64,000 nucleotides of DNA from Pedobacter cryotolerans (GTDB lineage: Bacteria > Bacteroidota > Bacteroidia > Sphingobacteriales > Sphingobacteriaceae), in the NCBI RefSeq assembly GCF_005116475.1, contig NZ_SWBO01000002.1:1-64000 (forward strand), in the 5' to 3' direction. How positions within the stretch are numbered: position 1 is the first letter of the stretch; each line of letters starts with the position of its first letter. Both the position numbers and the translations under genes were made by a program. This document shows positions 1 through 64,000 of this stretch, in pieces. The notes under the pieces were generated by a model. It saw only the letters and a program-made list of their open reading frames with translations, had not been told where the DNA came from and did not search any database.

Positions 1-232
1 TACGGCGCTTTAGCCTCAAAAAACAGGGCTTTCCACGCAATGGAAAATCACGAACTGAAACCTCCTCAAAAAAACCTTTAGAAAGTAGCTTCTCACCAAC
101 AAATTCTTGGGGATGGATATTCTTTTCAATGAGATAAATATAAGTGGAGCCATTAACCGTTTCTACTTTATCAAAATCAAAGTAGTCGCTAAGCCCTTGG
201 GGAAGTATTAAGGAAAGTAGTGCTGAATTCAA
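1..232 (-). CDS. ISAon1-family transposase, N-terminal part (cut by window start)
   Basis: Reading the minus strand from a TTG at 232 gives about 77 residues that run off the window. The protein has ILPQGLSDYFDFDKVE, a TYIYLIEKN segment, LLSKGFFEEVSVRDFPLRGK and ends LRLKRR. This pattern (a short acidic N-terminus, then SKGFF and RDFPLRGK) is typical of the N-terminal region of ISAon1-type transposases, which is often a separate first ORF. A stop codon lies just upstream of the TTG, and no ATG is available in frame, so TTG is the only sensible start. The DDE catalytic part would lie outside the window, so whether the element is intact cannot be judged. The terminal inverted repeat should lie between here and the tRNA gene, but I could not define it. 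Confidence 0.7.
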   Translation of the reverse strand, partial: MNSALLSLILPQGLSDYFDFDKVETVNGSTYIYLIEKNIHPQEFVGEKLLSKGFFEEVSVRDFPLRGKPCFLRLKRR

Positions 233-326
233 AAGTCAAGTGTTTCAGGCAAAATTAATTAAATTTTATTCCTCCCCAACTTTTACGCTTGGTCCGTAAA
301 AAGCACCAGATTGCCAATACACGCCT

Positions 327-363
327 AAAGAAAAAAGGCTTCTAGAATAATCTAAAAGCCTTT
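327..363 (-). terminator. Rho-independent terminator after tRNA-Arg
   Basis: An 8-bp perfect stem (aaaggctt at 334-341 pairing with aagccttt at 356-363) is preceded on the + strand by a run of A residues, which is a U tract in the minus direction. It lies 6 nt past the 3' end of the tRNA gene and should end its transcript. Confidence 0.7.
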
Positions 364-368
364 AGCTG

Positions 369-442
369 TACCCCCAATAGGATTCGAACCTATGACCTAC
401 GGTTTAGAAAACCGGTGCTCTATCCAGCTGAGCTATGGAGGC
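369..442 (-). tRNA. tRNA-Arg (anticodon UCU)
   Basis: The reverse complement folds as a cloverleaf. The acceptor strand GCCTCCA pairs with TGGGGGT, with two G-U pairs. The D arm is GCTC/GAGC, and the anticodon loop TTTCTAA gives anticodon TCT. The T arm contains GGTTCGAATCC. The discriminator base is A at 369, and CCA is not encoded, as is usual in this phylum. The outermost anticodon-stem pair is a C-U mismatch. Confidence 0.95.
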
Positions 443-612
443 ATCCTAAACCAATTCATCAATGATTTATTGGTTAATGCTGCAAAGATATAATTTCAAA
501 AGGATAATTAGAATAATTTTTTAAAATTATATGCTTTTAAAAGCATACATCTCTATTTTAGGTTGATTAATAACCAATTAGCTTTTAAGAATAATTCAGT
601 TAAAGTATCTTT

Positions 613-1788
613 TTAATAATTTCCAGTTACCCCTACTTCAAGTCCCCTCAGTTCTGCTAAGCCCCTTAGCCTACCAATGGCAGAATAACCTGGATTTGTA
701 ATTTTATTTAAATCATCTAACATCTGATGACCATGATCAGGTCTAAAAGGAATTTGTTCTGCTCTCCTAGCATTTTCTGCTGTTACTACCTTCATTACTT
801 CATACATATTCACATCGCCACCTAAATGATCGGCTTCATAAAAATTTCCTTCTTCATCTTTAGTAACATTACGCAGATGCAAAAAATATACACGCTCTTT
901 TATGGCTTCAAAAATATCAACCAAATCGTTACTCATACCTGCACCCAAAGAACCAGTACAATAGCAAATGCCATTAAATGTTTGGTCTACACTTTTTAAA
1001 ATGTCTACTAAATCTTCTTTGGTACTTGCAATACGAGGTAAGCCTAAAATTGGATATGGAGGGTCATCTGGGTGAATAGTCATCTTTATTCCTGTTTCAG
1101 TGCAAGTTTCAGCAATACCTTTTAAAAACCAAGCTAAATTTTGCTTTAATCCTTCCCTACCTATCTCTTTATACTCATCAATACTTGCACGTAGCGCTTC
1201 TATTTCAATTTCCTTTTCATTCGGAATTCCCATTAAAACATTGGTGCGCAATTCATCCAGCTCTGCTGTAGTCATTTGAGCATGTTTAGCTTTGGCTTTT
1301 GCTAAAATATTTTCATCATAATCGTCAGCAGCATTAACTCTATTAAAAATATAAAGATCAAAAATAGCTAAGTCTGTCCAGTTAAAATATAAAGCTTTAG
1401 AGCCATCAGTCATTTCTAAATCTAACTGCGTACGTGTCCAATCCAGCACCGGCATAAAATTATAACAAATGGTTTTAAGTCCACAAGCTGCTAAATTTTT
1501 AAGCGACTGATTGTAGTTAGCCAAATAATGCTCGGCATTTGGTCTGCGGGTTTTAATAGCTTCATGCACAGGTACGCTTTCTACCACAGCCCATGTTAAG
1601 CCAGTTGCTTCAATAATTCTTTTACGTTCCTTAATATCTTCAATTGGCCAAATTTCGCCATGCGGAATATGATGCAATGCAGATACTATTCCGTTTGCTC
1701 CCGCCTGCTTAATGTCTTGTAAACTTACAGGATCTATTGGCCCATACCAACGCCAAGTTTGTTGTAATTTATGTTTTATAGTACTCAT
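613..1788 (-). CDS. uxuA: Mannonate dehydratase
   Basis: UxuA removes water from D-mannonate to give 2-keto-3-deoxygluconate (KDG), the last common step of D-glucuronate breakdown, in the cytoplasm. The 391-residue length is normal for the family. It opens with the family signature WRWYGPIDPVSLQDIKQAG and GIVSALHHIPHGE. Further along are the metal-site segments IHPDDPP, CYCTGSLGAG and a C-terminal FRPDHGHQML. It lies on the same strand as the PUL genes upstream but is separated by about 520 bp of repeat-containing DNA, so it probably has its own promoter. Its presence fits the idea that the PUL releases glucuronic acid. No uxaC, uxuB, kdgK or kdgA is seen in the window. Confidence 0.95.
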   Translation of the reverse strand: MSTIKHKLQQTWRWYGPIDPVSLQDIKQAGANGIVSALHHIPHGEIWPIEDIKERKRIIEATGLTWAVVESVPVHEAIKTRRPNAEHYLANYNQSLKNLAACGLKTICYNFMPVLDWTRTQLDLEMTDGSKALYFNWTDLAIFDLYIFNRVNAADDYDENILAKAKAKHAQMTTAELDELRTNVLMGIPNEKEIEIEALRASIDEYKEIGREGLKQNLAWFLKGIAETCTETGIKMTIHPDDPPYPILGLPRIASTKEDLVDILKSVDQTFNGICYCTGSLGAGMSNDLVDIFEAIKERVYFLHLRNVTKDEEGNFYEADHLGGDVNMYEVMKVVTAENARRAEQIPFRPDHGHQMLDDLNKITNPGYSAIGRLRGLAELRGLEVGVTGNY

Positions 1789-2307
1789 AGTGTTGCTTAA
1801 TGCCTAGTAAAATAAATTTTTTACCAATATAAGTGAAAAACAAAGTTCATGTTTAAAATGTGCATAAAATAATTACGGAAACGTTAGCGTAAGGTTGGTT
1901 CATAATTTCAATTGTTCATTAAGCTAGCGGCATTAAATTTATGATCATTTAACAGATATTGAGGAACAAAACCTAAAAGATTGAACTAACAAAATGTTTA
2001 AATCATTAATTATTTTGAAAAGCAGTTACAGTACTGCTATTAACGGCAGCCCCGCCAATGCTACAATTCTTCAAACTTTTTATTCCCAATTTCATTGGGA
2101 AAAGTTTAAAGAGATTTTCGCGTATGTCAGGTTTAGGTAACTGGTTTTTTGCACCTATGCAGGTTTTACTGCACCACCTTTAATTATAGCCCTGGTTGTA
2201 GCGATATCTCCCTATTTTTTTTCGATTTGATCGGAGAAAAATAGAGAATAAAGCGGAAAGCAGGAACAAAGTAACTAGCATGCAATGTAACTGCGCTTCA
2301 TAATTTA
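1789..2307. other. Intergenic region with dispersed palindromic repeat
   Basis: No gene is evident. An imperfect hairpin lies around 2071-2110 (core tcccaatttcattggga). The stretch from about 2190 to 2275 (tagcgatatctccctatt, then ggagaaaaatagaga and gcggaaagcaggaacaaag) resembles GC-rich dispersed repeats of Bacteroidota intergenic DNA. Similar gaaaagcagga ends occur near 55840. The region must contain the uxuA promoter, but no clear TTTG/TAnnTTTG pair was found. Confidence 0.4.
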
Positions 2308-3492
2308 TTAATAACCTTTGTTTTTACGCCTTAACAAGGCTTCGATGTAATAATAATCAGCATAATTAATAGGTACATCAATTTCAGATTTCGCAGGGCG
2401 ATGACCTGTGCTATGTTCTAATAAAAAACCATAGTTGGCATTTGGTGCACTTGCATAAGTAGAACTTAACGAGATCAATATTTTATCTGCTGCAGCTTTG
2501 TATTTTTTTGCATTAGCCTTACTAAATTTTGCCAACTCATAAAGTGCCGATGCGGTTATAGATGCCGCAGATGCATCTCTAGAAACATTCGGGATCTGAG
2601 GGTCGTTGTAATCCCAATAAGGAATACCATCTGCTGGCGTAATTTTGCTACTTAAAATATAGTTTGCTATGGCATCAGCTTGGTTAAGGTAAGTAGAGTT
2701 TTGAGTGTAACGGTAGCATAAAGTATAACCATATAAACCCCAAGCTTGGCCTCTAGCCCATGCCGATTCATTTGCGTAACCTTGCGCAGTTAATTTATTG
2801 CGAACATTACCCGAGATCGTATCATAATCGATGACATGGTAAGAGCTAAAATCTGGACGGTAATGATGGGCGATAGTTTGATCAGCATGTGAAACAGCTA
2901 TTTTATAAAATGAAGAATCACCTGTAAATTTCGTAGCCTCAAATAACAATTCTAAATTCATCATGTTATCTATTATTACAGGAAACTTCCATTTATCTGT
3001 ATTGTGATCCCACGATTTAATCACACCAGCTTTTGCATTAAAACGTGTAGAAAGTGATTTTGCAGCTTGGACAATCACATCTTTATAAGCTTCATTTTTA
3101 GTTAATTTATAGCCATTACCAAAAGGACAATAAATCATAAAACCTAAATCATGTGTACCTGTGTTAAACTGCTCTTTTTTAATGTCTTCAGTGTATTTTT
3201 TAGCTAAATCTAACCATTTTTCATCTTTGGTATATTGATAATAAAACCACAATTGTGCAGGAAAAAATCCACTCGTCCAATCTCTAGAAACCACCATCTT
3301 AAACTGACCATTTTCTACCGTTCTTGGCGATACCAAATTTGGTTTAATCAGCCTTGCTGAGTCTACGTTTTTAACCAATACTTGTGTTTGTTCCATCGCA
3401 TGGTTAAATGCTTGTTTTACATTAAGCTTTTGAGCTTGCACATAAGTACACATTAGCAACATTATTGCTATTAAATTTAACTTCATTTTCAT
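2308..3492 (-). CDS. GH88 unsaturated glucuronyl hydrolase
   Basis: This enzyme removes the 4,5-unsaturated uronic acid left at the non-reducing end of oligosaccharides by polysaccharide lyases. It hydrates the double bond, and the open-chain product then falls off. A signal peptide (MKMKLNLIAIMLLMCTYVQA) suggests periplasmic action. The (alpha/alpha)6 barrel shows the family motifs RDWTSGFFPAQLW, HDLGFM, IIDNMMNLELL, ESAWARGQAWGLYG and RDASAAS. Asp115 and Asp175 match the catalytic pair described for the Bacillus enzyme. At 394 residues it is full length. It is the last gene of the PUL run, 3 bp below the beta-helix gene. It implies that lyases encoded nearby (PL38-like, PL6, perhaps the beta-helix protein) supply its substrate. 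Confidence 0.9.
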   Translation of the reverse strand: MKMKLNLIAIMLLMCTYVQAQKLNVKQAFNHAMEQTQVLVKNVDSARLIKPNLVSPRTVENGQFKMVVSRDWTSGFFPAQLWFYYQYTKDEKWLDLAKKYTEDIKKEQFNTGTHDLGFMIYCPFGNGYKLTKNEAYKDVIVQAAKSLSTRFNAKAGVIKSWDHNTDKWKFPVIIDNMMNLELLFEATKFTGDSSFYKIAVSHADQTIAHHYRPDFSSYHVIDYDTISGNVRNKLTAQGYANESAWARGQAWGLYGYTLCYRYTQNSTYLNQADAIANYILSSKITPADGIPYWDYNDPQIPNVSRDASAASITASALYELAKFSKANAKKYKAAADKILISLSSTYASAPNANYGFLLEHSTGHRPAKSEIDVPINYADYYYIEALLRRKNKGY

Positions 3493-3495
3493 GAT

Positions 3496-5010
3496 TTATT
3501 TTTTCTTAAGTTCTTCTACTTGTTTTAAATATAATGACAGAGGCATTAAACCCTTTTTATTCAATCCTTCAACAATGCCTACTGGTCTTCCTTTTAATCT
3601 ACCATCGTACAAATTTGCATTTAAACTAAAAGCATAATTTTTACCGCTTACATAAGGGTTTTGTATAGCTACCTTACTAGCAGTACAATTCCAAAGTACC
3701 TGGTTTGCCCCAGACCATCCGTGTCCTGTGCCCCAATTACCCCGGTCTTGGATATTAATTTCACCATCGGTAACTACATTGTCGTATAAAGTACCAACAG
3801 CCCAACGGTGGTGCGGACCAATATCTGCTTTGGCGTTTTCTGATCTGCAATTGTAAAAAACATTTGGTCCGGCAACTTTAGCACCTGTAACATAATCATG
3901 CCTTCCTTCTGCTGCATAACAATTCATCACTAAATTCAGTTGTCCATCATTGTTAAAAGAATATCTCCTACCTCCTATAATCTGAGATTTTGGCGAAAGT
4001 GATTTACAATCTTTTACGGTAATTTGTTTACTAAAGTTGCCCAAATTAACACACGAATAACCAAAATATTTGCTGGTTACACCACTCACCCAGCTATTCT
4101 CAATTCTATTGTATGAAATGGCGTCCCAACCATGGTCTTCATCTGTATCGCCATTGTATTCAGATTCTAAAGCAAGGTTTTCAATACCTACTTCGTTAAT
4201 TCTTCCCTCAAAAGTGTATCTATAAACTTCTCCGCCGCCATATTGAGTTTCCATGGCCATCACAATCGGATTATCAATATCAATTCTGTTGCCTTTAATT
4301 GCAGTAATTACCCTTTCAAATTCTAGATGATAATCATCGGCTTTCCATTGCACCAAAGTTGGCTTATCCTCAATCTGATCCATTTTTAAATCTTTAATCC
4401 AATTGGCTGTGCCTGGTCTAAATACTACAATTTTATCGCCCACTTTTAGGCCTTTAGTATTGGCAACGTTAAAATATTTTGCACCAACGGGTACATAATT
4501 GTCTGTAATTTTTATTCTAGTATTGGGCACTTCCTCTAACTTGCCGTTGCCAGAGGCGATGATCGTTTTTCGTTGTCCCTTACCTGTGGCTAATAATACC
4601 GTTTCCTCCCCCTCGCCCCGTAAAACGATGCCATTTGCAGTGATTTTAATGCTGCCAGGAATTTTATAAACTCCTTTTTTTAGTAAAATAGCACCGCGGA
4701 TTCCATTTTTATCTACTGGAATTTTACTGAGTTCATCAATTGCTTTTTGTATTTTTTGCTGATCATCATTTCCGGTGGCATAAAGCGTATCCATTACCGG
4801 AGCATTTGGTATAGTTTTTTGCCCTTGTTGGTAACCTACCCTACTAAAATCTGGAATAATATTACCCTGCTCATCTGGCCGATAAGCTAATTTACCATCG
4901 CTTTTAAGCTTAATGTATTTCGATTCCCATAATTTTTGGGCCGATGCATCATGCAATAAAAATAGGCTACTCAATAAAACAATTACTTTTAGTTTATTTA
5001 AAATTTTCAT
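3496..5010 (-). CDS. Secreted right-handed beta-helix protein, putative polysaccharide lyase
   Basis: The protein has a signal peptide (MKILNKLKVIVLL...ASAQ) and a GNDDQQKIQKAIDELSK start typical of pectate-lyase-like beta helices, followed by ILLKKGVYKIPGSIKI and VLRGEGEETVLLATG. The later half has conserved, strongly charged segments: EDHGWDAISYNRIENSWV, GRHDYVTGAKVAGPNVF, GPHHRWAVGTLYDN and NRGNWGTGHGWSGA-like residues. Uncharacterised Bacteroidota PUL proteins of this type are often labelled DUF4955 or pectate lyase superfamily. I infer a lyase or uronan-modifying enzyme, but no CAZy family can be assigned from the sequence alone. The start at 5010 (fifth codon of the longest frame) removes an overlap with the upstream gene and gives a clean signal peptide. 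Confidence 0.75.
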   Translation of the reverse strand: MKILNKLKVIVLLSSLFLLHDASAQKLWESKYIKLKSDGKLAYRPDEQGNIIPDFSRVGYQQGQKTIPNAPVMDTLYATGNDDQQKIQKAIDELSKIPVDKNGIRGAILLKKGVYKIPGSIKITANGIVLRGEGEETVLLATGKGQRKTIIASGNGKLEEVPNTRIKITDNYVPVGAKYFNVANTKGLKVGDKIVVFRPGTANWIKDLKMDQIEDKPTLVQWKADDYHLEFERVITAIKGNRIDIDNPIVMAMETQYGGGEVYRYTFEGRINEVGIENLALESEYNGDTDEDHGWDAISYNRIENSWVSGVTSKYFGYSCVNLGNFSKQITVKDCKSLSPKSQIIGGRRYSFNNDGQLNLVMNCYAAEGRHDYVTGAKVAGPNVFYNCRSENAKADIGPHHRWAVGTLYDNVVTDGEINIQDRGNWGTGHGWSGANQVLWNCTASKVAIQNPYVSGKNYAFSLNANLYDGRLKGRPVGIVEGLNKKGLMPLSLYLKQVEELKKK

Positions 5011-5012
5011 AT

Positions 5013-6176
5013 TTATAACCAAATTAAGGGATGCCTGATAGGAACATTACGGATTACTTCTTCGTTAGATGGCTTTAAATCGAGACTTTTCCAAGTATTA
5101 AACCAATGTTGTTTATTAAAATTATTTGCTCCAAAAATTAAAAAAGGTTGTGCCACTGGCCAATTGTTCCAATACATTACATCAGGTTTTAAAGTCCACT
5201 TGCTTTTATCTGCCACGTAAGGATAAAGATAAGTAATGCCTTTGTAAATCGACTTTCCATCAGCTGTTTCGTACTCCCAAAGGTTATCTTTTTGGGTAGA
5301 TAAAATATGACAGATCATGGTAAACGCATCTAAATTAAAAATCGAATAACCATAAGGCTTTGTTCTGGCCAACTCTAAAGGAAAACTGCCATCAACTGCC
5401 ATTTGATGAGGTAGTGAAACATTTTTATATCTCCACCTTAAAGAATCAAGCATTAACTGATCATTACATAATTTTGCAAATGATGCAACTTGCATTACCC
5501 AACATGCGCTATGGTTATTTTTTGATAGTTTTTCGGCAATACCGGGCTTACTTGTATTTAACCAAAGCGTGTAGGCAGCAAACCATTTTTTTATGGTAGC
5601 TAAATCTTCTCGATTAAATGATTTAGCCTTTTCCATTACAATTATTCCTTGGGCAACTTCCATTAAATGTATGGTATCTATAATACCCCAACTTCTCCCT
5701 GTTGCCACCCCTTTTACCGCTTGGGCAAAAAGTAAATTAGGGTTCATTAGCGTTTCTTTATTTACAAACCATGCTTTTAAGTGCAATACTGCATGTTTTA
5801 CATATTTTTCATCGCCAGTAATTTGATAAGCTGACGCCAATGCACCTATAATTTCGCTAAACCTAATCATGGCTTTGCGGTGTGCAACAAAATTATCGGG
5901 GTTAGTTTCTCCATCTCTGTTAACGTAAGGGCCGTCAGGATTTAAAGGGTTTGGCCACCAGTAATCGGCCTCAGAAAAGAAGTCGTGTTTACCGCCAGCA
6001 CTTCTGGGCGAATTTTGCGCAGTAACTGTAATTGGCTGTTGCTGCAAAGCCCAATTTGCATCAGTTAAAACCTGCTTTTTTAAAACTTCAATTGTTTGCG
6101 CTTTAATGATATCTTTTTGGCCAAAGGCGATTAAAGACATTGAAATCAGCACAAAAAATAAAATTACTTTTTTCAT
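5013..6176 (-). CDS. Alginate-lyase-fold polysaccharide lyase (PL38-like)
   Basis: An alpha/alpha-barrel lyase of the Alginate_lyase Pfam type with a signal peptide ending FGQ. Motifs include GGKHDFFSEADYWWPNP with GPYVNRDGE, the helix-rich LASAYQITGDEKYV and the catalytic-region NNHSACWVMQVASFA, followed by DGSFPLELARTKPYGYSIFNLDA. The HDF.SE.DYWWP signature matches what I recall of family PL38, whose members cleave beta-1,4-glucuronan or alginate by beta-elimination. Products would carry 4,5-unsaturated uronate, the substrate of the GH88 enzyme two genes downstream. It is 387 residues, full length for a single-domain member. Substrate (glucuronan, alginate or glucuronoxylan side chains) remains an inference. 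Confidence 0.8.
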   Translation of the reverse strand: MKKVILFFVLISMSLIAFGQKDIIKAQTIEVLKKQVLTDANWALQQQPITVTAQNSPRSAGGKHDFFSEADYWWPNPLNPDGPYVNRDGETNPDNFVAHRKAMIRFSEIIGALASAYQITGDEKYVKHAVLHLKAWFVNKETLMNPNLLFAQAVKGVATGRSWGIIDTIHLMEVAQGIIVMEKAKSFNREDLATIKKWFAAYTLWLNTSKPGIAEKLSKNNHSACWVMQVASFAKLCNDQLMLDSLRWRYKNVSLPHQMAVDGSFPLELARTKPYGYSIFNLDAFTMICHILSTQKDNLWEYETADGKSIYKGITYLYPYVADKSKWTLKPDVMYWNNWPVAQPFLIFGANNFNKQHWFNTWKSLDLKPSNEEVIRNVPIRHPLIWL

Positions 6177-6221
6177 AATTATAGATTTGAAAAGAACTTT
6201 GTTAATCTTACATCTAATGAT

Positions 6222-8465
6222 TTATTCATCTTTTAATACAAACTCGCTCTCCAATTTAATTTGATCTGATGCCGTTCCAATCATTAATTTAAAATCGCCA
6301 GGTTCGGCAGCCCATTCTAATTTTTGATTATAAAAGGAAAGTTTTTCTTTATCAATTACAAAGTTGATGGTTTTACTTTCACCCTGCTTTAACATTACTT
6401 TTTGAAAATCTTTTAACTCTTTAACAGGTCTGGTAATGGATGCAAATTTATCTTGCAAATAAAGTTGAACGACTTCTTCACCATCAAATTTTCCAGTATT
6501 TTTTAGCGTAAAACTGATGTTAATTTTCGCTTGCTGAGAAAGTTCTTTCGTACTTAATTTTAAATCCGCATAATCAAAAGTGGTGTAGCTTAAACCATGT
6601 CCAAAAGCAAATTTCGGACTGTTTTGCATGTCTAGATACGCAGAGCGATACCTCGTATCCTGATCATTTTTCGCTGGTCTACCTGTGCTTAAATGGTTAT
6701 AGTAAATGGGTATTTGTCCTTCATCACGAGGAAAAGTCATCGGTAATTTACCTGCCGGATTGTAATCGCCATAAAGCACGTTTGCCATCGCATTTCCAGC
6801 TTCGCTACCTAACCACCAAGTATACAAAATGGCGTCAGCGTTATCAGCCGTATAATTAAAAACCAATGGTCGGCCAGCCATAATTAACACTACAACAGAC
6901 TTACCAGTAGCTTTTATGGCTCTAATTAAATCTTCTTGTATACCAGGTAGATGAATATTTGCTTTGCTTTTTGCTTCACCGCTCATATCGTAAGCCTCGC
7001 CTACAGCCATAACTACAACATCTGCTTGTTTGGCAATTGCTATTGCTTCTGCAAAACCTGTTTTACTGGTGTCAGTAATTTCACAACCTTTGGCATAAAG
7101 CAACTCGGTTTGTTTGCCTACTTTATTTTGCAAGCCCTCGTACAAGGAGATGAGTTTATCGTTTTGCCAAGAAACCGACCAAAAACCTTGCATATCTTTT
7201 TCAGATTTTGCTAGTGGACCGATTACTGCAATTTTCTTTAAGCTTTTGGTAAGCGGTAAAGTTTGTTTATTATTTTTAAGCAATACGATACTTTTTTCGG
7301 CCATTCTTAAGCTTGCTTGTTTATTTGCTGCCGAATTAATTTCTTTTTCTTGGCGAGTTACATCACTAAAACGATAAGGATCATCAAAAAGACCTAACTC
7401 AAACTTTTTACGCAAAATTCTTTTAACCGCATCATCAATTAAAGCAATATCAACTTTGTTTTCTTTAACCAATTGAGCTAGGTATGGCAAGTAACTTCTA
7501 CTTTCCATATCCATATCACTGCCTGCTTTAATCGCTTGTTCGGCAGCTTGTTTTTTGTCTTTTGAAAAACCATGAGCAACCATTTCGCCAATTGAGCCCC
7601 AATCGCTAACCATAAAACCATCAAAGCCCCATTTCCCTTTTAAAATATCGCGTTGCAAATAATTATTCCCAGTAGCAGGTACGCCATTTAAGGTATTAAA
7701 AGAGTTCATAAAAGTTGCAGCACCAGCATCTAAACCAGCTTTAAAAGGAGGAAGATAATATTCCCATAACGCATTTTCACTCATATCAACAGCAGCATAA
7801 TCTCTTCCCGCAATTGCGGCGCCATAAGCTGCAAAATGTTTAACACAAGCCATTACTGCATCTAAATTACCCAATCCTTTACCCTGAAAGCCTTTAACCC
7901 TAGCATAGGCTATTTTTGATCCTAAATAAGTGTCTTCCCCAGCGCCTTCCATTACTCTGCCCCAACGTGGGTCGCGACCAATATCTACCATTGGTGCAAA
8001 TGTCCAATGTATGCCAGAGGCAGCAGTTTCTCTACCCGCAACTCTAGCTGCATTTTCCATTTCAGCTAAATCCCAGCTTGCTGCCTCGGCCAAAGGGATG
8101 GGAAATGTAACGCGATAACCATGTACCACATCAAGTCCAAATAACAAAGGAATTTTTAAACGAGATTGCATCGCAACTTCTTGTACAGCCCGAGTTTCTT
8201 TGGCGCCACGAACGTTAAGCATTGAACCTAATTTGCCGTCCCGAACTTCTTTTAATTTATTCGGACTATTGGTGATTGGCCCTGTTGCATCTCTGTCGCC
8301 AGTATATTGATTTAATTGCCCGATTTTCTCATCCAATGTCATCAATTTTAGTACAGAATCAACCTTTAAATCTATTCGATCAACAGCTCTTTTTTGCGCC
8401 GAAACTGAATTTATTTGCAATACAAACCCTAAAAACAGGATTGCTGTTATTTTATTTTTAATCAT
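6222..8465 (-). CDS. GH3 beta-glycosidase, BglX-type
   Basis: A secreted GH3 exo-beta-glycosidase. It has a signal peptide to about residue 23, the N-terminal TIM barrel with LMTLDEKIGQLNQ, GLDVVHGYRVTFPIPLAEAASWD and KHFAAYG, the nucleophile Asp288 in FMVSDWGS, the alpha/beta sandwich from about 390 (SIVLLKNN, VIGPLA), and a C-terminal fibronectin-III-like domain with FAFGHGLSYTTF. At 747 residues the domain order is complete. BglX-like enzymes remove terminal beta-glucose; close relatives act as beta-xylosidases, which would fit the neighbouring GH10. The sequence does not settle which. It lies 46 bp above the PL38-like gene and 15 bp below the GH10 gene, within the same run. Confidence 0.92.
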   Translation of the reverse strand: MIKNKITAILFLGFVLQINSVSAQKRAVDRIDLKVDSVLKLMTLDEKIGQLNQYTGDRDATGPITNSPNKLKEVRDGKLGSMLNVRGAKETRAVQEVAMQSRLKIPLLFGLDVVHGYRVTFPIPLAEAASWDLAEMENAARVAGRETAASGIHWTFAPMVDIGRDPRWGRVMEGAGEDTYLGSKIAYARVKGFQGKGLGNLDAVMACVKHFAAYGAAIAGRDYAAVDMSENALWEYYLPPFKAGLDAGAATFMNSFNTLNGVPATGNNYLQRDILKGKWGFDGFMVSDWGSIGEMVAHGFSKDKKQAAEQAIKAGSDMDMESRSYLPYLAQLVKENKVDIALIDDAVKRILRKKFELGLFDDPYRFSDVTRQEKEINSAANKQASLRMAEKSIVLLKNNKQTLPLTKSLKKIAVIGPLAKSEKDMQGFWSVSWQNDKLISLYEGLQNKVGKQTELLYAKGCEITDTSKTGFAEAIAIAKQADVVVMAVGEAYDMSGEAKSKANIHLPGIQEDLIRAIKATGKSVVVLIMAGRPLVFNYTADNADAILYTWWLGSEAGNAMANVLYGDYNPAGKLPMTFPRDEGQIPIYYNHLSTGRPAKNDQDTRYRSAYLDMQNSPKFAFGHGLSYTTFDYADLKLSTKELSQQAKINISFTLKNTGKFDGEEVVQLYLQDKFASITRPVKELKDFQKVMLKQGESKTINFVIDKEKLSFYNQKLEWAAEPGDFKLMIGTASDQIKLESEFVLKDE

Positions 8466-8480
8466 TTTTGCTTGTTTCTT

Positions 8481-9557
8481 TTATTTTACTCCATCTAAAA
8501 TGCCTTGATAAGCAGCTTTCCTTTGGTATAGGTTATTAAATGGCATTGGCCAGTCTGGGCGATTATAATTTGATGGAATCCAGCTATCTGCATCGGTTAC
8601 ATTCCAAGTAGTTATACCAAATTGCTGTTCTCTTGGAATAGCATTAAATGTTTTTACGATGAACTTATATTTTGCTGCTTGGAGTTCGCCTAAAGCTGTG
8701 GTATAGGTAAGTGATTGATTATTGTCTGGATTTAATGCAATATCTAACTCTGAAATGTGAACCCTCAACCCTGTTGCTACAGCGGTATTTATTGCAGCTG
8801 CAAGATTGGCATCGGTTTGGTTGTAACGGGTATGCATTTGTAAACCAATGCCATTAATAGGCACGCCCTTGGCTTTTAAATCTGTAACCAATTTAACGAT
8901 GGCTGCTCTTTTGGTTGCACTATATTCGTGTCCATAATCGTTGTAAAACAACAAAGCATCTGGATCTGCATTTCTGGCATACTGGAAAGCTCGCTCAATA
9001 TAACCAACGCCCAATTTTTGCACCCAAATGCTATTGCGATAAGTTCCGTCATCTTCCAAGGCTTCATTTACTACATCCCATGAAGTAACCTTGCCTTTGT
9101 AACGACCAACTACAGTTTCGATATGTGTTTTTAACAAATTTTCCCAATCTGCAGTTGTACCATTAAAGTTGTTTACCCAATCAGGTAATGATTTATACCA
9201 ATTTAAAGTGTGCCCATGAACCCTTTTTCCATTTGCTTTTGCAAAATCAACCAAGTAATCGGCATCCGTAAAATTGTAGGTGGTTGCAGATGGTCGTAAT
9301 GCGTTCATTTTCATTACGTTTTCTGCAGTCACACTATTAAACTCTTTAATTACCAAATTACGATAATTGCTGTTGTTTTTTAGCAAACCAATGTTTAATG
9401 CTGCTCCTATCGGAAAGGGCAATTTCTCTTTCAAAGTACCATCTCCAATTACCACAATTTCTGGAGAAATAGTTGGAGCTATTGAGGTTTGGCTTTTTTT
9501 AGAACACACTAAAAAAGTTAAAGACGAAATGCAGATGATTTTGATATAGCTATTCAT
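8481..9557 (-). CDS. GH10 endo-beta-1,4-xylanase
   Basis: A TIM-barrel endo-xylanase of 358 residues. Diagnostic motifs are FNSVTAENVMKMNAL, HGHTLNWYKSLPDW, WDVVNEALEDDG with acid/base Glu165, YNDYG, and VHISELDIALN with nucleophile Glu270. The N-terminus is short and hydrophobic and ends LVCSKKS, so it may be a lipoprotein held at Cys18, though the lipobox is poor. It would cut xylan backbones at the cell surface or in the periplasm. It is the one clearly neutral-backbone enzyme in a locus otherwise aimed at uronic acids, and it sits 3 bp from the agarase-like gene and 15 bp from GH3. Confidence 0.95.
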   Translation of the reverse strand: MNSYIKIICISSLTFLVCSKKSQTSIAPTISPEIVVIGDGTLKEKLPFPIGAALNIGLLKNNSNYRNLVIKEFNSVTAENVMKMNALRPSATTYNFTDADYLVDFAKANGKRVHGHTLNWYKSLPDWVNNFNGTTADWENLLKTHIETVVGRYKGKVTSWDVVNEALEDDGTYRNSIWVQKLGVGYIERAFQYARNADPDALLFYNDYGHEYSATKRAAIVKLVTDLKAKGVPINGIGLQMHTRYNQTDANLAAAINTAVATGLRVHISELDIALNPDNNQSLTYTTALGELQAAKYKFIVKTFNAIPREQQFGITTWNVTDADSWIPSNYNRPDWPMPFNNLYQRKAAYQGILDGVK

Positions 9558-9559
9558 AT

Positions 9560-10981
9560 CTAGCGTTGTTTTTTATCGAAAAAATCGGTGAGTTGATACA
9601 TTTGCAGATTAAGTTCTTTCATTTTATCAACCAAAGGCGAATAAGGTTGATAATCGTTATTTAAAATTCCTTTATTTGCGTTGGTATTTGATGGCTCTGC
9701 TCCTTTTTGATCTGGATCATTGTCCATATATTTAAACCAATGCCAGCCAATACAATTTTTAGATTCAATTAAACCAAGGGTGAAGTTTTGGTAAAATAAA
9801 CCTCTGTCGTTTTGTGTTTTAACCACCCATCCTGCACCTGCGGTATTGCCCAAACCAGAATCATCTGCTTTTACATACCATTCGGTAATTAGAAAAGATT
9901 TGCCAGACCAGTTTGCCCAGTTTGCCATTTCGGCCTGATTTGGCGTCCAAGCGTTGTAATAATTCATCGAAATTGCATCGATATATTTACCTGCTGAACG
10001 CCACAATGGCTCCCATTTACTTTGCTGACCATGAAACCTACATCCCAAATACATGTGATTGGGATCGTATTTTTTTATTGCTTTAGAAACTATTGAAAAG
10101 TACTTATCAGCCACTACAGACAAAAATTCAAGTCGATTGGCATCGCTAAGTTTATTGGCATCAATCCCTCTTTCATCAATCCATTTTTTGGCAATCAAAT
10201 AACCGGGATCATTCTTATCTTTTAACGTTAAGTAACCGTCTAAATTTTTAATGCCCAGCGGCATTTCATTATCAGAAAAATAGCCAAACAAATTAGGATC
10301 ATCTTTATAGGCCAATAGTTTTTTAGCATGTCCATCACAAAACTCTTCAAACTGAGGATCGAAAACGAAGATGACGTTATTTGGATAACCTTTATGCCCA
10401 GGTACCACATAAGTTCCTCCCCTTTTATCGCCATAAGCACTCATAAAATCGAGGTTGATGGTGTAAGCTAATGGTTTTGTTTTTTGTAGGGGAGAATTGG
10501 TAATCACATTTGTATTAGACCATGCGCCAACCCCATTAAAGCCATTTTCCTTTAAGTAATTTTGCGTTTTTGCAATCCATTCTTTTTCATCACTATACTG
10601 TTTACCAAATGCATTTTTATTTCTCTCTGATGAGCCATAATTAACAGCCACAACAGCATTATGCAAAAATAAATGTCCTTTCGGATCGATAGCCCACCAT
10701 CTGCCATCAATTTTTTTAGTGTGATAAAAACCCGTAGCTTTTTCTTTACGATCTAATCTGCCACCGTAAACATCGTTTTTAATTGTTTTAGCTTTAAACC
10801 CTGTTAAACTATTCAGTGTTCTTGTTAAAAATGGCTTATAAGGAGTAAAATAAGCATTTACTGAAGAATTTTTCTCTACTTTTCTAGCATCAACTTTTAG
10901 CTTAAAATCTAAACTATCCTGAGCATTGAGTGATACGATCGAGAGCGTAAATAATCCAATAACCAATCCAAATTTTTTCAT
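9560..10981 (-). CDS. Clan GH-A glycoside hydrolase, agarase (GH50)-like, specificity unknown
   Basis: A 473-residue secreted protein (signal peptide ending SLNA) with a TIM-barrel glycosidase core. The N-terminal part has GRWWAIDPKGHLFLHNAV, a pattern shared with agarase-annotated proteins. The likely acid/base is Glu239 in GYFSDNEMPLG and the likely nucleophile is Glu367 in FLITEWYVKADDSG; ISMNYYN lies between them. The C-terminal WHWFKYMDNDPDQKG closes the barrel. No other agar-related gene is present, so agarose is an unlikely substrate. In this locus it may act on a uronate- or xylose-containing glycan. I cannot place it in a CAZy family without a search. Confidence 0.7.
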   Translation of the reverse strand: MKKFGLVIGLFTLSIVSLNAQDSLDFKLKVDARKVEKNSSVNAYFTPYKPFLTRTLNSLTGFKAKTIKNDVYGGRLDRKEKATGFYHTKKIDGRWWAIDPKGHLFLHNAVVAVNYGSSERNKNAFGKQYSDEKEWIAKTQNYLKENGFNGVGAWSNTNVITNSPLQKTKPLAYTINLDFMSAYGDKRGGTYVVPGHKGYPNNVIFVFDPQFEEFCDGHAKKLLAYKDDPNLFGYFSDNEMPLGIKNLDGYLTLKDKNDPGYLIAKKWIDERGIDANKLSDANRLEFLSVVADKYFSIVSKAIKKYDPNHMYLGCRFHGQQSKWEPLWRSAGKYIDAISMNYYNAWTPNQAEMANWANWSGKSFLITEWYVKADDSGLGNTAGAGWVVKTQNDRGLFYQNFTLGLIESKNCIGWHWFKYMDNDPDQKGAEPSNTNANKGILNNDYQPYSPLVDKMKELNLQMYQLTDFFDKKQR

Positions 10982-10982
10982 G

Positions 10983-12812
10983 TTATTTATATTTAGCTTG
11001 CATTTGCTTATAATAATCTTGTAGCACGAAAAAAGCTTTTTTCTTCTTTCCTGTTTCGCTAATTAAGCCCTTTCGGTTCCAAAAATTTTGGTAAACAGGG
11101 TGCTGTCTTCTGGGTGATCTAAAATCTGCCAAAATCCATGGGGTCATGCCTCTTAATGCATCAATTTTACTTAACAGGATAATTTGATTTTTGTATAATG
11201 CCTCTTGATATTCTTCACTCCAACGGGTATTCTCATCTGCATGAAAACCTCCTAAGGCATCGCCCCCAAACTCGGTAATTACTACAGGTTTATTGTATTT
11301 AATATCGAAATTGTAACTGGTAATTTCACTTGGTGTGCCACCCCAATACCAACCTGCGTATTCATTAAAACTTACCAAATCTATTTTATCTCCCAATGGA
11401 TCATTTAAGATAATGGTTTTACCTTCTCTATGCACTTCTAAAGCTGCTGCAACTAAACGTGTATCATCTAAACCTCTGGCTGTTTCGGCCAAGTTGCTCA
11501 TAAAACTTAGTCTTGGCGAGCTCAATGGCGTTTCGTTTCCAATAGACCAAACAATTACGCTTGCTCTATTTTTATCTCTTACAATTAAATCGGTAAGTTG
11601 TTGTTTTGCATTGGCATAAGTACCAGGATTTTCCCAACTTATAGTCCAGTAAACTGGCACTTCTGCCCAAACTAATAAACCCATTTCATCAGCCAATCGA
11701 ACCATTTCTTCGTTATGCGGATAATGAGCTAAACGCACATAATTACAATTCATGTCCTTTGCCCATTGCAACATCATTCGCATATCGCCTTCAGAACGTA
11801 ATCTGCCAGCCAATAAAGGGTTTTCATCATGGATAGAAATTCCTCTTAAAAAGATAGATTTACCATTTAGCAAGATATTATTTTCTTTAGTTTCTATTGT
11901 TCTAAAGCCAATTTTGTCTTGCAGCGTTTCTGTGGCCGATTTTATGGTAACCGCGTAAAGTTTAGGGTTTTCTGGCGACCAAAAATTTAGCCTATTCCAC
12001 TGAAATTGTTCACTAATTTTACCTTCGCTATCTGTTGTAAACTTTTTTTCTAATTTCAATTCAGGAATAGTAAGGGTAATTTCTTGTCCGGCAGTGGCAT
12101 CTTCCAATTTCACATCTAATTTTAAGGTGTTGTTGCTACCTTTAATCAATTGTAGTTTATAATCTTGGATATAATGATTTGGCAGTTCTGCTAAAAACAC
12201 ATCTCTGGTAATGCCTCCATAATTCCACCAATCTGTATTTACGGTTGGTATTTCATCAGGTTTCCTAGTGTTATCAGCTTTAACAACTAAAGAGTTTTCA
12301 CCTGCTTTTAGTTTATCGGTTACATCAAATTGAAAAGGTGTAAATCCACCTTTGTGTATACCTAATTTTTTACCATTTAAATATACATGAGCTTCATAAT
12401 TTACTGCACTAAAATACACCAAGTATTTCTTCCCCTTTTCAGGCTGTGCATTAAACTTACGCCTTAACCAAACTGTACCTTCATACAATTCTAGCTTTTC
12501 CGATTGCGAATTCCAGTCGCCAGGTACATTCATTTGTGGAGATAAATCAAAATTGTATTCAATCAACTCTGTTTTATTTTTTTGAACTTTATCATCATAA
12601 AAACCGCCAGAACCTGATTTAGACTGATCAAAGGGATCATGCCTGTAATCGTAAAATCCGTTCTCATAAGGATCTACAATATAATTCCATTTGCCATTGA
12701 GGCTGAGGATTTTACGAGATTGTATATTTTGTATAGAGTTAACTTGAGCGTAACTGAATGTGGTAAGAAGGGAAAAGCAGATGATGAGTACTCTATTTTT
12801 TAATTTTAGCAT
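10983..12812 (-). CDS. GH2 beta-glucuronidase
   Basis: GH2 domains appear in order: signal peptide to about 22, jelly-roll sugar-binding domain (WLRRKF, VYLNGKKLG, FDVTD), immunoglobulin-like domain to about 300 (IGFRTIE), and TIM barrel with NGKSIFLRGISIHDE, RLAHYPH, acid/base Glu427 in WSIGNETP and nucleophile Glu514 in VITEFGGD. Near the end, WNRKGLI supplies Asn579-x-Lys581. This NxK motif marks true beta-glucuronidases because it binds the uronate carboxylate. At 609 residues it matches E. coli GusA in length. It would release glucuronic acid from oligosaccharides in the periplasm, feeding the UxuA pathway. The promoter-proximal position in the enzyme block fits a core role. Confidence 0.88.
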   Translation of the reverse strand: MLKLKNRVLIICFSLLTTFSYAQVNSIQNIQSRKILSLNGKWNYIVDPYENGFYDYRHDPFDQSKSGSGGFYDDKVQKNKTELIEYNFDLSPQMNVPGDWNSQSEKLELYEGTVWLRRKFNAQPEKGKKYLVYFSAVNYEAHVYLNGKKLGIHKGGFTPFQFDVTDKLKAGENSLVVKADNTRKPDEIPTVNTDWWNYGGITRDVFLAELPNHYIQDYKLQLIKGSNNTLKLDVKLEDATAGQEITLTIPELKLEKKFTTDSEGKISEQFQWNRLNFWSPENPKLYAVTIKSATETLQDKIGFRTIETKENNILLNGKSIFLRGISIHDENPLLAGRLRSEGDMRMMLQWAKDMNCNYVRLAHYPHNEEMVRLADEMGLLVWAEVPVYWTISWENPGTYANAKQQLTDLIVRDKNRASVIVWSIGNETPLSSPRLSFMSNLAETARGLDDTRLVAAALEVHREGKTIILNDPLGDKIDLVSFNEYAGWYWGGTPSEITSYNFDIKYNKPVVITEFGGDALGGFHADENTRWSEEYQEALYKNQIILLSKIDALRGMTPWILADFRSPRRQHPVYQNFWNRKGLISETGKKKKAFFVLQDYYKQMQAKYK

Positions 12813-12882
12813 AGTATGGTGATGAGATTTTTAAGTATAATATCAACAGCTAATAGAACCTACGAGCTGTTGATTTTTAGTG

Positions 12883-14640
12883 TTAATAACCTGTATTCTG
12901 GCCAAGTTTAGGTGATCTGTTTAATTCGTTTTGCGAAATTGGATAAAGGTAATTTCTGGCTGCAAATACTCTATTATCAACAGTAAAACGAGTATAGGTA
13001 AAAGTTGTTGCCGTAATTGGCGTAATTCTCATGCCTGTAACTGGTCCGTTAAAAGTAGTTTCGCCTTCTTTCCATCTACGTACATCAAAAAAGCGATGCT
13101 CTTCAAAACTAAGTTCTACTCTGCGTTCGTTTCTAATTCTTTTGCGCAATTCAATTTGGGTTGGCGCTACATAAGCATTACCTGCCGGATTTGTAGTTTG
13201 CAAAGCTGGCATTGCCACACCAGCTCTTGCCCTAACCAAATTAACAACCCTTAAAATTTCTGTAAGCTGAGCAGTTCCTTGAGCTTCATTTAGTGCTTCA
13301 GCATAATTTAATAAAACCTCTGCATATCTAAAGAAAATCCAAGGGCGACGAATATTTGTAGTTGTACCTGCCCAAGATGCACTCTCGCTTAAATACTTAC
13401 GCATGTAATAGCCTGTTTTAGTTGCATTTACATTTAACCCCAAACCGTCTTTACCGCCAACAAAAGTTTCTACAGGGCGAGATTTAAAATTGGTAGCTGC
13501 TATTGCAGGTTGTACCGAAGCCGAGTTAAATAATACCGTAAAACCTAAACGTGGGTCTCTGTTGGTATAAGGTGCGTTTGCATTGTAACCAGAAGTACCA
13601 TCAGAAATTGGTTTGCCTGTAGTTCTCATCTCGAAAGCATCAACAAATTCTTGTGTTGGGTTAGTGCGACCATTTGCACCATCGTAACTAATTGGCGCAT
13701 TATTGGTTTCGATAGCTGTGGTATTTAATGTTGCAGTGGCAAAAATTGTTTCGTTATTAAATGCTCCAGCAGTATTCCACAACCAAATGTTTGGGTAAGA
13801 ACTATAAATACCATGTTTGCCGGTATCCATAATTCGTTTGGCCGCATCAGCAGCTGCTTGCCATTTTACTAAACTGTTGGTGGTATTGTATTGCGGACTA
13901 GCAGCATACAACAATAATCTGGCTTTTAAAGCCATTGCTGCAGTTTGCGTTGCTCTACCTCTATCAACTGTTCTCCACTCAACTGGTGATAATGGTAATC
14001 TTGAAATAGCTGCTTCACAGTCATCTGAGATTTGTTTAACACATTCATCGAAAGTATTTCTTGGTAAATCTAACTCATCGTTAACTGATAAAGTTTTGGT
14101 TACGATGACATAACTACCATAGCGTTTTAACAATTCGAACTGGAAAAATGCCCTTAAAAAATAAGCCTGACCCAATAAACGTTGTATTTGAGCATCATAA
14201 GTTTGGTTTGCTGCTACATTTGCAGGCAAAACTTCATCAATGGGAATAATTGCACTTCCATTTGCTTTTTCTAAAAACATGTTCGCCTTGCGAATACCAG
14301 TATACATATCCGTATACACATCATCAACTGTTCTGGCGGCATTCCATGTACCATTTGTAAAAGTGTTAATGCCCGAATTTAAATTTGAATTAACCGCCTC
14401 ATCAGTTGCAGATGCCAATAGTGCGCCATCGCCCAAATTATATCGATCTGAGAGTGATGCATAAACATTGTTCAAAAAATTTCTGGCATAATCTGGATTT
14501 GCCCACAATTGAGCCTCAGTAACATCGTTTGTTCCACTGAATGATCCATCCTGAAGAAATTTATCTTTTTCGCATCCTGCTGAAATTAAAATTGCAGCGA
14601 GGAATATATAGCATATATTTTTTTTCATCTTCTTAATCAT
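12883..14640 (-). CDS. susD: SusD-like glycan-binding lipoprotein (second pair)
   Basis: A RagB/SusD outer-membrane lipoprotein of 585 residues. The N-terminus IKKMKKNICYIF...ISAGCEKDKF has a lipobox (SAGC). The SusD core is seen in YFLRAFFQFELLKRYG, ALKARLLLYAASPQYN, FFRYAEVLLNYAEALNEAQG and the C-terminal RIRNERRVELSFEEHRFFDVRRWK, LYPISQNELNRSPKLGQN. It caps the SusC channel encoded immediately upstream and binds oligosaccharide. The TAATG junction with that gene (stop and start overlap by one base at 14640) shows translational coupling. It is followed after about 70 bp by the GH2 gene. Confidence 0.95.
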   Translation of the reverse strand: MIKKMKKNICYIFLAAILISAGCEKDKFLQDGSFSGTNDVTEAQLWANPDYARNFLNNVYASLSDRYNLGDGALLASATDEAVNSNLNSGINTFTNGTWNAARTVDDVYTDMYTGIRKANMFLEKANGSAIIPIDEVLPANVAANQTYDAQIQRLLGQAYFLRAFFQFELLKRYGSYVIVTKTLSVNDELDLPRNTFDECVKQISDDCEAAISRLPLSPVEWRTVDRGRATQTAAMALKARLLLYAASPQYNTTNSLVKWQAAADAAKRIMDTGKHGIYSSYPNIWLWNTAGAFNNETIFATATLNTTAIETNNAPISYDGANGRTNPTQEFVDAFEMRTTGKPISDGTSGYNANAPYTNRDPRLGFTVLFNSASVQPAIAATNFKSRPVETFVGGKDGLGLNVNATKTGYYMRKYLSESASWAGTTTNIRRPWIFFRYAEVLLNYAEALNEAQGTAQLTEILRVVNLVRARAGVAMPALQTTNPAGNAYVAPTQIELRKRIRNERRVELSFEEHRFFDVRRWKEGETTFNGPVTGMRITPITATTFTYTRFTVDNRVFAARNYLYPISQNELNRSPKLGQNTGY

Positions 14641-17600
14641 TAAAATTTCAAGTTTAAACCGAATGAATAGATTTTCATATAAGGATATGATGAATTGTAA
14701 CCTGATTCTGGTAGTTCAGGATCGATATCCAAATCGCCCAATTTATCAAAGGTTAACAAGTTTAAACCACCTACATAAAATCTCAATTGTTGAAGTTTTA
14801 GTTTCTTTACAAATGCATCTGGTAATGAATAACCTAGCTCGATATTTTTCAATCTTAAAAAATCGCCAGAGCGGATCCAAAAATCTGAGTTAACCGTATT
14901 GTTCCCTCTATCTGCCAATAACAATCTAGGGAATGGTGCATTCGGATTTGATGGTGTCCATCTATCTACGCTGTATTGATTTAAAAATCCGTTGTTGGTA
15001 TTGCCTGCATTAACCAATTGTTGAATAGTAATTGAGCTACCTAATGTTCCTTGCAATAAAAAATTTAAATCGAAACCTTTTACAGCAACGCCAGCTCCAA
15101 AACCATAAACAGATTTTGGCACGAAGTTAAAATCGGTTTTAACACGATCTAAATCATTGATAATTCCATCTCCATTTTGATCTACGTACCTGATATCTCC
15201 CGGTTTAACTTCTCTCGAAAAAAGTTGAGTTGGGGCGGCATCTATCTCTGCTTGAGTTTGAAAAATACCATTAGAAATTAACATGCTGTTAATGTAACCA
15301 GCTCCTGTAGTTGCCGTTGCAGCTGGTGAAATTACACTCGAAATTGGTCTGCCTAAAGCTTTTTGATATTCTGGTAAATTTGCAGCTTCGTTAATAGCTA
15401 AAATTTTACTCACCTGATAAGTATAGTTACCAAACAAATTCAAGTTAACTTCACCAATCTTTTTATTGTAATTGATACCAGTTTCGAAACCTTTGTATGA
15501 TGCTTGACCTTCATTAACAAAAATTAAATTTTGGCCTAAAATATTCGGCAATAAAGATCCTGTAGTTAAATCTTTTCTGTTTTCGTAAAAGTAATCGGCA
15601 CTAATTGAAAGTGATTGTTTAAATATTTTAGCATCAAAGCCAATACTCGATTTGTAGGCTTTTTCCCATGTTAAAAAAGGATTTGCTAAAGCCAATTGTG
15701 CAGAACCACCTACACCAGTATATCCTGTGCCAAACGTGTAGCCAGTTGAGCTTCTCGCAAAGAAATCATTAAAAGCAAATCTTCTGGCACTGCCAATTGC
15801 ATCATTACCAACTAAGCCAAATGAACCTCTAATTTTTAAGAAATCAAGAAAACTTGATGAATTTTTCATGAAATCTTCATCCGAAATGATCCATCCTGCT
15901 GAAACTGCCGGAAAGAAACCAAATCTTCTGCCAACCGCAAAGTTTTCTGAACCAGAATAACCAGCCGTTAAATCCATAAAATAGCGTTGCTTAAATCCAT
16001 AAGTCATCCGACCAGAAATACCTTGGCGTTTTACATCCAAGTTTCCGAATGTAGAATAAACTTGTCTAGATACTCGCGTACTAAATTTGATATCATGATC
16101 TCCAAAAGTTCTATCATAATCAAAACCTGCCCAAAACTCACTTTTTCTAATATTGCCAGAAAAACTGTTAGCCTGATAATCTACTTTATTGGCAGTACCA
16201 TAGGTTTGATATAAGCCAGTTGGCAACAGTTCTGATGTTTCATAAGTTTGAGAAAAACCCGAACGATAGGCACCAGAAATATCATAAGCATAAAAAAGCT
16301 CTGCTGTTAATCCTTGTAAAATGCCATTCATTTTTTGTCTGGCACTAATGGTAGCAATCATATTTCTAACCAAATCAGTACTGGCTCCACGTGCCTCTAG
16401 CATCGCTTTAGGATTGCTAGTCTGGAAAATGGAAGTTCCGCCATAAGAACCATTAGGGTTTAATACCGGAAAAGCATTTGCTGGAGTACTGTATACAGCA
16501 TTTAAAAATGGACCAGTACCTTGGTTAGGGAAAGTTAAATTGGTAATTCTCCCGCCAATATCTAAAGCAACATCCAGATTTTTATTAACATGTAAATCTA
16601 AATTGGTACGTAAATTATACCTGCTAAAATTCGTGTTTGCATCGTAGGTTTCGTTAAAACCACCTTTGTAAAAGCCACCTTGTTGGTAAGCACTTAGCAA
16701 AGTATAATATTTGATAAATGCGTTACCACCACTTACACTTGCCACATAACGTTGTGTTGGTGCAACAGATTTGGTAAAATCTTTTACAAAATTATTGTTT
16801 GGATATTTGATCGGATCTGAACCTGTTTGATAAGCTTGCAAAGCGGTAGCATCGTAAATTGCTGTACCGCCACTATTAATTGAGGCTTCGTTGTATAAGG
16901 TTGCATAGCTAAAAGCATCAAGCGGACTTGCAATATTCAATGGAGCTTGTAAGCCTGCTTGCCCATCAAAAGTAACTTTTGTAGATGTAGCACTACCTCT
17001 TTTGGTTTTAACATAAATTACACCATTTGCGGCATACATGCCATACCAAGCTAAAGTTGCAGCATCTTTAAAAACACTTACACTTTCTATTTCACCTAAA
17101 TCCATTGCGGTAAAACTACGCTCTATCCCATCCACCAAAATTAAGGGCTCTTGGTTACTGTTATAAGATGATCTTCCCCTAATTAAAAAGCTCGATTCAT
17201 CGTAACCTGGTTGCTGAGAACCGCTTGGGTAGATATTTAATCCCGGTAGGCGACCTGTAAAAACATTAGTTAATGATGAGGATGGAATTTGAGGTAAGTT
17301 TTCGGCGCTAATGGTGCTGATAGAAGCTGTAACTTCTCTCTTTTTTCTTACCCCAAATGGGATATATACCAAGTCATCGTCTCCAGCATCTATTAATGAT
17401 TTTGCTAAAGTAATGGAAACATTATTCACTTCGCCAGCTGGCTTATAAACTGTACCGTAACCAATCATTTTAAAAACCAATACATCACTTGTAGAGGTTT
17501 CAATGGTATATTCGCCATTGGCATTGGTATTTACTGTTCTATTTTTTTTATCTTCTTGAATAGAAATAGCCACACCAGGTAATGGATTTTTATCCTGATC

Positions 17601-17717
17601 AATTACTTTTCCTTTAATGGTAATTTGTTCATCGGGGTTTTGTTGCCCATAAACATGCAGTACAGCCATCCATAAAAATAGCAGACATACGATATATTTT
17701 GATTTTGATAATTTCAT
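14640..17717 (-). CDS. susC: SusC-like TonB-dependent outer-membrane transporter (second pair)
   Basis: A SusC/RagA TonB-dependent porin of about 1025 residues from the start at 17717 (MKLSKSKYIVCLLFLWMAV), chosen over an upstream in-frame ATG at 17765 because it gives a clean signal peptide and no overlap with the upstream susD. It has a carboxypeptidase-regulatory-like domain (ITIKGKVIDQDKNPLPGVAISI), a plug with GRLPGLNIYPSG, FLIRGRSSYNSNQEPLILVDGIERSF and VFKDAATLAWYGMYAANGVIYVKTKRG, and a barrel ending IYSFGLNLKF. The usual VVVGYGTQ segment is replaced by LVYIPFGVRKKREVTAS, as in a divergent SusC subgroup. It imports oligosaccharides using TonB energy. Confidence 0.95.
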   Translation of the reverse strand: MKLSKSKYIVCLLFLWMAVLHVYGQQNPDEQITIKGKVIDQDKNPLPGVAISIQEDKKNRTVNTNANGEYTIETSTSDVLVFKMIGYGTVYKPAGEVNNVSITLAKSLIDAGDDDLVYIPFGVRKKREVTASISTISAENLPQIPSSSLTNVFTGRLPGLNIYPSGSQQPGYDESSFLIRGRSSYNSNQEPLILVDGIERSFTAMDLGEIESVSVFKDAATLAWYGMYAANGVIYVKTKRGSATSTKVTFDGQAGLQAPLNIASPLDAFSYATLYNEASINSGGTAIYDATALQAYQTGSDPIKYPNNNFVKDFTKSVAPTQRYVASVSGGNAFIKYYTLLSAYQQGGFYKGGFNETYDANTNFSRYNLRTNLDLHVNKNLDVALDIGGRITNLTFPNQGTGPFLNAVYSTPANAFPVLNPNGSYGGTSIFQTSNPKAMLEARGASTDLVRNMIATISARQKMNGILQGLTAELFYAYDISGAYRSGFSQTYETSELLPTGLYQTYGTANKVDYQANSFSGNIRKSEFWAGFDYDRTFGDHDIKFSTRVSRQVYSTFGNLDVKRQGISGRMTYGFKQRYFMDLTAGYSGSENFAVGRRFGFFPAVSAGWIISDEDFMKNSSSFLDFLKIRGSFGLVGNDAIGSARRFAFNDFFARSSTGYTFGTGYTGVGGSAQLALANPFLTWEKAYKSSIGFDAKIFKQSLSISADYFYENRKDLTTGSLLPNILGQNLIFVNEGQASYKGFETGINYNKKIGEVNLNLFGNYTYQVSKILAINEAANLPEYQKALGRPISSVISPAATATTGAGYINSMLISNGIFQTQAEIDAAPTQLFSREVKPGDIRYVDQNGDGIINDLDRVKTDFNFVPKSVYGFGAGVAVKGFDLNFLLQGTLGSSITIQQLVNAGNTNNGFLNQYSVDRWTPSNPNAPFPRLLLADRGNNTVNSDFWIRSGDFLRLKNIELGYSLPDAFVKKLKLQQLRFYVGGLNLLTFDKLGDLDIDPELPESGYNSSYPYMKIYSFGLNLKF

Positions 17718-17755
17718 AATTGAATAAAATCTTATTGCGTAATTGAATAGACAGC

Positions 17756-19477
17756 TTACTCCCAACCAGGATTTTGAGTTAATACTCCTTTACTTTTAAA
17801 AATCTCTGGGCGAGGAATTGGGTAAAGGTTTTGGCGCTCATTCCATGTTTTTTGGAAATTGTTACCTAAAGTGAATACAGTGTAAGTGAAAGACCCATTG
17901 CTGTTTCTAAACACATCCATTCCTTTCATAGGCACACCAATAGTAGTTGCGCCAATTTTCCAGCGCATAATATCGTACCAACGGTGATCTTCAAAAGCCA
18001 ATTCAATAGCACGCTCATGTCTAATTGCTTCACGCATTTCTGCTGTAGTCATGTTGTCTTTTAAACCATAGCCATAAACTCCAGTACCACGAGCAATACC
18101 TGCTCTTTGGCGAATAAGTACTAGCGCATTGTAAACGCTAGCATCTGGCGCTGATAAAAATTCATTTTGTGCCTCTGCATAATTTAATAAAACTTCCGCA
18201 TAGCGGAAATAAATGTAATTGAGCAAGGTGGTACTGCCACCAACAGTTCTATAAACTTCTGGCCAGTATTTTTTACAATAATATCTTGTTGCTGTATAGG
18301 TGATATTTCTCGGATCCCAATCTACACCATAACTTAAGTTTGGCGCTGTACCTGTTGCCCACATTTGGATTCTTCTTCCCTGCCAAGGTAAATCGTTATA
18401 AATAATATTGGCATAAAAACGTGGCTCTCTACCTACATACGGAGTTGCTGCATTGTAACCAGATGTTGGGTCTGTAATTGGCTTTCCATTAGCCATTTCA
18501 TACATATCTACGTGGTTTTGTGTTGGGTTCATTTGGCCTTGTGCACCTCCAGAACCTGGAGACATCGAAAAATCCTGCATCATTTCTCCAGCTAAAGGGG
18601 TATTACCTTTAATTCTGATCATGATGTATTCTGGCGAGTTTGGAACGTTTAAAATATCTGCATAAGTTGGTTGTAATGCATATCTACCATCCATTAATAC
18701 CAAAGATGCATCAGCCGCTGCTTTCCATTTTGCTTTATCACTCGATGGATTATTTAAAGGACTGGCTGCATAAAGTAATACACGAGCTTTTAAAGCTTGT
18801 GCCGCTCCAATTGTTGGCCTGCCATAGTTAGATGTGCTATAATCTTCGTCATTTCCTAATTTAGTTACCGCTACTTCTAAATCTGCCAATATATAATCTG
18901 TAATTTCTTGAAAGGTTTTTCTTGGCAAGTTGATGTCTTCATTTACTTCATAAACCTTATCAATTAATGGTACACCACCAAATCTTTTGGTTAGTTCGAA
19001 ATAAGACATGGCACGAATAAATCGCATTTCTCCTTCAACACGTTTAGGATCGAAAATTGGAACAGTTGCGTTTGGAGAAGGTGGAACATCATTGATTTTA
19101 GCCAACATTTTATTGGTAATGGCTATGCCTTTATACATTCTTTCCCAGATATCTCCAATATCATTTAAAGAGGCTTGTGTAGAATGCTCGTGGTACAAAC
19201 CACGATTTAATGAAGTAACTGTTCCTTCTGAATTACCAGAAACTGCCTCATCTGAAGCTTGAGCCACACAACCCCGGTGATCGTTAAAGCGTACATATTT
19301 ATGGATAAGATAGTTATAAGCGTTATCTGCAAATCTTGCAGCCAGTGCAGGGTTAGCGAAAATTTCTTCCTCGCTAATGGCTACACCTGGTGTTCTTTCT
19401 AAAAAGTCTTTTTTGCAAGATACAAAGCCGACAGTAATTAAAAAGACTAGTATAGTTTTGATATATTTTTTCATCAT
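17756..19477 (-). CDS. susD: SusD-like glycan-binding lipoprotein (first pair)
   Basis: A 573-residue SusD family lipoprotein; the lipobox Cys lies in VGFVSCKKDFLERTPG. Core features are FIRAMSYFELTKRFGGVPLIDKVY, ALKARVLLYAASPLNNP, YFRYAEVLLNYAEAQNEF and MREAIRHERAIELAFEDHRWYDIMRWK, with LYPIPRPEI near the end. It starts 2 bp after the stop of the first susC gene, so the two form a standard pair. It shares only family-level similarity with the second SusD, so the two pairs probably bind different parts or sizes of the same glycan and are not a recent duplication. Confidence 0.95.
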   Translation of the reverse strand: MMKKYIKTILVFLITVGFVSCKKDFLERTPGVAISEEEIFANPALAARFADNAYNYLIHKYVRFNDHRGCVAQASDEAVSGNSEGTVTSLNRGLYHEHSTQASLNDIGDIWERMYKGIAITNKMLAKINDVPPSPNATVPIFDPKRVEGEMRFIRAMSYFELTKRFGGVPLIDKVYEVNEDINLPRKTFQEITDYILADLEVAVTKLGNDEDYSTSNYGRPTIGAAQALKARVLLYAASPLNNPSSDKAKWKAAADASLVLMDGRYALQPTYADILNVPNSPEYIMIRIKGNTPLAGEMMQDFSMSPGSGGAQGQMNPTQNHVDMYEMANGKPITDPTSGYNAATPYVGREPRFYANIIYNDLPWQGRRIQMWATGTAPNLSYGVDWDPRNITYTATRYYCKKYWPEVYRTVGGSTTLLNYIYFRYAEVLLNYAEAQNEFLSAPDASVYNALVLIRQRAGIARGTGVYGYGLKDNMTTAEMREAIRHERAIELAFEDHRWYDIMRWKIGATTIGVPMKGMDVFRNSNGSFTYTVFTLGNNFQKTWNERQNLYPIPRPEIFKSKGVLTQNPGWE

Positions 19478-19478
19478 T

Positions 19479-22400
19479 TTAGAAATTAATGTTTAATCCA
19501 AAATTGTAAACTCTTGAAGATGGATAAAGCGATTGAAGAGGAAAGGTCTGATTGACCACATTCAAGTTTTCAGGATCTAAGTACATTTTGAATTTTGTCC
19601 AGGTATACAAGTTTTGTCCATTCATAAAAACCCTAATGTTGCTTAATTTTAAAGCCGTAGACCAAGCTTTAGGCAAATTATAAGCAACTTCTACGTTCCT
19701 GATTTTTAGGTAAGCAGCATTTTGTAAGGTAAAATCGTTTAAAGCATAATTTAACGATGCCGTACCTCTAGAGTGCAAAGCTGGCCAAGTTGCCGTTGCT
19801 GGATTTTCTGGCGTCCAAGCGTTTAACATAAAAGGGTACATTTGCTGACCATTGTTTTGCTCTGATAAAATTACATTTGAGCTTACATTTGCAGCGCCTT
19901 GAAACATTACCGATAAAGTAAGACCTTTAAAGGCAACCCTTGGTGTAAAACTATAAACGTACTCTGGGTTGTTGGTATAACCGATTGAGGTTTGATCTAA
20001 AGTTGTAATGAGCCCATCACCATCTAAATCTAACATTTTTAAATCTCCAGGTATCGGATTAAAACCTTGCTGTTTTGGCGAAGCATCAATATCTGCTTGA
20101 GAAGCATAAAAACCATCAGTTTTATAACCAATAAACTGACCAACACTTTTACCCTTTCTGGCATCTCTATCTGGCAAACCATCTGGTTCATCGTTTTCTA
20201 CAATTCTATTTTTAGCGTAGCCTACTTGTGCATTTAAACCAATAGACACCTGCCCAACTACTGCTTGATAATCTAACTCAACCTCGTAACCTTTGTTATA
20301 AACCTCCCCAACATTTAAACGCGGATAGGCATGACCAAAAAGTTCTAAACCACTTAGTGCATTGGTTAAAATATCTTTACGGGTTTCGTCAAATAAATCA
20401 ACAGTAACTTTAAATCTATCTTTAAACAACCTTGCTTCTAAGCCAATGTTTCTTTTATAGCCAGTTTCCCAAGTCACTAAATCATTTCCTAATGCATTAG
20501 GTGGCAACCAAATAGTTGGATAATTTGTGATTGATAAAGGATTTCCAAATGGCGCTAAAAAGCCCTCGCCAGAAGTACCGTTTGTAGTTCCGTTTGCATA
20601 GGCTGTTAAAAATAGAAAACGCTGATCTGCAATTCGATCATTTCCTACCAAACCATAACTACCTCTTACTTTTAAATAAGTTAAGGTATTGTTTTTCCTA
20701 AAGAAAGGCTCGTTTGTAACAGTCCATCCTGCCGATACCGATGGGAACAACCCATATCTTAAACCAGGTGCAAAATTTTCTGAACCATTATAAGTTCCAT
20801 TTACCTCAACAATGTAACGGCTATCATATTCGTAAAAGAAACGTGCGGCCAAACCCTGTGCTGCTCTTGGTGGTGCACTAAATGAATTATCGCCTGTGGT
20901 TCGAATAAGTTCTCTCCTACCTAACAACATCCCGTTAACACTGTGTTTACCAAAAGTACGTGTATAGTTAAAAGAGGTTTGGATGTTCATATTGGTGCTA
21001 CCAGAAGTTACCCCGCCATTTACTACTGCACCTAAAGGCTCATCTCGGTTACGGGTATCGGTTGATAAGGTTGCCTCTCTAGTAACTGGATTAAAAACCC
21101 ATGCTGCCCAGTTGGCATTTCTTCTCTCCACATTGTTGTAGTAAGAATCGTAACCAAAAATGGTTTTAAACGTTAAACCTTTAGTTACAAAATCTAATTT
21201 GTAATCTAAATTAAAAGTACTTTCTATGGTATTGATATCATCGTTACGTGTGCCATAACGTGTTAAAATGGCAAATGGGTTCCAAATGTTTGTACCAACG
21301 TTCGGGTTTGCTGTAATTCTTCCATCGGGCAACGTAACCGGATAAGCATAAGCAGGCACTTGCAAAATACGAGAAATCATCCCCTCAATTGTATCATACG
21401 AAAAAGCTGAGGCAGACAATAAACCAGATGGTTGATAACGGTTGGCAAAACGACCACCTAGTTTAATTCCTACGGTTAAATCTTTGCTCAATGTTAAATC
21501 AACATTTGACCTAAAATTGTATCTACTGTAATTGGGTACAGTATTGATGCCATAAGGCGAATCAAATTTTTTGAAAATACCATCTTGAAAAGAATATCCA
21601 GCCGAAACAAAATATTTTGCAATTTTAGTACCACCATTAATGTTAATGTTGTGTTGGGTTTGAGAATAATATTTCTTGGTTAAATAATCAAACCACTGCA
21701 CATCTGGGTATCCAATTGGATCAGATTTATCGGCAAATTTTTGTATGGCTTCATCAGAAAATGGAGCCGCCTTTCCATCATTTAAATAGGATCTATTTAA
21801 CAATTTTGCATTCTCTAAGGCTGGCAAACCAACCGCTAAACCCGTGTAAGTTTGTGCTGCAAGATTACCTGTGTATGTTACACGTGGTTTACCAATTTTA
21901 CCAACTTTGGTGGTAATTACGATAACGCCATTTGCTCCTTTTAAACCATAAATTGCTGTAGATGCAGCATCTTTTAATATCGATACTGTTTCAATTTCAT
22001 TCGGATCTACATCTGCAAAGCTTGGGCGTTCAATACCATCAACAACAACAATTGCCGAAGCAGAAGCTGAGTTTAGTGTGGCAATACCTCTAATTCTAAT
22101 GGTAGAAGCATCTGCTCCGGGCTGGCCACTTGTTTGAACTGCAATTAAACCCGGCAACCTACCAATTAAACTATTGGTTGGATTTGGGGTTGGAGATTTT
22201 AAAATGTCTTCTGAACTAATTTGAGAAATTGCTGCGGTAACACTGGCTTTTTTCTGTGTTCCATAACCTACAACAATTACCTCATCCAATCCTTTTGCAT
22301 CTTCTTCTAAAGTAACTTGAATGGTTGTTCTTCCTCTTAAAGCAACTTCTTGCTCTTTATAGCCAATACTCGTAATTACTAAAGTTGCCTGAGCATCTAC

Positions 22401-22700
22401 ATTACGCAAAGTAAATTTACCATCAACATCTGTTGATATGGCATTTTGAGTTCCTTTTACCTTAACACCAATGCCTGGTAATGGGTAACCTTTGGTATCT
22501 AAAACTACGCCGGTAACATCGGCAAAAAAAGATTTGGGTTGATTTACCCTCTTTTTTAACTTGATTGCAGATGTAGTTAGATAATTGAGCTTGATACTAT
22601 GCTTAATAGTAATAGCTGAAGCACTAATTTGCAGAAACAAACACCATAGCAGTGTAATTGAAATTTTCCGCAAAATTCTTTTTAATAGAATTTTCCTCAT
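19479..22700 (-). CDS. susC: SusC-like TonB-dependent outer-membrane transporter (first pair)
   Basis: A 1073-residue SusC family transporter, the first structural gene of the PUL. The signal region WCLFLQISASA is preceded by a basic stretch. A carboxypeptidase-D-like domain follows (FFADVTGVVLDTKGYPLPGIGV), then the classical DEVIVVGYGTQKKASVTAAIS, plug motifs GRLPGLIAVQTSGQPG and IRIRGIATLNSA with VVDGIERPSF, and a beta barrel ending VYNFGLNINF. No STN domain is present, so it is not a FecA-type sensor-transporter, consistent with regulation by the separate protein encoded upstream. A promoter candidate lies about 45-75 bp ahead of the start. Confidence 0.95.
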   Translation of the reverse strand: MRKILLKRILRKISITLLWCLFLQISASAITIKHSIKLNYLTTSAIKLKKRVNQPKSFFADVTGVVLDTKGYPLPGIGVKVKGTQNAISTDVDGKFTLRNVDAQATLVITSIGYKEQEVALRGRTTIQVTLEEDAKGLDEVIVVGYGTQKKASVTAAISQISSEDILKSPTPNPTNSLIGRLPGLIAVQTSGQPGADASTIRIRGIATLNSASASAIVVVDGIERPSFADVDPNEIETVSILKDAASTAIYGLKGANGVIVITTKVGKIGKPRVTYTGNLAAQTYTGLAVGLPALENAKLLNRSYLNDGKAAPFSDEAIQKFADKSDPIGYPDVQWFDYLTKKYYSQTQHNININGGTKIAKYFVSAGYSFQDGIFKKFDSPYGINTVPNYSRYNFRSNVDLTLSKDLTVGIKLGGRFANRYQPSGLLSASAFSYDTIEGMISRILQVPAYAYPVTLPDGRITANPNVGTNIWNPFAILTRYGTRNDDINTIESTFNLDYKLDFVTKGLTFKTIFGYDSYYNNVERRNANWAAWVFNPVTREATLSTDTRNRDEPLGAVVNGGVTSGSTNMNIQTSFNYTRTFGKHSVNGMLLGRRELIRTTGDNSFSAPPRAAQGLAARFFYEYDSRYIVEVNGTYNGSENFAPGLRYGLFPSVSAGWTVTNEPFFRKNNTLTYLKVRGSYGLVGNDRIADQRFLFLTAYANGTTNGTSGEGFLAPFGNPLSITNYPTIWLPPNALGNDLVTWETGYKRNIGLEARLFKDRFKVTVDLFDETRKDILTNALSGLELFGHAYPRLNVGEVYNKGYEVELDYQAVVGQVSIGLNAQVGYAKNRIVENDEPDGLPDRDARKGKSVGQFIGYKTDGFYASQADIDASPKQQGFNPIPGDLKMLDLDGDGLITTLDQTSIGYTNNPEYVYSFTPRVAFKGLTLSVMFQGAANVSSNVILSEQNNGQQMYPFMLNAWTPENPATATWPALHSRGTASLNYALNDFTLQNAAYLKIRNVEVAYNLPKAWSTALKLSNIRVFMNGQNLYTWTKFKMYLDPENLNVVNQTFPLQSLYPSSRVYNFGLNINF

Positions 22701-22744
22701 ACAGTTTAATTTGGTTGATTAGTATTCCAAAATATTTGGTTTGG

Positions 22745-22777
22745 TAAATATAGAATAATCACATTCGTATATGCAAA
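22745..22777 (-). promoter_or_regulatory. Candidate Bacteroidota sigma-A promoter of the PUL
   Basis: On the minus strand TTTG (774-777 in + coordinates caaa) is followed after 21 bp by TATATTTA, close to the phylum consensus TTTG-N19-21-TAnnTTTG with one mismatch at the last base. The start of transcription would fall near 22738, leaving a leader of about 40 nt before the susC ATG at 22700. Confidence 0.45.
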
Positions 22778-22883
22778 TATTAATTTTCATAAATACCTGA
22801 TATTTAATTAGTTATAAAGTTTTTAATACGCTTTATGCGCACTACTACTTTTCATTAAGTAATTGATTTACTTATACATAAGG

Positions 22884-22915
22884 TACGTTAAAAAAAAAGT
22901 GCTGATACGTTAAAA
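22884..22915. promoter_or_regulatory. Direct repeats 22 bp apart, candidate operator
   Basis: The 10-mer tacgttaaaa occurs at 22884-22893 and again at 22906-22915. The spacing of 22 bp is about two helical turns, so both copies face the same side of the helix, as for binding sites of a dimeric or bidentate activator. The repeats lie about 145-170 bp upstream of the predicted PUL start of transcription and just downstream of the regulator gene. No function is shown; part of the match is a common A run. Confidence 0.3.
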
Positions 22916-22997
22916 TCACATTAAAAAAAAATGAAATATTTTTTAGAAAAACGATTAACTGAAGGCTTAAACATTGATTTTAGTTCTTTTGCAGCAG

Positions 22998-24920
22998 TTA
23001 TTTATTAATGATGAGCTTGCTCCAACCAGATTTACCGCTGCCTTTAATGTCTTTTTTGCGATCTTCCATTACTTTTTTAACCTTCGAAGCGTAGGTCCAA
23101 CAGGTACTTTGTCTTATTCCAATCCTTTCTGAAAGCTTATGAGAAGATATGGCACCTTTATGGTTGTACATTAAATAAACCAAATAAAAGGCCTTGTTAA
23201 TTGGAATACGATTGTTTTCAAAAATGGTATCGTGTAAAACTGATTCTTCATAAGCACATTTGGTGCACCTGCGATTAAATGGAACTTTACCGTTGCAATA
23301 GCTCGTATTGCTGCATTTGATACAGGCATAACCATTCTCCCATTTCATATCAGCTAAAAATTTATAACACGAATCTTTATCTGGATATTTTAAACTAAAC
23401 TCTTCAAAATCAACCTCTGTTGCATTTACACGTGCTTCTCTTACCTTTTCTATATTTGTTTTTAGATTGATGTTATCTTTTTCCAGCAAAATATTCATCC
23501 TAGAAATCTCTTCAGCTTGATGCTCTAACAAAGTATTTTTTGATAAAAGTTCTTCGTTTTGATGTTCGATAGTAATATTTTTCTGCTGCAACTCGGCCGA
23601 TTTTTGTTGCACCTCCTTTGTTCGCACTACTACTTTATCTTCTAATTCCTTATTAATGTTATCTTTCAATTCTGCATTAACCTGCATTTGTTTGATGATT
23701 TGTTTGCGAGCATTTTCTTTTTTACGCCTTAAAATCCTTACCTGATCGCCAATGGCAAAAGATAAAAAAACCATCTCTAGTAAAAAGCCAAAGCTTAAAC
23801 TGTAGTAACCAACAACATTGCCTATAAATAACCTAGACCAGCCTAAAATGTGTACAATTTTGATGATAAAGCCGAGCGACAGAAAAAAGTAGCCCAAAAC
23901 AAAAAACCTAGCGGGGCCATATTGTTTTTTCCACCAGATGTAAATACCAGTAAAAAAGCAAAGCGATAATGGAATAAACTCTAAAAATTTGTACTTGAAC
24001 CAATCGGTGTTATAGAAAAGACAAACTAAAAAATAGATTAACCTGATTATAATTAGAAGGTTGATAACCGTATTAATTTTTGGAGCCTTTATTTTAACAT
24101 GCAAAAGTTCTTTGGTAAAAATTAAGCCAAAAGTGCTTAAGAAAAAAAGCGAAACCCCATACGCATACTCGTTCCAAACAGGTTGGTTTGGCCATAGATA
24201 TTGAAAAGCAATTCCATCGGTCGACATTTCGAACATTCCAACACTTAAAACATATAAAATGTAGAACAGATATTGCCGTCTTCGCACTGCTAAGAACATC
24301 AATAAATTATGGAAACTAAAAATTACAATCATGCCATAGAAAAAACCAAACATGATGTATTCTGATAACGCATAACCGATAAACCTTTCTACTGTTCTAA
24401 AAACAATAATAACGTTTACCTGATCTTTAGATTCTACCCTGAAGTAATAAAAATACTCTCCTTTTTTATCGGTATTAATTAAAAATTGGAAGTTTTTATG
24501 ATGAAATGAGCGCTCTCTAAAGCTTAAATCGGCACCAGCCTTACTTTTAACATAATTACCATTTTCGTCAGGCAAATACGCCTCCACATGATCAGTAATC
24601 TGATCGAAGAACTCGATAATAGCAGAGTGACCCAATTTTTCATTAAACCTAACTTTTATCCGATACCAATAAGCAGCCTTACGGTTATAGTTTTTAGGAT
24701 AAAAATCTTTATTGGCAATAAACTTATCCTGATAAGCCGCACTTTTAACCTCTTCAATCGTTAAATTTCGATTTATATCTTCTAAACAAACGATCTCTTT
24801 ATTTACAAAAATATGTTCTTTTGTATTGGTATCTATATTAACAACTTGCTGTGCTATAACCTGATGAGCACTAAAAAAAATAAAAAAGTAAACTAAACGG
24901 TTTATAACTTTTCTTAACAT
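22998..24920 (-). CDS. 7TMR-DISM receptor fused to IS1595-type transposase zinc ribbon and HTH (putative membrane-bound PUL regulator)
   Basis: A 640-residue chimera. Residues 1-24 are a signal peptide. Residues 25-175 resemble the extracytoplasmic DISMED2 domain, a jelly-roll thought to bind carbohydrate (AAYWYRIKVRF, HVEAYLPDENG, YYFRVESKD). About 180-395 holds seven hydrophobic helices of the 7TMR-DISM type. Residues 398-497 form a long coiled coil (ELKDNINKELEDKV, then repeated QQKN/HQNEELLSKN). In place of a kinase or cyclase, residues 505-620 read KYPDKDSCYKFLADMKWENGYAC, with a zinc ribbon Cys533-x2-Cys536 and Cys552-x2-Cys555, HDTIFENNRIPINKAF, then an HTH (ISSHKLSERIGIRQSTCWTY). That is the N-terminal DNA-binding module of IS1595 transposases; the DDE nuclease is absent. 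Immediately upstream and co-oriented with the PUL, it likely senses glycan and binds DNA. Confidence 0.85.
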   Translation of the reverse strand: MLRKVINRLVYFFIFFSAHQVIAQQVVNIDTNTKEHIFVNKEIVCLEDINRNLTIEEVKSAAYQDKFIANKDFYPKNYNRKAAYWYRIKVRFNEKLGHSAIIEFFDQITDHVEAYLPDENGNYVKSKAGADLSFRERSFHHKNFQFLINTDKKGEYFYYFRVESKDQVNVIIVFRTVERFIGYALSEYIMFGFFYGMIVIFSFHNLLMFLAVRRRQYLFYILYVLSVGMFEMSTDGIAFQYLWPNQPVWNEYAYGVSLFFLSTFGLIFTKELLHVKIKAPKINTVINLLIIIRLIYFLVCLFYNTDWFKYKFLEFIPLSLCFFTGIYIWWKKQYGPARFFVLGYFFLSLGFIIKIVHILGWSRLFIGNVVGYYSLSFGFLLEMVFLSFAIGDQVRILRRKKENARKQIIKQMQVNAELKDNINKELEDKVVVRTKEVQQKSAELQQKNITIEHQNEELLSKNTLLEHQAEEISRMNILLEKDNINLKTNIEKVREARVNATEVDFEEFSLKYPDKDSCYKFLADMKWENGYACIKCSNTSYCNGKVPFNRRCTKCAYEESVLHDTIFENNRIPINKAFYLVYLMYNHKGAISSHKLSERIGIRQSTCWTYASKVKKVMEDRKKDIKGSGKSGWSKLIINK

Positions 24921-25185
24921 ATTAACTAATTTGTAAATTATAATCAGTTACTATATTTAAAATATGGCTCATACCTGATGTTAAAAATGATTTGGTTTAA
25001 AACTGTTTAAATTTAGCACGAATAAATTGTTTGGTTCTTGAAAACAGTAACCAAGGCACCAAGCCGCGGTAAGTGTTTACAAGTGTAAATTGAACCTATC
25101 ATTTTTAAACAGCTTCTTATTATTGATTAAATATATTAACAAAAAATTAAATACCTTACCCTATTGTTTAATATCATTATCAATT

Positions 25186-26358
25186 GTGAAAAAACTATTC
25201 ATTTTCTTCCTGCTCATCAACAGCTATCAACTCGCTAGTGCCGCTAAATACAAGGTTAATTCTGCAGATGAACTAAAAAACTTAATGCCAAATTTATTAC
25301 CTGGCGATGAAGTAATTATCGCTAATGGAAAATATATTAATTGGGCGGTAGAAATTACATGCAATGGCACTAAAGCAAAACCAATTGTATTTAAGGCAGA
25401 AAATGTAGGTTCGGTTATTTTTTATGGCGAAACTCATCGAACTATTTTTAAAATTACTGGTCATTACATTACCTTAAGTGGCTTAGTATTTAACCAATGT
25501 ATTTTAACAAAAAAAGAAGGAAAAACCGCTGTGTTAATAGAAATGAGCAACACCAAAAACTGCATAATTACAAAATGTGTTTTTAAACAAAACAATTCAA
25601 AAATTCAGTATTCGCCTTTGGTAATTATAGCTGGTAATGGTTTTAAAAACAAAGTTGATCAATGTTTATTTGAACAAAACATCGATGTGCAAGACATACA
25701 GGTTAAAATAACAAAAGAAAGTGCCCCTCAGTTTTCTACTATCTCCTATAATATTTTTAAAAACAAACCAAAGGTTACGTGGCAAAATGGAAATGGTGGC
25801 GAATGTGTACAAATAGGTCAAGACCCCATTTTGTTAGGCAATATGGAAGCAAACACATTAGTTAGTCATAACAAATTTTACAACTGCGATGGTGAAAATG
25901 AAATTATCAGTAATAAAAGCAGTAAAAACACTTATTTAAGCAATTATTTTACAGAATGTGATGGTGAGTTGGTTATGCGTGGAGGACATGATTGCATTAT
26001 TAAAGGAAACATTTTTAACAGCGGTACTGGAGGAATCAGAATTAATGGAACTGGCCATATCATCAGTAATAACAAAATTAAAAACATAAAAACAGCCATT
26101 AGGTTAATGTACGGAATGACAAAGGGTAAAAATGAAACTGGCTTTTATGTGGCGGCAAGTGATTGTATAATATCAAACAATAAAATAACCAATGCCCAAA
26201 ATGGAATTTTAGTAGGTGATAATAAAAATGAAGATTGGACTGGCAAATTCGACACCAAGCGGTATCCATCACCCGTTATGCAAAACGTTGCACCATTTAA
26301 CAATAAGTTAAATGGCAATGTGTTTAAAAATGTAAAGGCTACTGAAGTAATTCAATAG
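25186..26358 (+). CDS. PL6 polysaccharide lyase (alginate lyase / chondroitinase B family)
   Basis: A secreted right-handed beta-helix lyase. The N-terminal KVNSADELKNLMPNLLPGDEVIIANGKY and the family core ENEIISNKSSKNTYLSNYF with LVMRGGHDCIIKGNIF and GGIRINGTGHIISNN are diagnostic for PL6. Counting from the upstream ATG at 25090, Lys276 and Arg297 are 21 residues apart, exactly the spacing of the catalytic Lys250/Arg271 of chondroitinase B. I chose a GTG start at 25186 because it begins a compact signal peptide (KKLFIFFLLINSYQLASA); the ATG at 25090 adds 32 residues and remains possible. PL6 enzymes act on alginate or dermatan sulfate. It is transcribed away from the regulator gene with a 265-bp gap. 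Confidence 0.88.
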   Translation: MKKLFIFFLLINSYQLASAAKYKVNSADELKNLMPNLLPGDEVIIANGKYINWAVEITCNGTKAKPIVFKAENVGSVIFYGETHRTIFKITGHYITLSGLVFNQCILTKKEGKTAVLIEMSNTKNCIITKCVFKQNNSKIQYSPLVIIAGNGFKNKVDQCLFEQNIDVQDIQVKITKESAPQFSTISYNIFKNKPKVTWQNGNGGECVQIGQDPILLGNMEANTLVSHNKFYNCDGENEIISNKSSKNTYLSNYFTECDGELVMRGGHDCIIKGNIFNSGTGGIRINGTGHIISNNKIKNIKTAIRLMYGMTKGKNETGFYVAASDCIISNNKITNAQNGILVGDNKNEDWTGKFDTKRYPSPVMQNVAPFNNKLNGNVFKNVKATEVIQ

Positions 26359-26363
26359 CCTTT
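26334..26363. terminator. Hairpin terminator overlapping the PL6 stop codon
   Basis: An 8-bp stem (aaaggcta 26334-26341 with tagccttt 26356-26363) contains the TAG stop of the PL6 gene in its right arm. It separates the PL6 gene from the convergent MaoC-like gene, whose stop is at 26369, and could serve both strands, although the T tract on either side is short. Confidence 0.45.
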
Positions 26364-26368
26364 GTATT

Positions 26369-26827
26369 CTAATTAAAATGATATAAAAACATTACATCGC
26401 CAGTATAAGCTGGTTTAGCTTGGTCTTTTATGCTTAAGGTTGCTTCAATAATAACTTTGGTAATGCCTCTTAAATTAACGATAGATTTGAGTTTGGCTTT
26501 TAACTGAACTTCACTATCAACTATTACAGCCTGCCCAAATTTAAAATTTTCGATACCATAGTTAATCTCCATTTTAATATTTCTAATGTCAGCAATTTGC
26601 TTCCATAAATATGGGATTAAAGATAAAGTTAAATAGCCATGTGCAATAGTAGCTTTAAAAGGTCCTTCTTTTTCAGCCTTTTCTTTATCTGTGTGTATCC
26701 ACTGATGATCTAAAGTGGCATCTGCAAACTTATTAATTTGTTCTTGATTGATGGTATGCCAATGCGACAAACCAATTTCCTTACCTAAGTAAGCTTCAAA
26801 CTCTGCGTAACTATTAACAATAACCAT
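26369..26827 (-). CDS. MaoC-like hot-dog dehydratase
   Basis: A 152-residue single hot-dog domain protein of the MaoC/NodN type, which hydrate enoyl-CoA thioesters or bind related acyl thioesters in the cytoplasm. The catalytic block is INKFADATLDHQWIHTD, with the usual Asp and His, followed by the GPFKATIAHGYLTLSLIP helix region and NYGIENFKF. Length is normal. No fatty-acid genes lie nearby, and the gene is convergent with PL6 and 34 bp downstream of the MazG-like gene. It has no evident link to the PUL, and the exact substrate is unknown. Confidence 0.85.
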   Translation of the reverse strand: MVIVNSYAEFEAYLGKEIGLSHWHTINQEQINKFADATLDHQWIHTDKEKAEKEGPFKATIAHGYLTLSLIPYLWKQIADIRNIKMEINYGIENFKFGQAVIVDSEVQLKAKLKSIVNLRGITKVIIEATLSIKDQAKPAYTGDVMFLYHFN

Positions 26828-26861
26828 ATTTTTTTTTCTTGTAATAAGCGCTAAAATAACA

Positions 26862-27332
26862 TTATTGTTTTAATAAACTACCTAAATTTGCGGGCGAATA
26901 ATTAATTGATTTTAATGTTTTATGATCATTAGTTCTGTACACTAAAAACAAGCCATCAATTTCTTTATGGTACGCTTCAACACTTGCCGTATTTTTATAA
27001 TGCGCAATTGTTTCATTCGCCTCTTCAATAGTTTTGCAGGCTTTGCTCATGTTAGAACGATGAACTTCATCAAATAAATTTTTAAACTTATCTCCTAAGC
27101 CAAATTCTAAAACTGCACCTGCCAATACATATTGCAAATCGCATAATGCATCTGCAATTTCTACCATGTTATTATCATTAATTGCTTCTTGTAGCTCTTT
27201 TAGCTCTTCCGCAATTAAATCAACCCTTAATTGGCTTCTTTCTTTAGCTGGTATGGTTGCCTTCTCTAAAATTGGATGTTTAAAGGTTTTATGAAATTCT
27301 GAAACTTGGCTTAGTGCATTTAAATCTTCCAT
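26862..27332 (-). CDS. MazG-like nucleoside triphosphate pyrophosphohydrolase
   Basis: A 156-residue all-alpha NTP pyrophosphohydrolase. The metal-binding pattern is visible as LIAEELKELQEAI followed by VEIADALCDLQYVLAGAVLEFGL, the ExxE...ExxD arrangement of the MazG/dUTPase superfamily. It continues FDEVHRSNMSKACKTIEEANETI, typical of phage- and Bacteroidota-type members. These enzymes hydrolyse non-canonical or excess NTPs to NMP and pyrophosphate, in nucleotide-pool cleaning. The gene precedes the MaoC-like gene on the same strand, with a 34-bp gap, so they may be cotranscribed. Physiological substrate is unknown. Confidence 0.85.
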   Translation of the reverse strand: MEDLNALSQVSEFHKTFKHPILEKATIPAKERSQLRVDLIAEELKELQEAINDNNMVEIADALCDLQYVLAGAVLEFGLGDKFKNLFDEVHRSNMSKACKTIEEANETIAHYKNTASVEAYHKEIDGLFLVYRTNDHKTLKSINYSPANLGSLLKQ

Positions 27333-27434
27333 TTATATATTTTATTGCACGAAGGTTACATAATTTTAATTTAAGGTCAAATTTTATTATCAACATCATA
27401 TTTTGTTTCCACAATGTGGATCTATAAAAACATA

Positions 27435-27466
27435 AAAGCCTACCTAAAATAAATTAAGTAGGCTTT
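27435..27466 (-). terminator. Rho-independent terminator after the SDR gene
   Basis: A 9-bp stem (aaagcctac 27435-27443 with gtaggcttt 27458-27466) lies 19 bp past the SDR stop codon and is followed in the minus direction by a T-rich stretch (complement of taaaaacataaa). Confidence 0.6.
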
Positions 27467-27484
27467 ATCAGAAGGCTTGTTTAG

Positions 27485-28252
27485 CTAAACGTTAAATCCA
27501 CCAGAAACTTCAATTCGTTGCGCATTAATCCATTTCGATTCATCCGAACATAAAAATGCAACAACAGAACCTATATCGTCTGGTAAACCTACTCTACCTA
27601 ATGCTGTTTGACTAGCCAAAACCTGATTAAACTCGGTATTATCCCTAACAAAACCACCACCAAAATCGGTAGCTATGGCGCCAGGCGCCACAGAATTAAC
27701 TCTAATTTTTCTTGATCCTAATTCCACCGCTTGATATCTCGACAATGAATCAACAGCTGCTTTCATTGGTCCATAAGCAGAGTATCCAGCGAATGAAAAA
27801 CGTGCCAAACCAGACGAGGTATTCACTATACTACTTCCATCATTTAAAAGTGGAAGTAGCTTTTGGGTGAGTAAATAAGGGCCTTTAAAATGAATATTCA
27901 TCATGGCATCTATCGCATCCTCGGTTGTACTTTCAAATGGCATGTTTAGGCCAACTCCGGCATTATTTACTAATGCATCTAACTTTCTGCCATTAAAATT
28001 ATTGGTTAGCAAAGCTGACAGTTGATTTTGAAATTCAGTAAAGCTAGCCGAACTTGAAAGATCAAGTTGTAGAGCAGCAGCTTTTTTTCCTAATGAACTA
28101 ATTTGCTCCACTACTTCTGTTGAGTCGGTAATTTTTGTTTGATAAGTGATAATTACATCAAAACCTTTTGCAGCTAATTGTAAAGCAGCATCTTTCCCTA
28201 ACCCACGGCTTCCGCCAGTAACTAAGGCTATTTTATTTAAATTTTGAAACAT
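27485..28252 (-). CDS. SDR family oxidoreductase
   Basis: A classical short-chain dehydrogenase/reductase of 255 residues. The NAD(P) motif is TGGSRGLGKD, NNAGVG follows, and the catalytic Ser-Tyr-Lys is seen in VNTSSGLARFSFAGYSAYGPMKAAVDSL (YxxxK as YGPMK). The end has the AQRIEVSGGFN substrate-loop motif typical of the family. The frame stays open upstream to 28417, but the ATG at 28252 directly precedes the Rossmann fold (FQNLNKIALVTGG), and the longer form would overlap the AraC-type gene. The co-oriented AraC regulator upstream probably controls it. Substrate is unknown. Confidence 0.9.
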   Translation of the reverse strand: MFQNLNKIALVTGGSRGLGKDAALQLAAKGFDVIITYQTKITDSTEVVEQISSLGKKAAALQLDLSSSASFTEFQNQLSALLTNNFNGRKLDALVNNAGVGLNMPFESTTEDAIDAMMNIHFKGPYLLTQKLLPLLNDGSSIVNTSSGLARFSFAGYSAYGPMKAAVDSLSRYQAVELGSRKIRVNSVAPGAIATDFGGGFVRDNTEFNQVLASQTALGRVGLPDDIGSVVAFLCSDESKWINAQRIEVSGGFNV

Positions 28253-28343
28253 GTTTTGTATATTTAATTTACACCCCAAAATTGCGTATAAACCAAATGA
28301 AAAGTTTGCATGTTTCAAATTAATATTTGCAAAAATCAAATAA

Positions 28344-29276
28344 TTACGTTCTGTATACCAAAGGTGATACACTGTTGTTCTTTTTAAAGAAGTTAGAAAA
28401 ATGGGCAACTTCCTCAAAGCCTAAACTATAGGCAATTTCAGAAACATTCCAATTGGTTTGCTGAAGTAAAATTTTGGCTTCTTGATTAATCCTACTTCCA
28501 ATAATATCTCCAGTTGTTTTACCTATGGTTTCTTTAAGTACCTTATTTAAATGATTAACATGAACGTTCAAAGCATCGGCATATTGTTTTGGTGTTTTTA
28601 GCTGCAAAACCTGCGCTATATTTTCAATTGGAAACTGTCTTTCTAGCAATTCAATAAATAAAGATGCTATTCTTGTAGTGGCTGTTTTAACATTATTTTG
28701 CGGGGCAATAGGTTTAAGTTTTTGACCATAATGAATTAATTCCATTAAATAGTTGCGAAGCAGTTCATACTTATATTGATAACTAGAAGCCATCTCTAAA
28801 TGTATTTTGTCAAAAATTTGTTCAACAGCTTTATATTGTTCTCCAGAAATTTGAAATACAAAATCGCTTTGATTAGAAAAAACAGGAAGTAAATCAATAT
28901 CCAAACCTATCTTAGAAATAGGTGCAAAATCTTTAGTAAAAACACAAAAATGACCAGACTGGTCTGTAGCTGTATTTGGCGTATATCGATAGGGTATTTT
29001 TGGCGTTGCAAACAACAAGCCGTATGTATCTATTTTTACAGTTTTACCTGCATATTCCACTAGATTTTCTCCGTTAATTAAACTCACTTTATAGTAAGTC
29101 CTTCTGTTATAGGGCATATCAGGCTTACCTGCACTAGACTTGTACATGTCTTTAATATTAAAAACATTAAAGTGACCAATATCTTTATTTAAATTTTCGG
29201 CTAGAAAGTGTTCTAAATCAGAACAGGTTTCTTTGAATATTTCTTTGTAAAATTCTCGTATAGTAATGCTCGTCAT
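28344..29276 (-). CDS. AraC family transcriptional regulator
   Basis: A 310-residue protein whose N-terminal cupin-like sensor (HFNVFNIKDM, YYKVSLINGENLVEYAGKTVKI, LLFATPKIPYRY) is joined to two C-terminal HTH motifs (YADALNVHVNHLNKVLKETIGKTTGDIIGSRI and WNVSEIAYSLGFEEVAHFSNFFKKNNSVSP). That is the standard AraC/XylS DNA-binding pair. The start at 29276 (MTSITIREF) is preferred over one ten codons upstream. The gene lies 91 bp upstream of the SDR gene on the same strand, and such pairs are common in Bacteroidota. It probably activates the SDR gene in response to an unknown small molecule. Confidence 0.9.
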   Translation of the reverse strand: MTSITIREFYKEIFKETCSDLEHFLAENLNKDIGHFNVFNIKDMYKSSAGKPDMPYNRRTYYKVSLINGENLVEYAGKTVKIDTYGLLFATPKIPYRYTPNTATDQSGHFCVFTKDFAPISKIGLDIDLLPVFSNQSDFVFQISGEQYKAVEQIFDKIHLEMASSYQYKYELLRNYLMELIHYGQKLKPIAPQNNVKTATTRIASLFIELLERQFPIENIAQVLQLKTPKQYADALNVHVNHLNKVLKETIGKTTGDIIGSRINQEAKILLQQTNWNVSEIAYSLGFEEVAHFSNFFKKNNSVSPLVYRT

Positions 29277-29779
29277 CGTTTTGCGAAATTCAAATATACA
29301 TTTCAATTATAAACAATCATATTTAATTCATTAATAATGCTTCTTATACCCAAACCCTTTCTGCTTAACCAAGTAACAGTTTGCCATTAAACTCACATAT
29401 CGTTTACACTATTTTGTGTTGTGCAAATTTCAAAGTGCTAATTTTTATATAGCTAGGTATATAGTTTCATTCAAATAGTTATTTAACTGTGAATTAATAA
29501 TGATAGCTAGATAGATGTAAAAAGTGCTATTTACAACTTTAAATTTTTATTTGTTTATCCATATTTCCAAAACAAAACTTAGTAGTCGATTGTCTGTAAG
29601 CTAAAGCTTATCATTATTCTGAAAACCAATATTTTATAAATAAACAACAGCAGTTTAATTGGCTAAAAACAGAGAAACTATTAAAACTATTTAGCATTAC
29701 TATCACCGTATTTAATGTAGATGGACTTAAAAAATGAAAAATCACCTATAGGTTAATATATTTTACAGCAAGATATTAG
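29277..29779. other. AT-rich divergent intergenic region
   Basis: About 500 bp between the AraC-type gene and the mla operon. It must contain both divergent promoters. I see no ORF, RNA gene or strong hairpin, and no convincing TTTG/TAnnTTTG promoter pair with the right spacing. Confidence 0.4.
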
Positions 29780-30595
29780 ATGCAAACAAAATCAAATGAT
29801 CACGAAGTAGAAATAAAGGAAGCTACTATTCAGCCACCAGGAAAATTTGCTACGATGTTTTTAACCATTTATGAGGTCTATCGTTTCATCGTTAGGTTTT
29901 TTAAGGAAGCTTTTCTCCCTCCATACGAACTAAAAGAGTTGATGAGACAGTGTTATGAAATAGGTTATCGATCAGCTTTGCTCATTTCTACAACTGGTTT
30001 TATTACAGGTTTAGTTTTTACAAAACAATCCAGACCTTCCTTATCAGAGTTTGGCGCTACTTCATGGCTACCTTCTTTGGTTGGCATCGCACTCATTAGA
30101 ACCTTGGCGCCTTTATTAACCGGTTTAATAGCGGCTGGCAAAGTTGGATCGAGCATTGGAGCCGAACTTGGCTCGATGAAAGTTACCGAACAAATTGATG
30201 CGATGGAAGTTTCGGCAACCAATCCTTTTAAATATTTAGTGGTAACAAGGGTACTTGCAGCAACCATCACCTTACCTATTTTAACATTTTATACTGCAAT
30301 GATTGGTATGTTGGGTTCGCTTCTCAACGTTTCAATGAACGAAGGAACAAGTGCCAGTGCTTTTTTTCAAAGTTCATTAGAAAGTATTACTTTTTTAGAT
30401 ATTACCGCATCTACCATTAAAGCTATTTTATTCGGTTTTACAATCGGTATTGTTGGTTGTTTTCAGGGATATAACTCAACTAAAGGTACCGAAGGAGTTG
30501 GTAAAGCCGCAAATGCCTCGGTGGTTATTGCCATGTTTTTAATTTTTGTGGAGGAAGTAATCTGTGTTCAATTTTTTAGCCTCTTTTTAAACTAG
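29780..30595 (+). CDS. mlaE: MlaE-type ABC transporter permease
   Basis: A 271-residue MlaE/YrbE permease of the retrograde phospholipid ABC transporter in the inner membrane. Visible features are the amphipathic N-terminal helix region, ALLISTTGFITGLVFTKQSRP, ALIRTLAPLLTGLIAAGKVGSSIGAELGSMKVTEQIDAMEV (the strongly conserved MlaE signature), and a final hydrophobic helix. It works with the ATPase and MCE protein encoded just downstream. The three genes are spaced by 6 and 3 bp and are clearly one operon. As usual in Bacteroidota, mlaB and mlaC are not adjacent. Confidence 0.93.
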   Translation: MQTKSNDHEVEIKEATIQPPGKFATMFLTIYEVYRFIVRFFKEAFLPPYELKELMRQCYEIGYRSALLISTTGFITGLVFTKQSRPSLSEFGATSWLPSLVGIALIRTLAPLLTGLIAAGKVGSSIGAELGSMKVTEQIDAMEVSATNPFKYLVVTRVLAATITLPILTFYTAMIGMLGSLLNVSMNEGTSASAFFQSSLESITFLDITASTIKAILFGFTIGIVGCFQGYNSTKGTEGVGKAANASVVIAMFLIFVEEVICVQFFSLFLN

Positions 30596-30601
30596 GTATT
30601 T

Positions 30602-31375
30602 ATGGTACAAAAAAAACTAACCGATTTAAATGGCGAAAAGGTAATAGAGATAAAGGATCTATACAAATCTTTTGGAAAGCTTAATGTATTATCTGCTGCG
30701 AATTTAAATGTAATGAAAGGTGAAAACCTAGTTATACTAGGGAAATCTGGTACAGGTAAATCGGTACTTATTAAAATTATTGTGGGTTTGCTAATGCCAG
30801 ATAGTGGAATTGTTAACGTTTTGGGGCAAACTGTAGACCAAATTAGCTACAAAGAACTTTTAGCTTTGCGTTTACGTGTTGGCTTTTCATTTCAAAACAG
30901 CGCATTATATGATAGCATGACTGTAAAGCAAAATTTAGAGTTTCCATTGGTTCGAAATCAGCGATTGCTTACCAAAGCCGAAACCGCAAAACGTGTTGAC
31001 GAAATGTTAGATGCAGTGGGATTACTCAAAACACTAAATCAAATGCCTTCAGAACTTTCTGGTGGGCAGCGTAAAAGAATTGGCATTGCCAGAACACTTA
31101 TTTTACAACCAGAGATTATGCTTTACGACGAGCCTACCGCTGGGTTAGATCCGGTAACCTGCATAGAAATTAATACTTTGATTAACGATGTTCAGGAACG
31201 TTTTCATACCAGCGCCATCATTATTACACACGATTTAACCTGCGCCAAAGAAGTAGGAAATAGAATCGCCATGCTGGCTGATGAGCGTTTTGAAAGACAG
31301 GGTGCTTTTGAAGATGTTTTTAATTCTGGAGACCTAGCAGCCCAACCATTTTATGATTATAATTTTATCCAATAA
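30602..31375 (+). CDS. mlaF: MlaF-type ABC transporter ATP-binding protein
   Basis: A 257-residue ABC ATPase. Walker A is LGKSGTGKSVLIK, the signature is SELSGGQRKRIGIARTL, Walker B is IMLYDEPTAGLDPVT, and the switch His lies in IIITHDLTC. The YKSFGKLNVLSAANLNV opening and the Q-loop FSFQNSALYDSMTV match MlaF. It powers lipid movement by the MlaE permease. It starts 6 bp after mlaE and is followed at 3 bp by the MCE gene, so translation is probably coupled. Confidence 0.93.
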   Translation: MVQKKLTDLNGEKVIEIKDLYKSFGKLNVLSAANLNVMKGENLVILGKSGTGKSVLIKIIVGLLMPDSGIVNVLGQTVDQISYKELLALRLRVGFSFQNSALYDSMTVKQNLEFPLVRNQRLLTKAETAKRVDEMLDAVGLLKTLNQMPSELSGGQRKRIGIARTLILQPEIMLYDEPTAGLDPVTCIEINTLINDVQERFHTSAIIITHDLTCAKEVGNRIAMLADERFERQGAFEDVFNSGDLAAQPFYDYNFIQ

Positions 31376-31378
31376 AAC

Positions 31379-32371
31379 ATGGCATTAACAGACAACCGTA
31401 GAAAAATAACAGTAGGGATTTTCATCGCCCTTGGCCTTCTTATTTTTATTCTTGGAATTTTTACGCTGGGCTCGCAGAAAAAAACATTTGTAAAAAGTTT
31501 TACACTTAGTGTAATATTTGATGATATCCAAGGATTGAAAAAAGGCAATAATGTTTGGTTTTCTGGTGTGAAAATAGGAACTATTAAAAAGATTGAATTT
31601 TTTGGCACTTCTCAGGTTAAAATATTAATGAGTATTGAGGAAGATGTGCATCAATATATACACAAAGATGCAGGAGCAAGCATTAGTGCCGATGGATTAA
31701 TTGGTAATAAGATTGTGGTAATAACAGGCGGAAATCCAAAATTACCATTTGTAGAAGATGGAGACCAATTGAAAGTGGACGCTTCTATTTCTACTGATGA
31801 TATGATGAAAACCCTGCAGGTAAATAATAAAAACTTAGTAGAAATTACTAGTGATTTTAAATTACTTGCCAGAAATTTGGTAGAAGGAAAAGGAGCTGCA
31901 GGTGCATTGCTTACCGACCAACAAATTGCAAATGATTTTAAGGCAATGGTGGCAAATTTAAATAAAACAGCTGTAGCAACAAGTCGCACTGCGGATGAAA
32001 TGAGCAAATTTGCAGGTACATTAAATACAAAAGATGGGTTGATGAATAAATTACTAACCGATACAGCTGTTTTTACGAAATTCCAGCAATCTGCACAATC
32101 ACTGCAAAAATCAGCACAATCTGCACAAGAACTTGCTGCGAACCTGAACTCAGCATCAGCAAAATTAAAATCGAGTGATAATGCAGCAGGTTTATTGTTG
32201 AATGATGCCAAAACTGCTGAACAAATTAAGGCAATTGTGAGCAACTTAGAAACTGGAAGTAAAAAGCTGGATGAAAATTTGGAAGCCCTGCAAAGCAATT
32301 TTTTATTGAGGGGATTTTTTAAAAAAAGAGCCAAAGAACAGGAAAAGCAAGCAAAGGAAATCAAACCATAA
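31379..32371 (+). CDS. mlaD: MCE domain (MlaD-type) lipid-binding protein
   Basis: A 330-residue protein with one N-terminal transmembrane helix (TVGIFIALGLLIFILGIFTLG) and one MCE domain (about 35-115: LSVIFDDIQGLKKGNNVWFSGVKIGTIKKIEF, ADGLIGNKIVVITGG). A long helical, Gln/Ala/Ser-rich tail follows (about 150-300, with repeated QSAQSLQKSAQSAQ), as in PqiB/MlaD relatives of Bacteroidota, and may form a periplasmic tunnel or coil. It ends with a basic segment FFKKRAKEQEKQAKE. It is the substrate-binding part of the MlaEFD complex that carries phospholipid between membranes. Confidence 0.9.
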   Translation: MALTDNRRKITVGIFIALGLLIFILGIFTLGSQKKTFVKSFTLSVIFDDIQGLKKGNNVWFSGVKIGTIKKIEFFGTSQVKILMSIEEDVHQYIHKDAGASISADGLIGNKIVVITGGNPKLPFVEDGDQLKVDASISTDDMMKTLQVNNKNLVEITSDFKLLARNLVEGKGAAGALLTDQQIANDFKAMVANLNKTAVATSRTADEMSKFAGTLNTKDGLMNKLLTDTAVFTKFQQSAQSLQKSAQSAQELAANLNSASAKLKSSDNAAGLLLNDAKTAEQIKAIVSNLETGSKKLDENLEALQSNFLLRGFFKKRAKEQEKQAKEIKP

Positions 32372-32382
32372 ATCAAATTTTT

Positions 32383-33093
32383 ATGAAAATACCATATCTC
32401 CTATCCTTTTGCTTTTTGATATTGCTGCAAACTGCCTGTGCTCAAGATCAATCACCTTATACTTTCAAAAAGCCATCTGCAAATGGCACTGGTAAGATTT
32501 ACATGGGCAGAGAGATTGCACATGTAATGAGTTTTGAGGGTGTAGATTGGTTGGAACGCAACAGCCGAACACAGGAAGAAAATACGACACTAGCCTTGGC
32601 TTCCCTACCGCTCAAAAACAATAGTGTAGTGGCCGATGTAGGTGCAGGCTCTGGATTTTACACTTTTCGAGTTGCCCAGCGCATTCCAAAGGGCAAAGTT
32701 TATGCGATAGAGATTCAGGATGATGCCATTGCCTACCTCAAAAAAAAGGCACTTGATGACCGACTTACCAACGTGGAAGTAATTAAAGGTACTGAAAAGA
32801 CACCCAATTTACCCGCCAACTCTATCGATTTGGCATTTATGGTAGATGTTTACCACGAACTACAACACCCTGCAGCTTATTTAGCAGCCTTGAGCAAGGC
32901 ACTTAAACCCAATGGACAATTACTGTTGCTAGAGTACAAGGAAGAAGATCCGATGGTAGCCATTAAACCTGAACACAAAATGAGCGTAAAACAAACGAAA
33001 AAGGAACTCGCTGCAAATGGTTTTAAGTTGGTTAAAAACGGCACATTTTTACCATTGCAACATTTTCTGTTGTTTGAGAAAACTGGGAATTAA
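32383..33093 (+). CDS. Exported SAM-dependent methyltransferase-like protein
   Basis: A class I methyltransferase fold of 236 residues: motif I VVADVGAGSGFYTF, motif II YAIEIQDDAIAYL, NSIDLAFMVDVYHELQHP, and a C-terminal GQLLLLEYKEEDP. It begins with a clear export signal (MKIPYLLSFCFLILLQTACA, cleavage probably after ACA). A SAM-dependent enzyme outside the cytoplasm is odd, since SAM is not expected there. Related Bacteroidota proteins with the same signal are known to me, so it is unlikely to be a start-site error. It follows mlaD by 11 bp and may be cotranscribed. Substrate unknown. Confidence 0.8.
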   Translation: MKIPYLLSFCFLILLQTACAQDQSPYTFKKPSANGTGKIYMGREIAHVMSFEGVDWLERNSRTQEENTTLALASLPLKNNSVVADVGAGSGFYTFRVAQRIPKGKVYAIEIQDDAIAYLKKKALDDRLTNVEVIKGTEKTPNLPANSIDLAFMVDVYHELQHPAAYLAALSKALKPNGQLLLLEYKEEDPMVAIKPEHKMSVKQTKKELAANGFKLVKNGTFLPLQHFLLFEKTGN

Positions 33094-33139
33094 CTATAAC
33101 GCTTGTTGAATTTCAAATTTTGCTTCAACTCCATTTTAC

Positions 33140-34891
33140 CTATGCAACAGGTAATTGAAAACTAAACTTACTTCCCTCACCAACCGAACTTTCTACCCAA
33201 ATATTGCCATTTTCTGCTTCAATAAAGTCTTTAGAAATAGCTAAACCCAAACCAGATCCAGATTTGTTTTGCCCGTCTGTTGGTACTTGATAATAGCGGT
33301 CGAATAATCGTTTTTGGTACTGTTCTTCAATTCCTTTGCCGAAATCTTTTACAGAGAATGTGATGAATTTATCTTGCTCAAAAACATCAATGATAATTTT
33401 AGATTTAGCTGAGCTGTACCTTAACGCATTTGATAAAAAATTAACCATTACCCAAGCTGTTTTTTGAACATCGGCATTTACAAAAGGCAGGTTATTTGTA
33501 CTGTTAAACACTAAATCTATACCCTTTTGCTCGGCTTGAAATTGCACTGCAGCCAAAGCAAAATTTACAATTTCTACAGGATTAGTTTTTACTAAATTCA
33601 ACTGCAAGTTTCCAGTTTCTACCTGCGCTAAATCCAACAACTCGCTGGTAATTTTTAATAACCTTTCGCTATCTTCTTTAATGTGGTTTACCAATTGATT
33701 TTGTTCCTCATTCATTACACCAACTCGTTCATCATTTAGCAATTTTAAACTCATTTTTATGGATGATAATGGCGTTTTTAACTCGTGAGAAACCGTAGCA
33801 ATAAAATTTGTTTTAGCTTCATCTAACTCCTTAAATTTAGTTACATTTTTAAGGATGTAAACTTTACCTGCAGATTTGCCAGCGGTTATTAAAGTTTGCT
33901 CATTCGGGTCATCCAGATTTGGAATAACAATTTCTCTGTTTTCTAATATGAAATAAGATTCCTTTTCATTGGCATAAATTTTAACTGGTTCATCGCCTAT
34001 TTTCTCTGTCAACAATCTTTTAAATAATTCATTTTTTTGAGCCAATTCTACAGCATTTTTACCAATTACATAGGCCGAGTTTAAGTTTAATAACTCACTT
34101 GCAACCTTATTTAAAAATAGGATTTCTTGCTTTTCGTTTAGTCCAATAATTGCATCTTGCATTTGCTCAATTATGGTTTCTATTCGCTGTTTTTCTGAAA
34201 TGAGCTGTGCAACATTGCTATTGTCCCAGTTTTTTAACTCGATTGCCATTTTATTAAAAGCCAAAGCCAATTCGCTAAATTCATCACTACCTTTAAAATC
34301 AAGCTTCTGTCTGTAATTTTTACGACTTATTTCCTTAATTCCTGCTAATAATTCTCGTAACGGATTAGCAATAAACCCAGGAAAGTTTACAATAAAACTA
34401 AATAGAATGATGAAAGTTATTGATGCAGTTACGCTTAAGTAAATAGTTGCTTTTTGCGTAGCTTTTTGTGCCTCATCATTTTTTTTAACGATGGCATTCA
34501 TATTCAGTTCGTCAATATTGCGCAATTGCAACCGAATTTGAGCCATTGCATTATTTTTTGCCTCAATAGCATTATTAGGATTGGCAATACTTACAAATGC
34601 TTTTCGCAATGCGATAACAGCATTTTTTTCTCCGTTTTCGGTGATGTTGTTTTCTTCTAATTTTAAAGCTTTATCAAACGCCGAAACGTTTTTTAAGTTG
34701 ATGTTCCCATTTTCATTATCCAATGCAGTTAGCATCTCATTTACATAAATTAACGATTTATAATTATCCTTTAAGATAACCTTAGAACGTTCTGAAATTT
34801 GGTTGATATGATATAGAGAAATACCTCCGAAACTAATTACCACCAAGAATAAAAAGCCGAAACCAAGTCTGAGTTTTGTTTTAATGTTCAT
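33140..34891 (-). CDS. Sensor histidine kinase of the Kdp system
   Basis: A 583-residue inner-membrane kinase. Transmembrane helix 1 is at about 8-28, a helical periplasmic domain at 29-148, helix 2 at about 149-172, HAMP at 173-225, a PAS-like domain at 235-345 (MQDAIIGLNEKQEILFLNKVASELL), HisKA with His369 in ATVSHELKTPL, and HATPase with VNFLSNALRY, DFGKGI and SGSGLGLAIS. Next to the truncated kdpD and the kdp genes, it most likely supplies the kinase half that the short KdpD lacks, and passes phosphate to the NtrC-type regulator encoded at the other end of the cluster. This pairing is inferred from position. Confidence 0.88.
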   Translation of the reverse strand: MNIKTKLRLGFGFLFLVVISFGGISLYHINQISERSKVILKDNYKSLIYVNEMLTALDNENGNINLKNVSAFDKALKLEENNITENGEKNAVIALRKAFVSIANPNNAIEAKNNAMAQIRLQLRNIDELNMNAIVKKNDEAQKATQKATIYLSVTASITFIILFSFIVNFPGFIANPLRELLAGIKEISRKNYRQKLDFKGSDEFSELALAFNKMAIELKNWDNSNVAQLISEKQRIETIIEQMQDAIIGLNEKQEILFLNKVASELLNLNSAYVIGKNAVELAQKNELFKRLLTEKIGDEPVKIYANEKESYFILENREIVIPNLDDPNEQTLITAGKSAGKVYILKNVTKFKELDEAKTNFIATVSHELKTPLSSIKMSLKLLNDERVGVMNEEQNQLVNHIKEDSERLLKITSELLDLAQVETGNLQLNLVKTNPVEIVNFALAAVQFQAEQKGIDLVFNSTNNLPFVNADVQKTAWVMVNFLSNALRYSSAKSKIIIDVFEQDKFITFSVKDFGKGIEEQYQKRLFDRYYQVPTDGQNKSGSGLGLAISKDFIEAENGNIWVESSVGEGSKFSFQLPVA

Positions 34892-34918
34892 TTTACTATA
34901 ATAGTTGTTTTAAATATT

Positions 34919-35021
34919 AACCACCCCGCCCTTTGGGCACCCCTCCAAAGGAGGGGAATTGCGTTTTACATTCCCTCCGATGAAAAATCTGAGGGTGGTT
35001 GCAAACCGGGGTGTTTAAATT
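34919..35021. repeat. GC-rich palindromic intergenic repeat
   Basis: It begins aaccaccccgccctttgggc and contains the perfect hairpin cccctccaaaggagggg (34940-34956); an inverted counterpart ends gcaaaccggggtg. It belongs to the same family as the element at 36180-36273 on the other side of the kdpD gene. Confidence 0.8.
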
Positions 35022-35046
35022 TTAGACTGATTAAACTCATTTTTTA

Positions 35047-36159
35047 TCAAGACAAAATAACTAAATCTGTTTCTGTTTTTGCCATCGCTTTTAGCAGCTG
35101 ATTAAATACACTTGTACTCAAAATCAATTGAAAAAGATTGAAATGCGGTTTGCCAATACAAATGGTAGTCACCTCTTTTTCCATTGCTAAATTGATAATT
35201 GTTTTTGTAATCTCATTGCTTTTAATTCTGATGACTTCCGCCCCTAATTCTGTTGCTAACTTTAAATTATTAAGTAAATATCGTTGTTTGTCTAACTTAA
35301 TTTTATCAGCGGTTTCATTATTACTTTGTACATACAAAACCAACCAAGGCGAGTGATAGTAAGAAGCCAAACGAGCCGTTTTTCTAATTACAACTTTTGC
35401 TGTTTCCTGATTTGAAGAGATACACGCCAGAAATCGTTCTTGCCTTAATTTAACCTGTTTAGGCACCTCAATATTTACTTTCCGCTCTACCTGATGGGCA
35501 ACTTCTTTTAGAGCCAACTCCCTCAATTGCAATATCTTTTCGGCTTTAAAAAAGTTATTCAAAGCTTGCTCAATTTTATTGGCTTGATAAATTTTTCCTT
35601 CTTTTAATCGGTTCAATAATTCATCAGCGGTTAAATCTATGTTTACAATTTCATCAGCAATTTCTAAAATCTTATCAGGAATTCTTTCCGTAATCGGGAT
35701 GCCCGTAATTTGCTCTACCTCTTCATTAATACTTTCTAAATGCTGAATATTTACCGCCGAAATTACACTGATACCAGCTTCTAAAATATCTAAAACATCT
35801 TGCCATCGCTTTGCATTTTTGCTGCCTTCTACATTGGTATGAGCCAATTCATCTACAATCACAATTTCTGGATGCGCATTGATAATTCCATGCACATCCA
35901 TTTCTTCTAACTCTTTGGCTTTATAAAAGATTTTCTTCCTAGCAATAACCGGAATGCCAGCTAATAATTCGTGGGTTTCTTTTCTGAAATGCGTTTCGAT
36001 ATAGCCAATTCTAACATCAACGTTGTTGCGTAAAAGAGAATGCGCTTCTTGCAACATCCGGTAAGTTTTACCCACACCAGCACTCATACCGATGTAAATT
36101 TTTAACTTACCCCTGCGGTTTTTTTTAACTAAATCTAGAAAATCACGAACGTCTTGCAT
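35047..36159 (-). CDS. kdpD: Truncated KdpD: N-terminal sensor plus USP domain
   Basis: A 370-residue protein equal to the cytoplasmic N-terminal part of KdpD. The KdpD domain opens KKNRRGKLKIYIGMSAGVGKTYRML with Walker A at residues 24-32 and a Walker-B-like IVIVDELAHTNVEGSKNAKRWQ, then NIQHLESINEEVEQITG. A universal-stress-protein domain follows from about 240 (FLACISSNQETAKVVIRKTARLA, IKSNEITKTIINLAMEKEVTTICIGKP). Standard KdpD continues with four transmembrane helices and a kinase; here these are absent and a separate kinase is encoded 155 bp downstream. It senses potassium limitation or turgor. Confidence 0.92.
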   Translation of the reverse strand: MQDVRDFLDLVKKNRRGKLKIYIGMSAGVGKTYRMLQEAHSLLRNNVDVRIGYIETHFRKETHELLAGIPVIARKKIFYKAKELEEMDVHGIINAHPEIVIVDELAHTNVEGSKNAKRWQDVLDILEAGISVISAVNIQHLESINEEVEQITGIPITERIPDKILEIADEIVNIDLTADELLNRLKEGKIYQANKIEQALNNFFKAEKILQLRELALKEVAHQVERKVNIEVPKQVKLRQERFLACISSNQETAKVVIRKTARLASYYHSPWLVLYVQSNNETADKIKLDKQRYLLNNLKLATELGAEVIRIKSNEITKTIINLAMEKEVTTICIGKPHFNLFQLILSTSVFNQLLKAMAKTETDLVILS

Positions 36160-36179
36160 ATTTTAAATTGATTTTAGGA

Positions 36180-36273
36180 ACCACCCCGTCCGCCGCGGCG
36201 GCCACCCCTCCAATGGAGGGGAATTGCGACCTTAATTCCCCTCTTTTAGAGGGGTGCCCAACGGGCGGGGTGT
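36180..36273. repeat. GC-rich palindromic intergenic repeat
   Basis: It starts accaccccgtccgccgcggc and ends aacgggcggggtg, so the whole unit is an inverted repeat. Inner hairpins are ccgccgcggcgg and cccctccaatggagggg. It is related to the repeat at 34919-35021 and lies between the porin gene and kdpD. Confidence 0.8.
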
Positions 36274-36348
36274 TTAATTTTGAAACATTTTATTTTTACA
36301 TTCATAATCTTTCAGACTTTCCGACCTCCCGACTTCCGGACTATCAAT

Positions 36349-37419
36349 TTAAAATGAAACCGCTATACTCGCCGTTACACTTGCATTATGGTTTACATTA
36401 CTTAAATCTCTTACAAAAACTTTGTCTTTGCTATCGTAAACTTTGCCTTCCAACCTAACTACCGCATTGCTGATGGGCGCATAATCTAAGTTTAAAGAGT
36501 ACCCCATTGTTTTAAAACCGTTTGGTGTGCCAGTGGCGATGAAAACTCCATCTTTGTCTTTGTAATATTCGGTCCTGCCAGCAATTGCCCATTTTGGATC
36601 AATCTTATATTGCGCTATTAAAACTGGAGACAATACTTCGCTTTTTGCCGACTGACCTTTTACTTTTTGTTGCGTTGCGTAATCAAATCCGCCAGTTAAA
36701 CCAAATTGATCTGTAAGTTGTGCAATTGCATAAAAATTATGATAAATTCTAGTTACGGCAACCGCATTTAATCCTTCTTTACCTAAATAGTTGCTGTAAT
36801 TTAAGGTAAGTTGTGATGTAGGTTTATAAGTTAATTGCAATCCACCTGCTGGTTTGCTATTTCCATCCAATCGCTTAATTTTTTGCCAGCCGTTTAGGTA
36901 TAAAACTGTGGCTGTTAATTTGCCATCGGCTGTGCCATAAGTTAATTTTGCCCCAGCTTCATAATAAGGTGTATTTTCTGAGGAGATATTTCTGGTCAAT
37001 ACCCAACAATCTTTACTGATGGCACTTTCAAAACCAATGTGCGATGAGAAAATTCCTGCATCAAGCCAAAGGTTTTCAGTTTTACTTAATTTTAAACCTG
37101 CATTGGCTTCGTAAATGTTTTTTAGCACACCAGGCTCAGCCGAAAGATTTACATTGGCATAAGTTCCTGCCATTAAGGCGATATTTGCCCTAACCATTTC
37201 GCTGTCGTAATTCGCTTTAATAAAACCCAAATTTAGGTTTACTTCATTGTGTCTGTTATGCGAATAAACAAATGATGGTCTATTATTATCCACAGGTTTA
37301 TTAAAATCGTAACCATAATAAGTTTCTAAATATCCTGATACTTTAATTTTTGATGCTTCTTGAGCTTGTACGCTAATGCCTATTAATGAGGCTATAATTA
37401 TTGTGATAAGTTTTTTCAT
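36349..37419 (-). CDS. Outer-membrane beta-barrel porin (OmpL-like, Bbp2 type) of the kdp cluster
   Basis: A 356-residue protein with a signal peptide ending SVQA and alternating beta-strand pattern throughout (VSGYLETYYGYDFNKP, RHNEVNLNLGFIKANYDSEMVRANIALMAGTYA, FSSHIGFESAISKDCW, and C-terminal ASVTASIAVSF with the terminal Phe of outer-membrane barrels). It matches the putative beta-barrel porin-2 family often found in kdp clusters of Bacteroidota. It lies between kdpC and kdpD on the same strand. I infer that it lets potassium or another solute across the outer membrane when the Kdp pump is active. Confidence 0.85.
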   Translation of the reverse strand: MKKLITIIIASLIGISVQAQEASKIKVSGYLETYYGYDFNKPVDNNRPSFVYSHNRHNEVNLNLGFIKANYDSEMVRANIALMAGTYANVNLSAEPGVLKNIYEANAGLKLSKTENLWLDAGIFSSHIGFESAISKDCWVLTRNISSENTPYYEAGAKLTYGTADGKLTATVLYLNGWQKIKRLDGNSKPAGGLQLTYKPTSQLTLNYSNYLGKEGLNAVAVTRIYHNFYAIAQLTDQFGLTGGFDYATQQKVKGQSAKSEVLSPVLIAQYKIDPKWAIAGRTEYYKDKDGVFIATGTPNGFKTMGYSLNLDYAPISNAVVRLEGKVYDSKDKVFVRDLSNVNHNASVTASIAVSF

Positions 37420-37628
37420 TTTTTTATTTTTTTGGGAAATAGATTTATTTGGGAAAATAGAGAATAAGAATTGGGAAATTAGCTGGATGCATAGCTATTA
37501 TGGTTAATTTAAGAAACAGGGAATAGAGAATGGGAAATGGGGAATTGACAGGATGCATAAGGACTATACTATCGCACTTGGTCTATTCCCTATTTCCTAC
37601 TAATTCTATTTCCTATTTCCACCTTTTT

Positions 37629-38201
37629 CTATTTCCTACTACCAAACTCTTCCAAAGCAAAATTCAACTTTAACACATTTACAGTTGTTGGTCCAAAAAA
37701 ACCTAAAAATGGTTTTTGTGTATTGGCTACCACTAATTCTGCTACCTTTCTTTCGTCTATTTTACGATAAGCAGCAATTCTTTTAATTTGAATAATAGCT
37801 CCTTGTTCAGAAATATTTGGGTCTAATCCGCTACCAGATGCGGTAACCATATCTGCAGGGATATCGCTTTTTTTAATGCTTGGGTTGTATTTCAATAGCG
37901 TATCAATTCTATTGGAAACTTCTTTTAAATAATCCGGATTTGATGGTCCTTTATTTGAACCGCCAGAACCTGCTGCATTGTAATTTACTGCCGATGGTCT
38001 GCCCCAAAAATATTGTGGTTTAGTAAACGATTGACCTATTAAGGCATAACCGATAACTTTTCCATTTTTAGTGATTTTCTCCCCACCACCATTGCCTTTG
38101 CTAAATTTTCCTGCTAAGGCAATGCTGATTGGATAAACTACGCACAACAACACTAATAATACTACTGTTAAGCGAACTGATTGAATGATATATTTTTTCA
38201 T
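37629..38201 (-). CDS. kdpC: Potassium-transporting ATPase subunit C
   Basis: A 190-residue KdpC with one N-terminal transmembrane helix (VRLTVVLLVLLCVVYPISIALAG) and a periplasmic domain with the conserved IGQSFTKPQYFWGRPSAVNYNAAGSGGSNKGPSNPDYL, DMVTASGSGLDPNISEQGAIIQIKRIA and FLGFFGPTTVNVLKLNFAL. KdpC stabilises the KdpA-KdpB complex and raises ATP affinity. It is 187 bp below kdpB, an unusually wide gap for this operon, with an 18-bp hairpin and a dispersed repeat in between. The 3' side leads to short gggaataga-type repeats before the porin gene. Confidence 0.96.
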   Translation of the reverse strand: MKKYIIQSVRLTVVLLVLLCVVYPISIALAGKFSKGNGGGEKITKNGKVIGYALIGQSFTKPQYFWGRPSAVNYNAAGSGGSNKGPSNPDYLKEVSNRIDTLLKYNPSIKKSDIPADMVTASGSGLDPNISEQGAIIQIKRIAAYRKIDERKVAELVVANTQKPFLGFFGPTTVNVLKLNFALEEFGSRK

Positions 38202-38216
38202 TTTTTTTTAAGTTTT

Positions 38217-38380
38217 GTCATCCAGATCCGCCGAGGCGGAGAAGGATCTCGAAGATGAATGTTAATTTTATTTTCTCGCTTCGCGGATGATTACACCGAT
38301 TTTAGCGATTACACTGATTTTTTATTATTGATTAGCTTTGACAACTTTATTTGCTTTTTGGTAATAAAGTTGTCAAAGCT
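38217..38380. repeat. Dispersed repeat plus 18-bp perfect hairpin between kdpB and kdpC
   Basis: 38217-38258 is a repeat beginning gtcatccagatccgccgagg, a copy of the one at 40510-40552 on the far side of kdpB. 38334-38351 (agctttgacaactttatt) pairs perfectly with 38363-38380, 9 nt past the kdpB stop. No U tract follows in the minus direction, so this may be an attenuator or RNA-stabilising structure and not a full terminator. Confidence 0.75.
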
Positions 38381-38388
38381 TTTTAATC

Positions 38389-40491
38389 CTACACAAATAA
38401 CCCCACCACTAAATCAATAAGTTTAATACCAATAAATGGAGCTACAACTCCACCAATTCCGTAAATAAGTAGGTTTCTTCTTAACAAAGCCGTTGCTCCA
38501 ATTGGTTTGTAAGCCACGCCTTTAAGTGCCAATGGAATTAAGATTGGAATAATAATCGCATTAAAAATTACTGCCGACATAATTGCGCTTTCTGGTGTAT
38601 GCAGACCCATAATATTTAGGCTTTGCAAAGCAGGAATTGAGGCAATAAACAAAGCAGGAACAATAGCAAAATATTTGGCCACATCATTAGCGATTGAAAA
38701 AGTGGTTAACGTTCCTCTGGTAATTAAAAGCTGTTTTCCTATCTCTACAATCTCAATTAATTTGGTTGGGTCGTTATCTAAATCGACCATATTGCCAGCT
38801 TCTTTTGCAGCTTGCGTTCCGCTGTTCATTGCAACGCCAACATCTGCTTGAGCCAATGCAGGTGCATCATTTGTTCCATCGCCCATCATTGCAACTAGCT
38901 TACCTAAAGCCTGTTCGTCTTTAATGTAGTTCATTTTATCTTCAGGTTTTGCTTCCGCGATAAAATCATCTACACCAGCTTTTTCTGCGATATATTTGGC
39001 TGTTAAAGGATTATCGCCTGTTACCATTACCGTTTTTACACCCATTTTACGTAAACGCTCAAAACGTTCGCTAATGCCTGGTTTAATAATATCCTGCAAT
39101 TCAATTACACCCAATGCTTTTTCATTTTCCGAAACTACCAATGGTGTTCCGCCATTAGAAGCGATGTATTTTACTTTCTCTTCAATATCAAGAGGAAAAA
39201 CATTGCCAGCTTTTTGAACGATATTTCTGATGGAATCAAAAGCACCTTTTCTAATTCTTCTACCATCAACGGTGTCTAATCCGCTCGAACGAGTTTCTGC
39301 TGTGAATTTGATAAAAGCCCCACCCCCGCCTGTCCGGCCGGCAGGCAAACCCTCCCCAGAAGGGAGGGCTTTAAAGTTTGCTATCAAATTTTCTATTTCC
39401 GCCCTGTCTCCCTCTCCTCTGGAGAGGGTTGGGGTGAGGCTCAGTTCAATAATAGATTTTCCCTCTGGGGTTTCATCTGCCAACGAACTCAATACGCAAG
39501 CATCAATAAATGTTTTTTCATCAACACCTGCAGTAGGGTAAAAATTTGTCGCTTTGCGGTTACCGATGGTAATTGTTCCCGTTTTATCTAATAGCAAAAC
39601 ATCAATATCGCCAGCAGTTTCTACCGTTTTACCAGATTTGGTAATTACATTTGCTCTTAACGCTCTATCCATTCCGGCAATGCCGATGGCAGAAAGTAAA
39701 CCGCCTATGGTTGTCGGAATTAAACATACAAACAGTGAAATTAAAGCTGCAATGGTTATTGGTGTATTGGCATAAGCTGCAAATGGTTTTAAAGTAATAC
39801 AAACGATGATAAAAACCAAGGTAAAACTTGCCAATAGTATGGTTAAAGCAATTTCATTCGGTGTTTTCTGACGAGAAGCACCCTCAACTAAAGCAATCAT
39901 TTTATCTAAAAAACTCTCACCGGCTTCGGTAGTTACTTTAACTTTTATCTCATCAGATAACACTTTTGTTCCTCCCGTTACAGATGATTTATCGCCACCA
40001 CTTTCTCTAATTACAGGTGCAGACTCTCCCGTAATTGCAGACTCGTCAATTGTTGCAATACCTTCAATAATTTCTCCATCTGTAGGAATGATATCTCCAG
40101 TTTCGCAGATAAAAACATCTCCTTTTTTTAATGTATTTGATGAACGGATTTCGTAACTTCCATTTACTAAAACAACTTTAGCAGGCGTTTCTTCTCTCGT
40201 TTTACGTAAACTGTCTGCTTGTGCCTTTCCTCTTGCTTCGGCAATTGCCTCTGCAAAATTGGCAAACAAAACGGTTAGCAATAACACCAAAAAGATGAAG
40301 AAATTATATACTGGCGAACCCTCTCTGGTGTTGAAGATAGAGTAAACGGTTACGTAAGCCATAACCAATGTTCCAATCTCTACGGTAAACATTACTGGGT
40401 TTTTAATCATCACCCTTGGGTTAAGTTTGATGAAGGATTGTTTGAGCGCTGTTTGCACAAGTGCGGGCTCAAATAATTTTGTTGATTTCAT
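38389..40491 (-). CDS. kdpB: Potassium-transporting ATPase ATP-binding subunit, with repeat-derived insertion
   Basis: A 700-residue P-type ATPase. The A domain has TGES (residues 154-157), the phosphorylated Asp is Asp302 in [10 protein letters not shown], the N domain has [11 protein letters not shown], and the hinge/P domain has [10 protein letters not shown] and [21 protein letters not shown]. It hydrolyses ATP to pull K+ through KdpA. Usual length is about 675-685. Residues about 351-392 ([11 protein letters not shown] and [16 protein letters not shown]) are not KdpB sequence: the DNA there, 39316-39441, consists of palindromic intergenic repeats inserted in frame between SIIEL and [10 protein letters not shown]. 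All catalytic motifs remain intact, so the pump may still work. Confidence 0.95.
39316..39441. repeat. Palindromic repeats inside kdpB
   Basis: Three hairpins lie within the coding region: gcctgtccggccggcaggc (39328-39346), ccctccc/gggaggg (39350-39368) and ccctctcc/ggagaggg (39410-39428). GC content is far above the flanking kdpB sequence. Such sequences are normally intergenic in this phylum; here they encode about 42 extra residues. Confidence 0.8.
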
Positions 40492-40509
40492 AATATGATT
40501 TTATGTTTT

Positions 40510-40659
40510 GTCATCCAGATCCGCCGCGGCGGAGAAGGATCTCCAAGATGAATGATTACAAGGATTAATTTTTTAGTGTTTGTCAGCCTGAGCCTGTCGA
40601 ATCCTGCCTGCCCGACAGGCAGGGATTATCGAAAGCACTTCGACAAGCTCAGTGGGACA
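40510..40659. repeat. Two dispersed palindromic repeats between kdpA and kdpB
   Basis: 40510-40552 begins gtcatccagatccgccgcgg and is a near copy of 38217-38258. 40582-40659 begins gtcagcctgagcctgtcgaa and ends ttcgacaagctcagtgggac, with the inner palindrome cctgcctgcccgacaggcagg; its outer arms are inverted complements. The second is the widespread Bacteroidota cctgagcctgtcgaa type. Confidence 0.85.
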
Positions 40660-40663
40660 TATT

Positions 40664-42382
40664 TTATTTTAGCATCGTAAAGTATTCTGCAATTGGCCCC
40701 AATGCCAAAGCAGGGAAATAAGAAAGTGCATTTAAGATTAGGATTACCGCGAAAGTCATTAGCGCAAATGTTTTGGTATCTGTTTTTAATGTACCTGCAC
40801 TTTCTGGAATGAATTTCTTCTTTGCTAATAAACCTGCAATTGCCAACGGCCCAATAATTGGTAAAAATCTACCCAGTAAGATGATAACTCCTGTTAAAAG
40901 GTTCCAGAACATATTGTTATCTCCCAAACCTTCAAAGCCAGAGCCATTGTTTGCATTTGATGAGGTTACCTCGTACAACATTTCTGAAAAACCGTGAAAT
41001 TGTGGATTGTTGAGCCAGTTTTTAGGCTGAATTGCCCAGGCCGCATCGCCATTATTGGTAAAAATATAAGATGCCAAAGCTGTGCCAGCCAATATTAAAA
41101 ATGGACTGAGCAAAGTAATAATCGCTGCAATTTTAATCTCTCTAGCTTCCACCTTGTGCCCTAAAAATTCTGGTGTACGGCCAACCATTAAGCCCGAAAT
41201 AAATACAGCGATGATGAGATAAATGAAATAGTTTAAAATTCCGACGCCACAACCACCGTAAAGGCCGTTAATCATCATTCCTAATAATTGCCATAAACCT
41301 GTTAAAGGCATTGTACTGTCGTGCATCCCGTTTACAGAACCAGTAGAAATGATGGTGGTTAAAGTGCTCCAATAAGCTGTTGCAGCTGGGCCAAACCTAA
41401 CTTCTTTGCCTTCCATTGCGCCAGTTTTTTGTGTAATTCCTAATTTTGCAAGCGCAGGATTACCACCCAATTCTGATGTTAAACTAGGTATCATTAATAA
41501 CAACATTCCGATGGTCATTACACCGAAAATCATCCATCCTAATTTCCTTCTGCGAATGAAATAACCAAAACAAATAACCATTGCAATTGGGATAATCGTT
41601 TGCGCAATCATCTCTACCATATTGGTAAAGTAACTTGGGTTTTCTAATGGATGCGCAGAGTTTACGCCAAAGTAACCACCACCGTTTGTACCCAAATGTT
41701 TAATGGCAATCATTTGCGCAGCTGGTCCTCGAGAAACATTCACAGTATCGCCCTGCATAGAAATGAACTGATCTTTGCCCTCGTAACTTGCCGGTGTGCC
41801 ATTAAATGTTAAAAGCAAAGCAACAACAATAGATAGTGGTAATAACAAACGAGTAATTGCTTTCACAAAAAACTCGTAAAAATTACCTAAAGTTGTGGTA
41901 GTTTTATCTCTAAAAGCTTTAAATAGCACAACAGCAGCAGCAATTCCAGTTGCAGCACTTACAAATTGCAAGAACATTAAAACGTATTGTTGGCTCAAAT
42001 AACTCACACCGCTTTCGCCAGAATAATGCTGCAAATTACAATTTGCTACAAAGCTGATGATAGTGTTAAATGCCAAATCGTGTGTCATCCCTGGGTTACC
42101 ATCTGGATTAAGTGGTAATTTGTCTTGATATAACAAAACAAAAAAGCCATAAACCAACCAAACAGTGTTGATGAGCAATAAAACTTTTAAGTGTTGTTTC
42201 CAATCCATTTGCTCTTTTGGATTGATGCCTGAAAGTTTATAAATTCCACTTTCTAGCGGTTTAAGGAAGTCTGTCCAGACTTTTTCTCCTGCAAATACCT
42301 TGGCTAAATACTTTCCTAGCGGAATAGCAATTACAAGTGTTAAGATGAATGTGGCAATGATGCCGAGATATTCTGTGTTCAT
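40664..42382 (-). CDS. kdpA: Potassium-transporting ATPase subunit A
   Basis: The channel-like K+ translocating subunit of Kdp, an inner-membrane protein with about ten transmembrane segments and four pore-loop repeats. Filter-like segments are FNTIISFVANCNLQHYSGE, LGTNGGGYFGVNSAHPLENP, TTIISTGSVNGMHDS and TSSNANNGSGFEGL. The start at 42382 (MNTEYLGIIATFIL) is chosen over one seven codons upstream because it begins the first membrane helix as in other KdpA proteins. At 572 residues it is normal. It follows kdpF and forms the KdpFABC complex with the downstream products. Confidence 0.96.
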   Translation of the reverse strand: MNTEYLGIIATFILTLVIAIPLGKYLAKVFAGEKVWTDFLKPLESGIYKLSGINPKEQMDWKQHLKVLLLINTVWLVYGFFVLLYQDKLPLNPDGNPGMTHDLAFNTIISFVANCNLQHYSGESGVSYLSQQYVLMFLQFVSAATGIAAAVVLFKAFRDKTTTTLGNFYEFFVKAITRLLLPLSIVVALLLTFNGTPASYEGKDQFISMQGDTVNVSRGPAAQMIAIKHLGTNGGGYFGVNSAHPLENPSYFTNMVEMIAQTIIPIAMVICFGYFIRRRKLGWMIFGVMTIGMLLLMIPSLTSELGGNPALAKLGITQKTGAMEGKEVRFGPAATAYWSTLTTIISTGSVNGMHDSTMPLTGLWQLLGMMINGLYGGCGVGILNYFIYLIIAVFISGLMVGRTPEFLGHKVEAREIKIAAIITLLSPFLILAGTALASYIFTNNGDAAWAIQPKNWLNNPQFHGFSEMLYEVTSSNANNGSGFEGLGDNNMFWNLLTGVIILLGRFLPIIGPLAIAGLLAKKKFIPESAGTLKTDTKTFALMTFAVILILNALSYFPALALGPIAEYFTMLK

Positions 42383-42454
42383 TTTTTTTCGGTTAATTGT
42401 CATCCTGAGCGTAGTCGAAGGATAATTTCGATGCTTTTAAGACGACAATTGGTT

Positions 42455-42532
42455 TTAAAATTTTTCTGGTTTGATAAGCACGTAAACCATATAAAGGAAT
42501 ACGGCAATGGAGACGATAAATAATGCTAACAT
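42455..42532 (-). CDS. kdpF: Potassium-transporting ATPase subunit F (25 residues)
   Basis: A very short gene encoding a single hydrophobic helix, MLALFIVSIAVFLYMVYVLI followed by KPEKF. The ending (YxxYxLIxPExF) is the hallmark of KdpF, which stabilises the KdpABC complex in the membrane. It lies 72 bp upstream of kdpA on the same strand, its usual place, and its ATG is 3 bp past the stop of another small membrane peptide gene. A repeat fragment (gtcatcctgagcgtagtcga) sits between kdpF and kdpA. Confidence 0.88.
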   Translation of the reverse strand: MLALFIVSIAVFLYMVYVLIKPEKF

Positions 42533-42535
42533 AAT

Positions 42536-42619
42536 TTAAATGTTTTCGAACCAATCGATGGATTTGTAAATGATCCAACAAAAGATGATGAGGGTGAGCA
42601 ATAAGACAATTGTGTACAT
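42536..42619 (-). CDS. 27-residue single-helix membrane peptide upstream of kdpF
   Basis: It encodes MYTIVLLLTLIIFCWIIYKS plus a short acidic tail ending FENI. The first 18 residues form one strongly hydrophobic helix. Its stop codon is 3 bp from the kdpF ATG (42532), so the two are likely translationally coupled, and it would be the first product of the kdp operon. I do not recognise a named family, though small ORFs occur at this position in related kdp clusters. It may be a second KdpF-like accessory peptide or a leader peptide. Confidence 0.55.
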   Translation of the reverse strand: MYTIVLLLTLIIFCWIIYKSIDWFENI

Positions 42620-42643
42620 AGTGATTTTAATTTCGAGCCCTAT

Positions 42644-42660
42644 ACCAATTGTTAAACCAA
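42644..42660 (-). promoter_or_regulatory. Candidate sigma-54 promoter of the kdp operon
   Basis: On the minus strand the sequence ttggtttaacaattggt has GG at -24, ten bases, then a -12 element TTGG in place of TTGC. It is 25 bp upstream of the first small ORF (start 42619), and the cluster encodes an NtrC-type activator with GAFTGA, which requires sigma-54. The -12 mismatch makes this tentative. Confidence 0.35.
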
Positions 42661-42726
42661 AAGTACCTACTTCTATATATAATATTGAATTACAAATAGT
42701 TAAGATAATACTGTGAATTTTAAGCA

Positions 42727-42760
42727 TAAAAAAACCCTTCCAAAATGGAAGGGTTTTTAT
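42727..42760. terminator. Bidirectional terminator hairpin
   Basis: A 12-bp perfect stem (aaaacccttcca 42731-42742 with tggaagggtttt 42746-42757), an AAA loop, and A/T tracts on both sides. It separates the toxin-antitoxin transcript from the kdp promoter region. Confidence 0.8.
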
Positions 42761-42835
42761 CAAAATGGTAATTTGTTCGTCATACCCAACTCGATTGGGT
42801 ATCGTAATGCGATAAAAAGTGATAGTGCCCACACA

Positions 42836-42897
42836 GGTCTTAGCGTCTCGCTAATACCTAAGTCCAAAATTTATAAGCCTTGGCGAGATGCTAAGAC
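42836..42897. repeat. Palindromic repeat pair on one side of the toxin-antitoxin genes
   Basis: ggtcttagcgtctcgctaa (42836-42854) and the inverted, slightly changed ggcgagatgctaagac (42882-42897). The same unit occurs at 43503-43525 and 43555-43575 on the other side of the toxin-antitoxin pair. Confidence 0.8.
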
Positions 42898-42910
42898 AAG
42901 CATTTGTGAT

Positions 42911-43210
42911 TTATCTGTTTTGATGTAGTTTGGGATTACGATTTTGATGCAGAATAGCAACAATAACTATCCTCTTATATTCATCATCGATAAAAAAATG
43001 GATAGCGTAAGGAAAAACATCAGTAAAAGCTGATCTTATTTTTTTATATTTTATCTCATAACCTTTAGGATTATTTTGAACTCTAACCAATGCTCTTTTA
43101 ACTTCTTGAGCAAAGCGTTTTTCTAATCCTATTTTTTTGCCTTTATACCAATTTTTTGCCTCTTGTATTTCAAACTTTACTTCATCAAAATAATGTAAGT
43201 TGTAACCCAT
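42911..43210 (-). CDS. RelE/ParE-type toxin
   Basis: A 99-residue ParE/RelE fold protein: HYFDEVKFEIQEAKNWYKGKKIGLEKRFAQEV is the characteristic helix hairpin, followed by beta-strand segments YKKIRSAFTDVFPYAIHFFID and KRIVIVAILHQNRNP, the last being a very common ending of this family. Toxins of this type block gyrase (ParE) or cleave mRNA on ribosomes (RelE); which one applies is not clear. The start is 2 bp after the antitoxin stop codon, as in coupled toxin-antitoxin operons. The tail repeats HQNR, perhaps because of a downstream repeat insertion. Confidence 0.88.
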   Translation of the reverse strand: MGYNLHYFDEVKFEIQEAKNWYKGKKIGLEKRFAQEVKRALVRVQNNPKGYEIKYKKIRSAFTDVFPYAIHFFIDDEYKRIVIVAILHQNRNPKLHQNR

Positions 43211-43212
43211 AC

Positions 43213-43437
43213 TTATTTATCAAGTTCACTCATCAATTCGGATATTGGTTTTACCCTCTCTGGGTTATCCTCAATAGCTTGTAGTCTGCTATCTAGAATT
43301 TCTTTATGCCATTCAGGCAAGGAAAAATCGACACTATCTACATTAGGATATATACTTTTTATCTTCTCCCATTCTTCTATTGGAAGTTGAACAGCAGTAA
43401 CTAATCCGTTCTCGTTTGATAAATATTGAATGTTCAT
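43213..43437 (-). CDS. Antitoxin of the RelE/ParE module
   Basis: A 74-residue acidic protein directly upstream of the toxin. The N-terminal NIQYLSNENGLVTAVQLPIEEWEKI resembles Phd/RelB-like antitoxins of Bacteroidota that read KxQYVTDxxGxxxAVxLPIEEYEK, and the C-terminal LPEWHKEILDSRLQAIEDNPERVKPISELMSEL resembles the addiction-module protein motif that wraps the toxin. It should neutralise the toxin and repress the shared promoter in the 43438-43500 region. Confidence 0.8.
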   Translation of the reverse strand: MNIQYLSNENGLVTAVQLPIEEWEKIKSIYPNVDSVDFSLPEWHKEILDSRLQAIEDNPERVKPISELMSELDK

Positions 43438-43502
43438 ATACCAAATTTAACAAAAAAAATTTCAATATATTAATTTAAATGCTTGAAATAGTTAAAATCA
43501 CT

Positions 43503-43575
43503 GGTCTTAGCGTCTCGCTAAGACCAAAGTTCAGTTTCCTAAGTTCATCCATTTGTCTTAGCGAGACGCTAAGAC
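43503..43575. repeat. Palindromic repeat pair on the other side of the toxin-antitoxin genes
   Basis: ggtcttagcgtctcgctaagacc (43503-43525) is a near-perfect palindrome, and gtcttagcgagacgctaagac (43555-43575) is the same unit again. Together with 42836-42897 these bracket the toxin-antitoxin pair. Confidence 0.85.
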
Positions 43576-43595
43576 TAGATTTACGACTAGATTTA

Positions 43596-44933
43596 TTAAA
43601 CCTCCCCAATCTGGTACTCTTCAATTTTCCTATAAAGCGTTGTCAAGCCAATATTTAACAATCGAGCAGTTTCTGTTTTGTTGCCTTTGGTGTGTGCTAA
43701 AACCTTTTGAATATGTTGTTTTTCTATAGTTTGCAAATCGAAAGCATTTGTAATTGGCGCATCAATAAAGAACTCTATTGGTAATTGATTAGCCATTAAA
43801 ACATCTCCATCTGCCAAAATCACTAACCTTTCAATTACATTTTTAAGCTCACGAACGTTTCCTTTCCAACTGTGTTTTTCTAAAACGGCTAATAATTCTT
43901 CGTCTATTTTTAGCGCAGGGCGATTTACTTTTTTTGCAAATTCCCTCAAATAAAAATCTGCCAACAAGCTAATATCCGCTTTGCGTTCTCTTAAAGCTGG
44001 CAAATTGATGGTAAAAACCGATAAACGGTAATATAAATCTAAACGGAAATGCCCAGCTTCTGCTTGCGCTTTTAAATCTCGATTGGTAGCCGCCAAAATT
44101 CGCACATTAACCTGACTTGTAGTAGTAGAACCCACTTTAATAAACGATTGATTTTCTAAAACCCTTAACAATTTGGCCTGTAAATCTAGGTTCATCTCTC
44201 CTATCTCATCTAAAAAGAGTGTGCCGCCATTGGCTTCTTCTAATAATCCTTTTTTGTCTTTATTTGCTCCTGTAAAAGCACCAGCTTTGTAACCAAATAA
44301 CTCGCTTTCTAACAATTCTGGACTAAAGCCACTGCAATTTAATGCTACAAAAGGTTTGTTTTTTCTGGGGCTTTCGTAATGGATGGCTTGTGCAAAAACT
44401 TCTTTTCCAGTTCCGGTTTCGCCCAACAATGAAACGGTTGTATCTGTAACTGCAACTTTTTCTGCTAGGGCGACAGCCTCTTTTATAGGTTTAGAATGAC
44501 CTAAAATTGTTTTAAAACTGTATTTAACAGCAATCTTGTTTTCTAACTCAAAAACTCTTTGTTGCAATTGTGCTTTGGCAATGGCTTTATAAACCAGTGG
44601 GATAATTTTATCGTTATCATCACCTTTGGTTAAATAATCAAATGCTCCATTTTTAATGGCTAAAACACCATCTGCTATGGTACCATAAGCAGTCAAATTT
44701 ATTATTTCGATATATGATTTTAGAGCCTTGATTTGCTTTACCAACTCAACCCCATTAGCATCAGGCAGTTTTACATCGCTTATTACAACAGCAATATCCT
44801 CGCTGTTTACAATTTTTAATCCTTCTTTGGCATTTTCGGCTTGATAAACCACAAAACCTTCTAGCTCAATAATCCGAGCAAGCAGGCTCCTAATTTTAAT
44901 TTCATCGTCTATGATGAGTATGGAAGATTGCAT
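43596..44933 (-). CDS. Sigma-54-dependent response regulator (NtrC type) of the Kdp cluster
   Basis: A 445-residue activator: receiver domain 1-115 with phospho-acceptor Asp53 (VVISDVKLPD) and Lys103, AAA+ domain with Walker A GETGTGKE (171-178), the sigma-54 contact loop GAFTGA (218-223), Walker-B region GGTLFLDEIGEM and arginine-finger region RLDLYYRLSVF, then a Fis-type HTH (NKTETARLLNIGLTTLYRKI). Classical Kdp systems use the OmpR-type KdpE; here a sigma-54 activator replaces it, as seen in other Bacteroidota. Its phosphate donor is probably the kinase at 33140. It should open the kdp promoter, for which a candidate exists at 42644. Confidence 0.93.
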   Translation of the reverse strand: MQSSILIIDDEIKIRSLLARIIELEGFVVYQAENAKEGLKIVNSEDIAVVISDVKLPDANGVELVKQIKALKSYIEIINLTAYGTIADGVLAIKNGAFDYLTKGDDNDKIIPLVYKAIAKAQLQQRVFELENKIAVKYSFKTILGHSKPIKEAVALAEKVAVTDTTVSLLGETGTGKEVFAQAIHYESPRKNKPFVALNCSGFSPELLESELFGYKAGAFTGANKDKKGLLEEANGGTLFLDEIGEMNLDLQAKLLRVLENQSFIKVGSTTTSQVNVRILAATNRDLKAQAEAGHFRLDLYYRLSVFTINLPALRERKADISLLADFYLREFAKKVNRPALKIDEELLAVLEKHSWKGNVRELKNVIERLVILADGDVLMANQLPIEFFIDAPITNAFDLQTIEKQHIQKVLAHTKGNKTETARLLNIGLTTLYRKIEEYQIGEV

Positions 44934-45168
44934 GAATTGAAATTATGTAGCAATATTAAGGATAAACCTTTATTAGTGGTGCTAAAATTATAATTTCACG
45001 AGGTTCTAATGTAAAAATATTAGTCAGCTAAACCGTAAAAGTTCCTTAAAACTTAAATTATAAAGCTTTTGATATTATTTTTAATTAATTAAAATCGAAT
45101 TGATAATTTGATGTTAAAACAAATACCTGTATTTTAGCATCAATCATTTCCACCTAACGCTAATATCA

Positions 45169-46017
45169 ATGAGGCTCTCTCACCTTATCATTGCTCACAC
45201 AAATCCCTCGCAACTTAAACGTTTAGTAAATGCTATAAGTAATCCAAATGCTGATATTTATATCCATATAGATAAAAAAAGCAACCTTAAAGAATTTAGT
45301 CATTTATCATTAATACCAAACGTATTTTTTATAAAGGAAAGGTGTAAGGTTACTTGGGGAGCTTATAGTATGGTTGAAGCAACTTTGTGTAGCATGCAAC
45401 AAATTTTAGACACTAAAATAACATATAGCCATATCAACTTATTGAGCGGTCAAGATTATCCTTTAAAAAACGCAAAAGAAATAACAGACTTTTTTATCGC
45501 TAATCAAGGTATTAGTTTCATGAAATATCGTTGTATAACTGAAAACTGGAGAGATGCCTTGCCACGACTTAACAGATATGACTTTAGTAATTACAATTTC
45601 CGGTTTAAGTATAAATTAGAATTTTTTATTAATAAAATCCTGCCAAAAAAAACACTTCCAGCAGATCTAAAACCCTATGGATTATCGCAATGGATAACCA
45701 TTACACCAATACATGCTAAATATGTAATTGAATATTTAAAAGCTAACAAAAAAGTAAGAAATTTCTATTTTTATACTTGGGGAGCTGATGAAATGGTATT
45801 TCAAACGATTTTAGTAAACTCTATGTACAAAGAAGAAATAGTTAATAGTTATATGAGATTTATAAGATTTAATAAAGGCGCTTACCGACCTGATGTACTT
45901 ACCATTAAAGATGCTGAAGCTATGGTTAACTCTGGCAAATTTTACGCTAGAAAATTTGATGATAGCGTTGATGTTGAAGTATTAGATTACTTAGATGAAG
46001 TAATTAAAGCGCATTAA
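45169..46017 (+). CDS. Core-2/I-branching (GT14) glycosyltransferase
   Basis: A 282-residue GT14-type enzyme. Signs are RLSHLIIAHTNPSQLKRLVNAI, DIYIHIDKKS, VTWGAYSMVEATLCSMQQIL, the very conserved HINLLSGQDYPLK, and SQWITITPIHAKYV with WGADEMVFQTIL. Bacterial members add beta-linked sugars (GlcNAc or xylose in known GT14 enzymes) to surface glycans in the cytoplasm. It is transcribed toward the other glycan genes: its stop overlaps the stop of the opposite GT2 gene (46014-46017). No signal peptide. The sugar donor and acceptor are unknown. Confidence 0.88.
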   Translation: MRLSHLIIAHTNPSQLKRLVNAISNPNADIYIHIDKKSNLKEFSHLSLIPNVFFIKERCKVTWGAYSMVEATLCSMQQILDTKITYSHINLLSGQDYPLKNAKEITDFFIANQGISFMKYRCITENWRDALPRLNRYDFSNYNFRFKYKLEFFINKILPKKTLPADLKPYGLSQWITITPIHAKYVIEYLKANKKVRNFYFYTWGADEMVFQTILVNSMYKEEIVNSYMRFIRFNKGAYRPDVLTIKDAEAMVNSGKFYARKFDDSVDVEVLDYLDEVIKAH

Positions 46018-47003
46018 CTTTTATAAAAAATAACTCTTTTAAATATAATTTTAACTAATCGCTTTAAACTTCGCTTATTTGGGTGCAATTTAAATGCTTC
46101 CCATACTTGAACAGTTGCTGCTGCAGGATTTTTTTGATTGTGGTAAATGTGATCAGAAAGTATACCTGCATAAATAGAATAGTTCATTCTGGCAGTTTTT
46201 TTTAAAGATTTTCTATAATTTTCTGGTAAATAATTTTGAATAATATCTATAACTTTAGCAATATCTTTTAAATTTTGTCCGGTTTTTAAAGCATTGCCCG
46301 TTATGTTATTTGAATGAACTCGATACGATGCTAATTTTAGCGGAGTATAGGCTGTTGGATATTTTGCTGCAATTCTGTTCCACATCTCCCAATCTTCGCC
46401 ATAATGTACTGCGTAAAAACTGCCTAAATTTTCGTAAACTTCACGCTTTACAACCATACATGGGGTTTGTAAAAGTTGTCCGGTAGCAATTTGAAGATAC
46501 CAATCTTTTATAATTCCTGGCTCATCTAATATTTTTTTGCTATCCCATAAATATTCATCATTTTCATTTATTTCTGTACAGCCCGTAAATGCAGCGCCTG
46601 CTTCTGGATATTTTTCGAATAGATTTGTTATTTCTTTATAAAAACCTGGTCTTACCAAATCATCGCCGTGCAAAATATGTACATATTTACCTTTTGCCCT
46701 ATTAATGCAAGTTTCAAAATTTCTTAAACTACCACCATTTTCAGACTGCTGAAAAAACCCAACTCTTCCTTTTCCAAGTTCTCTAACCAAAGCCTCAACA
46801 TCTCCGTCAGTGCTAAAATCATCAATAACTTCAATTTGCATTAAAGTTGTGCTTTCTGCTTGTATTAGTACACTTTCAATTGTTTTTCTTAAATAGTTGA
46901 TACAATTATAACTAGGAATCATTACAGACCATAAAGGTCTATCATCACTTTGTGGTAATGGTAAAATTTGTGGTGGAGTTTGAGGTGTACGTACAAGCAT
47001 CAC
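46014..47003 (-). CDS. GT2 family glycosyltransferase
   Basis: A 329-residue GT-A fold transferase: PLWSVMIPSYNCINYLRKTIESVLIQ, IEVIDDFSTDGD, the metal-binding LHGDDLVRPGFY (DxD-like GDD), and WEMWNRIAAKYPTAYTPLKLASYRVHSNNIT as acceptor-side motif. It transfers a sugar from a nucleotide donor to a lipid-linked or growing surface glycan on the cytoplasmic side. It is the last gene of the minus-strand export cluster, 10 bp below the two-domain GT2 gene. Confidence 0.92.
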   Translation of the reverse strand: MMLVRTPQTPPQILPLPQSDDRPLWSVMIPSYNCINYLRKTIESVLIQAESTTLMQIEVIDDFSTDGDVEALVRELGKGRVGFFQQSENGGSLRNFETCINRAKGKYVHILHGDDLVRPGFYKEITNLFEKYPEAGAAFTGCTEINENDEYLWDSKKILDEPGIIKDWYLQIATGQLLQTPCMVVKREVYENLGSFYAVHYGEDWEMWNRIAAKYPTAYTPLKLASYRVHSNNITGNALKTGQNLKDIAKVIDIIQNYLPENYRKSLKKTARMNYSIYAGILSDHIYHNQKNPAAATVQVWEAFKLHPNKRSLKRLVKIIFKRVIFYKS

Positions 47004-47013
47004 TTATTGTTTA

Positions 47014-49068
47014 TTAATTTGAGTAATAGTATTCCCAATTTTTTAATCCATTTTGGTAGGCATCCATTTCTTTATCTGTTGTAAGATATTTGTGCTGCCG
47101 TTGGAGTACTTTAATTACATTATCAAGCATTAAATTTTTGTCTGCAGACATGTTATAATCGTGTATGCGATAGGCCGCAATTTTTCCACTGTGCGTAATT
47201 GATGGGAAATTTCTTGTAATGTTTAAGTTGATGTCGTAATCTTCGCAAGCCTTTAGTAAAGGATCAAAATAAAATGTATAAAAAAGCGCACTCCTATACA
47301 TCACAGTACCTTCCATAGCTATATAATTGCCATGTAAAAGACCTTCAAAATTATCAGCCCACTTTTCTATTTGCACAGAAGATGGCAAAATTTCTCCTTT
47401 ATCATTTACCTTATCATGCGCACCTGATACAAAAACAACCTTTTTGTTGTTTTGAAAATGATTAAGGTTGATTTTTAAACCATCTGGATAGAGAAAATCA
47501 TCCGCATCTAAAAACACAAAGAAATCGCCTCTTGCATAAAATACACCTCTATTTCTTGCTGCTGATAAGCCTAACCTATTGGCTTTATAGTACTTTACAT
47601 TAGCATAATTTTTGCATACTTCGGCGGTATCATCTGTAGATCCATCATCAATTACTATGATTTCGAAATTTTGATGAGATTGCTTCAGCACGCTTTCTAT
47701 TGCTTGGGGAAGATATTTTCCATGATTGTAACATGGAATAATTATAGAAACTAATGGATTTTGACTGATGATTACCTCTTCTTTTAGGGATTTTAGATAT
47801 AATAAGTTACCCTTTCGCTCTACATTTCTATTTTTTCGGTAATACAACCAGCCTGAAATACAACCTCTAACTTCATTAATTGTATTAAAAAGAGAATTTG
47901 GTCTTAAGTGGAGAAAATCACTCAATAATTTTTTGCCGTAATATTTAGGAAGAATTTTTTTCAACCTAAACATATCCCCATCATTGCGATAGTTTTCATA
48001 CTGCACTAAAATTGAACTTACTTGCCCACGCATGTAACTAAAAATTTGTTTTTTTAGCGATTGTATTTCTTCACGATGTTGATGAAATACAAACAGTTGT
48101 GGAAAATAATGACAATGGTAACCTTCTGCTAAAATTCTATACCAAAATTCAGAATCACCACTGCAACCTGATGCGCCAACATCTAAGCGTTCATCGAACC
48201 AACCAACTTGTTCAAAAATTTCTCGTCTAAATGCCATATTTGCCCCTGCTCCAATATTCCAAACTGGCACACCTTCATTTACGTGGTCGGCAAAATACTT
48301 TTCATCAAATAATTTTGGTAAATAACCATTATTAAAGCCCCAAAATTTTTCGAAAGTATATTGAGCTTTAGTTGCTAAAGCAATTGGAATAACCAGACCA
48401 GTTACTGCCATTGTTTTTGGCGCTGTAAATAATGTTTTTAATTGTTTAGTCCAGTTTTTATCAACTATTACATCATCATCAGTGTAAGCAACAATTTCAT
48501 TTTTTGCATATATAGCACCTGTATTACGAGCAATATCTAAGCCTTTACGTGGCTCTTTTACATATTTTATGTTTGGATATTTACTGACAATTTCCGCTGT
48601 TAAATCATCATCTGGTGCATTGTCTACAATAATTAATTCAAAATCTTTATCAGCAGAATTGAGCAACGATTTGATGCAACCTTCAATAGCATGAGAGCGG
48701 TTTCTGGTACAAATCACAACAGAAAGTTTATGATCGGAAATAACTAAATCATTTCTTTTAAAAATATCACTTAATACTTTATTTAATTCCTTTGATTTAT
48801 TTTCAAAAAATAAAGTTTGCCAGTTAAGTTTATCACTTTGAGGATGCTGGCTAACATAATATTCAAATGTTGTTTTTACAGAATTTACTGCTAGTTGATT
48901 TAGTTTCTTTCTATCAGCCGCCAAAAGTTGATCATCTAACCAAATATGACCTAATGGAATATTTAAATACCAAATAACTACATAATAATTTTTAGCTATT
49001 GGAATAAAGTTATGAAAATCACTTAACTGAATATGTTCTATGCTATATGGTTTAAATTTATCCATCAT
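47014..49068 (-). CDS. Two-domain GT2 glycosyltransferase
   Basis: A 684-residue protein with two GT2 domains. The first (about 115-340) has LSVVICTRNRSHAIEGCIKSLL, VAYTDDDVIVDKNW and GASGCSGDSEFWYRILAEGY. The second (about 440-650) has VSIIIPCYNHGKYLPQAIESVL, IIVIDDGSTDDT, FFVFLDADDFLYPDGL and CEDYDINLNI. The N-terminal 110 residues are extra and unassigned. A single chain with two transferase sites suggests it adds two sugars, or alternates sugars, as in some O-antigen and capsule enzymes. Its start overlaps the stop of the Wzt gene by one base, so the proteins are made together. Confidence 0.9.
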   Translation of the reverse strand: MMDKFKPYSIEHIQLSDFHNFIPIAKNYYVVIWYLNIPLGHIWLDDQLLAADRKKLNQLAVNSVKTTFEYYVSQHPQSDKLNWQTLFFENKSKELNKVLSDIFKRNDLVISDHKLSVVICTRNRSHAIEGCIKSLLNSADKDFELIIVDNAPDDDLTAEIVSKYPNIKYVKEPRKGLDIARNTGAIYAKNEIVAYTDDDVIVDKNWTKQLKTLFTAPKTMAVTGLVIPIALATKAQYTFEKFWGFNNGYLPKLFDEKYFADHVNEGVPVWNIGAGANMAFRREIFEQVGWFDERLDVGASGCSGDSEFWYRILAEGYHCHYFPQLFVFHQHREEIQSLKKQIFSYMRGQVSSILVQYENYRNDGDMFRLKKILPKYYGKKLLSDFLHLRPNSLFNTINEVRGCISGWLYYRKNRNVERKGNLLYLKSLKEEVIISQNPLVSIIIPCYNHGKYLPQAIESVLKQSHQNFEIIVIDDGSTDDTAEVCKNYANVKYYKANRLGLSAARNRGVFYARGDFFVFLDADDFLYPDGLKINLNHFQNNKKVVFVSGAHDKVNDKGEILPSSVQIEKWADNFEGLLHGNYIAMEGTVMYRSALFYTFYFDPLLKACEDYDINLNITRNFPSITHSGKIAAYRIHDYNMSADKNLMLDNVIKVLQRQHKYLTTDKEMDAYQNGLKNWEYYYSN

Positions 49069-50333
49069 TATTCTTCTTCCTGTTCTAATTGCACTTTAAA
49101 TTGTGGTCTTATTGCTCCTGGCCAATCGCCATACCAGGCTGTATTTTCTCTAAAATCTTCTATATCAAAAGATAAACACTCTTCGAATTCAAAAATGGCT
49201 GCACTAGTATTTTTCACAAAAAATAAACTTATGGTATAAGAACCATTGTTTAATAAATTGCCAGGAATTTTACATCTCCCCTTTACAACACCTTTTTTAT
49301 ATGGCTTGGCAACAGAATCAACATCAAATATGCAATCGCCCAAAACAGTGTTTAAAGTTAAGCTTACACCTAGGTCAATAATTTCTGAAGGAAGATACCA
49401 AAATTCAAATTCGACAACCAAAGGTGTTCTGATATCAATAATTTTATTTTGATCAAGATATTGAGGTATTAATTCTAATTTTTTAATTCGAATATTATCA
49501 TTACCAGGAGCTTGATCGGGATCGTTATACTTTTTTTGGAGTTCGTGGATTTGTTCATTTTTAAGGTAATTTGTAATGATTTCTTGTGTTCTTCCGATAC
49601 CTAACAATCTACCCTTTTCTAAATGGATGGCTTTATTGCATAAATTTTTTAGCGCTTGTGCATTATGGCTAACAAAAAGAACTGTTTTACCTTGCTCGGC
49701 AGAAACTTCTTTCATTTTGCCTAAACATTTTTTCTGAAATTCTGCATCTCCAACAGCCAAAACTTCATCAACAATTAATATTTCTGGATCCAAATGTGCT
49801 GCTATTGCAAAAGCTAGTCTAACATACATCCCACTCGAGTAACGCTTTACTGGAGTATCTAGAAAACGTTCAATACCAGAAAAAGCCACAATCTCATCAA
49901 ACTTATTCATGATCTCTTTCTTGTGCATGCCAAGTATCTGCCCATTTAAAAAAATATTTTCTCTTCCGGTAAGTTCTGCATGAAAGCCTGTACCAACTTC
50001 TAATAAACTAGCAATTCTGCCAATTCCTTTTATCGAACCTGAAGTTGGCAATGTTATTCGAGATAAAATTTTCAACAAAGTTGATTTTCCAGCGCCATTT
50101 TTTCCAACAAAACCTACAACATCACCTTTAAAAATTTCAAAACTTACATCTTTTAATGCCCAAAGTTCGTTTTTGTGAGCTTCATTAGCTTGCTCATCTG
50201 CACTTAAATTATTATTAATTTTAAATGCTTTTTTCCATACACTTTGTATGTCTTCTTTAAAAGAACGTGTACCAATTACGCCTAATTTGTAGTATTTAGA
50301 TATGTTTTCTGCTTTTAATATTATATTACTCAT
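49068..50333 (-). CDS. wzt: Wzt-type ABC transporter ATPase for polysaccharide export
   Basis: A 421-residue ATPase: Walker A GFVGKNGAGKSTLLKI, the polysaccharide-exporter signature YSSGMYVRLAFAIAAHLDPEILIVDEVLAVGDAEFQKKC with Walker B, and switch VLFVSHNAQAL. Residues from about 265 form an extra beta-rich domain (IRIKKLELIPQYLDQNKIIDIRTPLVVEFEFWY, GVSLTLNTVLGD, LLNNGSYTISLFF), the Wzt C-terminal carbohydrate-binding domain that recognises the glycan end cap before export. It pairs with the Wzm permease encoded 9 bp upstream. The finished glycan would be pushed across the inner membrane on undecaprenyl phosphate. Confidence 0.92.
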   Translation of the reverse strand: MSNIILKAENISKYYKLGVIGTRSFKEDIQSVWKKAFKINNNLSADEQANEAHKNELWALKDVSFEIFKGDVVGFVGKNGAGKSTLLKILSRITLPTSGSIKGIGRIASLLEVGTGFHAELTGRENIFLNGQILGMHKKEIMNKFDEIVAFSGIERFLDTPVKRYSSGMYVRLAFAIAAHLDPEILIVDEVLAVGDAEFQKKCLGKMKEVSAEQGKTVLFVSHNAQALKNLCNKAIHLEKGRLLGIGRTQEIITNYLKNEQIHELQKKYNDPDQAPGNDNIRIKKLELIPQYLDQNKIIDIRTPLVVEFEFWYLPSEIIDLGVSLTLNTVLGDCIFDVDSVAKPYKKGVVKGRCKIPGNLLNNGSYTISLFFVKNTSAAIFEFEECLSFDIEDFRENTAWYGDWPGAIRPQFKVQLEQEEE

Positions 50334-50342
50334 TACTAAAAA

Positions 50343-51209
50343 TTAAATGATATCCATTACTTCAACTTCACGCCTTTTAAATAAAATTAATCCTGCTATG
50401 AGCAAAATAATGGTTTCCGCAACCGCGATTAACAAAAAATCATATCGTATGGCATTTTGATTAAAAAATATGCTTCTAAATGTTTCAATAATTGGTGTTA
50501 ATGGATTTAACCAAAACAAAAGCTGAAATTTTTGAGGCACTATAGAACTAGGAAATACTACTGGAGTAATAAACATGCCTAATCTTAAAATGTATTGAAA
50601 AAATGTATCAATATCGCGGTAACGAGCAGTAAAAACAGCTATTAATAAGCCAGAGCCTAAAGCAAAACCTGCAGTTAAAATTACTAAAAAGGGTATTAGT
50701 AACATTTTAAATGACAGTTGAAACATATCATACGCAAAGAAATAAAATAAAAATATGATGATAAAAAGCACCATTTGAATAGCTAATCTCACACTTTGTG
50801 TAATGATATTACTTACTGGTACAACTAATCTCGGAAAATAAACTTTATTAAAAATATGTGCATTGGTAATAAAGGTGTACATCGTACCCGAAATATTGTC
50901 AAAAAAAAACGTCCATATTATAGTGCCCGATAGGTAAAATAAAATTTTTGGAACTCTATCTGTAGATACATTAGCAAAATTACCGAATACTACCAAGTAA
51001 ATTAGTGTGGTGAGTAGCGGCTGTAAAAATATCCAAATCGGACCAATAACAGTTTGCTGATAGTTCGCAATTAAATCTCTACGTACAAAACGCAAAATTA
51101 ATCCACGGTAATTAAAGAGCTCTTTTAAGCCTAATTTAAACCAGCTTTTTGCAGGACTTATTTCCCATTGCCAATTTATGGTATCATTTTTTATGTTCTC
51201 GTTGTTCAT
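50343..51209 (-). CDS. wzm: Wzm-type ABC-2 permease for polysaccharide export
   Basis: A 288-residue ABC-2 type permease with six predicted membrane helices. Typical motifs are RGLILRFVRRDLIANYQQTVIGPIWIFLQPLLTTLIY near the N-terminus, LFYLSGTIIWTFFFDNISG, FNKVYFPRLVVPVSNI, the RYRDIDTFFQYILRLGMFITPVVFP loop and FWLNPLTPIIETFRSIFF. It forms the membrane channel for the Wzt ATPase. Its start overlaps the polysaccharide deacetylase stop by one base (51209), so the genes are coupled. Confidence 0.93.
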   Translation of the reverse strand: MNNENIKNDTINWQWEISPAKSWFKLGLKELFNYRGLILRFVRRDLIANYQQTVIGPIWIFLQPLLTTLIYLVVFGNFANVSTDRVPKILFYLSGTIIWTFFFDNISGTMYTFITNAHIFNKVYFPRLVVPVSNIITQSVRLAIQMVLFIIIFLFYFFAYDMFQLSFKMLLIPFLVILTAGFALGSGLLIAVFTARYRDIDTFFQYILRLGMFITPVVFPSSIVPQKFQLLFWLNPLTPIIETFRSIFFNQNAIRYDFLLIAVAETIILLIAGLILFKRREVEVMDII

Positions 51210-52168
51210 TATTTTTTATTCGATAACCAATTCATAAGGTGTTGTTCAAACTCTTTACCATTCCAATTTTTAACCTGAAAGCGTGGAACAGTAAATTTAT
51301 AAGTGCTATTTGTTAATCCATCTGGATTGGTTGTAAAAGCCAATTGAATGGCGGTTTTATCAATAATTTTTATGGTATCATCATTACATCCACCATGTGG
51401 ATAGGCAAAATATTTTATTTTGCCCTTGGTTAATTGCTCTAAGGTATTTATCCCATTATTAATTTCTTCTTCTTGATATTTGTAGGAGAAGTTTGGTAAA
51501 AAAGGATGGGTTTTAGTATGTGCACCAATTGTAAATAAACGATTTGCATTAAGGGCTAATAACTCCTCTTCGTTCATTTGTAGATATGCTGCTCTTTTGA
51601 TATGGTTACTCGCCCACTTTTCTAAATACCTAATAAGTGCTTGATGTTCTTGAGCAGGTAGTTTTTTAAAAATTTCGCAGAGCTGAAGATATAAATCTGA
51701 TGGTTTGGTTTCATGATCTTCAAAACCTATATGCCAAGAAAATTTTACTGGAGTATTAATTTCTAAATTTGATGGTAAATTAGCAGTTTCTAAGCAAATT
51801 CTTTGCAAGGCATCCCACCAAAATTCTATCTCAGAACCGATAAAACCAGTTGTAATAAAAAAAGTTGCAGGAATATTGTATTTCTCTAACTGAGGCTTAG
51901 CTGTCGTGTAGTTATCACGATAGCCGTCATCAAAAGTAATGGAAACATTGTTTTTTATATTTTTTTGATGCGTGATTAAATCATTGAGCTTATCAAGTGA
52001 AATCACATTATATCGTTTTAACACTTGTAATTGCTCTTCAAAATTAGCCGGACTTACCGCAAGCTCCCAAATATCAGATGAAACATCCGCTATGCGATGA
52101 TACATTAAAACAACTCCAGTTAATGTAGATTTATTTCGAAAAGAAGAGAAAAGTGAGCGAATTTTCAT
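51209..52168 (-). CDS. Polysaccharide deacetylase family protein (NodB fold)
   Basis: A 319-residue CE4-type protein. Motif 1 is VSITFDDGYRDNY, motif 2 is IGAHTKTHPFLP with the H-x3-H metal pair, and a later KYFAYPHGGCND matches motif 3/4 of the family. These enzymes remove N- or O-acetyl groups from glycans in a metal-dependent way. No clear signal peptide is visible, so it may act on a cytoplasmic or membrane-associated precursor. It is 2 bp from the methyltransferase gene upstream, within the export cluster, so the exported glycan is probably deacetylated at some step. Confidence 0.9.
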   Translation of the reverse strand: MKIRSLFSSFRNKSTLTGVVLMYHRIADVSSDIWELAVSPANFEEQLQVLKRYNVISLDKLNDLITHQKNIKNNVSITFDDGYRDNYTTAKPQLEKYNIPATFFITTGFIGSEIEFWWDALQRICLETANLPSNLEINTPVKFSWHIGFEDHETKPSDLYLQLCEIFKKLPAQEHQALIRYLEKWASNHIKRAAYLQMNEEELLALNANRLFTIGAHTKTHPFLPNFSYKYQEEEINNGINTLEQLTKGKIKYFAYPHGGCNDDTIKIIDKTAIQLAFTTNPDGLTNSTYKFTVPRFQVKNWNGKEFEQHLMNWLSNKK

Positions 52169-52170
52169 TT

Positions 52171-52914
52171 CTATTTTGTTAAACGTAGTGTTAATACCAC
52201 ATCAAAGGCACTATCACGTACATCAAGTTTTGCTTTATCAACCTCTGAAATTCCTATACCATGCAAGAAGCTAATTGCTGCATATACATTTCCGTAACTA
52301 TTAATTATATAATCTTCACCTTCAAACAGCTCAGTACAAATTTTATGTATCGAGGCTTCGTTAAAAGACCACAACCAAAATTTTCGCCATTCACCAGCTT
52401 CAATCGGACTAATTCCGGGTACAGTTAGTAATAGCGTGCCTCCTTTTTTTAACATTCGATAACAATTTTTAAGGGCTAACTTAAAGTCATATATGTATTG
52501 CAATGTTTGTGTTAAAATAATACAATCGAAATAGTCTGATGGCATGCTATTCTCCTGACCTAAATCTGCAACGTAGGTTGCACCAGGTGCATTCTCGTTT
52601 AAATGAAGTATGTTGCTTTTGGTAATTGCAGAACCGCCAAATTTTAAACTATAAAAATTATCTGCAATTTCTAAAACATTACCTTTAATTAATGATGCTT
52701 CTGAGGCTAAAAAGCTTTCTATATAATATCTATCTATTGCTCCACCCCGATCGAATCCAAAATTACTACTGATTGGTGTTATACGATTAAAATCTCCCCA
52801 AGCTATTTTACCTACTAATGGTGTGTTTTTAGTATGGAAATTTAAACTATTAAAAACACGTTTAAAGAAATCTTGAACGTATGGTTTTAATCTTGATTTT
52901 AATCTAATATACAT
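52171..52914 (-). CDS. Class I SAM-dependent methyltransferase of the glycan cluster
   Basis: A methyltransferase type 11-like protein of 247 residues from the start at 52914 (MYIRLKSRLKPYV); an ATG ten codons upstream is possible. Motifs are VLEIADNFYSLKFGG (an altered motif I lacking the usual GxGxG), YVADLGQENSMPSDYFDCIILTQTLQYIYDFKLALKNCYRMLKKGGTLLLTVPG. It is the first gene of the minus-strand glycan cluster. A likely role is O-methylation of a sugar or of a chain-terminating residue read by the Wzt C-terminal domain, but this is inferred. Confidence 0.85.
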   Translation of the reverse strand: MYIRLKSRLKPYVQDFFKRVFNSLNFHTKNTPLVGKIAWGDFNRITPISSNFGFDRGGAIDRYYIESFLASEASLIKGNVLEIADNFYSLKFGGSAITKSNILHLNENAPGATYVADLGQENSMPSDYFDCIILTQTLQYIYDFKLALKNCYRMLKKGGTLLLTVPGISPIEAGEWRKFWLWSFNEASIHKICTELFEGEDYIINSYGNVYAAISFLHGIGISEVDKAKLDVRDSAFDVVLTLRLTK

Positions 52915-53081
52915 TAATTGAGCGTTGTATTGATAGATAGGCAAGGTAGGAAAAAATATACTTTAAGGAAAATTTTTGTTTCCTAACGCTTAAGTTTTAA
53001 CAAATAATTAAAAAATGGCAATAATAGTATTTAGTATATTACAATTGATTGTGATAAAAATGAACTTAAATTTTTATTTGT

Positions 53082-53116
53082 AAATAAATAAACGTTATTT
53101 AGACATTTATTTATTT
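53082..53116. promoter_or_regulatory. Inverted repeat in the araB leader
   Basis: aaataaataaa (53082-53092) and tttatttattt (53106-53116) are perfect inverted repeats 13 bp apart, ending 5 bp before the araB ATG. They could be an operator for an arabinose regulator or an RNA hairpin at the start codon. The sequence is simple A/T, so chance cannot be excluded. Confidence 0.3.
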
Positions 53117-53121
53117 CTTGT

Positions 53122-54822
53122 ATGAACGAAGCAAACTATGTAATTGGTGTAGATTATGGAACAGACTCAGTACGTTCAGTAATTGTTGATACAGCCAACG
53201 GAAACGAAATCTCCTCTTCAGTATTTTTTTACCCACGCTGGCAAAAGGGTTTATATTGTAATCCATCAAAAAATCAGTTCAGACAACATCCTTTAGATTA
53301 TATTGAGGGATTAACTGCAACCATAAAAAACTGTATAGAAAAAGCTGGTGGCGAGCATATTGCTCAACAGATTAAAGGTATTTCTGTAGATACAACGGGC
53401 TCTAGTCCGGTTGCAGTCGACGAAAAAGGCGTTCCATTAGCATTAACATCAGGTTTTGAAGAAAACCCAAATGCCATGTTTGTGCTTTGGAAAGACCACA
53501 CATCGGTTGGCGAAGCAAACGAAATCAATAACCACGCTAAAAAATTTAAAATAAATTATTTAAAATACGTTGGTGGTACTTATTCATCAGAATGGTTTTG
53601 GGCAAAGCTTTTACACGTACTTCGTATTGATAAAGAAGTAAGAAAAGCAACTGCATCATGGGTTGAACATTGTGATTGGGTCCCTTTTTTATTAACTGGC
53701 GCCGCTGATGTTAAGGAAATGAAACGCAGTCGCTGTGCTGCTGGTCATAAAGCTTTGTGGGCCGAAGAATATGATGGTTTACCTCCAGATACTTTCTTCA
53801 GTAAATTAGATCCATTGTTAAAAGGATATCGAGAAAAGTTATTTACCGAAACCTACACCTCTGATGTTGTTGCTGGAAATTTAAGCAGTGCATGGGCCGA
53901 GCATTTAGGCTTAAGTACCGATGTTGTGGTAGGTGTTGGCGCATTTGATGCACACATGGGTGCTGTAGGCGGACAAATTGAACCTTATTATTTAAGCAAA
54001 GTAATGGGTACTAGTACTTGCGATATTCTGGTTGCCCCCAACAAAGACATCGATGGTAAGCTGATTAAAGGTATTTGTGGACAAGTGAATGGTTCTGTTA
54101 TCCCAAACATGGCTGGTTTAGAGGCAGGTCAATCTGCTTTTGGCGATACTTACGCCTGGTTTAAAAACTTAATTAGCTGGCCTTTAAATCATTTACTTAC
54201 CCAAACTACATTAATAGATCAGCAAACTGCATTAGCTTTAAAAGAAGAAATTGAAGGTAAAATTATAGCAACTTTAAGTGAGCAAGCTGCAGCTTTAACA
54301 GAAGATTACGATGCAGAAGTTGCGTTGGATTGGTTAAACGGTAGAAGAACTCCTGATGCTAACCAAGAATTAAAAGGAGCAATAAAAGGGTTAAGTTTAG
54401 GTACTGATGCGCCTCGAATTTTTAGGGCATTAGCCGAAGCCACTTGTTTTGGTGCAAAAAATATTGTAGATCGTTTTAAAGAAGAAGGTGTACCTGTAAA
54501 AGGAATTATCGGCATTGGTGGTGTGGCAAAAAAATCGCCTTATATTATGCAAATGATGGCCGATGTATTAGAAATGCCAATTCGCATACATCGTTTTGAG
54601 CATACTTGCGCATTAGGTGCAGCCATGTTTGCGGCAGTTGCAGCGGGCATTTACCCTACTGTTGAAGAGGCTATGGAAAAAATGGGCACTGGTTTCGAAA
54701 AAGAATACAAACCAAATGCAAAGAATAAAAAAATGTATCGCGAACATTACGAGCAATATTTAGGCTTTGGCAGATACATAGAAAAATACAATAAAAGAGA
54801 TGTAAAACCTTACCAATCATGA
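53122..54822 (+). CDS. araB: Ribulokinase
   Basis: A 566-residue FGGY-family kinase that phosphorylates L-ribulose to L-ribulose 5-phosphate. The N-terminal YVIGVDYGTDSVRSVIVD is the family phosphate loop, ISVDTTGSSPVAVDEKG and DWVPFLLTG follow, GVGAFDAHMGAVGG carries the catalytic Asp region, and GIIGIGGVAKKSPYIMQMMADVL with CALGAAMFAAVAAGIYP are the C-terminal FGGY signatures. Length agrees with AraB. It is the first gene of the arabinose operon, overlapping araD by four bases (ATGA at 54819). Confidence 0.96.
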   Translation: MNEANYVIGVDYGTDSVRSVIVDTANGNEISSSVFFYPRWQKGLYCNPSKNQFRQHPLDYIEGLTATIKNCIEKAGGEHIAQQIKGISVDTTGSSPVAVDEKGVPLALTSGFEENPNAMFVLWKDHTSVGEANEINNHAKKFKINYLKYVGGTYSSEWFWAKLLHVLRIDKEVRKATASWVEHCDWVPFLLTGAADVKEMKRSRCAAGHKALWAEEYDGLPPDTFFSKLDPLLKGYREKLFTETYTSDVVAGNLSSAWAEHLGLSTDVVVGVGAFDAHMGAVGGQIEPYYLSKVMGTSTCDILVAPNKDIDGKLIKGICGQVNGSVIPNMAGLEAGQSAFGDTYAWFKNLISWPLNHLLTQTTLIDQQTALALKEEIEGKIIATLSEQAAALTEDYDAEVALDWLNGRRTPDANQELKGAIKGLSLGTDAPRIFRALAEATCFGAKNIVDRFKEEGVPVKGIIGIGGVAKKSPYIMQMMADVLEMPIRIHRFEHTCALGAAMFAAVAAGIYPTVEEAMEKMGTGFEKEYKPNAKNKKMYREHYEQYLGFGRYIEKYNKRDVKPYQS

Positions 54823-55517
54823 GTTACCAAGACATAAAAGAGCAGGCTTATGAAGCCAACATGCAATTGCCAAAATTAAACTTGGTGCTTTTTACTTTTG
54901 GTAATGTAAGTGCTGCAGATCAAGCTAGAGGTGTTTTTGCTATAAAGCCAAGTGGAGTGCCTTATGAACTTTTAACAGCAGACAAAATGGTTGTGGTAGA
55001 TTTTGACTCAAATATTGTAGAAGGCAGTTTAAGACCCTCTTCTGATACGAAAACTCATGCCGTTTTATACAAAAATTGGAAAGAAATAGAAGGTATCGTA
55101 CACACACATTCTACTTACGCAACATCGTGGGCACAAGCGCAAATGCCAATTCCAATTTACGGAACAACCCATGCCGATCATTTAACTACAGATATTCCTT
55201 GTGCGCCACCCATGGCTGATGAAATGATAAAAGGAAATTATGAATATGAAACTGGTTTTCAAATCATTAATCATTTTACTGAATTAGGTTTAAGCTATAA
55301 AGAAGTAGAGATGATTTTGGTAGGTAACCATGCTCCTTTTACTTGGGGTAAAACTGCAGAAAAAGCAGTTTACAACAGTGCGGTTTTAGAATATACGGCA
55401 CAAATGGCATTGCTAACGCAACAAATTAATCCAAACGCACCACGATTAAAAGATTCATTAATTAAAAAACACTTTGAGCGTAAGCATGGTGCTGATGCCT
55501 ATTACGGTCAAGAATAG
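54819..55517 (+). CDS. araD: L-ribulose-5-phosphate 4-epimerase
   Basis: A 232-residue class II aldolase-type epimerase converting L-ribulose 5-phosphate to D-xylulose 5-phosphate. Motifs: LPKLNLVLFTFGNVSAAD, FAIKPSGVPYELLTADKMVVVD, RPSSDTKTHAVLYKNW, the zinc ligands in GIVHTHSTYATSWAQA and ILVGNHAPFTWGK, and C-terminal KHFERKHGADAYYGQ, as in E. coli AraD. Start codon overlaps the end of araB. A 400-bp repeat-bearing gap then separates it from araA. Confidence 0.96.
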   Translation: MSYQDIKEQAYEANMQLPKLNLVLFTFGNVSAADQARGVFAIKPSGVPYELLTADKMVVVDFDSNIVEGSLRPSSDTKTHAVLYKNWKEIEGIVHTHSTYATSWAQAQMPIPIYGTTHADHLTTDIPCAPPMADEMIKGNYEYETGFQIINHFTELGLSYKEVEMILVGNHAPFTWGKTAEKAVYNSAVLEYTAQMALLTQQINPNAPRLKDSLIKKHFERKHGADAYYGQE

Positions 55518-55916
55518 TTAGGCAGAACGTCATTGCTGGCTTCCCGAAGTAAATACGGGACAAGCGACTGGCAATCCTAGTGCAATGAAAAATCAAATTG
55601 GGAACAAGAATAATTAGATAAAGTAATTTAAATAATTTGTAAAGCTTAGACAGTAGTTCTTTTGAAAATTCAGTCCCGCCATTCGCTACAATTTTTTTGT
55701 CCTTCGACAAGCACAGGATGACAAAAAAGATTTTCGCTGCTGTCGGGTTTAGATTTGAAAGGTTTGCTGAAGTAAACTAAACCTGATTGAAGTGAGCATG
55801 AGCCTGCGGCACACAGGCGAGTAAAACGAAAAGCAGGACTTTCGGAACCGATGAAAACTGAACATTGCTTTACTAAAGATTAAAGACTAAATAAAAAACG
55901 ATTAAACAAAATAAAA
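55518..55916. repeat. 400-bp intergenic region of dispersed repeats inside the ara operon
   Basis: Contains a repeat at 55529-55587 (gctggcttcccgaagtaaat followed by acgggac and gactggcaatcc), a fragment ccttcgacaagcacaggatgac at about 55700-55721, and a longer element at about 55727-55850 (gtcgggtttag with an inverted ctaaacc, and gcctgcggcacacaggc, ending gaaaagcaggac). No ORF is supported. The araA promoter or a processing site may lie here. Confidence 0.65.
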
Positions 55917-57407
55917 ATGATTGATTTAAAAAAATTACAAGTTTGGTTCGTAACTGGAACACAACATTTATACGGTGAAGAAACTTTAAAGCAGGTTGCT
56001 GAACACGCACAAGAAGTGGCTAACTCGCTAAGTGATCATAAAAATATCAGTGTTACTGTAGTTTACAAACCTATTGTAAAAACTACCGAAGAAATTTTTG
56101 AAACCTTACAACAAGCCAATGTTGATGAAAATTGTATTGGTGTAATTACTTGGATGCATACCTTCTCTCCTGCCAAAATGTGGATTAGAGGTTTAAATAT
56201 CTTACAAAAACCATTGCTGCATTTGCATACACAGTTTAACCGTGATATTCCTTGGAACACCATTGATATGGATTTTATGAACCTAAACCAAAGCGCACAT
56301 GGCGATAGAGAATTTGGTTTTATGGTTTCGCGGATGCGTAAAGACAGAAAAGTTGTGGTTGGCCATTGGCAAGATGAAGAGGTTGCTAAACAGATTGATG
56401 TTTGGTGCCGTGCTGCTGCCGGTTGGAACGATTGGCAAGGTGCAAAATTTGCTCGCTTTGGAGATAACATGCGCTATGTTGCTGTTACCGATGGCGATAA
56501 AGTAGAAGCTGAAATGAAATTCGGTTTCTCTGTAAACACTTATGGTATTGGCGATTTAGTTGCACTTATTAACGCAATTAGCGATGAAGATGTAAAGAAA
56601 TTAGTTGCAGAATATGAAGCAACTTATACCATGGCCGATGATTTAAAAACTGGCGGTGCTAAACATTCATCGGTTTATGAAGCTGCAAAAATTGAATTAG
56701 GCTTAAGAAAATTCTTGGTTGATGGTAACTTTAAAGGTTTCTCTGATACTTTCGAAGATTTGCATGGCATGATCCAATTACCTGGCATTGCTGCGCAACG
56801 CTTAATGGCCGATGGTTACGGTTTTGCTGGCGAAGGCGATTGGAAAACAGCAGCCTTGGTACGTGCTTGTAAAGTAATGGGTGCAGGTTTGCCAGGTGCA
56901 AATGCATTTATGGAAGATTATACTTATCATTTCGACCCGCAAAACTCAATGGTGTTAGGCTCGCACATGTTAGAAATTGATGCATCATTAGCAAACGGAA
57001 AAGCAAGTTTAGAAGTGCATCCTTTGGGTATTGGCGGCAAGGCAGATCCTGCTCGTTTGGTGTTTAACGTTGCTGGTGGCAATGCTTTAAATGCATCTCT
57101 AATTGATATGGGCAACCGTTTCCGTTTGTTGATTAATGAAGTAGAAGCTGTTGAAGTTGAAAACGAATTGCCTAATTTACCAGTAGCAAGAGTATTATGG
57201 AAACCACTGCCAGACATGAAAACAGGGTGTGCGGCCTGGATTTATGCTGGCGGTGCTCACCATACTGTATATAGTCAAAATTTAAGTACCGAACATTTGC
57301 TAGATTTTGCTAATATTGCTGGACTAGAATACATTAACATTGGAGCTGATACTAAATTGAACCAATTTAGAAATGAACTTCACTGGAATGAAGTATTCTA
57401 CAAATAA
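55917..57407 (+). CDS. araA: L-arabinose isomerase
   Basis: A 496-residue isomerase converting L-arabinose to L-ribulose. Conserved segments: [82 protein letters not shown], the metal-site region [13 protein letters not shown] with [41 protein letters not shown] and the C-terminal GGAHHTVYS. This is near identical in layout to E. coli AraA, about 500 residues. It follows araD by 400 bp and precedes the symporter gene by 30 bp. Confidence 0.97.
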
Positions 57408-57437
57408 AATTACAACCTAAACCAAATATAAACTTAT

Positions 57438-59138
57438 ATGAATAATCTTTCGGCAATAGACTATGCAGTCTTTATCTTTTACTTTATCTTAATTTCTGGC
57501 TACGGTTATTGGATTTACAGAAGCAAAAAAAATACAGCAGTTAAAGGTACCAACGACTTCTTTTTAGCAGAGGGTTCTTTAACCTGGTGGGCAATCGGCG
57601 CTTCTTTAATTGCATCTAACATTTCGGCCGAGCAATTTATTGGCATGAGCGGACAAGGATTTAGTGTGGGTATTGCTGTAGCCGCATACGAATGGATTGC
57701 CGCAATTGCATTAATTATTGTAGCAGTGTGGTTTATACCCATTTACTTAAAGAATAAAATCTTTACCATGCCGCAGTTTCTGCAAAACAGATACAACGAA
57801 ACGGTAAGTTTAATTATGGCTATTTTTTGGCTATTCTTGTACATTTTTGTAAACCTAACCTCTATTTTATACTTAGGTGCTATCGCGATTAGCAGTATTG
57901 TAGATCCAGAATACTTTAAATATATCATCATCGCCTTAGCTGCTTTTGCGCTGCTAATAACCCTAGGCGGGATGAAAGTAATTGGCTTTACCGATGTAAT
58001 ACAAGTTGTTGTTTTAATCATCGGTGGTTTAGCAACTACGTACATTGCTTTAACTTTGGTAAGTCAGCATTTTGGTTTAGGTACCGATGCAATTGCAGGT
58101 TTTAAAATGTTGATGACAGATTCGCCAGATCATTTTAAAATGATTTTAGATAAACCCGATGCCAACTCTACCCAAGAGTACGTAAATAAATACTTATCAC
58201 TACCAGGTATCGCCATGTATTTTGCTGGTCAGTGGATTGTGAATTTAAACTATTGGGGTTGTAACCAATACATTACCCAAAGAGCTTTAGGTGCAGATTT
58301 AAAAACTGCTAGAAAAGGGATTTTATTTGCTGGTTTCTTAAAATTAGGTATGCCAGTTATTGTAATGTTACCAGGTATAGCAGCGTATGTATTGCATAAA
58401 AACGGTGCATTACAATCAGAAATGGCGCCAAATGGTAAAGTTATTGCCGATAATGCTTACTCAGCTATTTTAACATTTTTACCAACAGGTTTAAAAGGAC
58501 TTTCATTGGCAGCATTAACGGCTGCAATTGTAGCTTCGTTGGCCGGTAAAGCAAATAGTATTTCTACCATTTTCACTTTAGATATTTATAAAAAATATCT
58601 AAATAAAGGTGCTTCAGAAAAAAACATGGTAATTGTTGGTCGCTTAGCCATTTTTATTGCCATGTTTATTTCCATTGTGTTTACTTGGGATGATATTTTA
58701 GGTATTGGTGGCGAGGGTGGTTTTACATTCATCCAAAAATATACAGGTTTTATTAGTCCTGGTGTATTTGCTATGTTTATTTTAGGTATGTTCTGGAAAC
58801 GCACTACAGGCACTGCCGCCGTTGCTGGTTTAATTTCAGGTATCGCATTTTCGTTCTTCTTTAATAGTTTTGCAACCTCAATTTTCGGTAACGAAACTTG
58901 GCTTTACACCGCCTATTTAAATAAAGATGGCGTTTATGAAATTCCGTTTTTAATTTGGATGGGCTGGGCATTCGCCTTTACCATGCTCATTATGATTGTT
59001 TTAAGTTTAGCCGGACCAAAAGTTAACCCTAAGGCTTTCGAAATTGATAAATCGATGTTTAAAGTTTCTAATAGTGTTCTAGCAATGATTGTAATTACCT
59101 TGCTTATTATTATTATGCTTTACGTTAGGTTCTGGTAA
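57438..59138 (+). CDS. Sodium/sugar symporter (SSS family), probably for arabinose
   Basis: A 566-residue sodium:solute symporter with about 14 membrane helices. SSS hallmarks: NDFFLAEGSLTWWAIGASLIASNISAEQFIGMSGQGFSVG, IYLKNKIFTMPQFLQNRYN, the NYWGCNQYITQRALGA loop typical of SGLT-like sugar transporters, and LSLAALTAAIVASLAGKANSISTIFTLDIYKKYL. As the last gene of the araBDA run, 30 bp after araA, it most likely brings L-arabinose into the cell with Na+. A strong terminator follows. Confidence 0.92.
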   Translation: MNNLSAIDYAVFIFYFILISGYGYWIYRSKKNTAVKGTNDFFLAEGSLTWWAIGASLIASNISAEQFIGMSGQGFSVGIAVAAYEWIAAIALIIVAVWFIPIYLKNKIFTMPQFLQNRYNETVSLIMAIFWLFLYIFVNLTSILYLGAIAISSIVDPEYFKYIIIALAAFALLITLGGMKVIGFTDVIQVVVLIIGGLATTYIALTLVSQHFGLGTDAIAGFKMLMTDSPDHFKMILDKPDANSTQEYVNKYLSLPGIAMYFAGQWIVNLNYWGCNQYITQRALGADLKTARKGILFAGFLKLGMPVIVMLPGIAAYVLHKNGALQSEMAPNGKVIADNAYSAILTFLPTGLKGLSLAALTAAIVASLAGKANSISTIFTLDIYKKYLNKGASEKNMVIVGRLAIFIAMFISIVFTWDDILGIGGEGGFTFIQKYTGFISPGVFAMFILGMFWKRTTGTAAVAGLISGIAFSFFFNSFATSIFGNETWLYTAYLNKDGVYEIPFLIWMGWAFAFTMLIMIVLSLAGPKVNPKAFEIDKSMFKVSNSVLAMIVITLLIIIMLYVRFW

Positions 59139-59157
59139 TATAAATAACGATCTCATT

Positions 59158-59191
59158 AAAGCGATAATCTTAATTGGTTATCGCTTTTTTT
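59158..59191 (+). terminator. Rho-independent terminator of the ara operon
   Basis: A 10-bp perfect stem (aaagcgataa 59158-59167 with ttatcgcttt 59178-59187), a 10-nt loop and a run of T residues, 20 bp past the symporter stop codon. Confidence 0.88.
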
Positions 59192-59942
59192 ATATGATAA
59201 GTTTTAGTAAAATTATTTGAAAAACAATGGTACATTTTCATCGCAAACGTAGCCCCTCTTTTCACTGCTGCCGTTGTTAGTAAGCACAATGAAAGTTTGT
59301 GTAAACGGCATACGTTTCAATAGGGTTTATAGTACAACGTTTTTAGTTCTTAGGTAAGTTGCAAGGTGCGTAAAATCTAAAAGTCTGAGTTAGATTATTA
59401 ATTTCTTATATTCTCGCTTTATTTGCTCTAAATATAGCTAGCTCGTCCTGCTGAATTTATTTTAGCATCTTTCCAGCATGAAAGACCCTGACCTGTAGCG
59501 AAGCGGAAAGCTACGCAGTAAAATAAATTCAGGGTGATGACCACTCCTATTAAACATACTACAAAACGTAGCGAATAATTATTAAAAACCGAACTCAGGT
59601 TACAATTAATATATAAAGAAGCTTTATAACGAATGTTTTTGTTGGGGCTGAAATTACAGTTATTTTTTAATTTGAAATAATTATATCAATCTGAGGATAA
59701 GCTGATTAATTGCCCTGAATTTTAGCTAGTTTTGTCATCCAGAGCGCAGCGAAGGATCTCTATCATTAAATTCTTAAATGAGATTCCTCGTTCCTCGGAA
59801 TGACAAAACTTGTCATCGTTGATGCTATTGCCGACTATTGCGTCCCCGCCAACGTATTTAAAATTCTTAACTAAATTACATTAGGAATGGGTTCACCCCT
59901 GCCCAAATATTTAAAACATCAGGTTTTGGTCAACCGCAAAGA
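59192..59942. repeat. Gene-free region with two palindromic dispersed repeats
   Basis: Unit one: cctgctgaatttatttt (59447-59463) pairs with aaaataaattcaggg (59520-59534), with a shorter stem ctgtagcgaagcggaaagctacg between. Unit two, about 59734-59808: gtcatccagagcgcagcgaa, then gagattcctcgttcctcgga and an inverted tgacaaaac end. Nothing else recognisable; no ORF with family features. The hemF transcript would end in this region from the other strand. Confidence 0.65.
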
Positions 59943-60836
59943 TTAAACCCAATCAATCCCCTTTTTCAAGAAATTTTGTGTTTTTTCCTCTTCGCTTCCA
60001 GCCTCAATTTTTGGGTTATAATTCCATTTTGCAGTTGGCGGTAAGCTCATTAAAATACTTTCTATCCTTCCATTGGTTTCTAAACCGAATTTGGTACCAG
60101 CATCATAAACTAAATTAAACTCAGCATAACGGCTACGACGTAAATATTGCCATTCTTTATGCGCTTCAGTAAACTCCTGATCACGGTTACGATCTATTAA
60201 TTCGGCATAAACTGGTAAAAAAGTATTTCCAATTGCTTTAGAAAACTCAAGAATTTGATAAAAATCCAATCCAGTAGTTTCTGGCTTTAATCTATCATAA
60301 AAAATACCACCAACTCCCCTAGTTTCTTCACGGTGTTTAATGAAAAAATAATCATCGGCTATTGCCTTAAATTTAGGATAAAACGATGCATCAAACTCAT
60401 CGCAACTCTGTTTTAAACGGTGATGAAAGAAACGAGCATCAGTTGGAATTACATAATGAGGTGTAAGATCTATACCACCACCAAACCAGCGGGTTTGTTC
60501 ATCCATTTCAAAATAGCGAATATTCATGTGTATAATGGGCACAAATGGATTTTCGGGATGCATAACAATAGAAACACCTGTTGCAAAAAAATCGTCACTA
60601 TCAACCTTAAAAGCGTTTTTAACAGCTTCTGGTAATTTACCATGTACTGCAGAGAAATTTACGCCACCTTTTTCAATCACATTGCCATTTTGCATTACAC
60701 GTGTTCTGCCGCCACCACCACCATCGCGTTGCCATAATTCTTCTTCAAATTTAGCTTTTCCATCTGCTATTTCTAATCCTTCGCAAATGCTATCTTGTAT
60801 CTGCTGATATGCTAACGCTACTTCGTCCCTAAACAT
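59943..60836 (-). CDS. hemF: Aerobic coproporphyrinogen III oxidase
   Basis: A 297-residue oxygen-dependent enzyme that turns coproporphyrinogen III into protoporphyrinogen IX in haem synthesis, in the cytoplasm. Strong family motifs: LWQRDGGGGGRTRVMQNGNVIEKGGVNFSAVHG, MHPENPFVPIIHMNIRYFE, WFGGGIDLTPHYV, KHREETRGVGGIFYDRL, RRSRYAEFNLVYDAGTKFGLETNGRIESILMSLPP. Length is normal. It stands alone between two repeat-rich gaps; no other haem gene is seen. Its use of oxygen suggests an aerobic life style. Confidence 0.97.
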   Translation of the reverse strand: MFRDEVALAYQQIQDSICEGLEIADGKAKFEEELWQRDGGGGGRTRVMQNGNVIEKGGVNFSAVHGKLPEAVKNAFKVDSDDFFATGVSIVMHPENPFVPIIHMNIRYFEMDEQTRWFGGGIDLTPHYVIPTDARFFHHRLKQSCDEFDASFYPKFKAIADDYFFIKHREETRGVGGIFYDRLKPETTGLDFYQILEFSKAIGNTFLPVYAELIDRNRDQEFTEAHKEWQYLRRSRYAEFNLVYDAGTKFGLETNGRIESILMSLPPTAKWNYNPKIEAGSEEEKTQNFLKKGIDWV

Positions 60837-61313
60837 GCTTTTTTGTTTAAATGTTCCGATGTTCTAAAGTTGTAAGGTTGAAAAGTTGTTATTTTGAATA
60901 CAACAATTAAAACAAGCTACAACTCAAAAATTTTTACACCCTATTTATTGCATAAAGGTAAGACTATTGAAATGCTAAAAACGGTATAAGTTTTAGATTT
61001 ACTATTTTTTGACATACTACCTCACCCTTTAATTGAAGCTGTATCAGAATTAAAAATTCAAAATTTGAGGAAAATTAAATTTTGGGGTTTCGTTATGTTC
61101 AGCTTCCCGAAGTAAATTCGGGACACGTGACTGGGCATCGTAAAACGCTTAATTAATGCTAATCATTGACCTTCTTAATGCATTACGATTCCCGTTTTCA
61201 CGGGAATGACGACCGTACAAAATATTATTCTGTCATTCAATCTTATAGATTTATTCTGATATATCCTCATCGTGATGCAAAACAAATAGTAGAAATTTTA
61301 ACAGGGTGAGGTC
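60837..61313. repeat. Intergenic region with palindromic repeat
   Basis: About 61100-61213 carries a dispersed repeat: cttcccgaagtaaattcggga, then gcatcgtaaaacgc with an inverted gcattacgat, and gattcccgttttcacgggaa. It is related to 55529-55587. The remaining sequence is AT-rich with no supported gene. Confidence 0.65.
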
Positions 61314-62534
61314 TTAAACCTCCACGTAATCTAAATCTTTGCTAAATGTTTCTTTCAACTGACTTAAAGCAACTAAAGAAATTGCCAAACAGATAAAACC
61401 AACAATCATAGCGCCTTGTAAAATGCCAAATTCATCCTTAAAAAACTGAAAAGCAATTAGAATAATTACCAAAGAGCCACGTACAAAATTAGGTACCGTG
61501 GTAGTAACCGTTGCCCTTAAATTAGTGCCAAACTGCTCAGATGCAATGGTTACAAAAGTAGCCCAATAGCCGGATGCAAAACCTAAAAATAAACTTAACC
61601 AAATAAAAGTTTTTTGCGTTAATCCGAATGAATAAAGGTAAACAACTATGGCAACGCCACTTAACAACAAGAAAATAAGCATTACTTTTTTGCGAGATTT
61701 TAAAACCTGAGCTAATAAACCTGCAACAACATCGCCTACGGCAATACCAATGTAACAGTACATGATACCCTCGCCTGCGTTGATGATGCCATTTGCACCT
61801 AATGCTTTACCAAATTCTGGAGAAAATGTAATTAAAACACCTACCACAAACCACAATGGTAAACCAATTAAAATACAGCATAAATATTTCTTAAAACGAA
61901 CTTTATTGTTAAACAGCATCAGCATATTACCACGAATAAAAGCACTTTCTTTAACTTCTTTAAACATACCCGATTCTGCTAAGCCTACGCGTAACAGCAA
62001 TAGCAATAAGCCCATGCCACCACCTATAAAATAACTGGTTTGCCAAGTATAGTAATCGCCAATTAAAGCTGCTGCAACTGCACCCAATAAACCAACACCA
62101 GCAACGATCATTGTGCCATAACCGCGGTTTTCTTTACTCATGTTTTCGGTTACCAAGGTAATACCAGCACCAAGTTCGCCAGCCAAACCAACACCCGCTA
62201 TAAAACGAATAATGGTATACCAAGTTACAGAAGTAACAAAGCCATTTGCAATATTAGCCAATGAGTATAAAATAATTGAACCAAATAAAACACTTAATCT
62301 TCCTTTTTTATCGCCTAATATCCCCCATAATATACCACCAACTAACATCCCCAACATTTGGCTATTGATTACAGTAGCACCAATATCTAACAAATCGGCA
62401 TCAGCAACTCCTAATTCTTTAAGGCTTTTAACTCTAACGATAGAAAATAAAATAAGGTCGTAAATATCTACAAAATAGCCTAGTGCGGCCACGATAATAA
62501 TAAGCGTAACATTACGCTTGTTAGTTTGGTTCAT
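61314..62534 (-). CDS. MFS transporter (metabolite symporter type)
   Basis: A 406-residue major facilitator protein with about twelve helices. Family marks: ALGYFVDIYDLILFSIVR at helix 1, the loop GGILWGILGDKKGRLSVLFGS between helices 2 and 3 (G-x3-D-x2-G-R), IRFIAGVGLAGELGAGITLVTE and EQFGTNLRATVTTTVPNFVRG near helix 10. This resembles the metabolite:H+ symporter group (dicarboxylate, betaine, sialate). It is unlinked to clear catabolic genes, so its substrate cannot be named. Start at 62534 is followed directly by a basic segment and helix 1. Confidence 0.88.
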   Translation of the reverse strand: MNQTNKRNVTLIIIVAALGYFVDIYDLILFSIVRVKSLKELGVADADLLDIGATVINSQMLGMLVGGILWGILGDKKGRLSVLFGSIILYSLANIANGFVTSVTWYTIIRFIAGVGLAGELGAGITLVTENMSKENRGYGTMIVAGVGLLGAVAAALIGDYYTWQTSYFIGGGMGLLLLLLRVGLAESGMFKEVKESAFIRGNMLMLFNNKVRFKKYLCCILIGLPLWFVVGVLITFSPEFGKALGANGIINAGEGIMYCYIGIAVGDVVAGLLAQVLKSRKKVMLIFLLLSGVAIVVYLYSFGLTQKTFIWLSLFLGFASGYWATFVTIASEQFGTNLRATVTTTVPNFVRGSLVIILIAFQFFKDEFGILQGAMIVGFICLAISLVALSQLKETFSKDLDYVEV

Positions 62535-62583
62535 TATATATTAAGTTTGGTGGGCTTAAACTAACAAAAAAATAGGGTTAATC

Positions 62584-62618
62584 AAAAAAGCCTTCTTCCA
62601 CATTGTGAAAAAAGGCTT
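62584..62618 (-). terminator. Terminator after the fasciclin gene
   Basis: aagcctt (588-594 of the 62-kb block) pairs with aaggctt (62612-62618), extended by A-T pairs with one mismatch. It is followed in the minus direction by a T run. It lies 28 bp past the fasciclin stop codon at 62646. Confidence 0.65.
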
Positions 62619-62645
62619 AAAAAATTAATTAATTATTAAGAAATA

Positions 62646-63233
62646 TTAGTTTGGCATTAAAACCGCATCAACAACATGGGTTACACCATTGCTAGAAACA
62701 ACATCAGCGATAGTAACTTTTGCATTGTTAATCATAACTACACCATCTTTAATAGAAACTTTTAATTTACCACCTTGTACAGTAGTTAATTCTTGTCCAT
62801 CAGTTAAATCAGCAGCTTTAACAGCTCCAGCAACTACATGGTAAGTTAAAATTTTAGTTAAATCAGCTTTCATTTCTGGTTTCATTAAACCATCTAAAGT
62901 AGCTTTTGGAATTGCTGCAAATGCCGCGTTTGTTGGAGCAAATACTGTAAAAGGACCTGTTCCGCTTAAAGTTTCTACTAAACCAGCTTGTTTAACAGCT
63001 GCAACTAAAGTAGTGTGATCGTTAGATCCCAATGCGTTTTCAACAATGTTTTTTGAAGGAACCATCATAGCACCGCCAACTTCAACACCTGTTTCTGTCA
63101 TTGAGGTATCTGCCATCATGGTATCTACTGCTGTAGTATCGCCCATTGATGAATCAGAAGTGTTTGAATTACAAGCACTAGTCATTGCTAAAATTGCAAC
63201 ACCCATTGCCAAGCTTAAGAATTGTTTTTTCAT
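62646..63233 (-). CDS. Fasciclin-domain lipoprotein
   Basis: A 195-residue protein from the start at 63233 (MKKQFLSLAMGVAILAMTSACNSN), with a lipobox Cys in TSAC. A Ser/Thr/Met/Asp-rich linker follows (DTMMADTSMTETG), then one FAS1 domain: IVENALGSNDHTTLVAAVKQAGLVETLSGTGPFTVFAPTNAAFAAI, LTYHVVAGAVKAADL, and the conserved GVTHVVDAVLMP end. FAS1 domains take part in adhesion or cell-surface interaction. The frame is open a further nine codons upstream, but the shorter form has the ideal signal peptide. Confidence 0.93.
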   Translation of the reverse strand: MKKQFLSLAMGVAILAMTSACNSNTSDSSMGDTTAVDTMMADTSMTETGVEVGGAMMVPSKNIVENALGSNDHTTLVAAVKQAGLVETLSGTGPFTVFAPTNAAFAAIPKATLDGLMKPEMKADLTKILTYHVVAGAVKAADLTDGQELTTVQGGKLKVSIKDGVVMINNAKVTIADVVSSNGVTHVVDAVLMPN

Positions 63234-63326
63234 TTTATTTGATTTTAAGTTTTGTTTCAACTACATACGAAATAAAATGATGCTTGGTTTTGCAATAAAA
63301 AATAAAGTTTGATGACGATAAGTTGT

Positions 63327-64000
63327 TTATTTAATTACCAAAGAATCTACCGTAAAACTTGAAGCACTAAAAAAACCTAATGCCCCATTATTAAAATTAG
63401 ATTCTGGATTGGCTGGAGTTGTTGGCGGACCGCCGTTGCCTGTTATCTGAGTAATAGAGAAAAGATATTTGTACACCTTTTCATCAATTGTTAGTAGCTG
63501 AATTTTAACTTTATCGCCAGTTACCAACTCTGGCTCATCAATAAAAATATTATTTTTAACTTCTCTTCCATCAGTAAAACGATCAGAATCTACATAATAA
63601 CGATCATTTTTGAAGTTATTAATGAAAACTCTATTATAGTAATAATTAGCAACACCAGCTGGGTCATTAAAATTAACTTGTACCACTTTGCGTGTTTCGC
63701 CAAAGGCAGATAATTCTATTTGACTAAGTGATTTAATAGGAACAGGCGTTGGCATTGTTGAAATTGCCACATAGGTTTGTCCGCCAGCCGTAACTGTAAT
63801 GGTATATTTTTTACCAGGAATACCTTTGTATCTAGTTGATACATAATTACCAGGTGTTACTTCTGAATAGGTTATAGTTGGTCCATTTTCTTCTTTAATT
63901 GTTACTGTTGCTCCACTTACCGGCACTTTTGTATTATTGGCTTCAAAATTTGTTGTACTAGAAAGCGATACAATTTGTCTAACATCTAAATCTGTTAAAA
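63327..64000 (-). CDS. DUF4249 family protein (cut by window end)
   Basis: The C-terminal part of a DUF4249 protein, a Bacteroidota lipoprotein family of unknown function often encoded beside TonB-dependent receptors. The frame runs open to the window edge: the reading begins LTDLDVRQIVSLSSTTNFEAN and continues TKVPVSGATVTIKEENGPT, PGKKYTITVTAGGQTYVAISTMPTPVPI, VNFNDPAGVANYYYNRVFIN, and closes ALGFFSASSFTVDSLVI. The GTG at 63926 is internal, so it should not be taken as the start. About half of the usual length (350-400 residues) is present; the signal peptide and any TonB receptor partner lie outside. Confidence 0.85.
   Translation of the reverse strand, partial: LTDLDVRQIVSLSSTTNFEANNTKVPVSGATVTIKEENGPTITYSEVTPGNYVSTRYKGIPGKKYTITVTAGGQTYVAISTMPTPVPIKSLSQIELSAFGETRKVVQVNFNDPAGVANYYYNRVFINNFKNDRYYVDSDRFTDGREVKNNIFIDEPELVTGDKVKIQLLTIDEKVYKYLFSITQITGNGGPPTTPANPESNFNNGALGFFSASSFTVDSLVIK

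Follow-up and report, generated by a model that had tools for sequence, protein, structure and literature searches.

Accounts of PUL control in Bacteroidota center on SusR, HTCS and ECF sigma/anti-sigma systems. The sites predicted for SusR are directly repeated at a distance of 67 or 77 bp, and HTCS motifs are direct repeats as well (PMC3878776). Among 7TMR-DISM proteins (RetS, LadS, SagS, RgsP, NicD), the outside domains are predicted to bind carbohydrates and the outputs described are kinase, GGDEF, EAL and PAS domains (PMC6107284), to which the ChiS-family study adds a DNA-binding domain fused C-terminally to 7TMR-DISM in Proteobacteria (PMC8092284). We analyzed a 64-kb stretch of DNA (hereafter, the window) for which the original prediction had claimed a membrane receptor with an IS1595-type module placed at a PUL. 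Matches at the level of the protein family, linkage to PULs and a paired sequence motif support this claim, and the protein, found in soil bacteria, is most likely a membrane one-component PUL regulator whose output domain is of an unusual, transposase-like type and for which we newly identified a candidate operator.

The receptor gene, a 7TMR-DISM/IS1595-type zinc ribbon-HTH fusion, is a single open frame of 640 aa on the minus strand at 22998-24920, which confirms the uninterrupted 640-residue protein first read there with no strand given. Its parts, all on the minus strand, begin with a signal peptide (about residues 1-23; 24852-24920), apparent from the sequence and from helix 2-18 of the AlphaFold2 model. 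This is followed by an extracytoplasmic 7TMR-DISMED2 domain (residues 42-174; 24399-24797; Pfam PF07696, 1.8e-25) and by the seven helices of a 7TMR-DISM_7TM domain (residues 187-393; 23742-24362; Pfam PF07695, 6.8e-40, with the helices also in the model), bearing out the DISMED2-like sensor and seven hydrophobic helices proposed at the outset. A coiled coil of about 100 residues had been expected after the membrane helices, and a long cytoplasmic helix or coiled coil does occupy residues 394-498 (23427-23741; model helices 368-462 and 465-498), at low model confidence beyond residue 457. The C-terminus holds a zinc ribbon (residues 514-560, with Cys533, 536, 552 and 555; 23241-23381; Pfam PF12760 and conserved cysteines) and an IS1595 transposase-type helix-turn-helix (residues 570-627, recognition helix IRQSTCW; 23040-23213; NCBIfam NF033547). 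Taken singly, the window protein matches Zn_ribbon_IS1595 at residues 514-557 with E 6.6e-4 and 20.0 bits, i.e., below the Pfam cut-off of 25.4 bits, while positions 2-60 of the 215 of NF033547 (IS1595 transposase) align with residues 570-627 at E 2.8e-7, a score that falls far short of the whole-protein cut-off, as a partial match should. The DDE catalytic domain (PF12762) is absent from the protein by Pfam. Structure prediction, proposed as a check, yielded a folded C-terminal module from a 31-row alignment (mean pLDDT 86, pTM 0.78) and, in the full model, an outside beta domain and a membrane part of seven helices, continued by a helix that extends to about residue 498; sequence and fold searches of solved structures returned no meaningful sequence match, and no significant fold match for the C-terminal module.

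The 7TM domain, the DISMED2 domain and an intracellular signalling module, by which 7TMR-DISM proteins are recognized, are thus all present in the window protein. The membrane part is shared with other 7TMR-DISM receptors, whereas their described outputs differ from the transposase-type DNA-binding module seen here; an output module of this kind is not described for 7TMR-DISM in the open-access literature found, nor did we find there a description of the fusion of receptor and transposase module. The ChiS-family DNA-binding domain is set apart by its description, at least in the portions of that source used here, as a helix-sheet-helix without zinc ribbon or transposase link (PMC8092284), and the zinc ribbon and IS1595 match in the receptor would speak against a domain of the ChiS type. 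HTCS and ECF sigma/anti-sigma pairs likewise control PULs; Pfam searches of the window protein returned no histidine kinase, receiver, AraC, sigma or anti-sigma domain.

Counted from the receptor gene, and on the same minus strand, the window carries a susC-like TonB-dependent transporter gene that is the presumed target (19479-22700, by similarity to other susC genes), susD (17756-19477), a second susC (14640-17765), a second susD (12883-14640), a GH2 glycosidase (10983-12812), a 473-aa PUL protein without Pfam or NCBIfam match that is possibly an undescribed enzyme (9560-10981), a GH10 of the xylanase family (8481-9557), a GH3 glycosidase (6222-8465), an alginate-lyase-like polysaccharide lyase (5013-6176), a 508-aa lyase-like PUL protein (3496-5022; weak match to the hyaluronic acid endo-lyase family NF058554, 7e-10), a GH88-like hydrolase (2308-3492) and the mannonate dehydratase UxuA of uronate catabolism (613-1788), the remaining assignments being by Pfam. 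This gene content would fit a PUL that acts on a polymer with uronic acids, perhaps one resembling xylan. A chondroitinase-B-like lyase gene (25090-26358, plus strand) is oriented divergently to the receptor gene, and ORFs of 387-391 aa occupy this position in several close relatives.

A survey of homologue neighborhoods, also proposed as a check, found SusC/D within 1.5 kb at 27 of the 30 receptor loci and at none of the 21 loci of other 7TMR-DISM proteins, with like-for-like 1.5-kb flanks for both sets (Fisher p 1.8e-11). More broadly, susC directly follows the receptor gene, on its strand, in 52 of 81 receptor loci, and SusC/D lies within six genes in 65 of the 81; we count the other 16 against a PUL regulator. 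Where the next gene is not susC, 7 of 10 loci checked have a GH2, GH30, GH20 or polysaccharide-lyase gene in its place, and the non-glycan next genes of the other 3 (L132, L147, L149) likewise count against this role. At three loci (L144, L145, L146), 0-9 bp separate the receptor gene from a GH2 gene that follows it, a susCD pair lies upstream, and high-scoring boxes of the kind described below precede a susC of the locus instead of standing downstream of the receptor gene.

The region singled out earlier as the likely DNA target, 22700-22997, contains a conserved paired motif that tracks the receptor gene through the family. Alignment of close relatives revealed two conserved direct repeats in the receptor-susC gap, the footprint of a paralogue group about 54% identical shares the same operator core, and the combined operator motif consists of paired direct repeats, TGnGnnTnAAGCGTATCA. 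In the window, candidate operator box 1, TGTGATTTTAACGTATCA (22903-22920, minus strand), and box 2, TGCGCATAAAGCGTATTA (22824-22841, minus strand), stand 79 bp apart and have the two top PWM scores of all 64 kb, i.e., 18.3 for box 1 and 22.4, the best, for box 2; the next score is 10.4. Phylogenetic footprinting further marks a conserved TTTG-containing element, putatively Bacteroidota -33-like (22764-22778, minus strand), and a conserved TATATTTAC, Bacteroidota -7-like (22744-22752, minus strand), lies 79-80 bp from box 2 in 17 of 17 sequences measured. In close relatives, the distance is about 79 bp both from box 1 to box 2 and from box 2 to the -7-like element (22744-22920 of the window, minus strand).

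At least one box was found in 69 of 77 receptor-susC gaps and at least two in 59 of 77, the PWM having been trained on these gap regions, with reverse-strand, other-promoter, held-out-family and genome scans as controls. At the same threshold, 130 boxes faced forward, toward the target, versus 5 matches on the reverse strand, and spacings were mostly 68, 76-79 or 86-92 bp. Of 50 susC promoters next to a receptor gene, 92% scored above 10; for the remaining susC promoters of these loci the median was 0.9, the high ones occurring only where a receptor gene was near but displaced or divergent. When held-out families were scored with a PWM from Sphingobacteriaceae only, the f2 locus L180 reached 20.3 and the f9 loci L187 and L188 reached 15.5 and 11.7, with L186 weaker at 6.7. 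One locus, L304, has a second box pair in the same PUL (9786-9874), between susD and a GH3 gene, which suggests a second controlled promoter.

SusR is likewise a membrane protein with a sensor outside and a helix-turn-helix inside, beside susCD, and its site spacing of 67 or 77 bp comes close to the 68, 76-79 and 86-92 bp seen here, a likeness of operation only. For direct comparison, a starch PUL was located at L317 (GH13, GH97, SusC, SusD) in a phylum sample; an earlier GH97 search for Bacteroides starch loci had found none in one family. The presumed SusR of this locus has a signal peptide, one TM helix and DUF6377, without 7TM domain or zinc ribbon, and the window protein has no Pfam match to DUF6377 or to a SusR-type sensor and HTH. 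We rejected the idea that the receptor is itself a SusR, since the two have unrelated sensors and DNA-binding domains (hhalign probability, 0.4%). By analogy of layout, SusR is the nearest functional analogue, and the receptor would work like a SusR without being one. Proteins of about 500-640 aa with a strong match to the receptor half (L162-L166, L168, L174, L176, L178) were also discarded as SusR relatives, their C-termini being cyclase- or kinase-like and the module absent.

Taken together, the computation supports the architecture, the homology of module and transposases, conservation, PUL linkage and operator-like pairs, and we consider it quite probable that the receptor is a one-component, membrane-anchored transcription regulator that activates its PUL through the paired boxes. 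The outside DISMED2 domain would sense a glycan-derived ligand, as the 7TMR-DISM literature suggests, and the 7TM bundle would relay the signal to the long cytoplasmic coiled coil, which presumably dimerizes the receptor. The C-terminal zinc ribbon and HTH would then grip the two direct-repeat boxes, 79 bp apart and upstream of the susC promoter, and the bound receptor would turn on susCD and the enzyme genes. That the module binds the boxes is suggested by their strong co-occurrence, and activation by the position of the boxes upstream of a conserved promoter-like element. Successive spacing classes (68, 76-79 and 86-92 bp) lie roughly one helical turn apart, which suggests that two receptor units act together on DNA with fixed phasing, as predicted for SusR. 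Membrane tethering restricts access to DNA and counts against a membrane-anchored regulator, as do the five f8 loci and the f5 member L298, whose receptors lack a recognizable box, and the failure of the fold search to match the module to a solved structure. Instead of activating, the receptor might bind the boxes as a repressor that is released by ligand, and the computation does yield a site and a linkage, not the sign of regulation; we regard this as unlikely, however, because both boxes lie upstream of the promoter-like element, an activator-like geometry as in predicted SusR sites (PMC3878776).

It is even less likely that the boxes belong to another PUL regulator, with the receptor acting otherwise and linked to them by neighborhood alone. 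Such a view draws on the indirect nature of the case for box-module binding and on the f8 receptors, which lack such boxes, but it fits poorly with the genome scans. Across 144 related genomes, the strict pair pattern gave 46 matches versus 2 for a reversed control, and 43 of the 46 fell within 5 kb of a receptor gene. It occurred in 41 of the receptor-bearing genomes, tallied by hand at about 92, versus 0 of the 52 others (p 2e-10). Two of the three more distant matches, from two genomes (L300, L301), each stand before a susCD pair of a similar kind, likely a trans target. An isolated pair match at G073:C3, with no PWM site above 12, is probably due to chance. In the genome of the window itself, a relaxed pair pattern gave two matches, a count not above chance given two matches also in the reversed control, and the true matches both lie in the predicted places, i.e., receptor-susC gaps.

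The boxes also follow susC where the receptor gene is displaced or divergent (L077, L092, L115, L148), and they accompany shortened receptor versions in which the coiled coil and module are kept and the sensor is missing. Two such versions, at L307 (4288-5250, minus strand, 321 aa) and L308 (3131-3952, minus strand, 274 aa), have one TM helix, the coiled coil and the zinc ribbon-HTH without the 7TM sensor, and are divergent from a susC whose promoter contains a box pair 78-79 bp apart. The f8 exception can be read in the same way. Receptor fusions there (L181-L185) are next to or near susCD, the PWM scan recognized no box in these five loci or at the f5 member L298, and a box search in f8 found only weak repeats, none common to the loci; this loss of the box coincides with an altered recognition helix (LGTNTVW or LRRNTIW). 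As a correlation across these sequences, module and box appear to go together, consistent with the receptor as the regulator that binds them.

The original prediction had also proposed a search of genomes for the same fusion, and it proved common. Of 145 genomes from the genus, most (about 92, counted by hand) carry full-length fusions, often in multiple copies and 43-83% identical to the query; the named close relatives are Pedobacter. The C-terminal module was detected in 201 of 400 genomes of the family, with strong matches in frames of about 620-690 aa. Further full-length fusions came from families f2, f8 and f9 in a phylum sample, and another from f5 (L298). The four zinc-binding cysteines (Cys533, 536, 552 and 555) show no variation across the 31-row alignment, and their conservation among 81 members is at least 97%. 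The expectation of a protein end about 20 residues past the HTH and without DDE domain also held, the end lying 11-24 residues past the HTH in 81 of 81 Sphingobacteriaceae members examined. At the level of sequence conservation, the receptor is a real and old family of Sphingobacteriaceae and four further families. The identity of the module, weak for the single sequence (20.0 bits), was settled at this level too: each of 31 diverse C-termini matches the IS1595 zinc ribbon model (PF12760) with an E value no worse than 0.1 and, at best, 5.7e-8, and the member L298 clears the Zn_ribbon_IS1595 cut-off with 30.1 bits. A chance or degenerate fusion, in which an IS1595 element broke a receptor gene and left a pseudogene or in which the assembly went wrong, would account for the homology of the module to transposases and the sub-threshold zinc-ribbon score, but this is refuted, to the point of being practically negligible, by equal-length homologues conserved across several families with their zinc-binding cysteines kept and a DDE domain in none. 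A decayed stand-alone copy of the module, with one internal TAG, is present in the window's own genome (G000:C30:12667-12981; L005, L199) and matches the receptor family with 99% hhalign probability.

The proposal of a distinct regulator class stands in part: the transposase-type output module and the operator are new, but the overall body plan is not, because the ChiS-family 7TMR-DISM fusion (PMC8092284) and SusR precede it. We are evenly divided on the stronger proposition of a new receptor-transcription factor class in which a 7TMR-DISM receptor and an IS1595 DNA-binding end were joined, the fusion then reaching a number of Bacteroidota families and giving rise to paralogues that each have their own paired operator before their PUL. 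The receptor would give Sphingobacteriaceae and their relatives a further type of PUL regulator with a defined candidate operator, by which regulons become predictable through sequence search and each receptor could be matched to a glycan via its PUL. In addition, a membrane receptor here has a DNA-binding module of transposase type as its output domain, so that the idea that bacterial transcription factors originate from transposons becomes open to testing.

With IS1595 (ISXO2-like) transposases, the receptors share the zinc ribbon, the HTH and a similar recognition helix; in the transposases a DDE domain follows the module, whereas the receptors stop at the module. The presence of zinc ribbon and HTH and the absence of DDE argue for common ancestry with transposases in a protein that is not a transposase. 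A profile of the family's module matches complete, DDE-bearing IS1595 transposases, the nearest with up to 137 bits. In a quick tree, the receptor modules group together (SH-aLRT 90) along with one short stand-alone protein (L192), and transposases of the genome G596 (L189-L191) are among the rows nearest to them. Descent from transposase to receptor is likely on these sequences but unproven, because tree support is moderate and the root arbitrary. Sphingobacteriaceae receptors have IRQSTCW as their recognition helix; in this place the nearest transposases (L189-L191) have LRQGTCW, LRQKTCW or IQQKTCW, and typical IS1595 transposases have VTQKTAW or ITQKTAW.

Descent of the operators from transposon ends is a further idea that we do not claim and hold to be improbable, the operator PWM failing to single out the ends in 18 IS loci. 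A terminal repeat of 25 bp in the IS of L191, CGACATCATAAAAcGTAATTGGTAT, contains CATAAAACGTA, which resembles CATAAAGCGTA of the operator, and sister elements of this IS have ends like AATTAGG(C/T)ATTTA. The genome G596 (L280-L293, L189-L191) contains at least 15 diverse IS1595-type transposase genes, 47-84% identical to the one in L191 and several with terminal repeats, which are the nearest transposase relatives of the receptor module.
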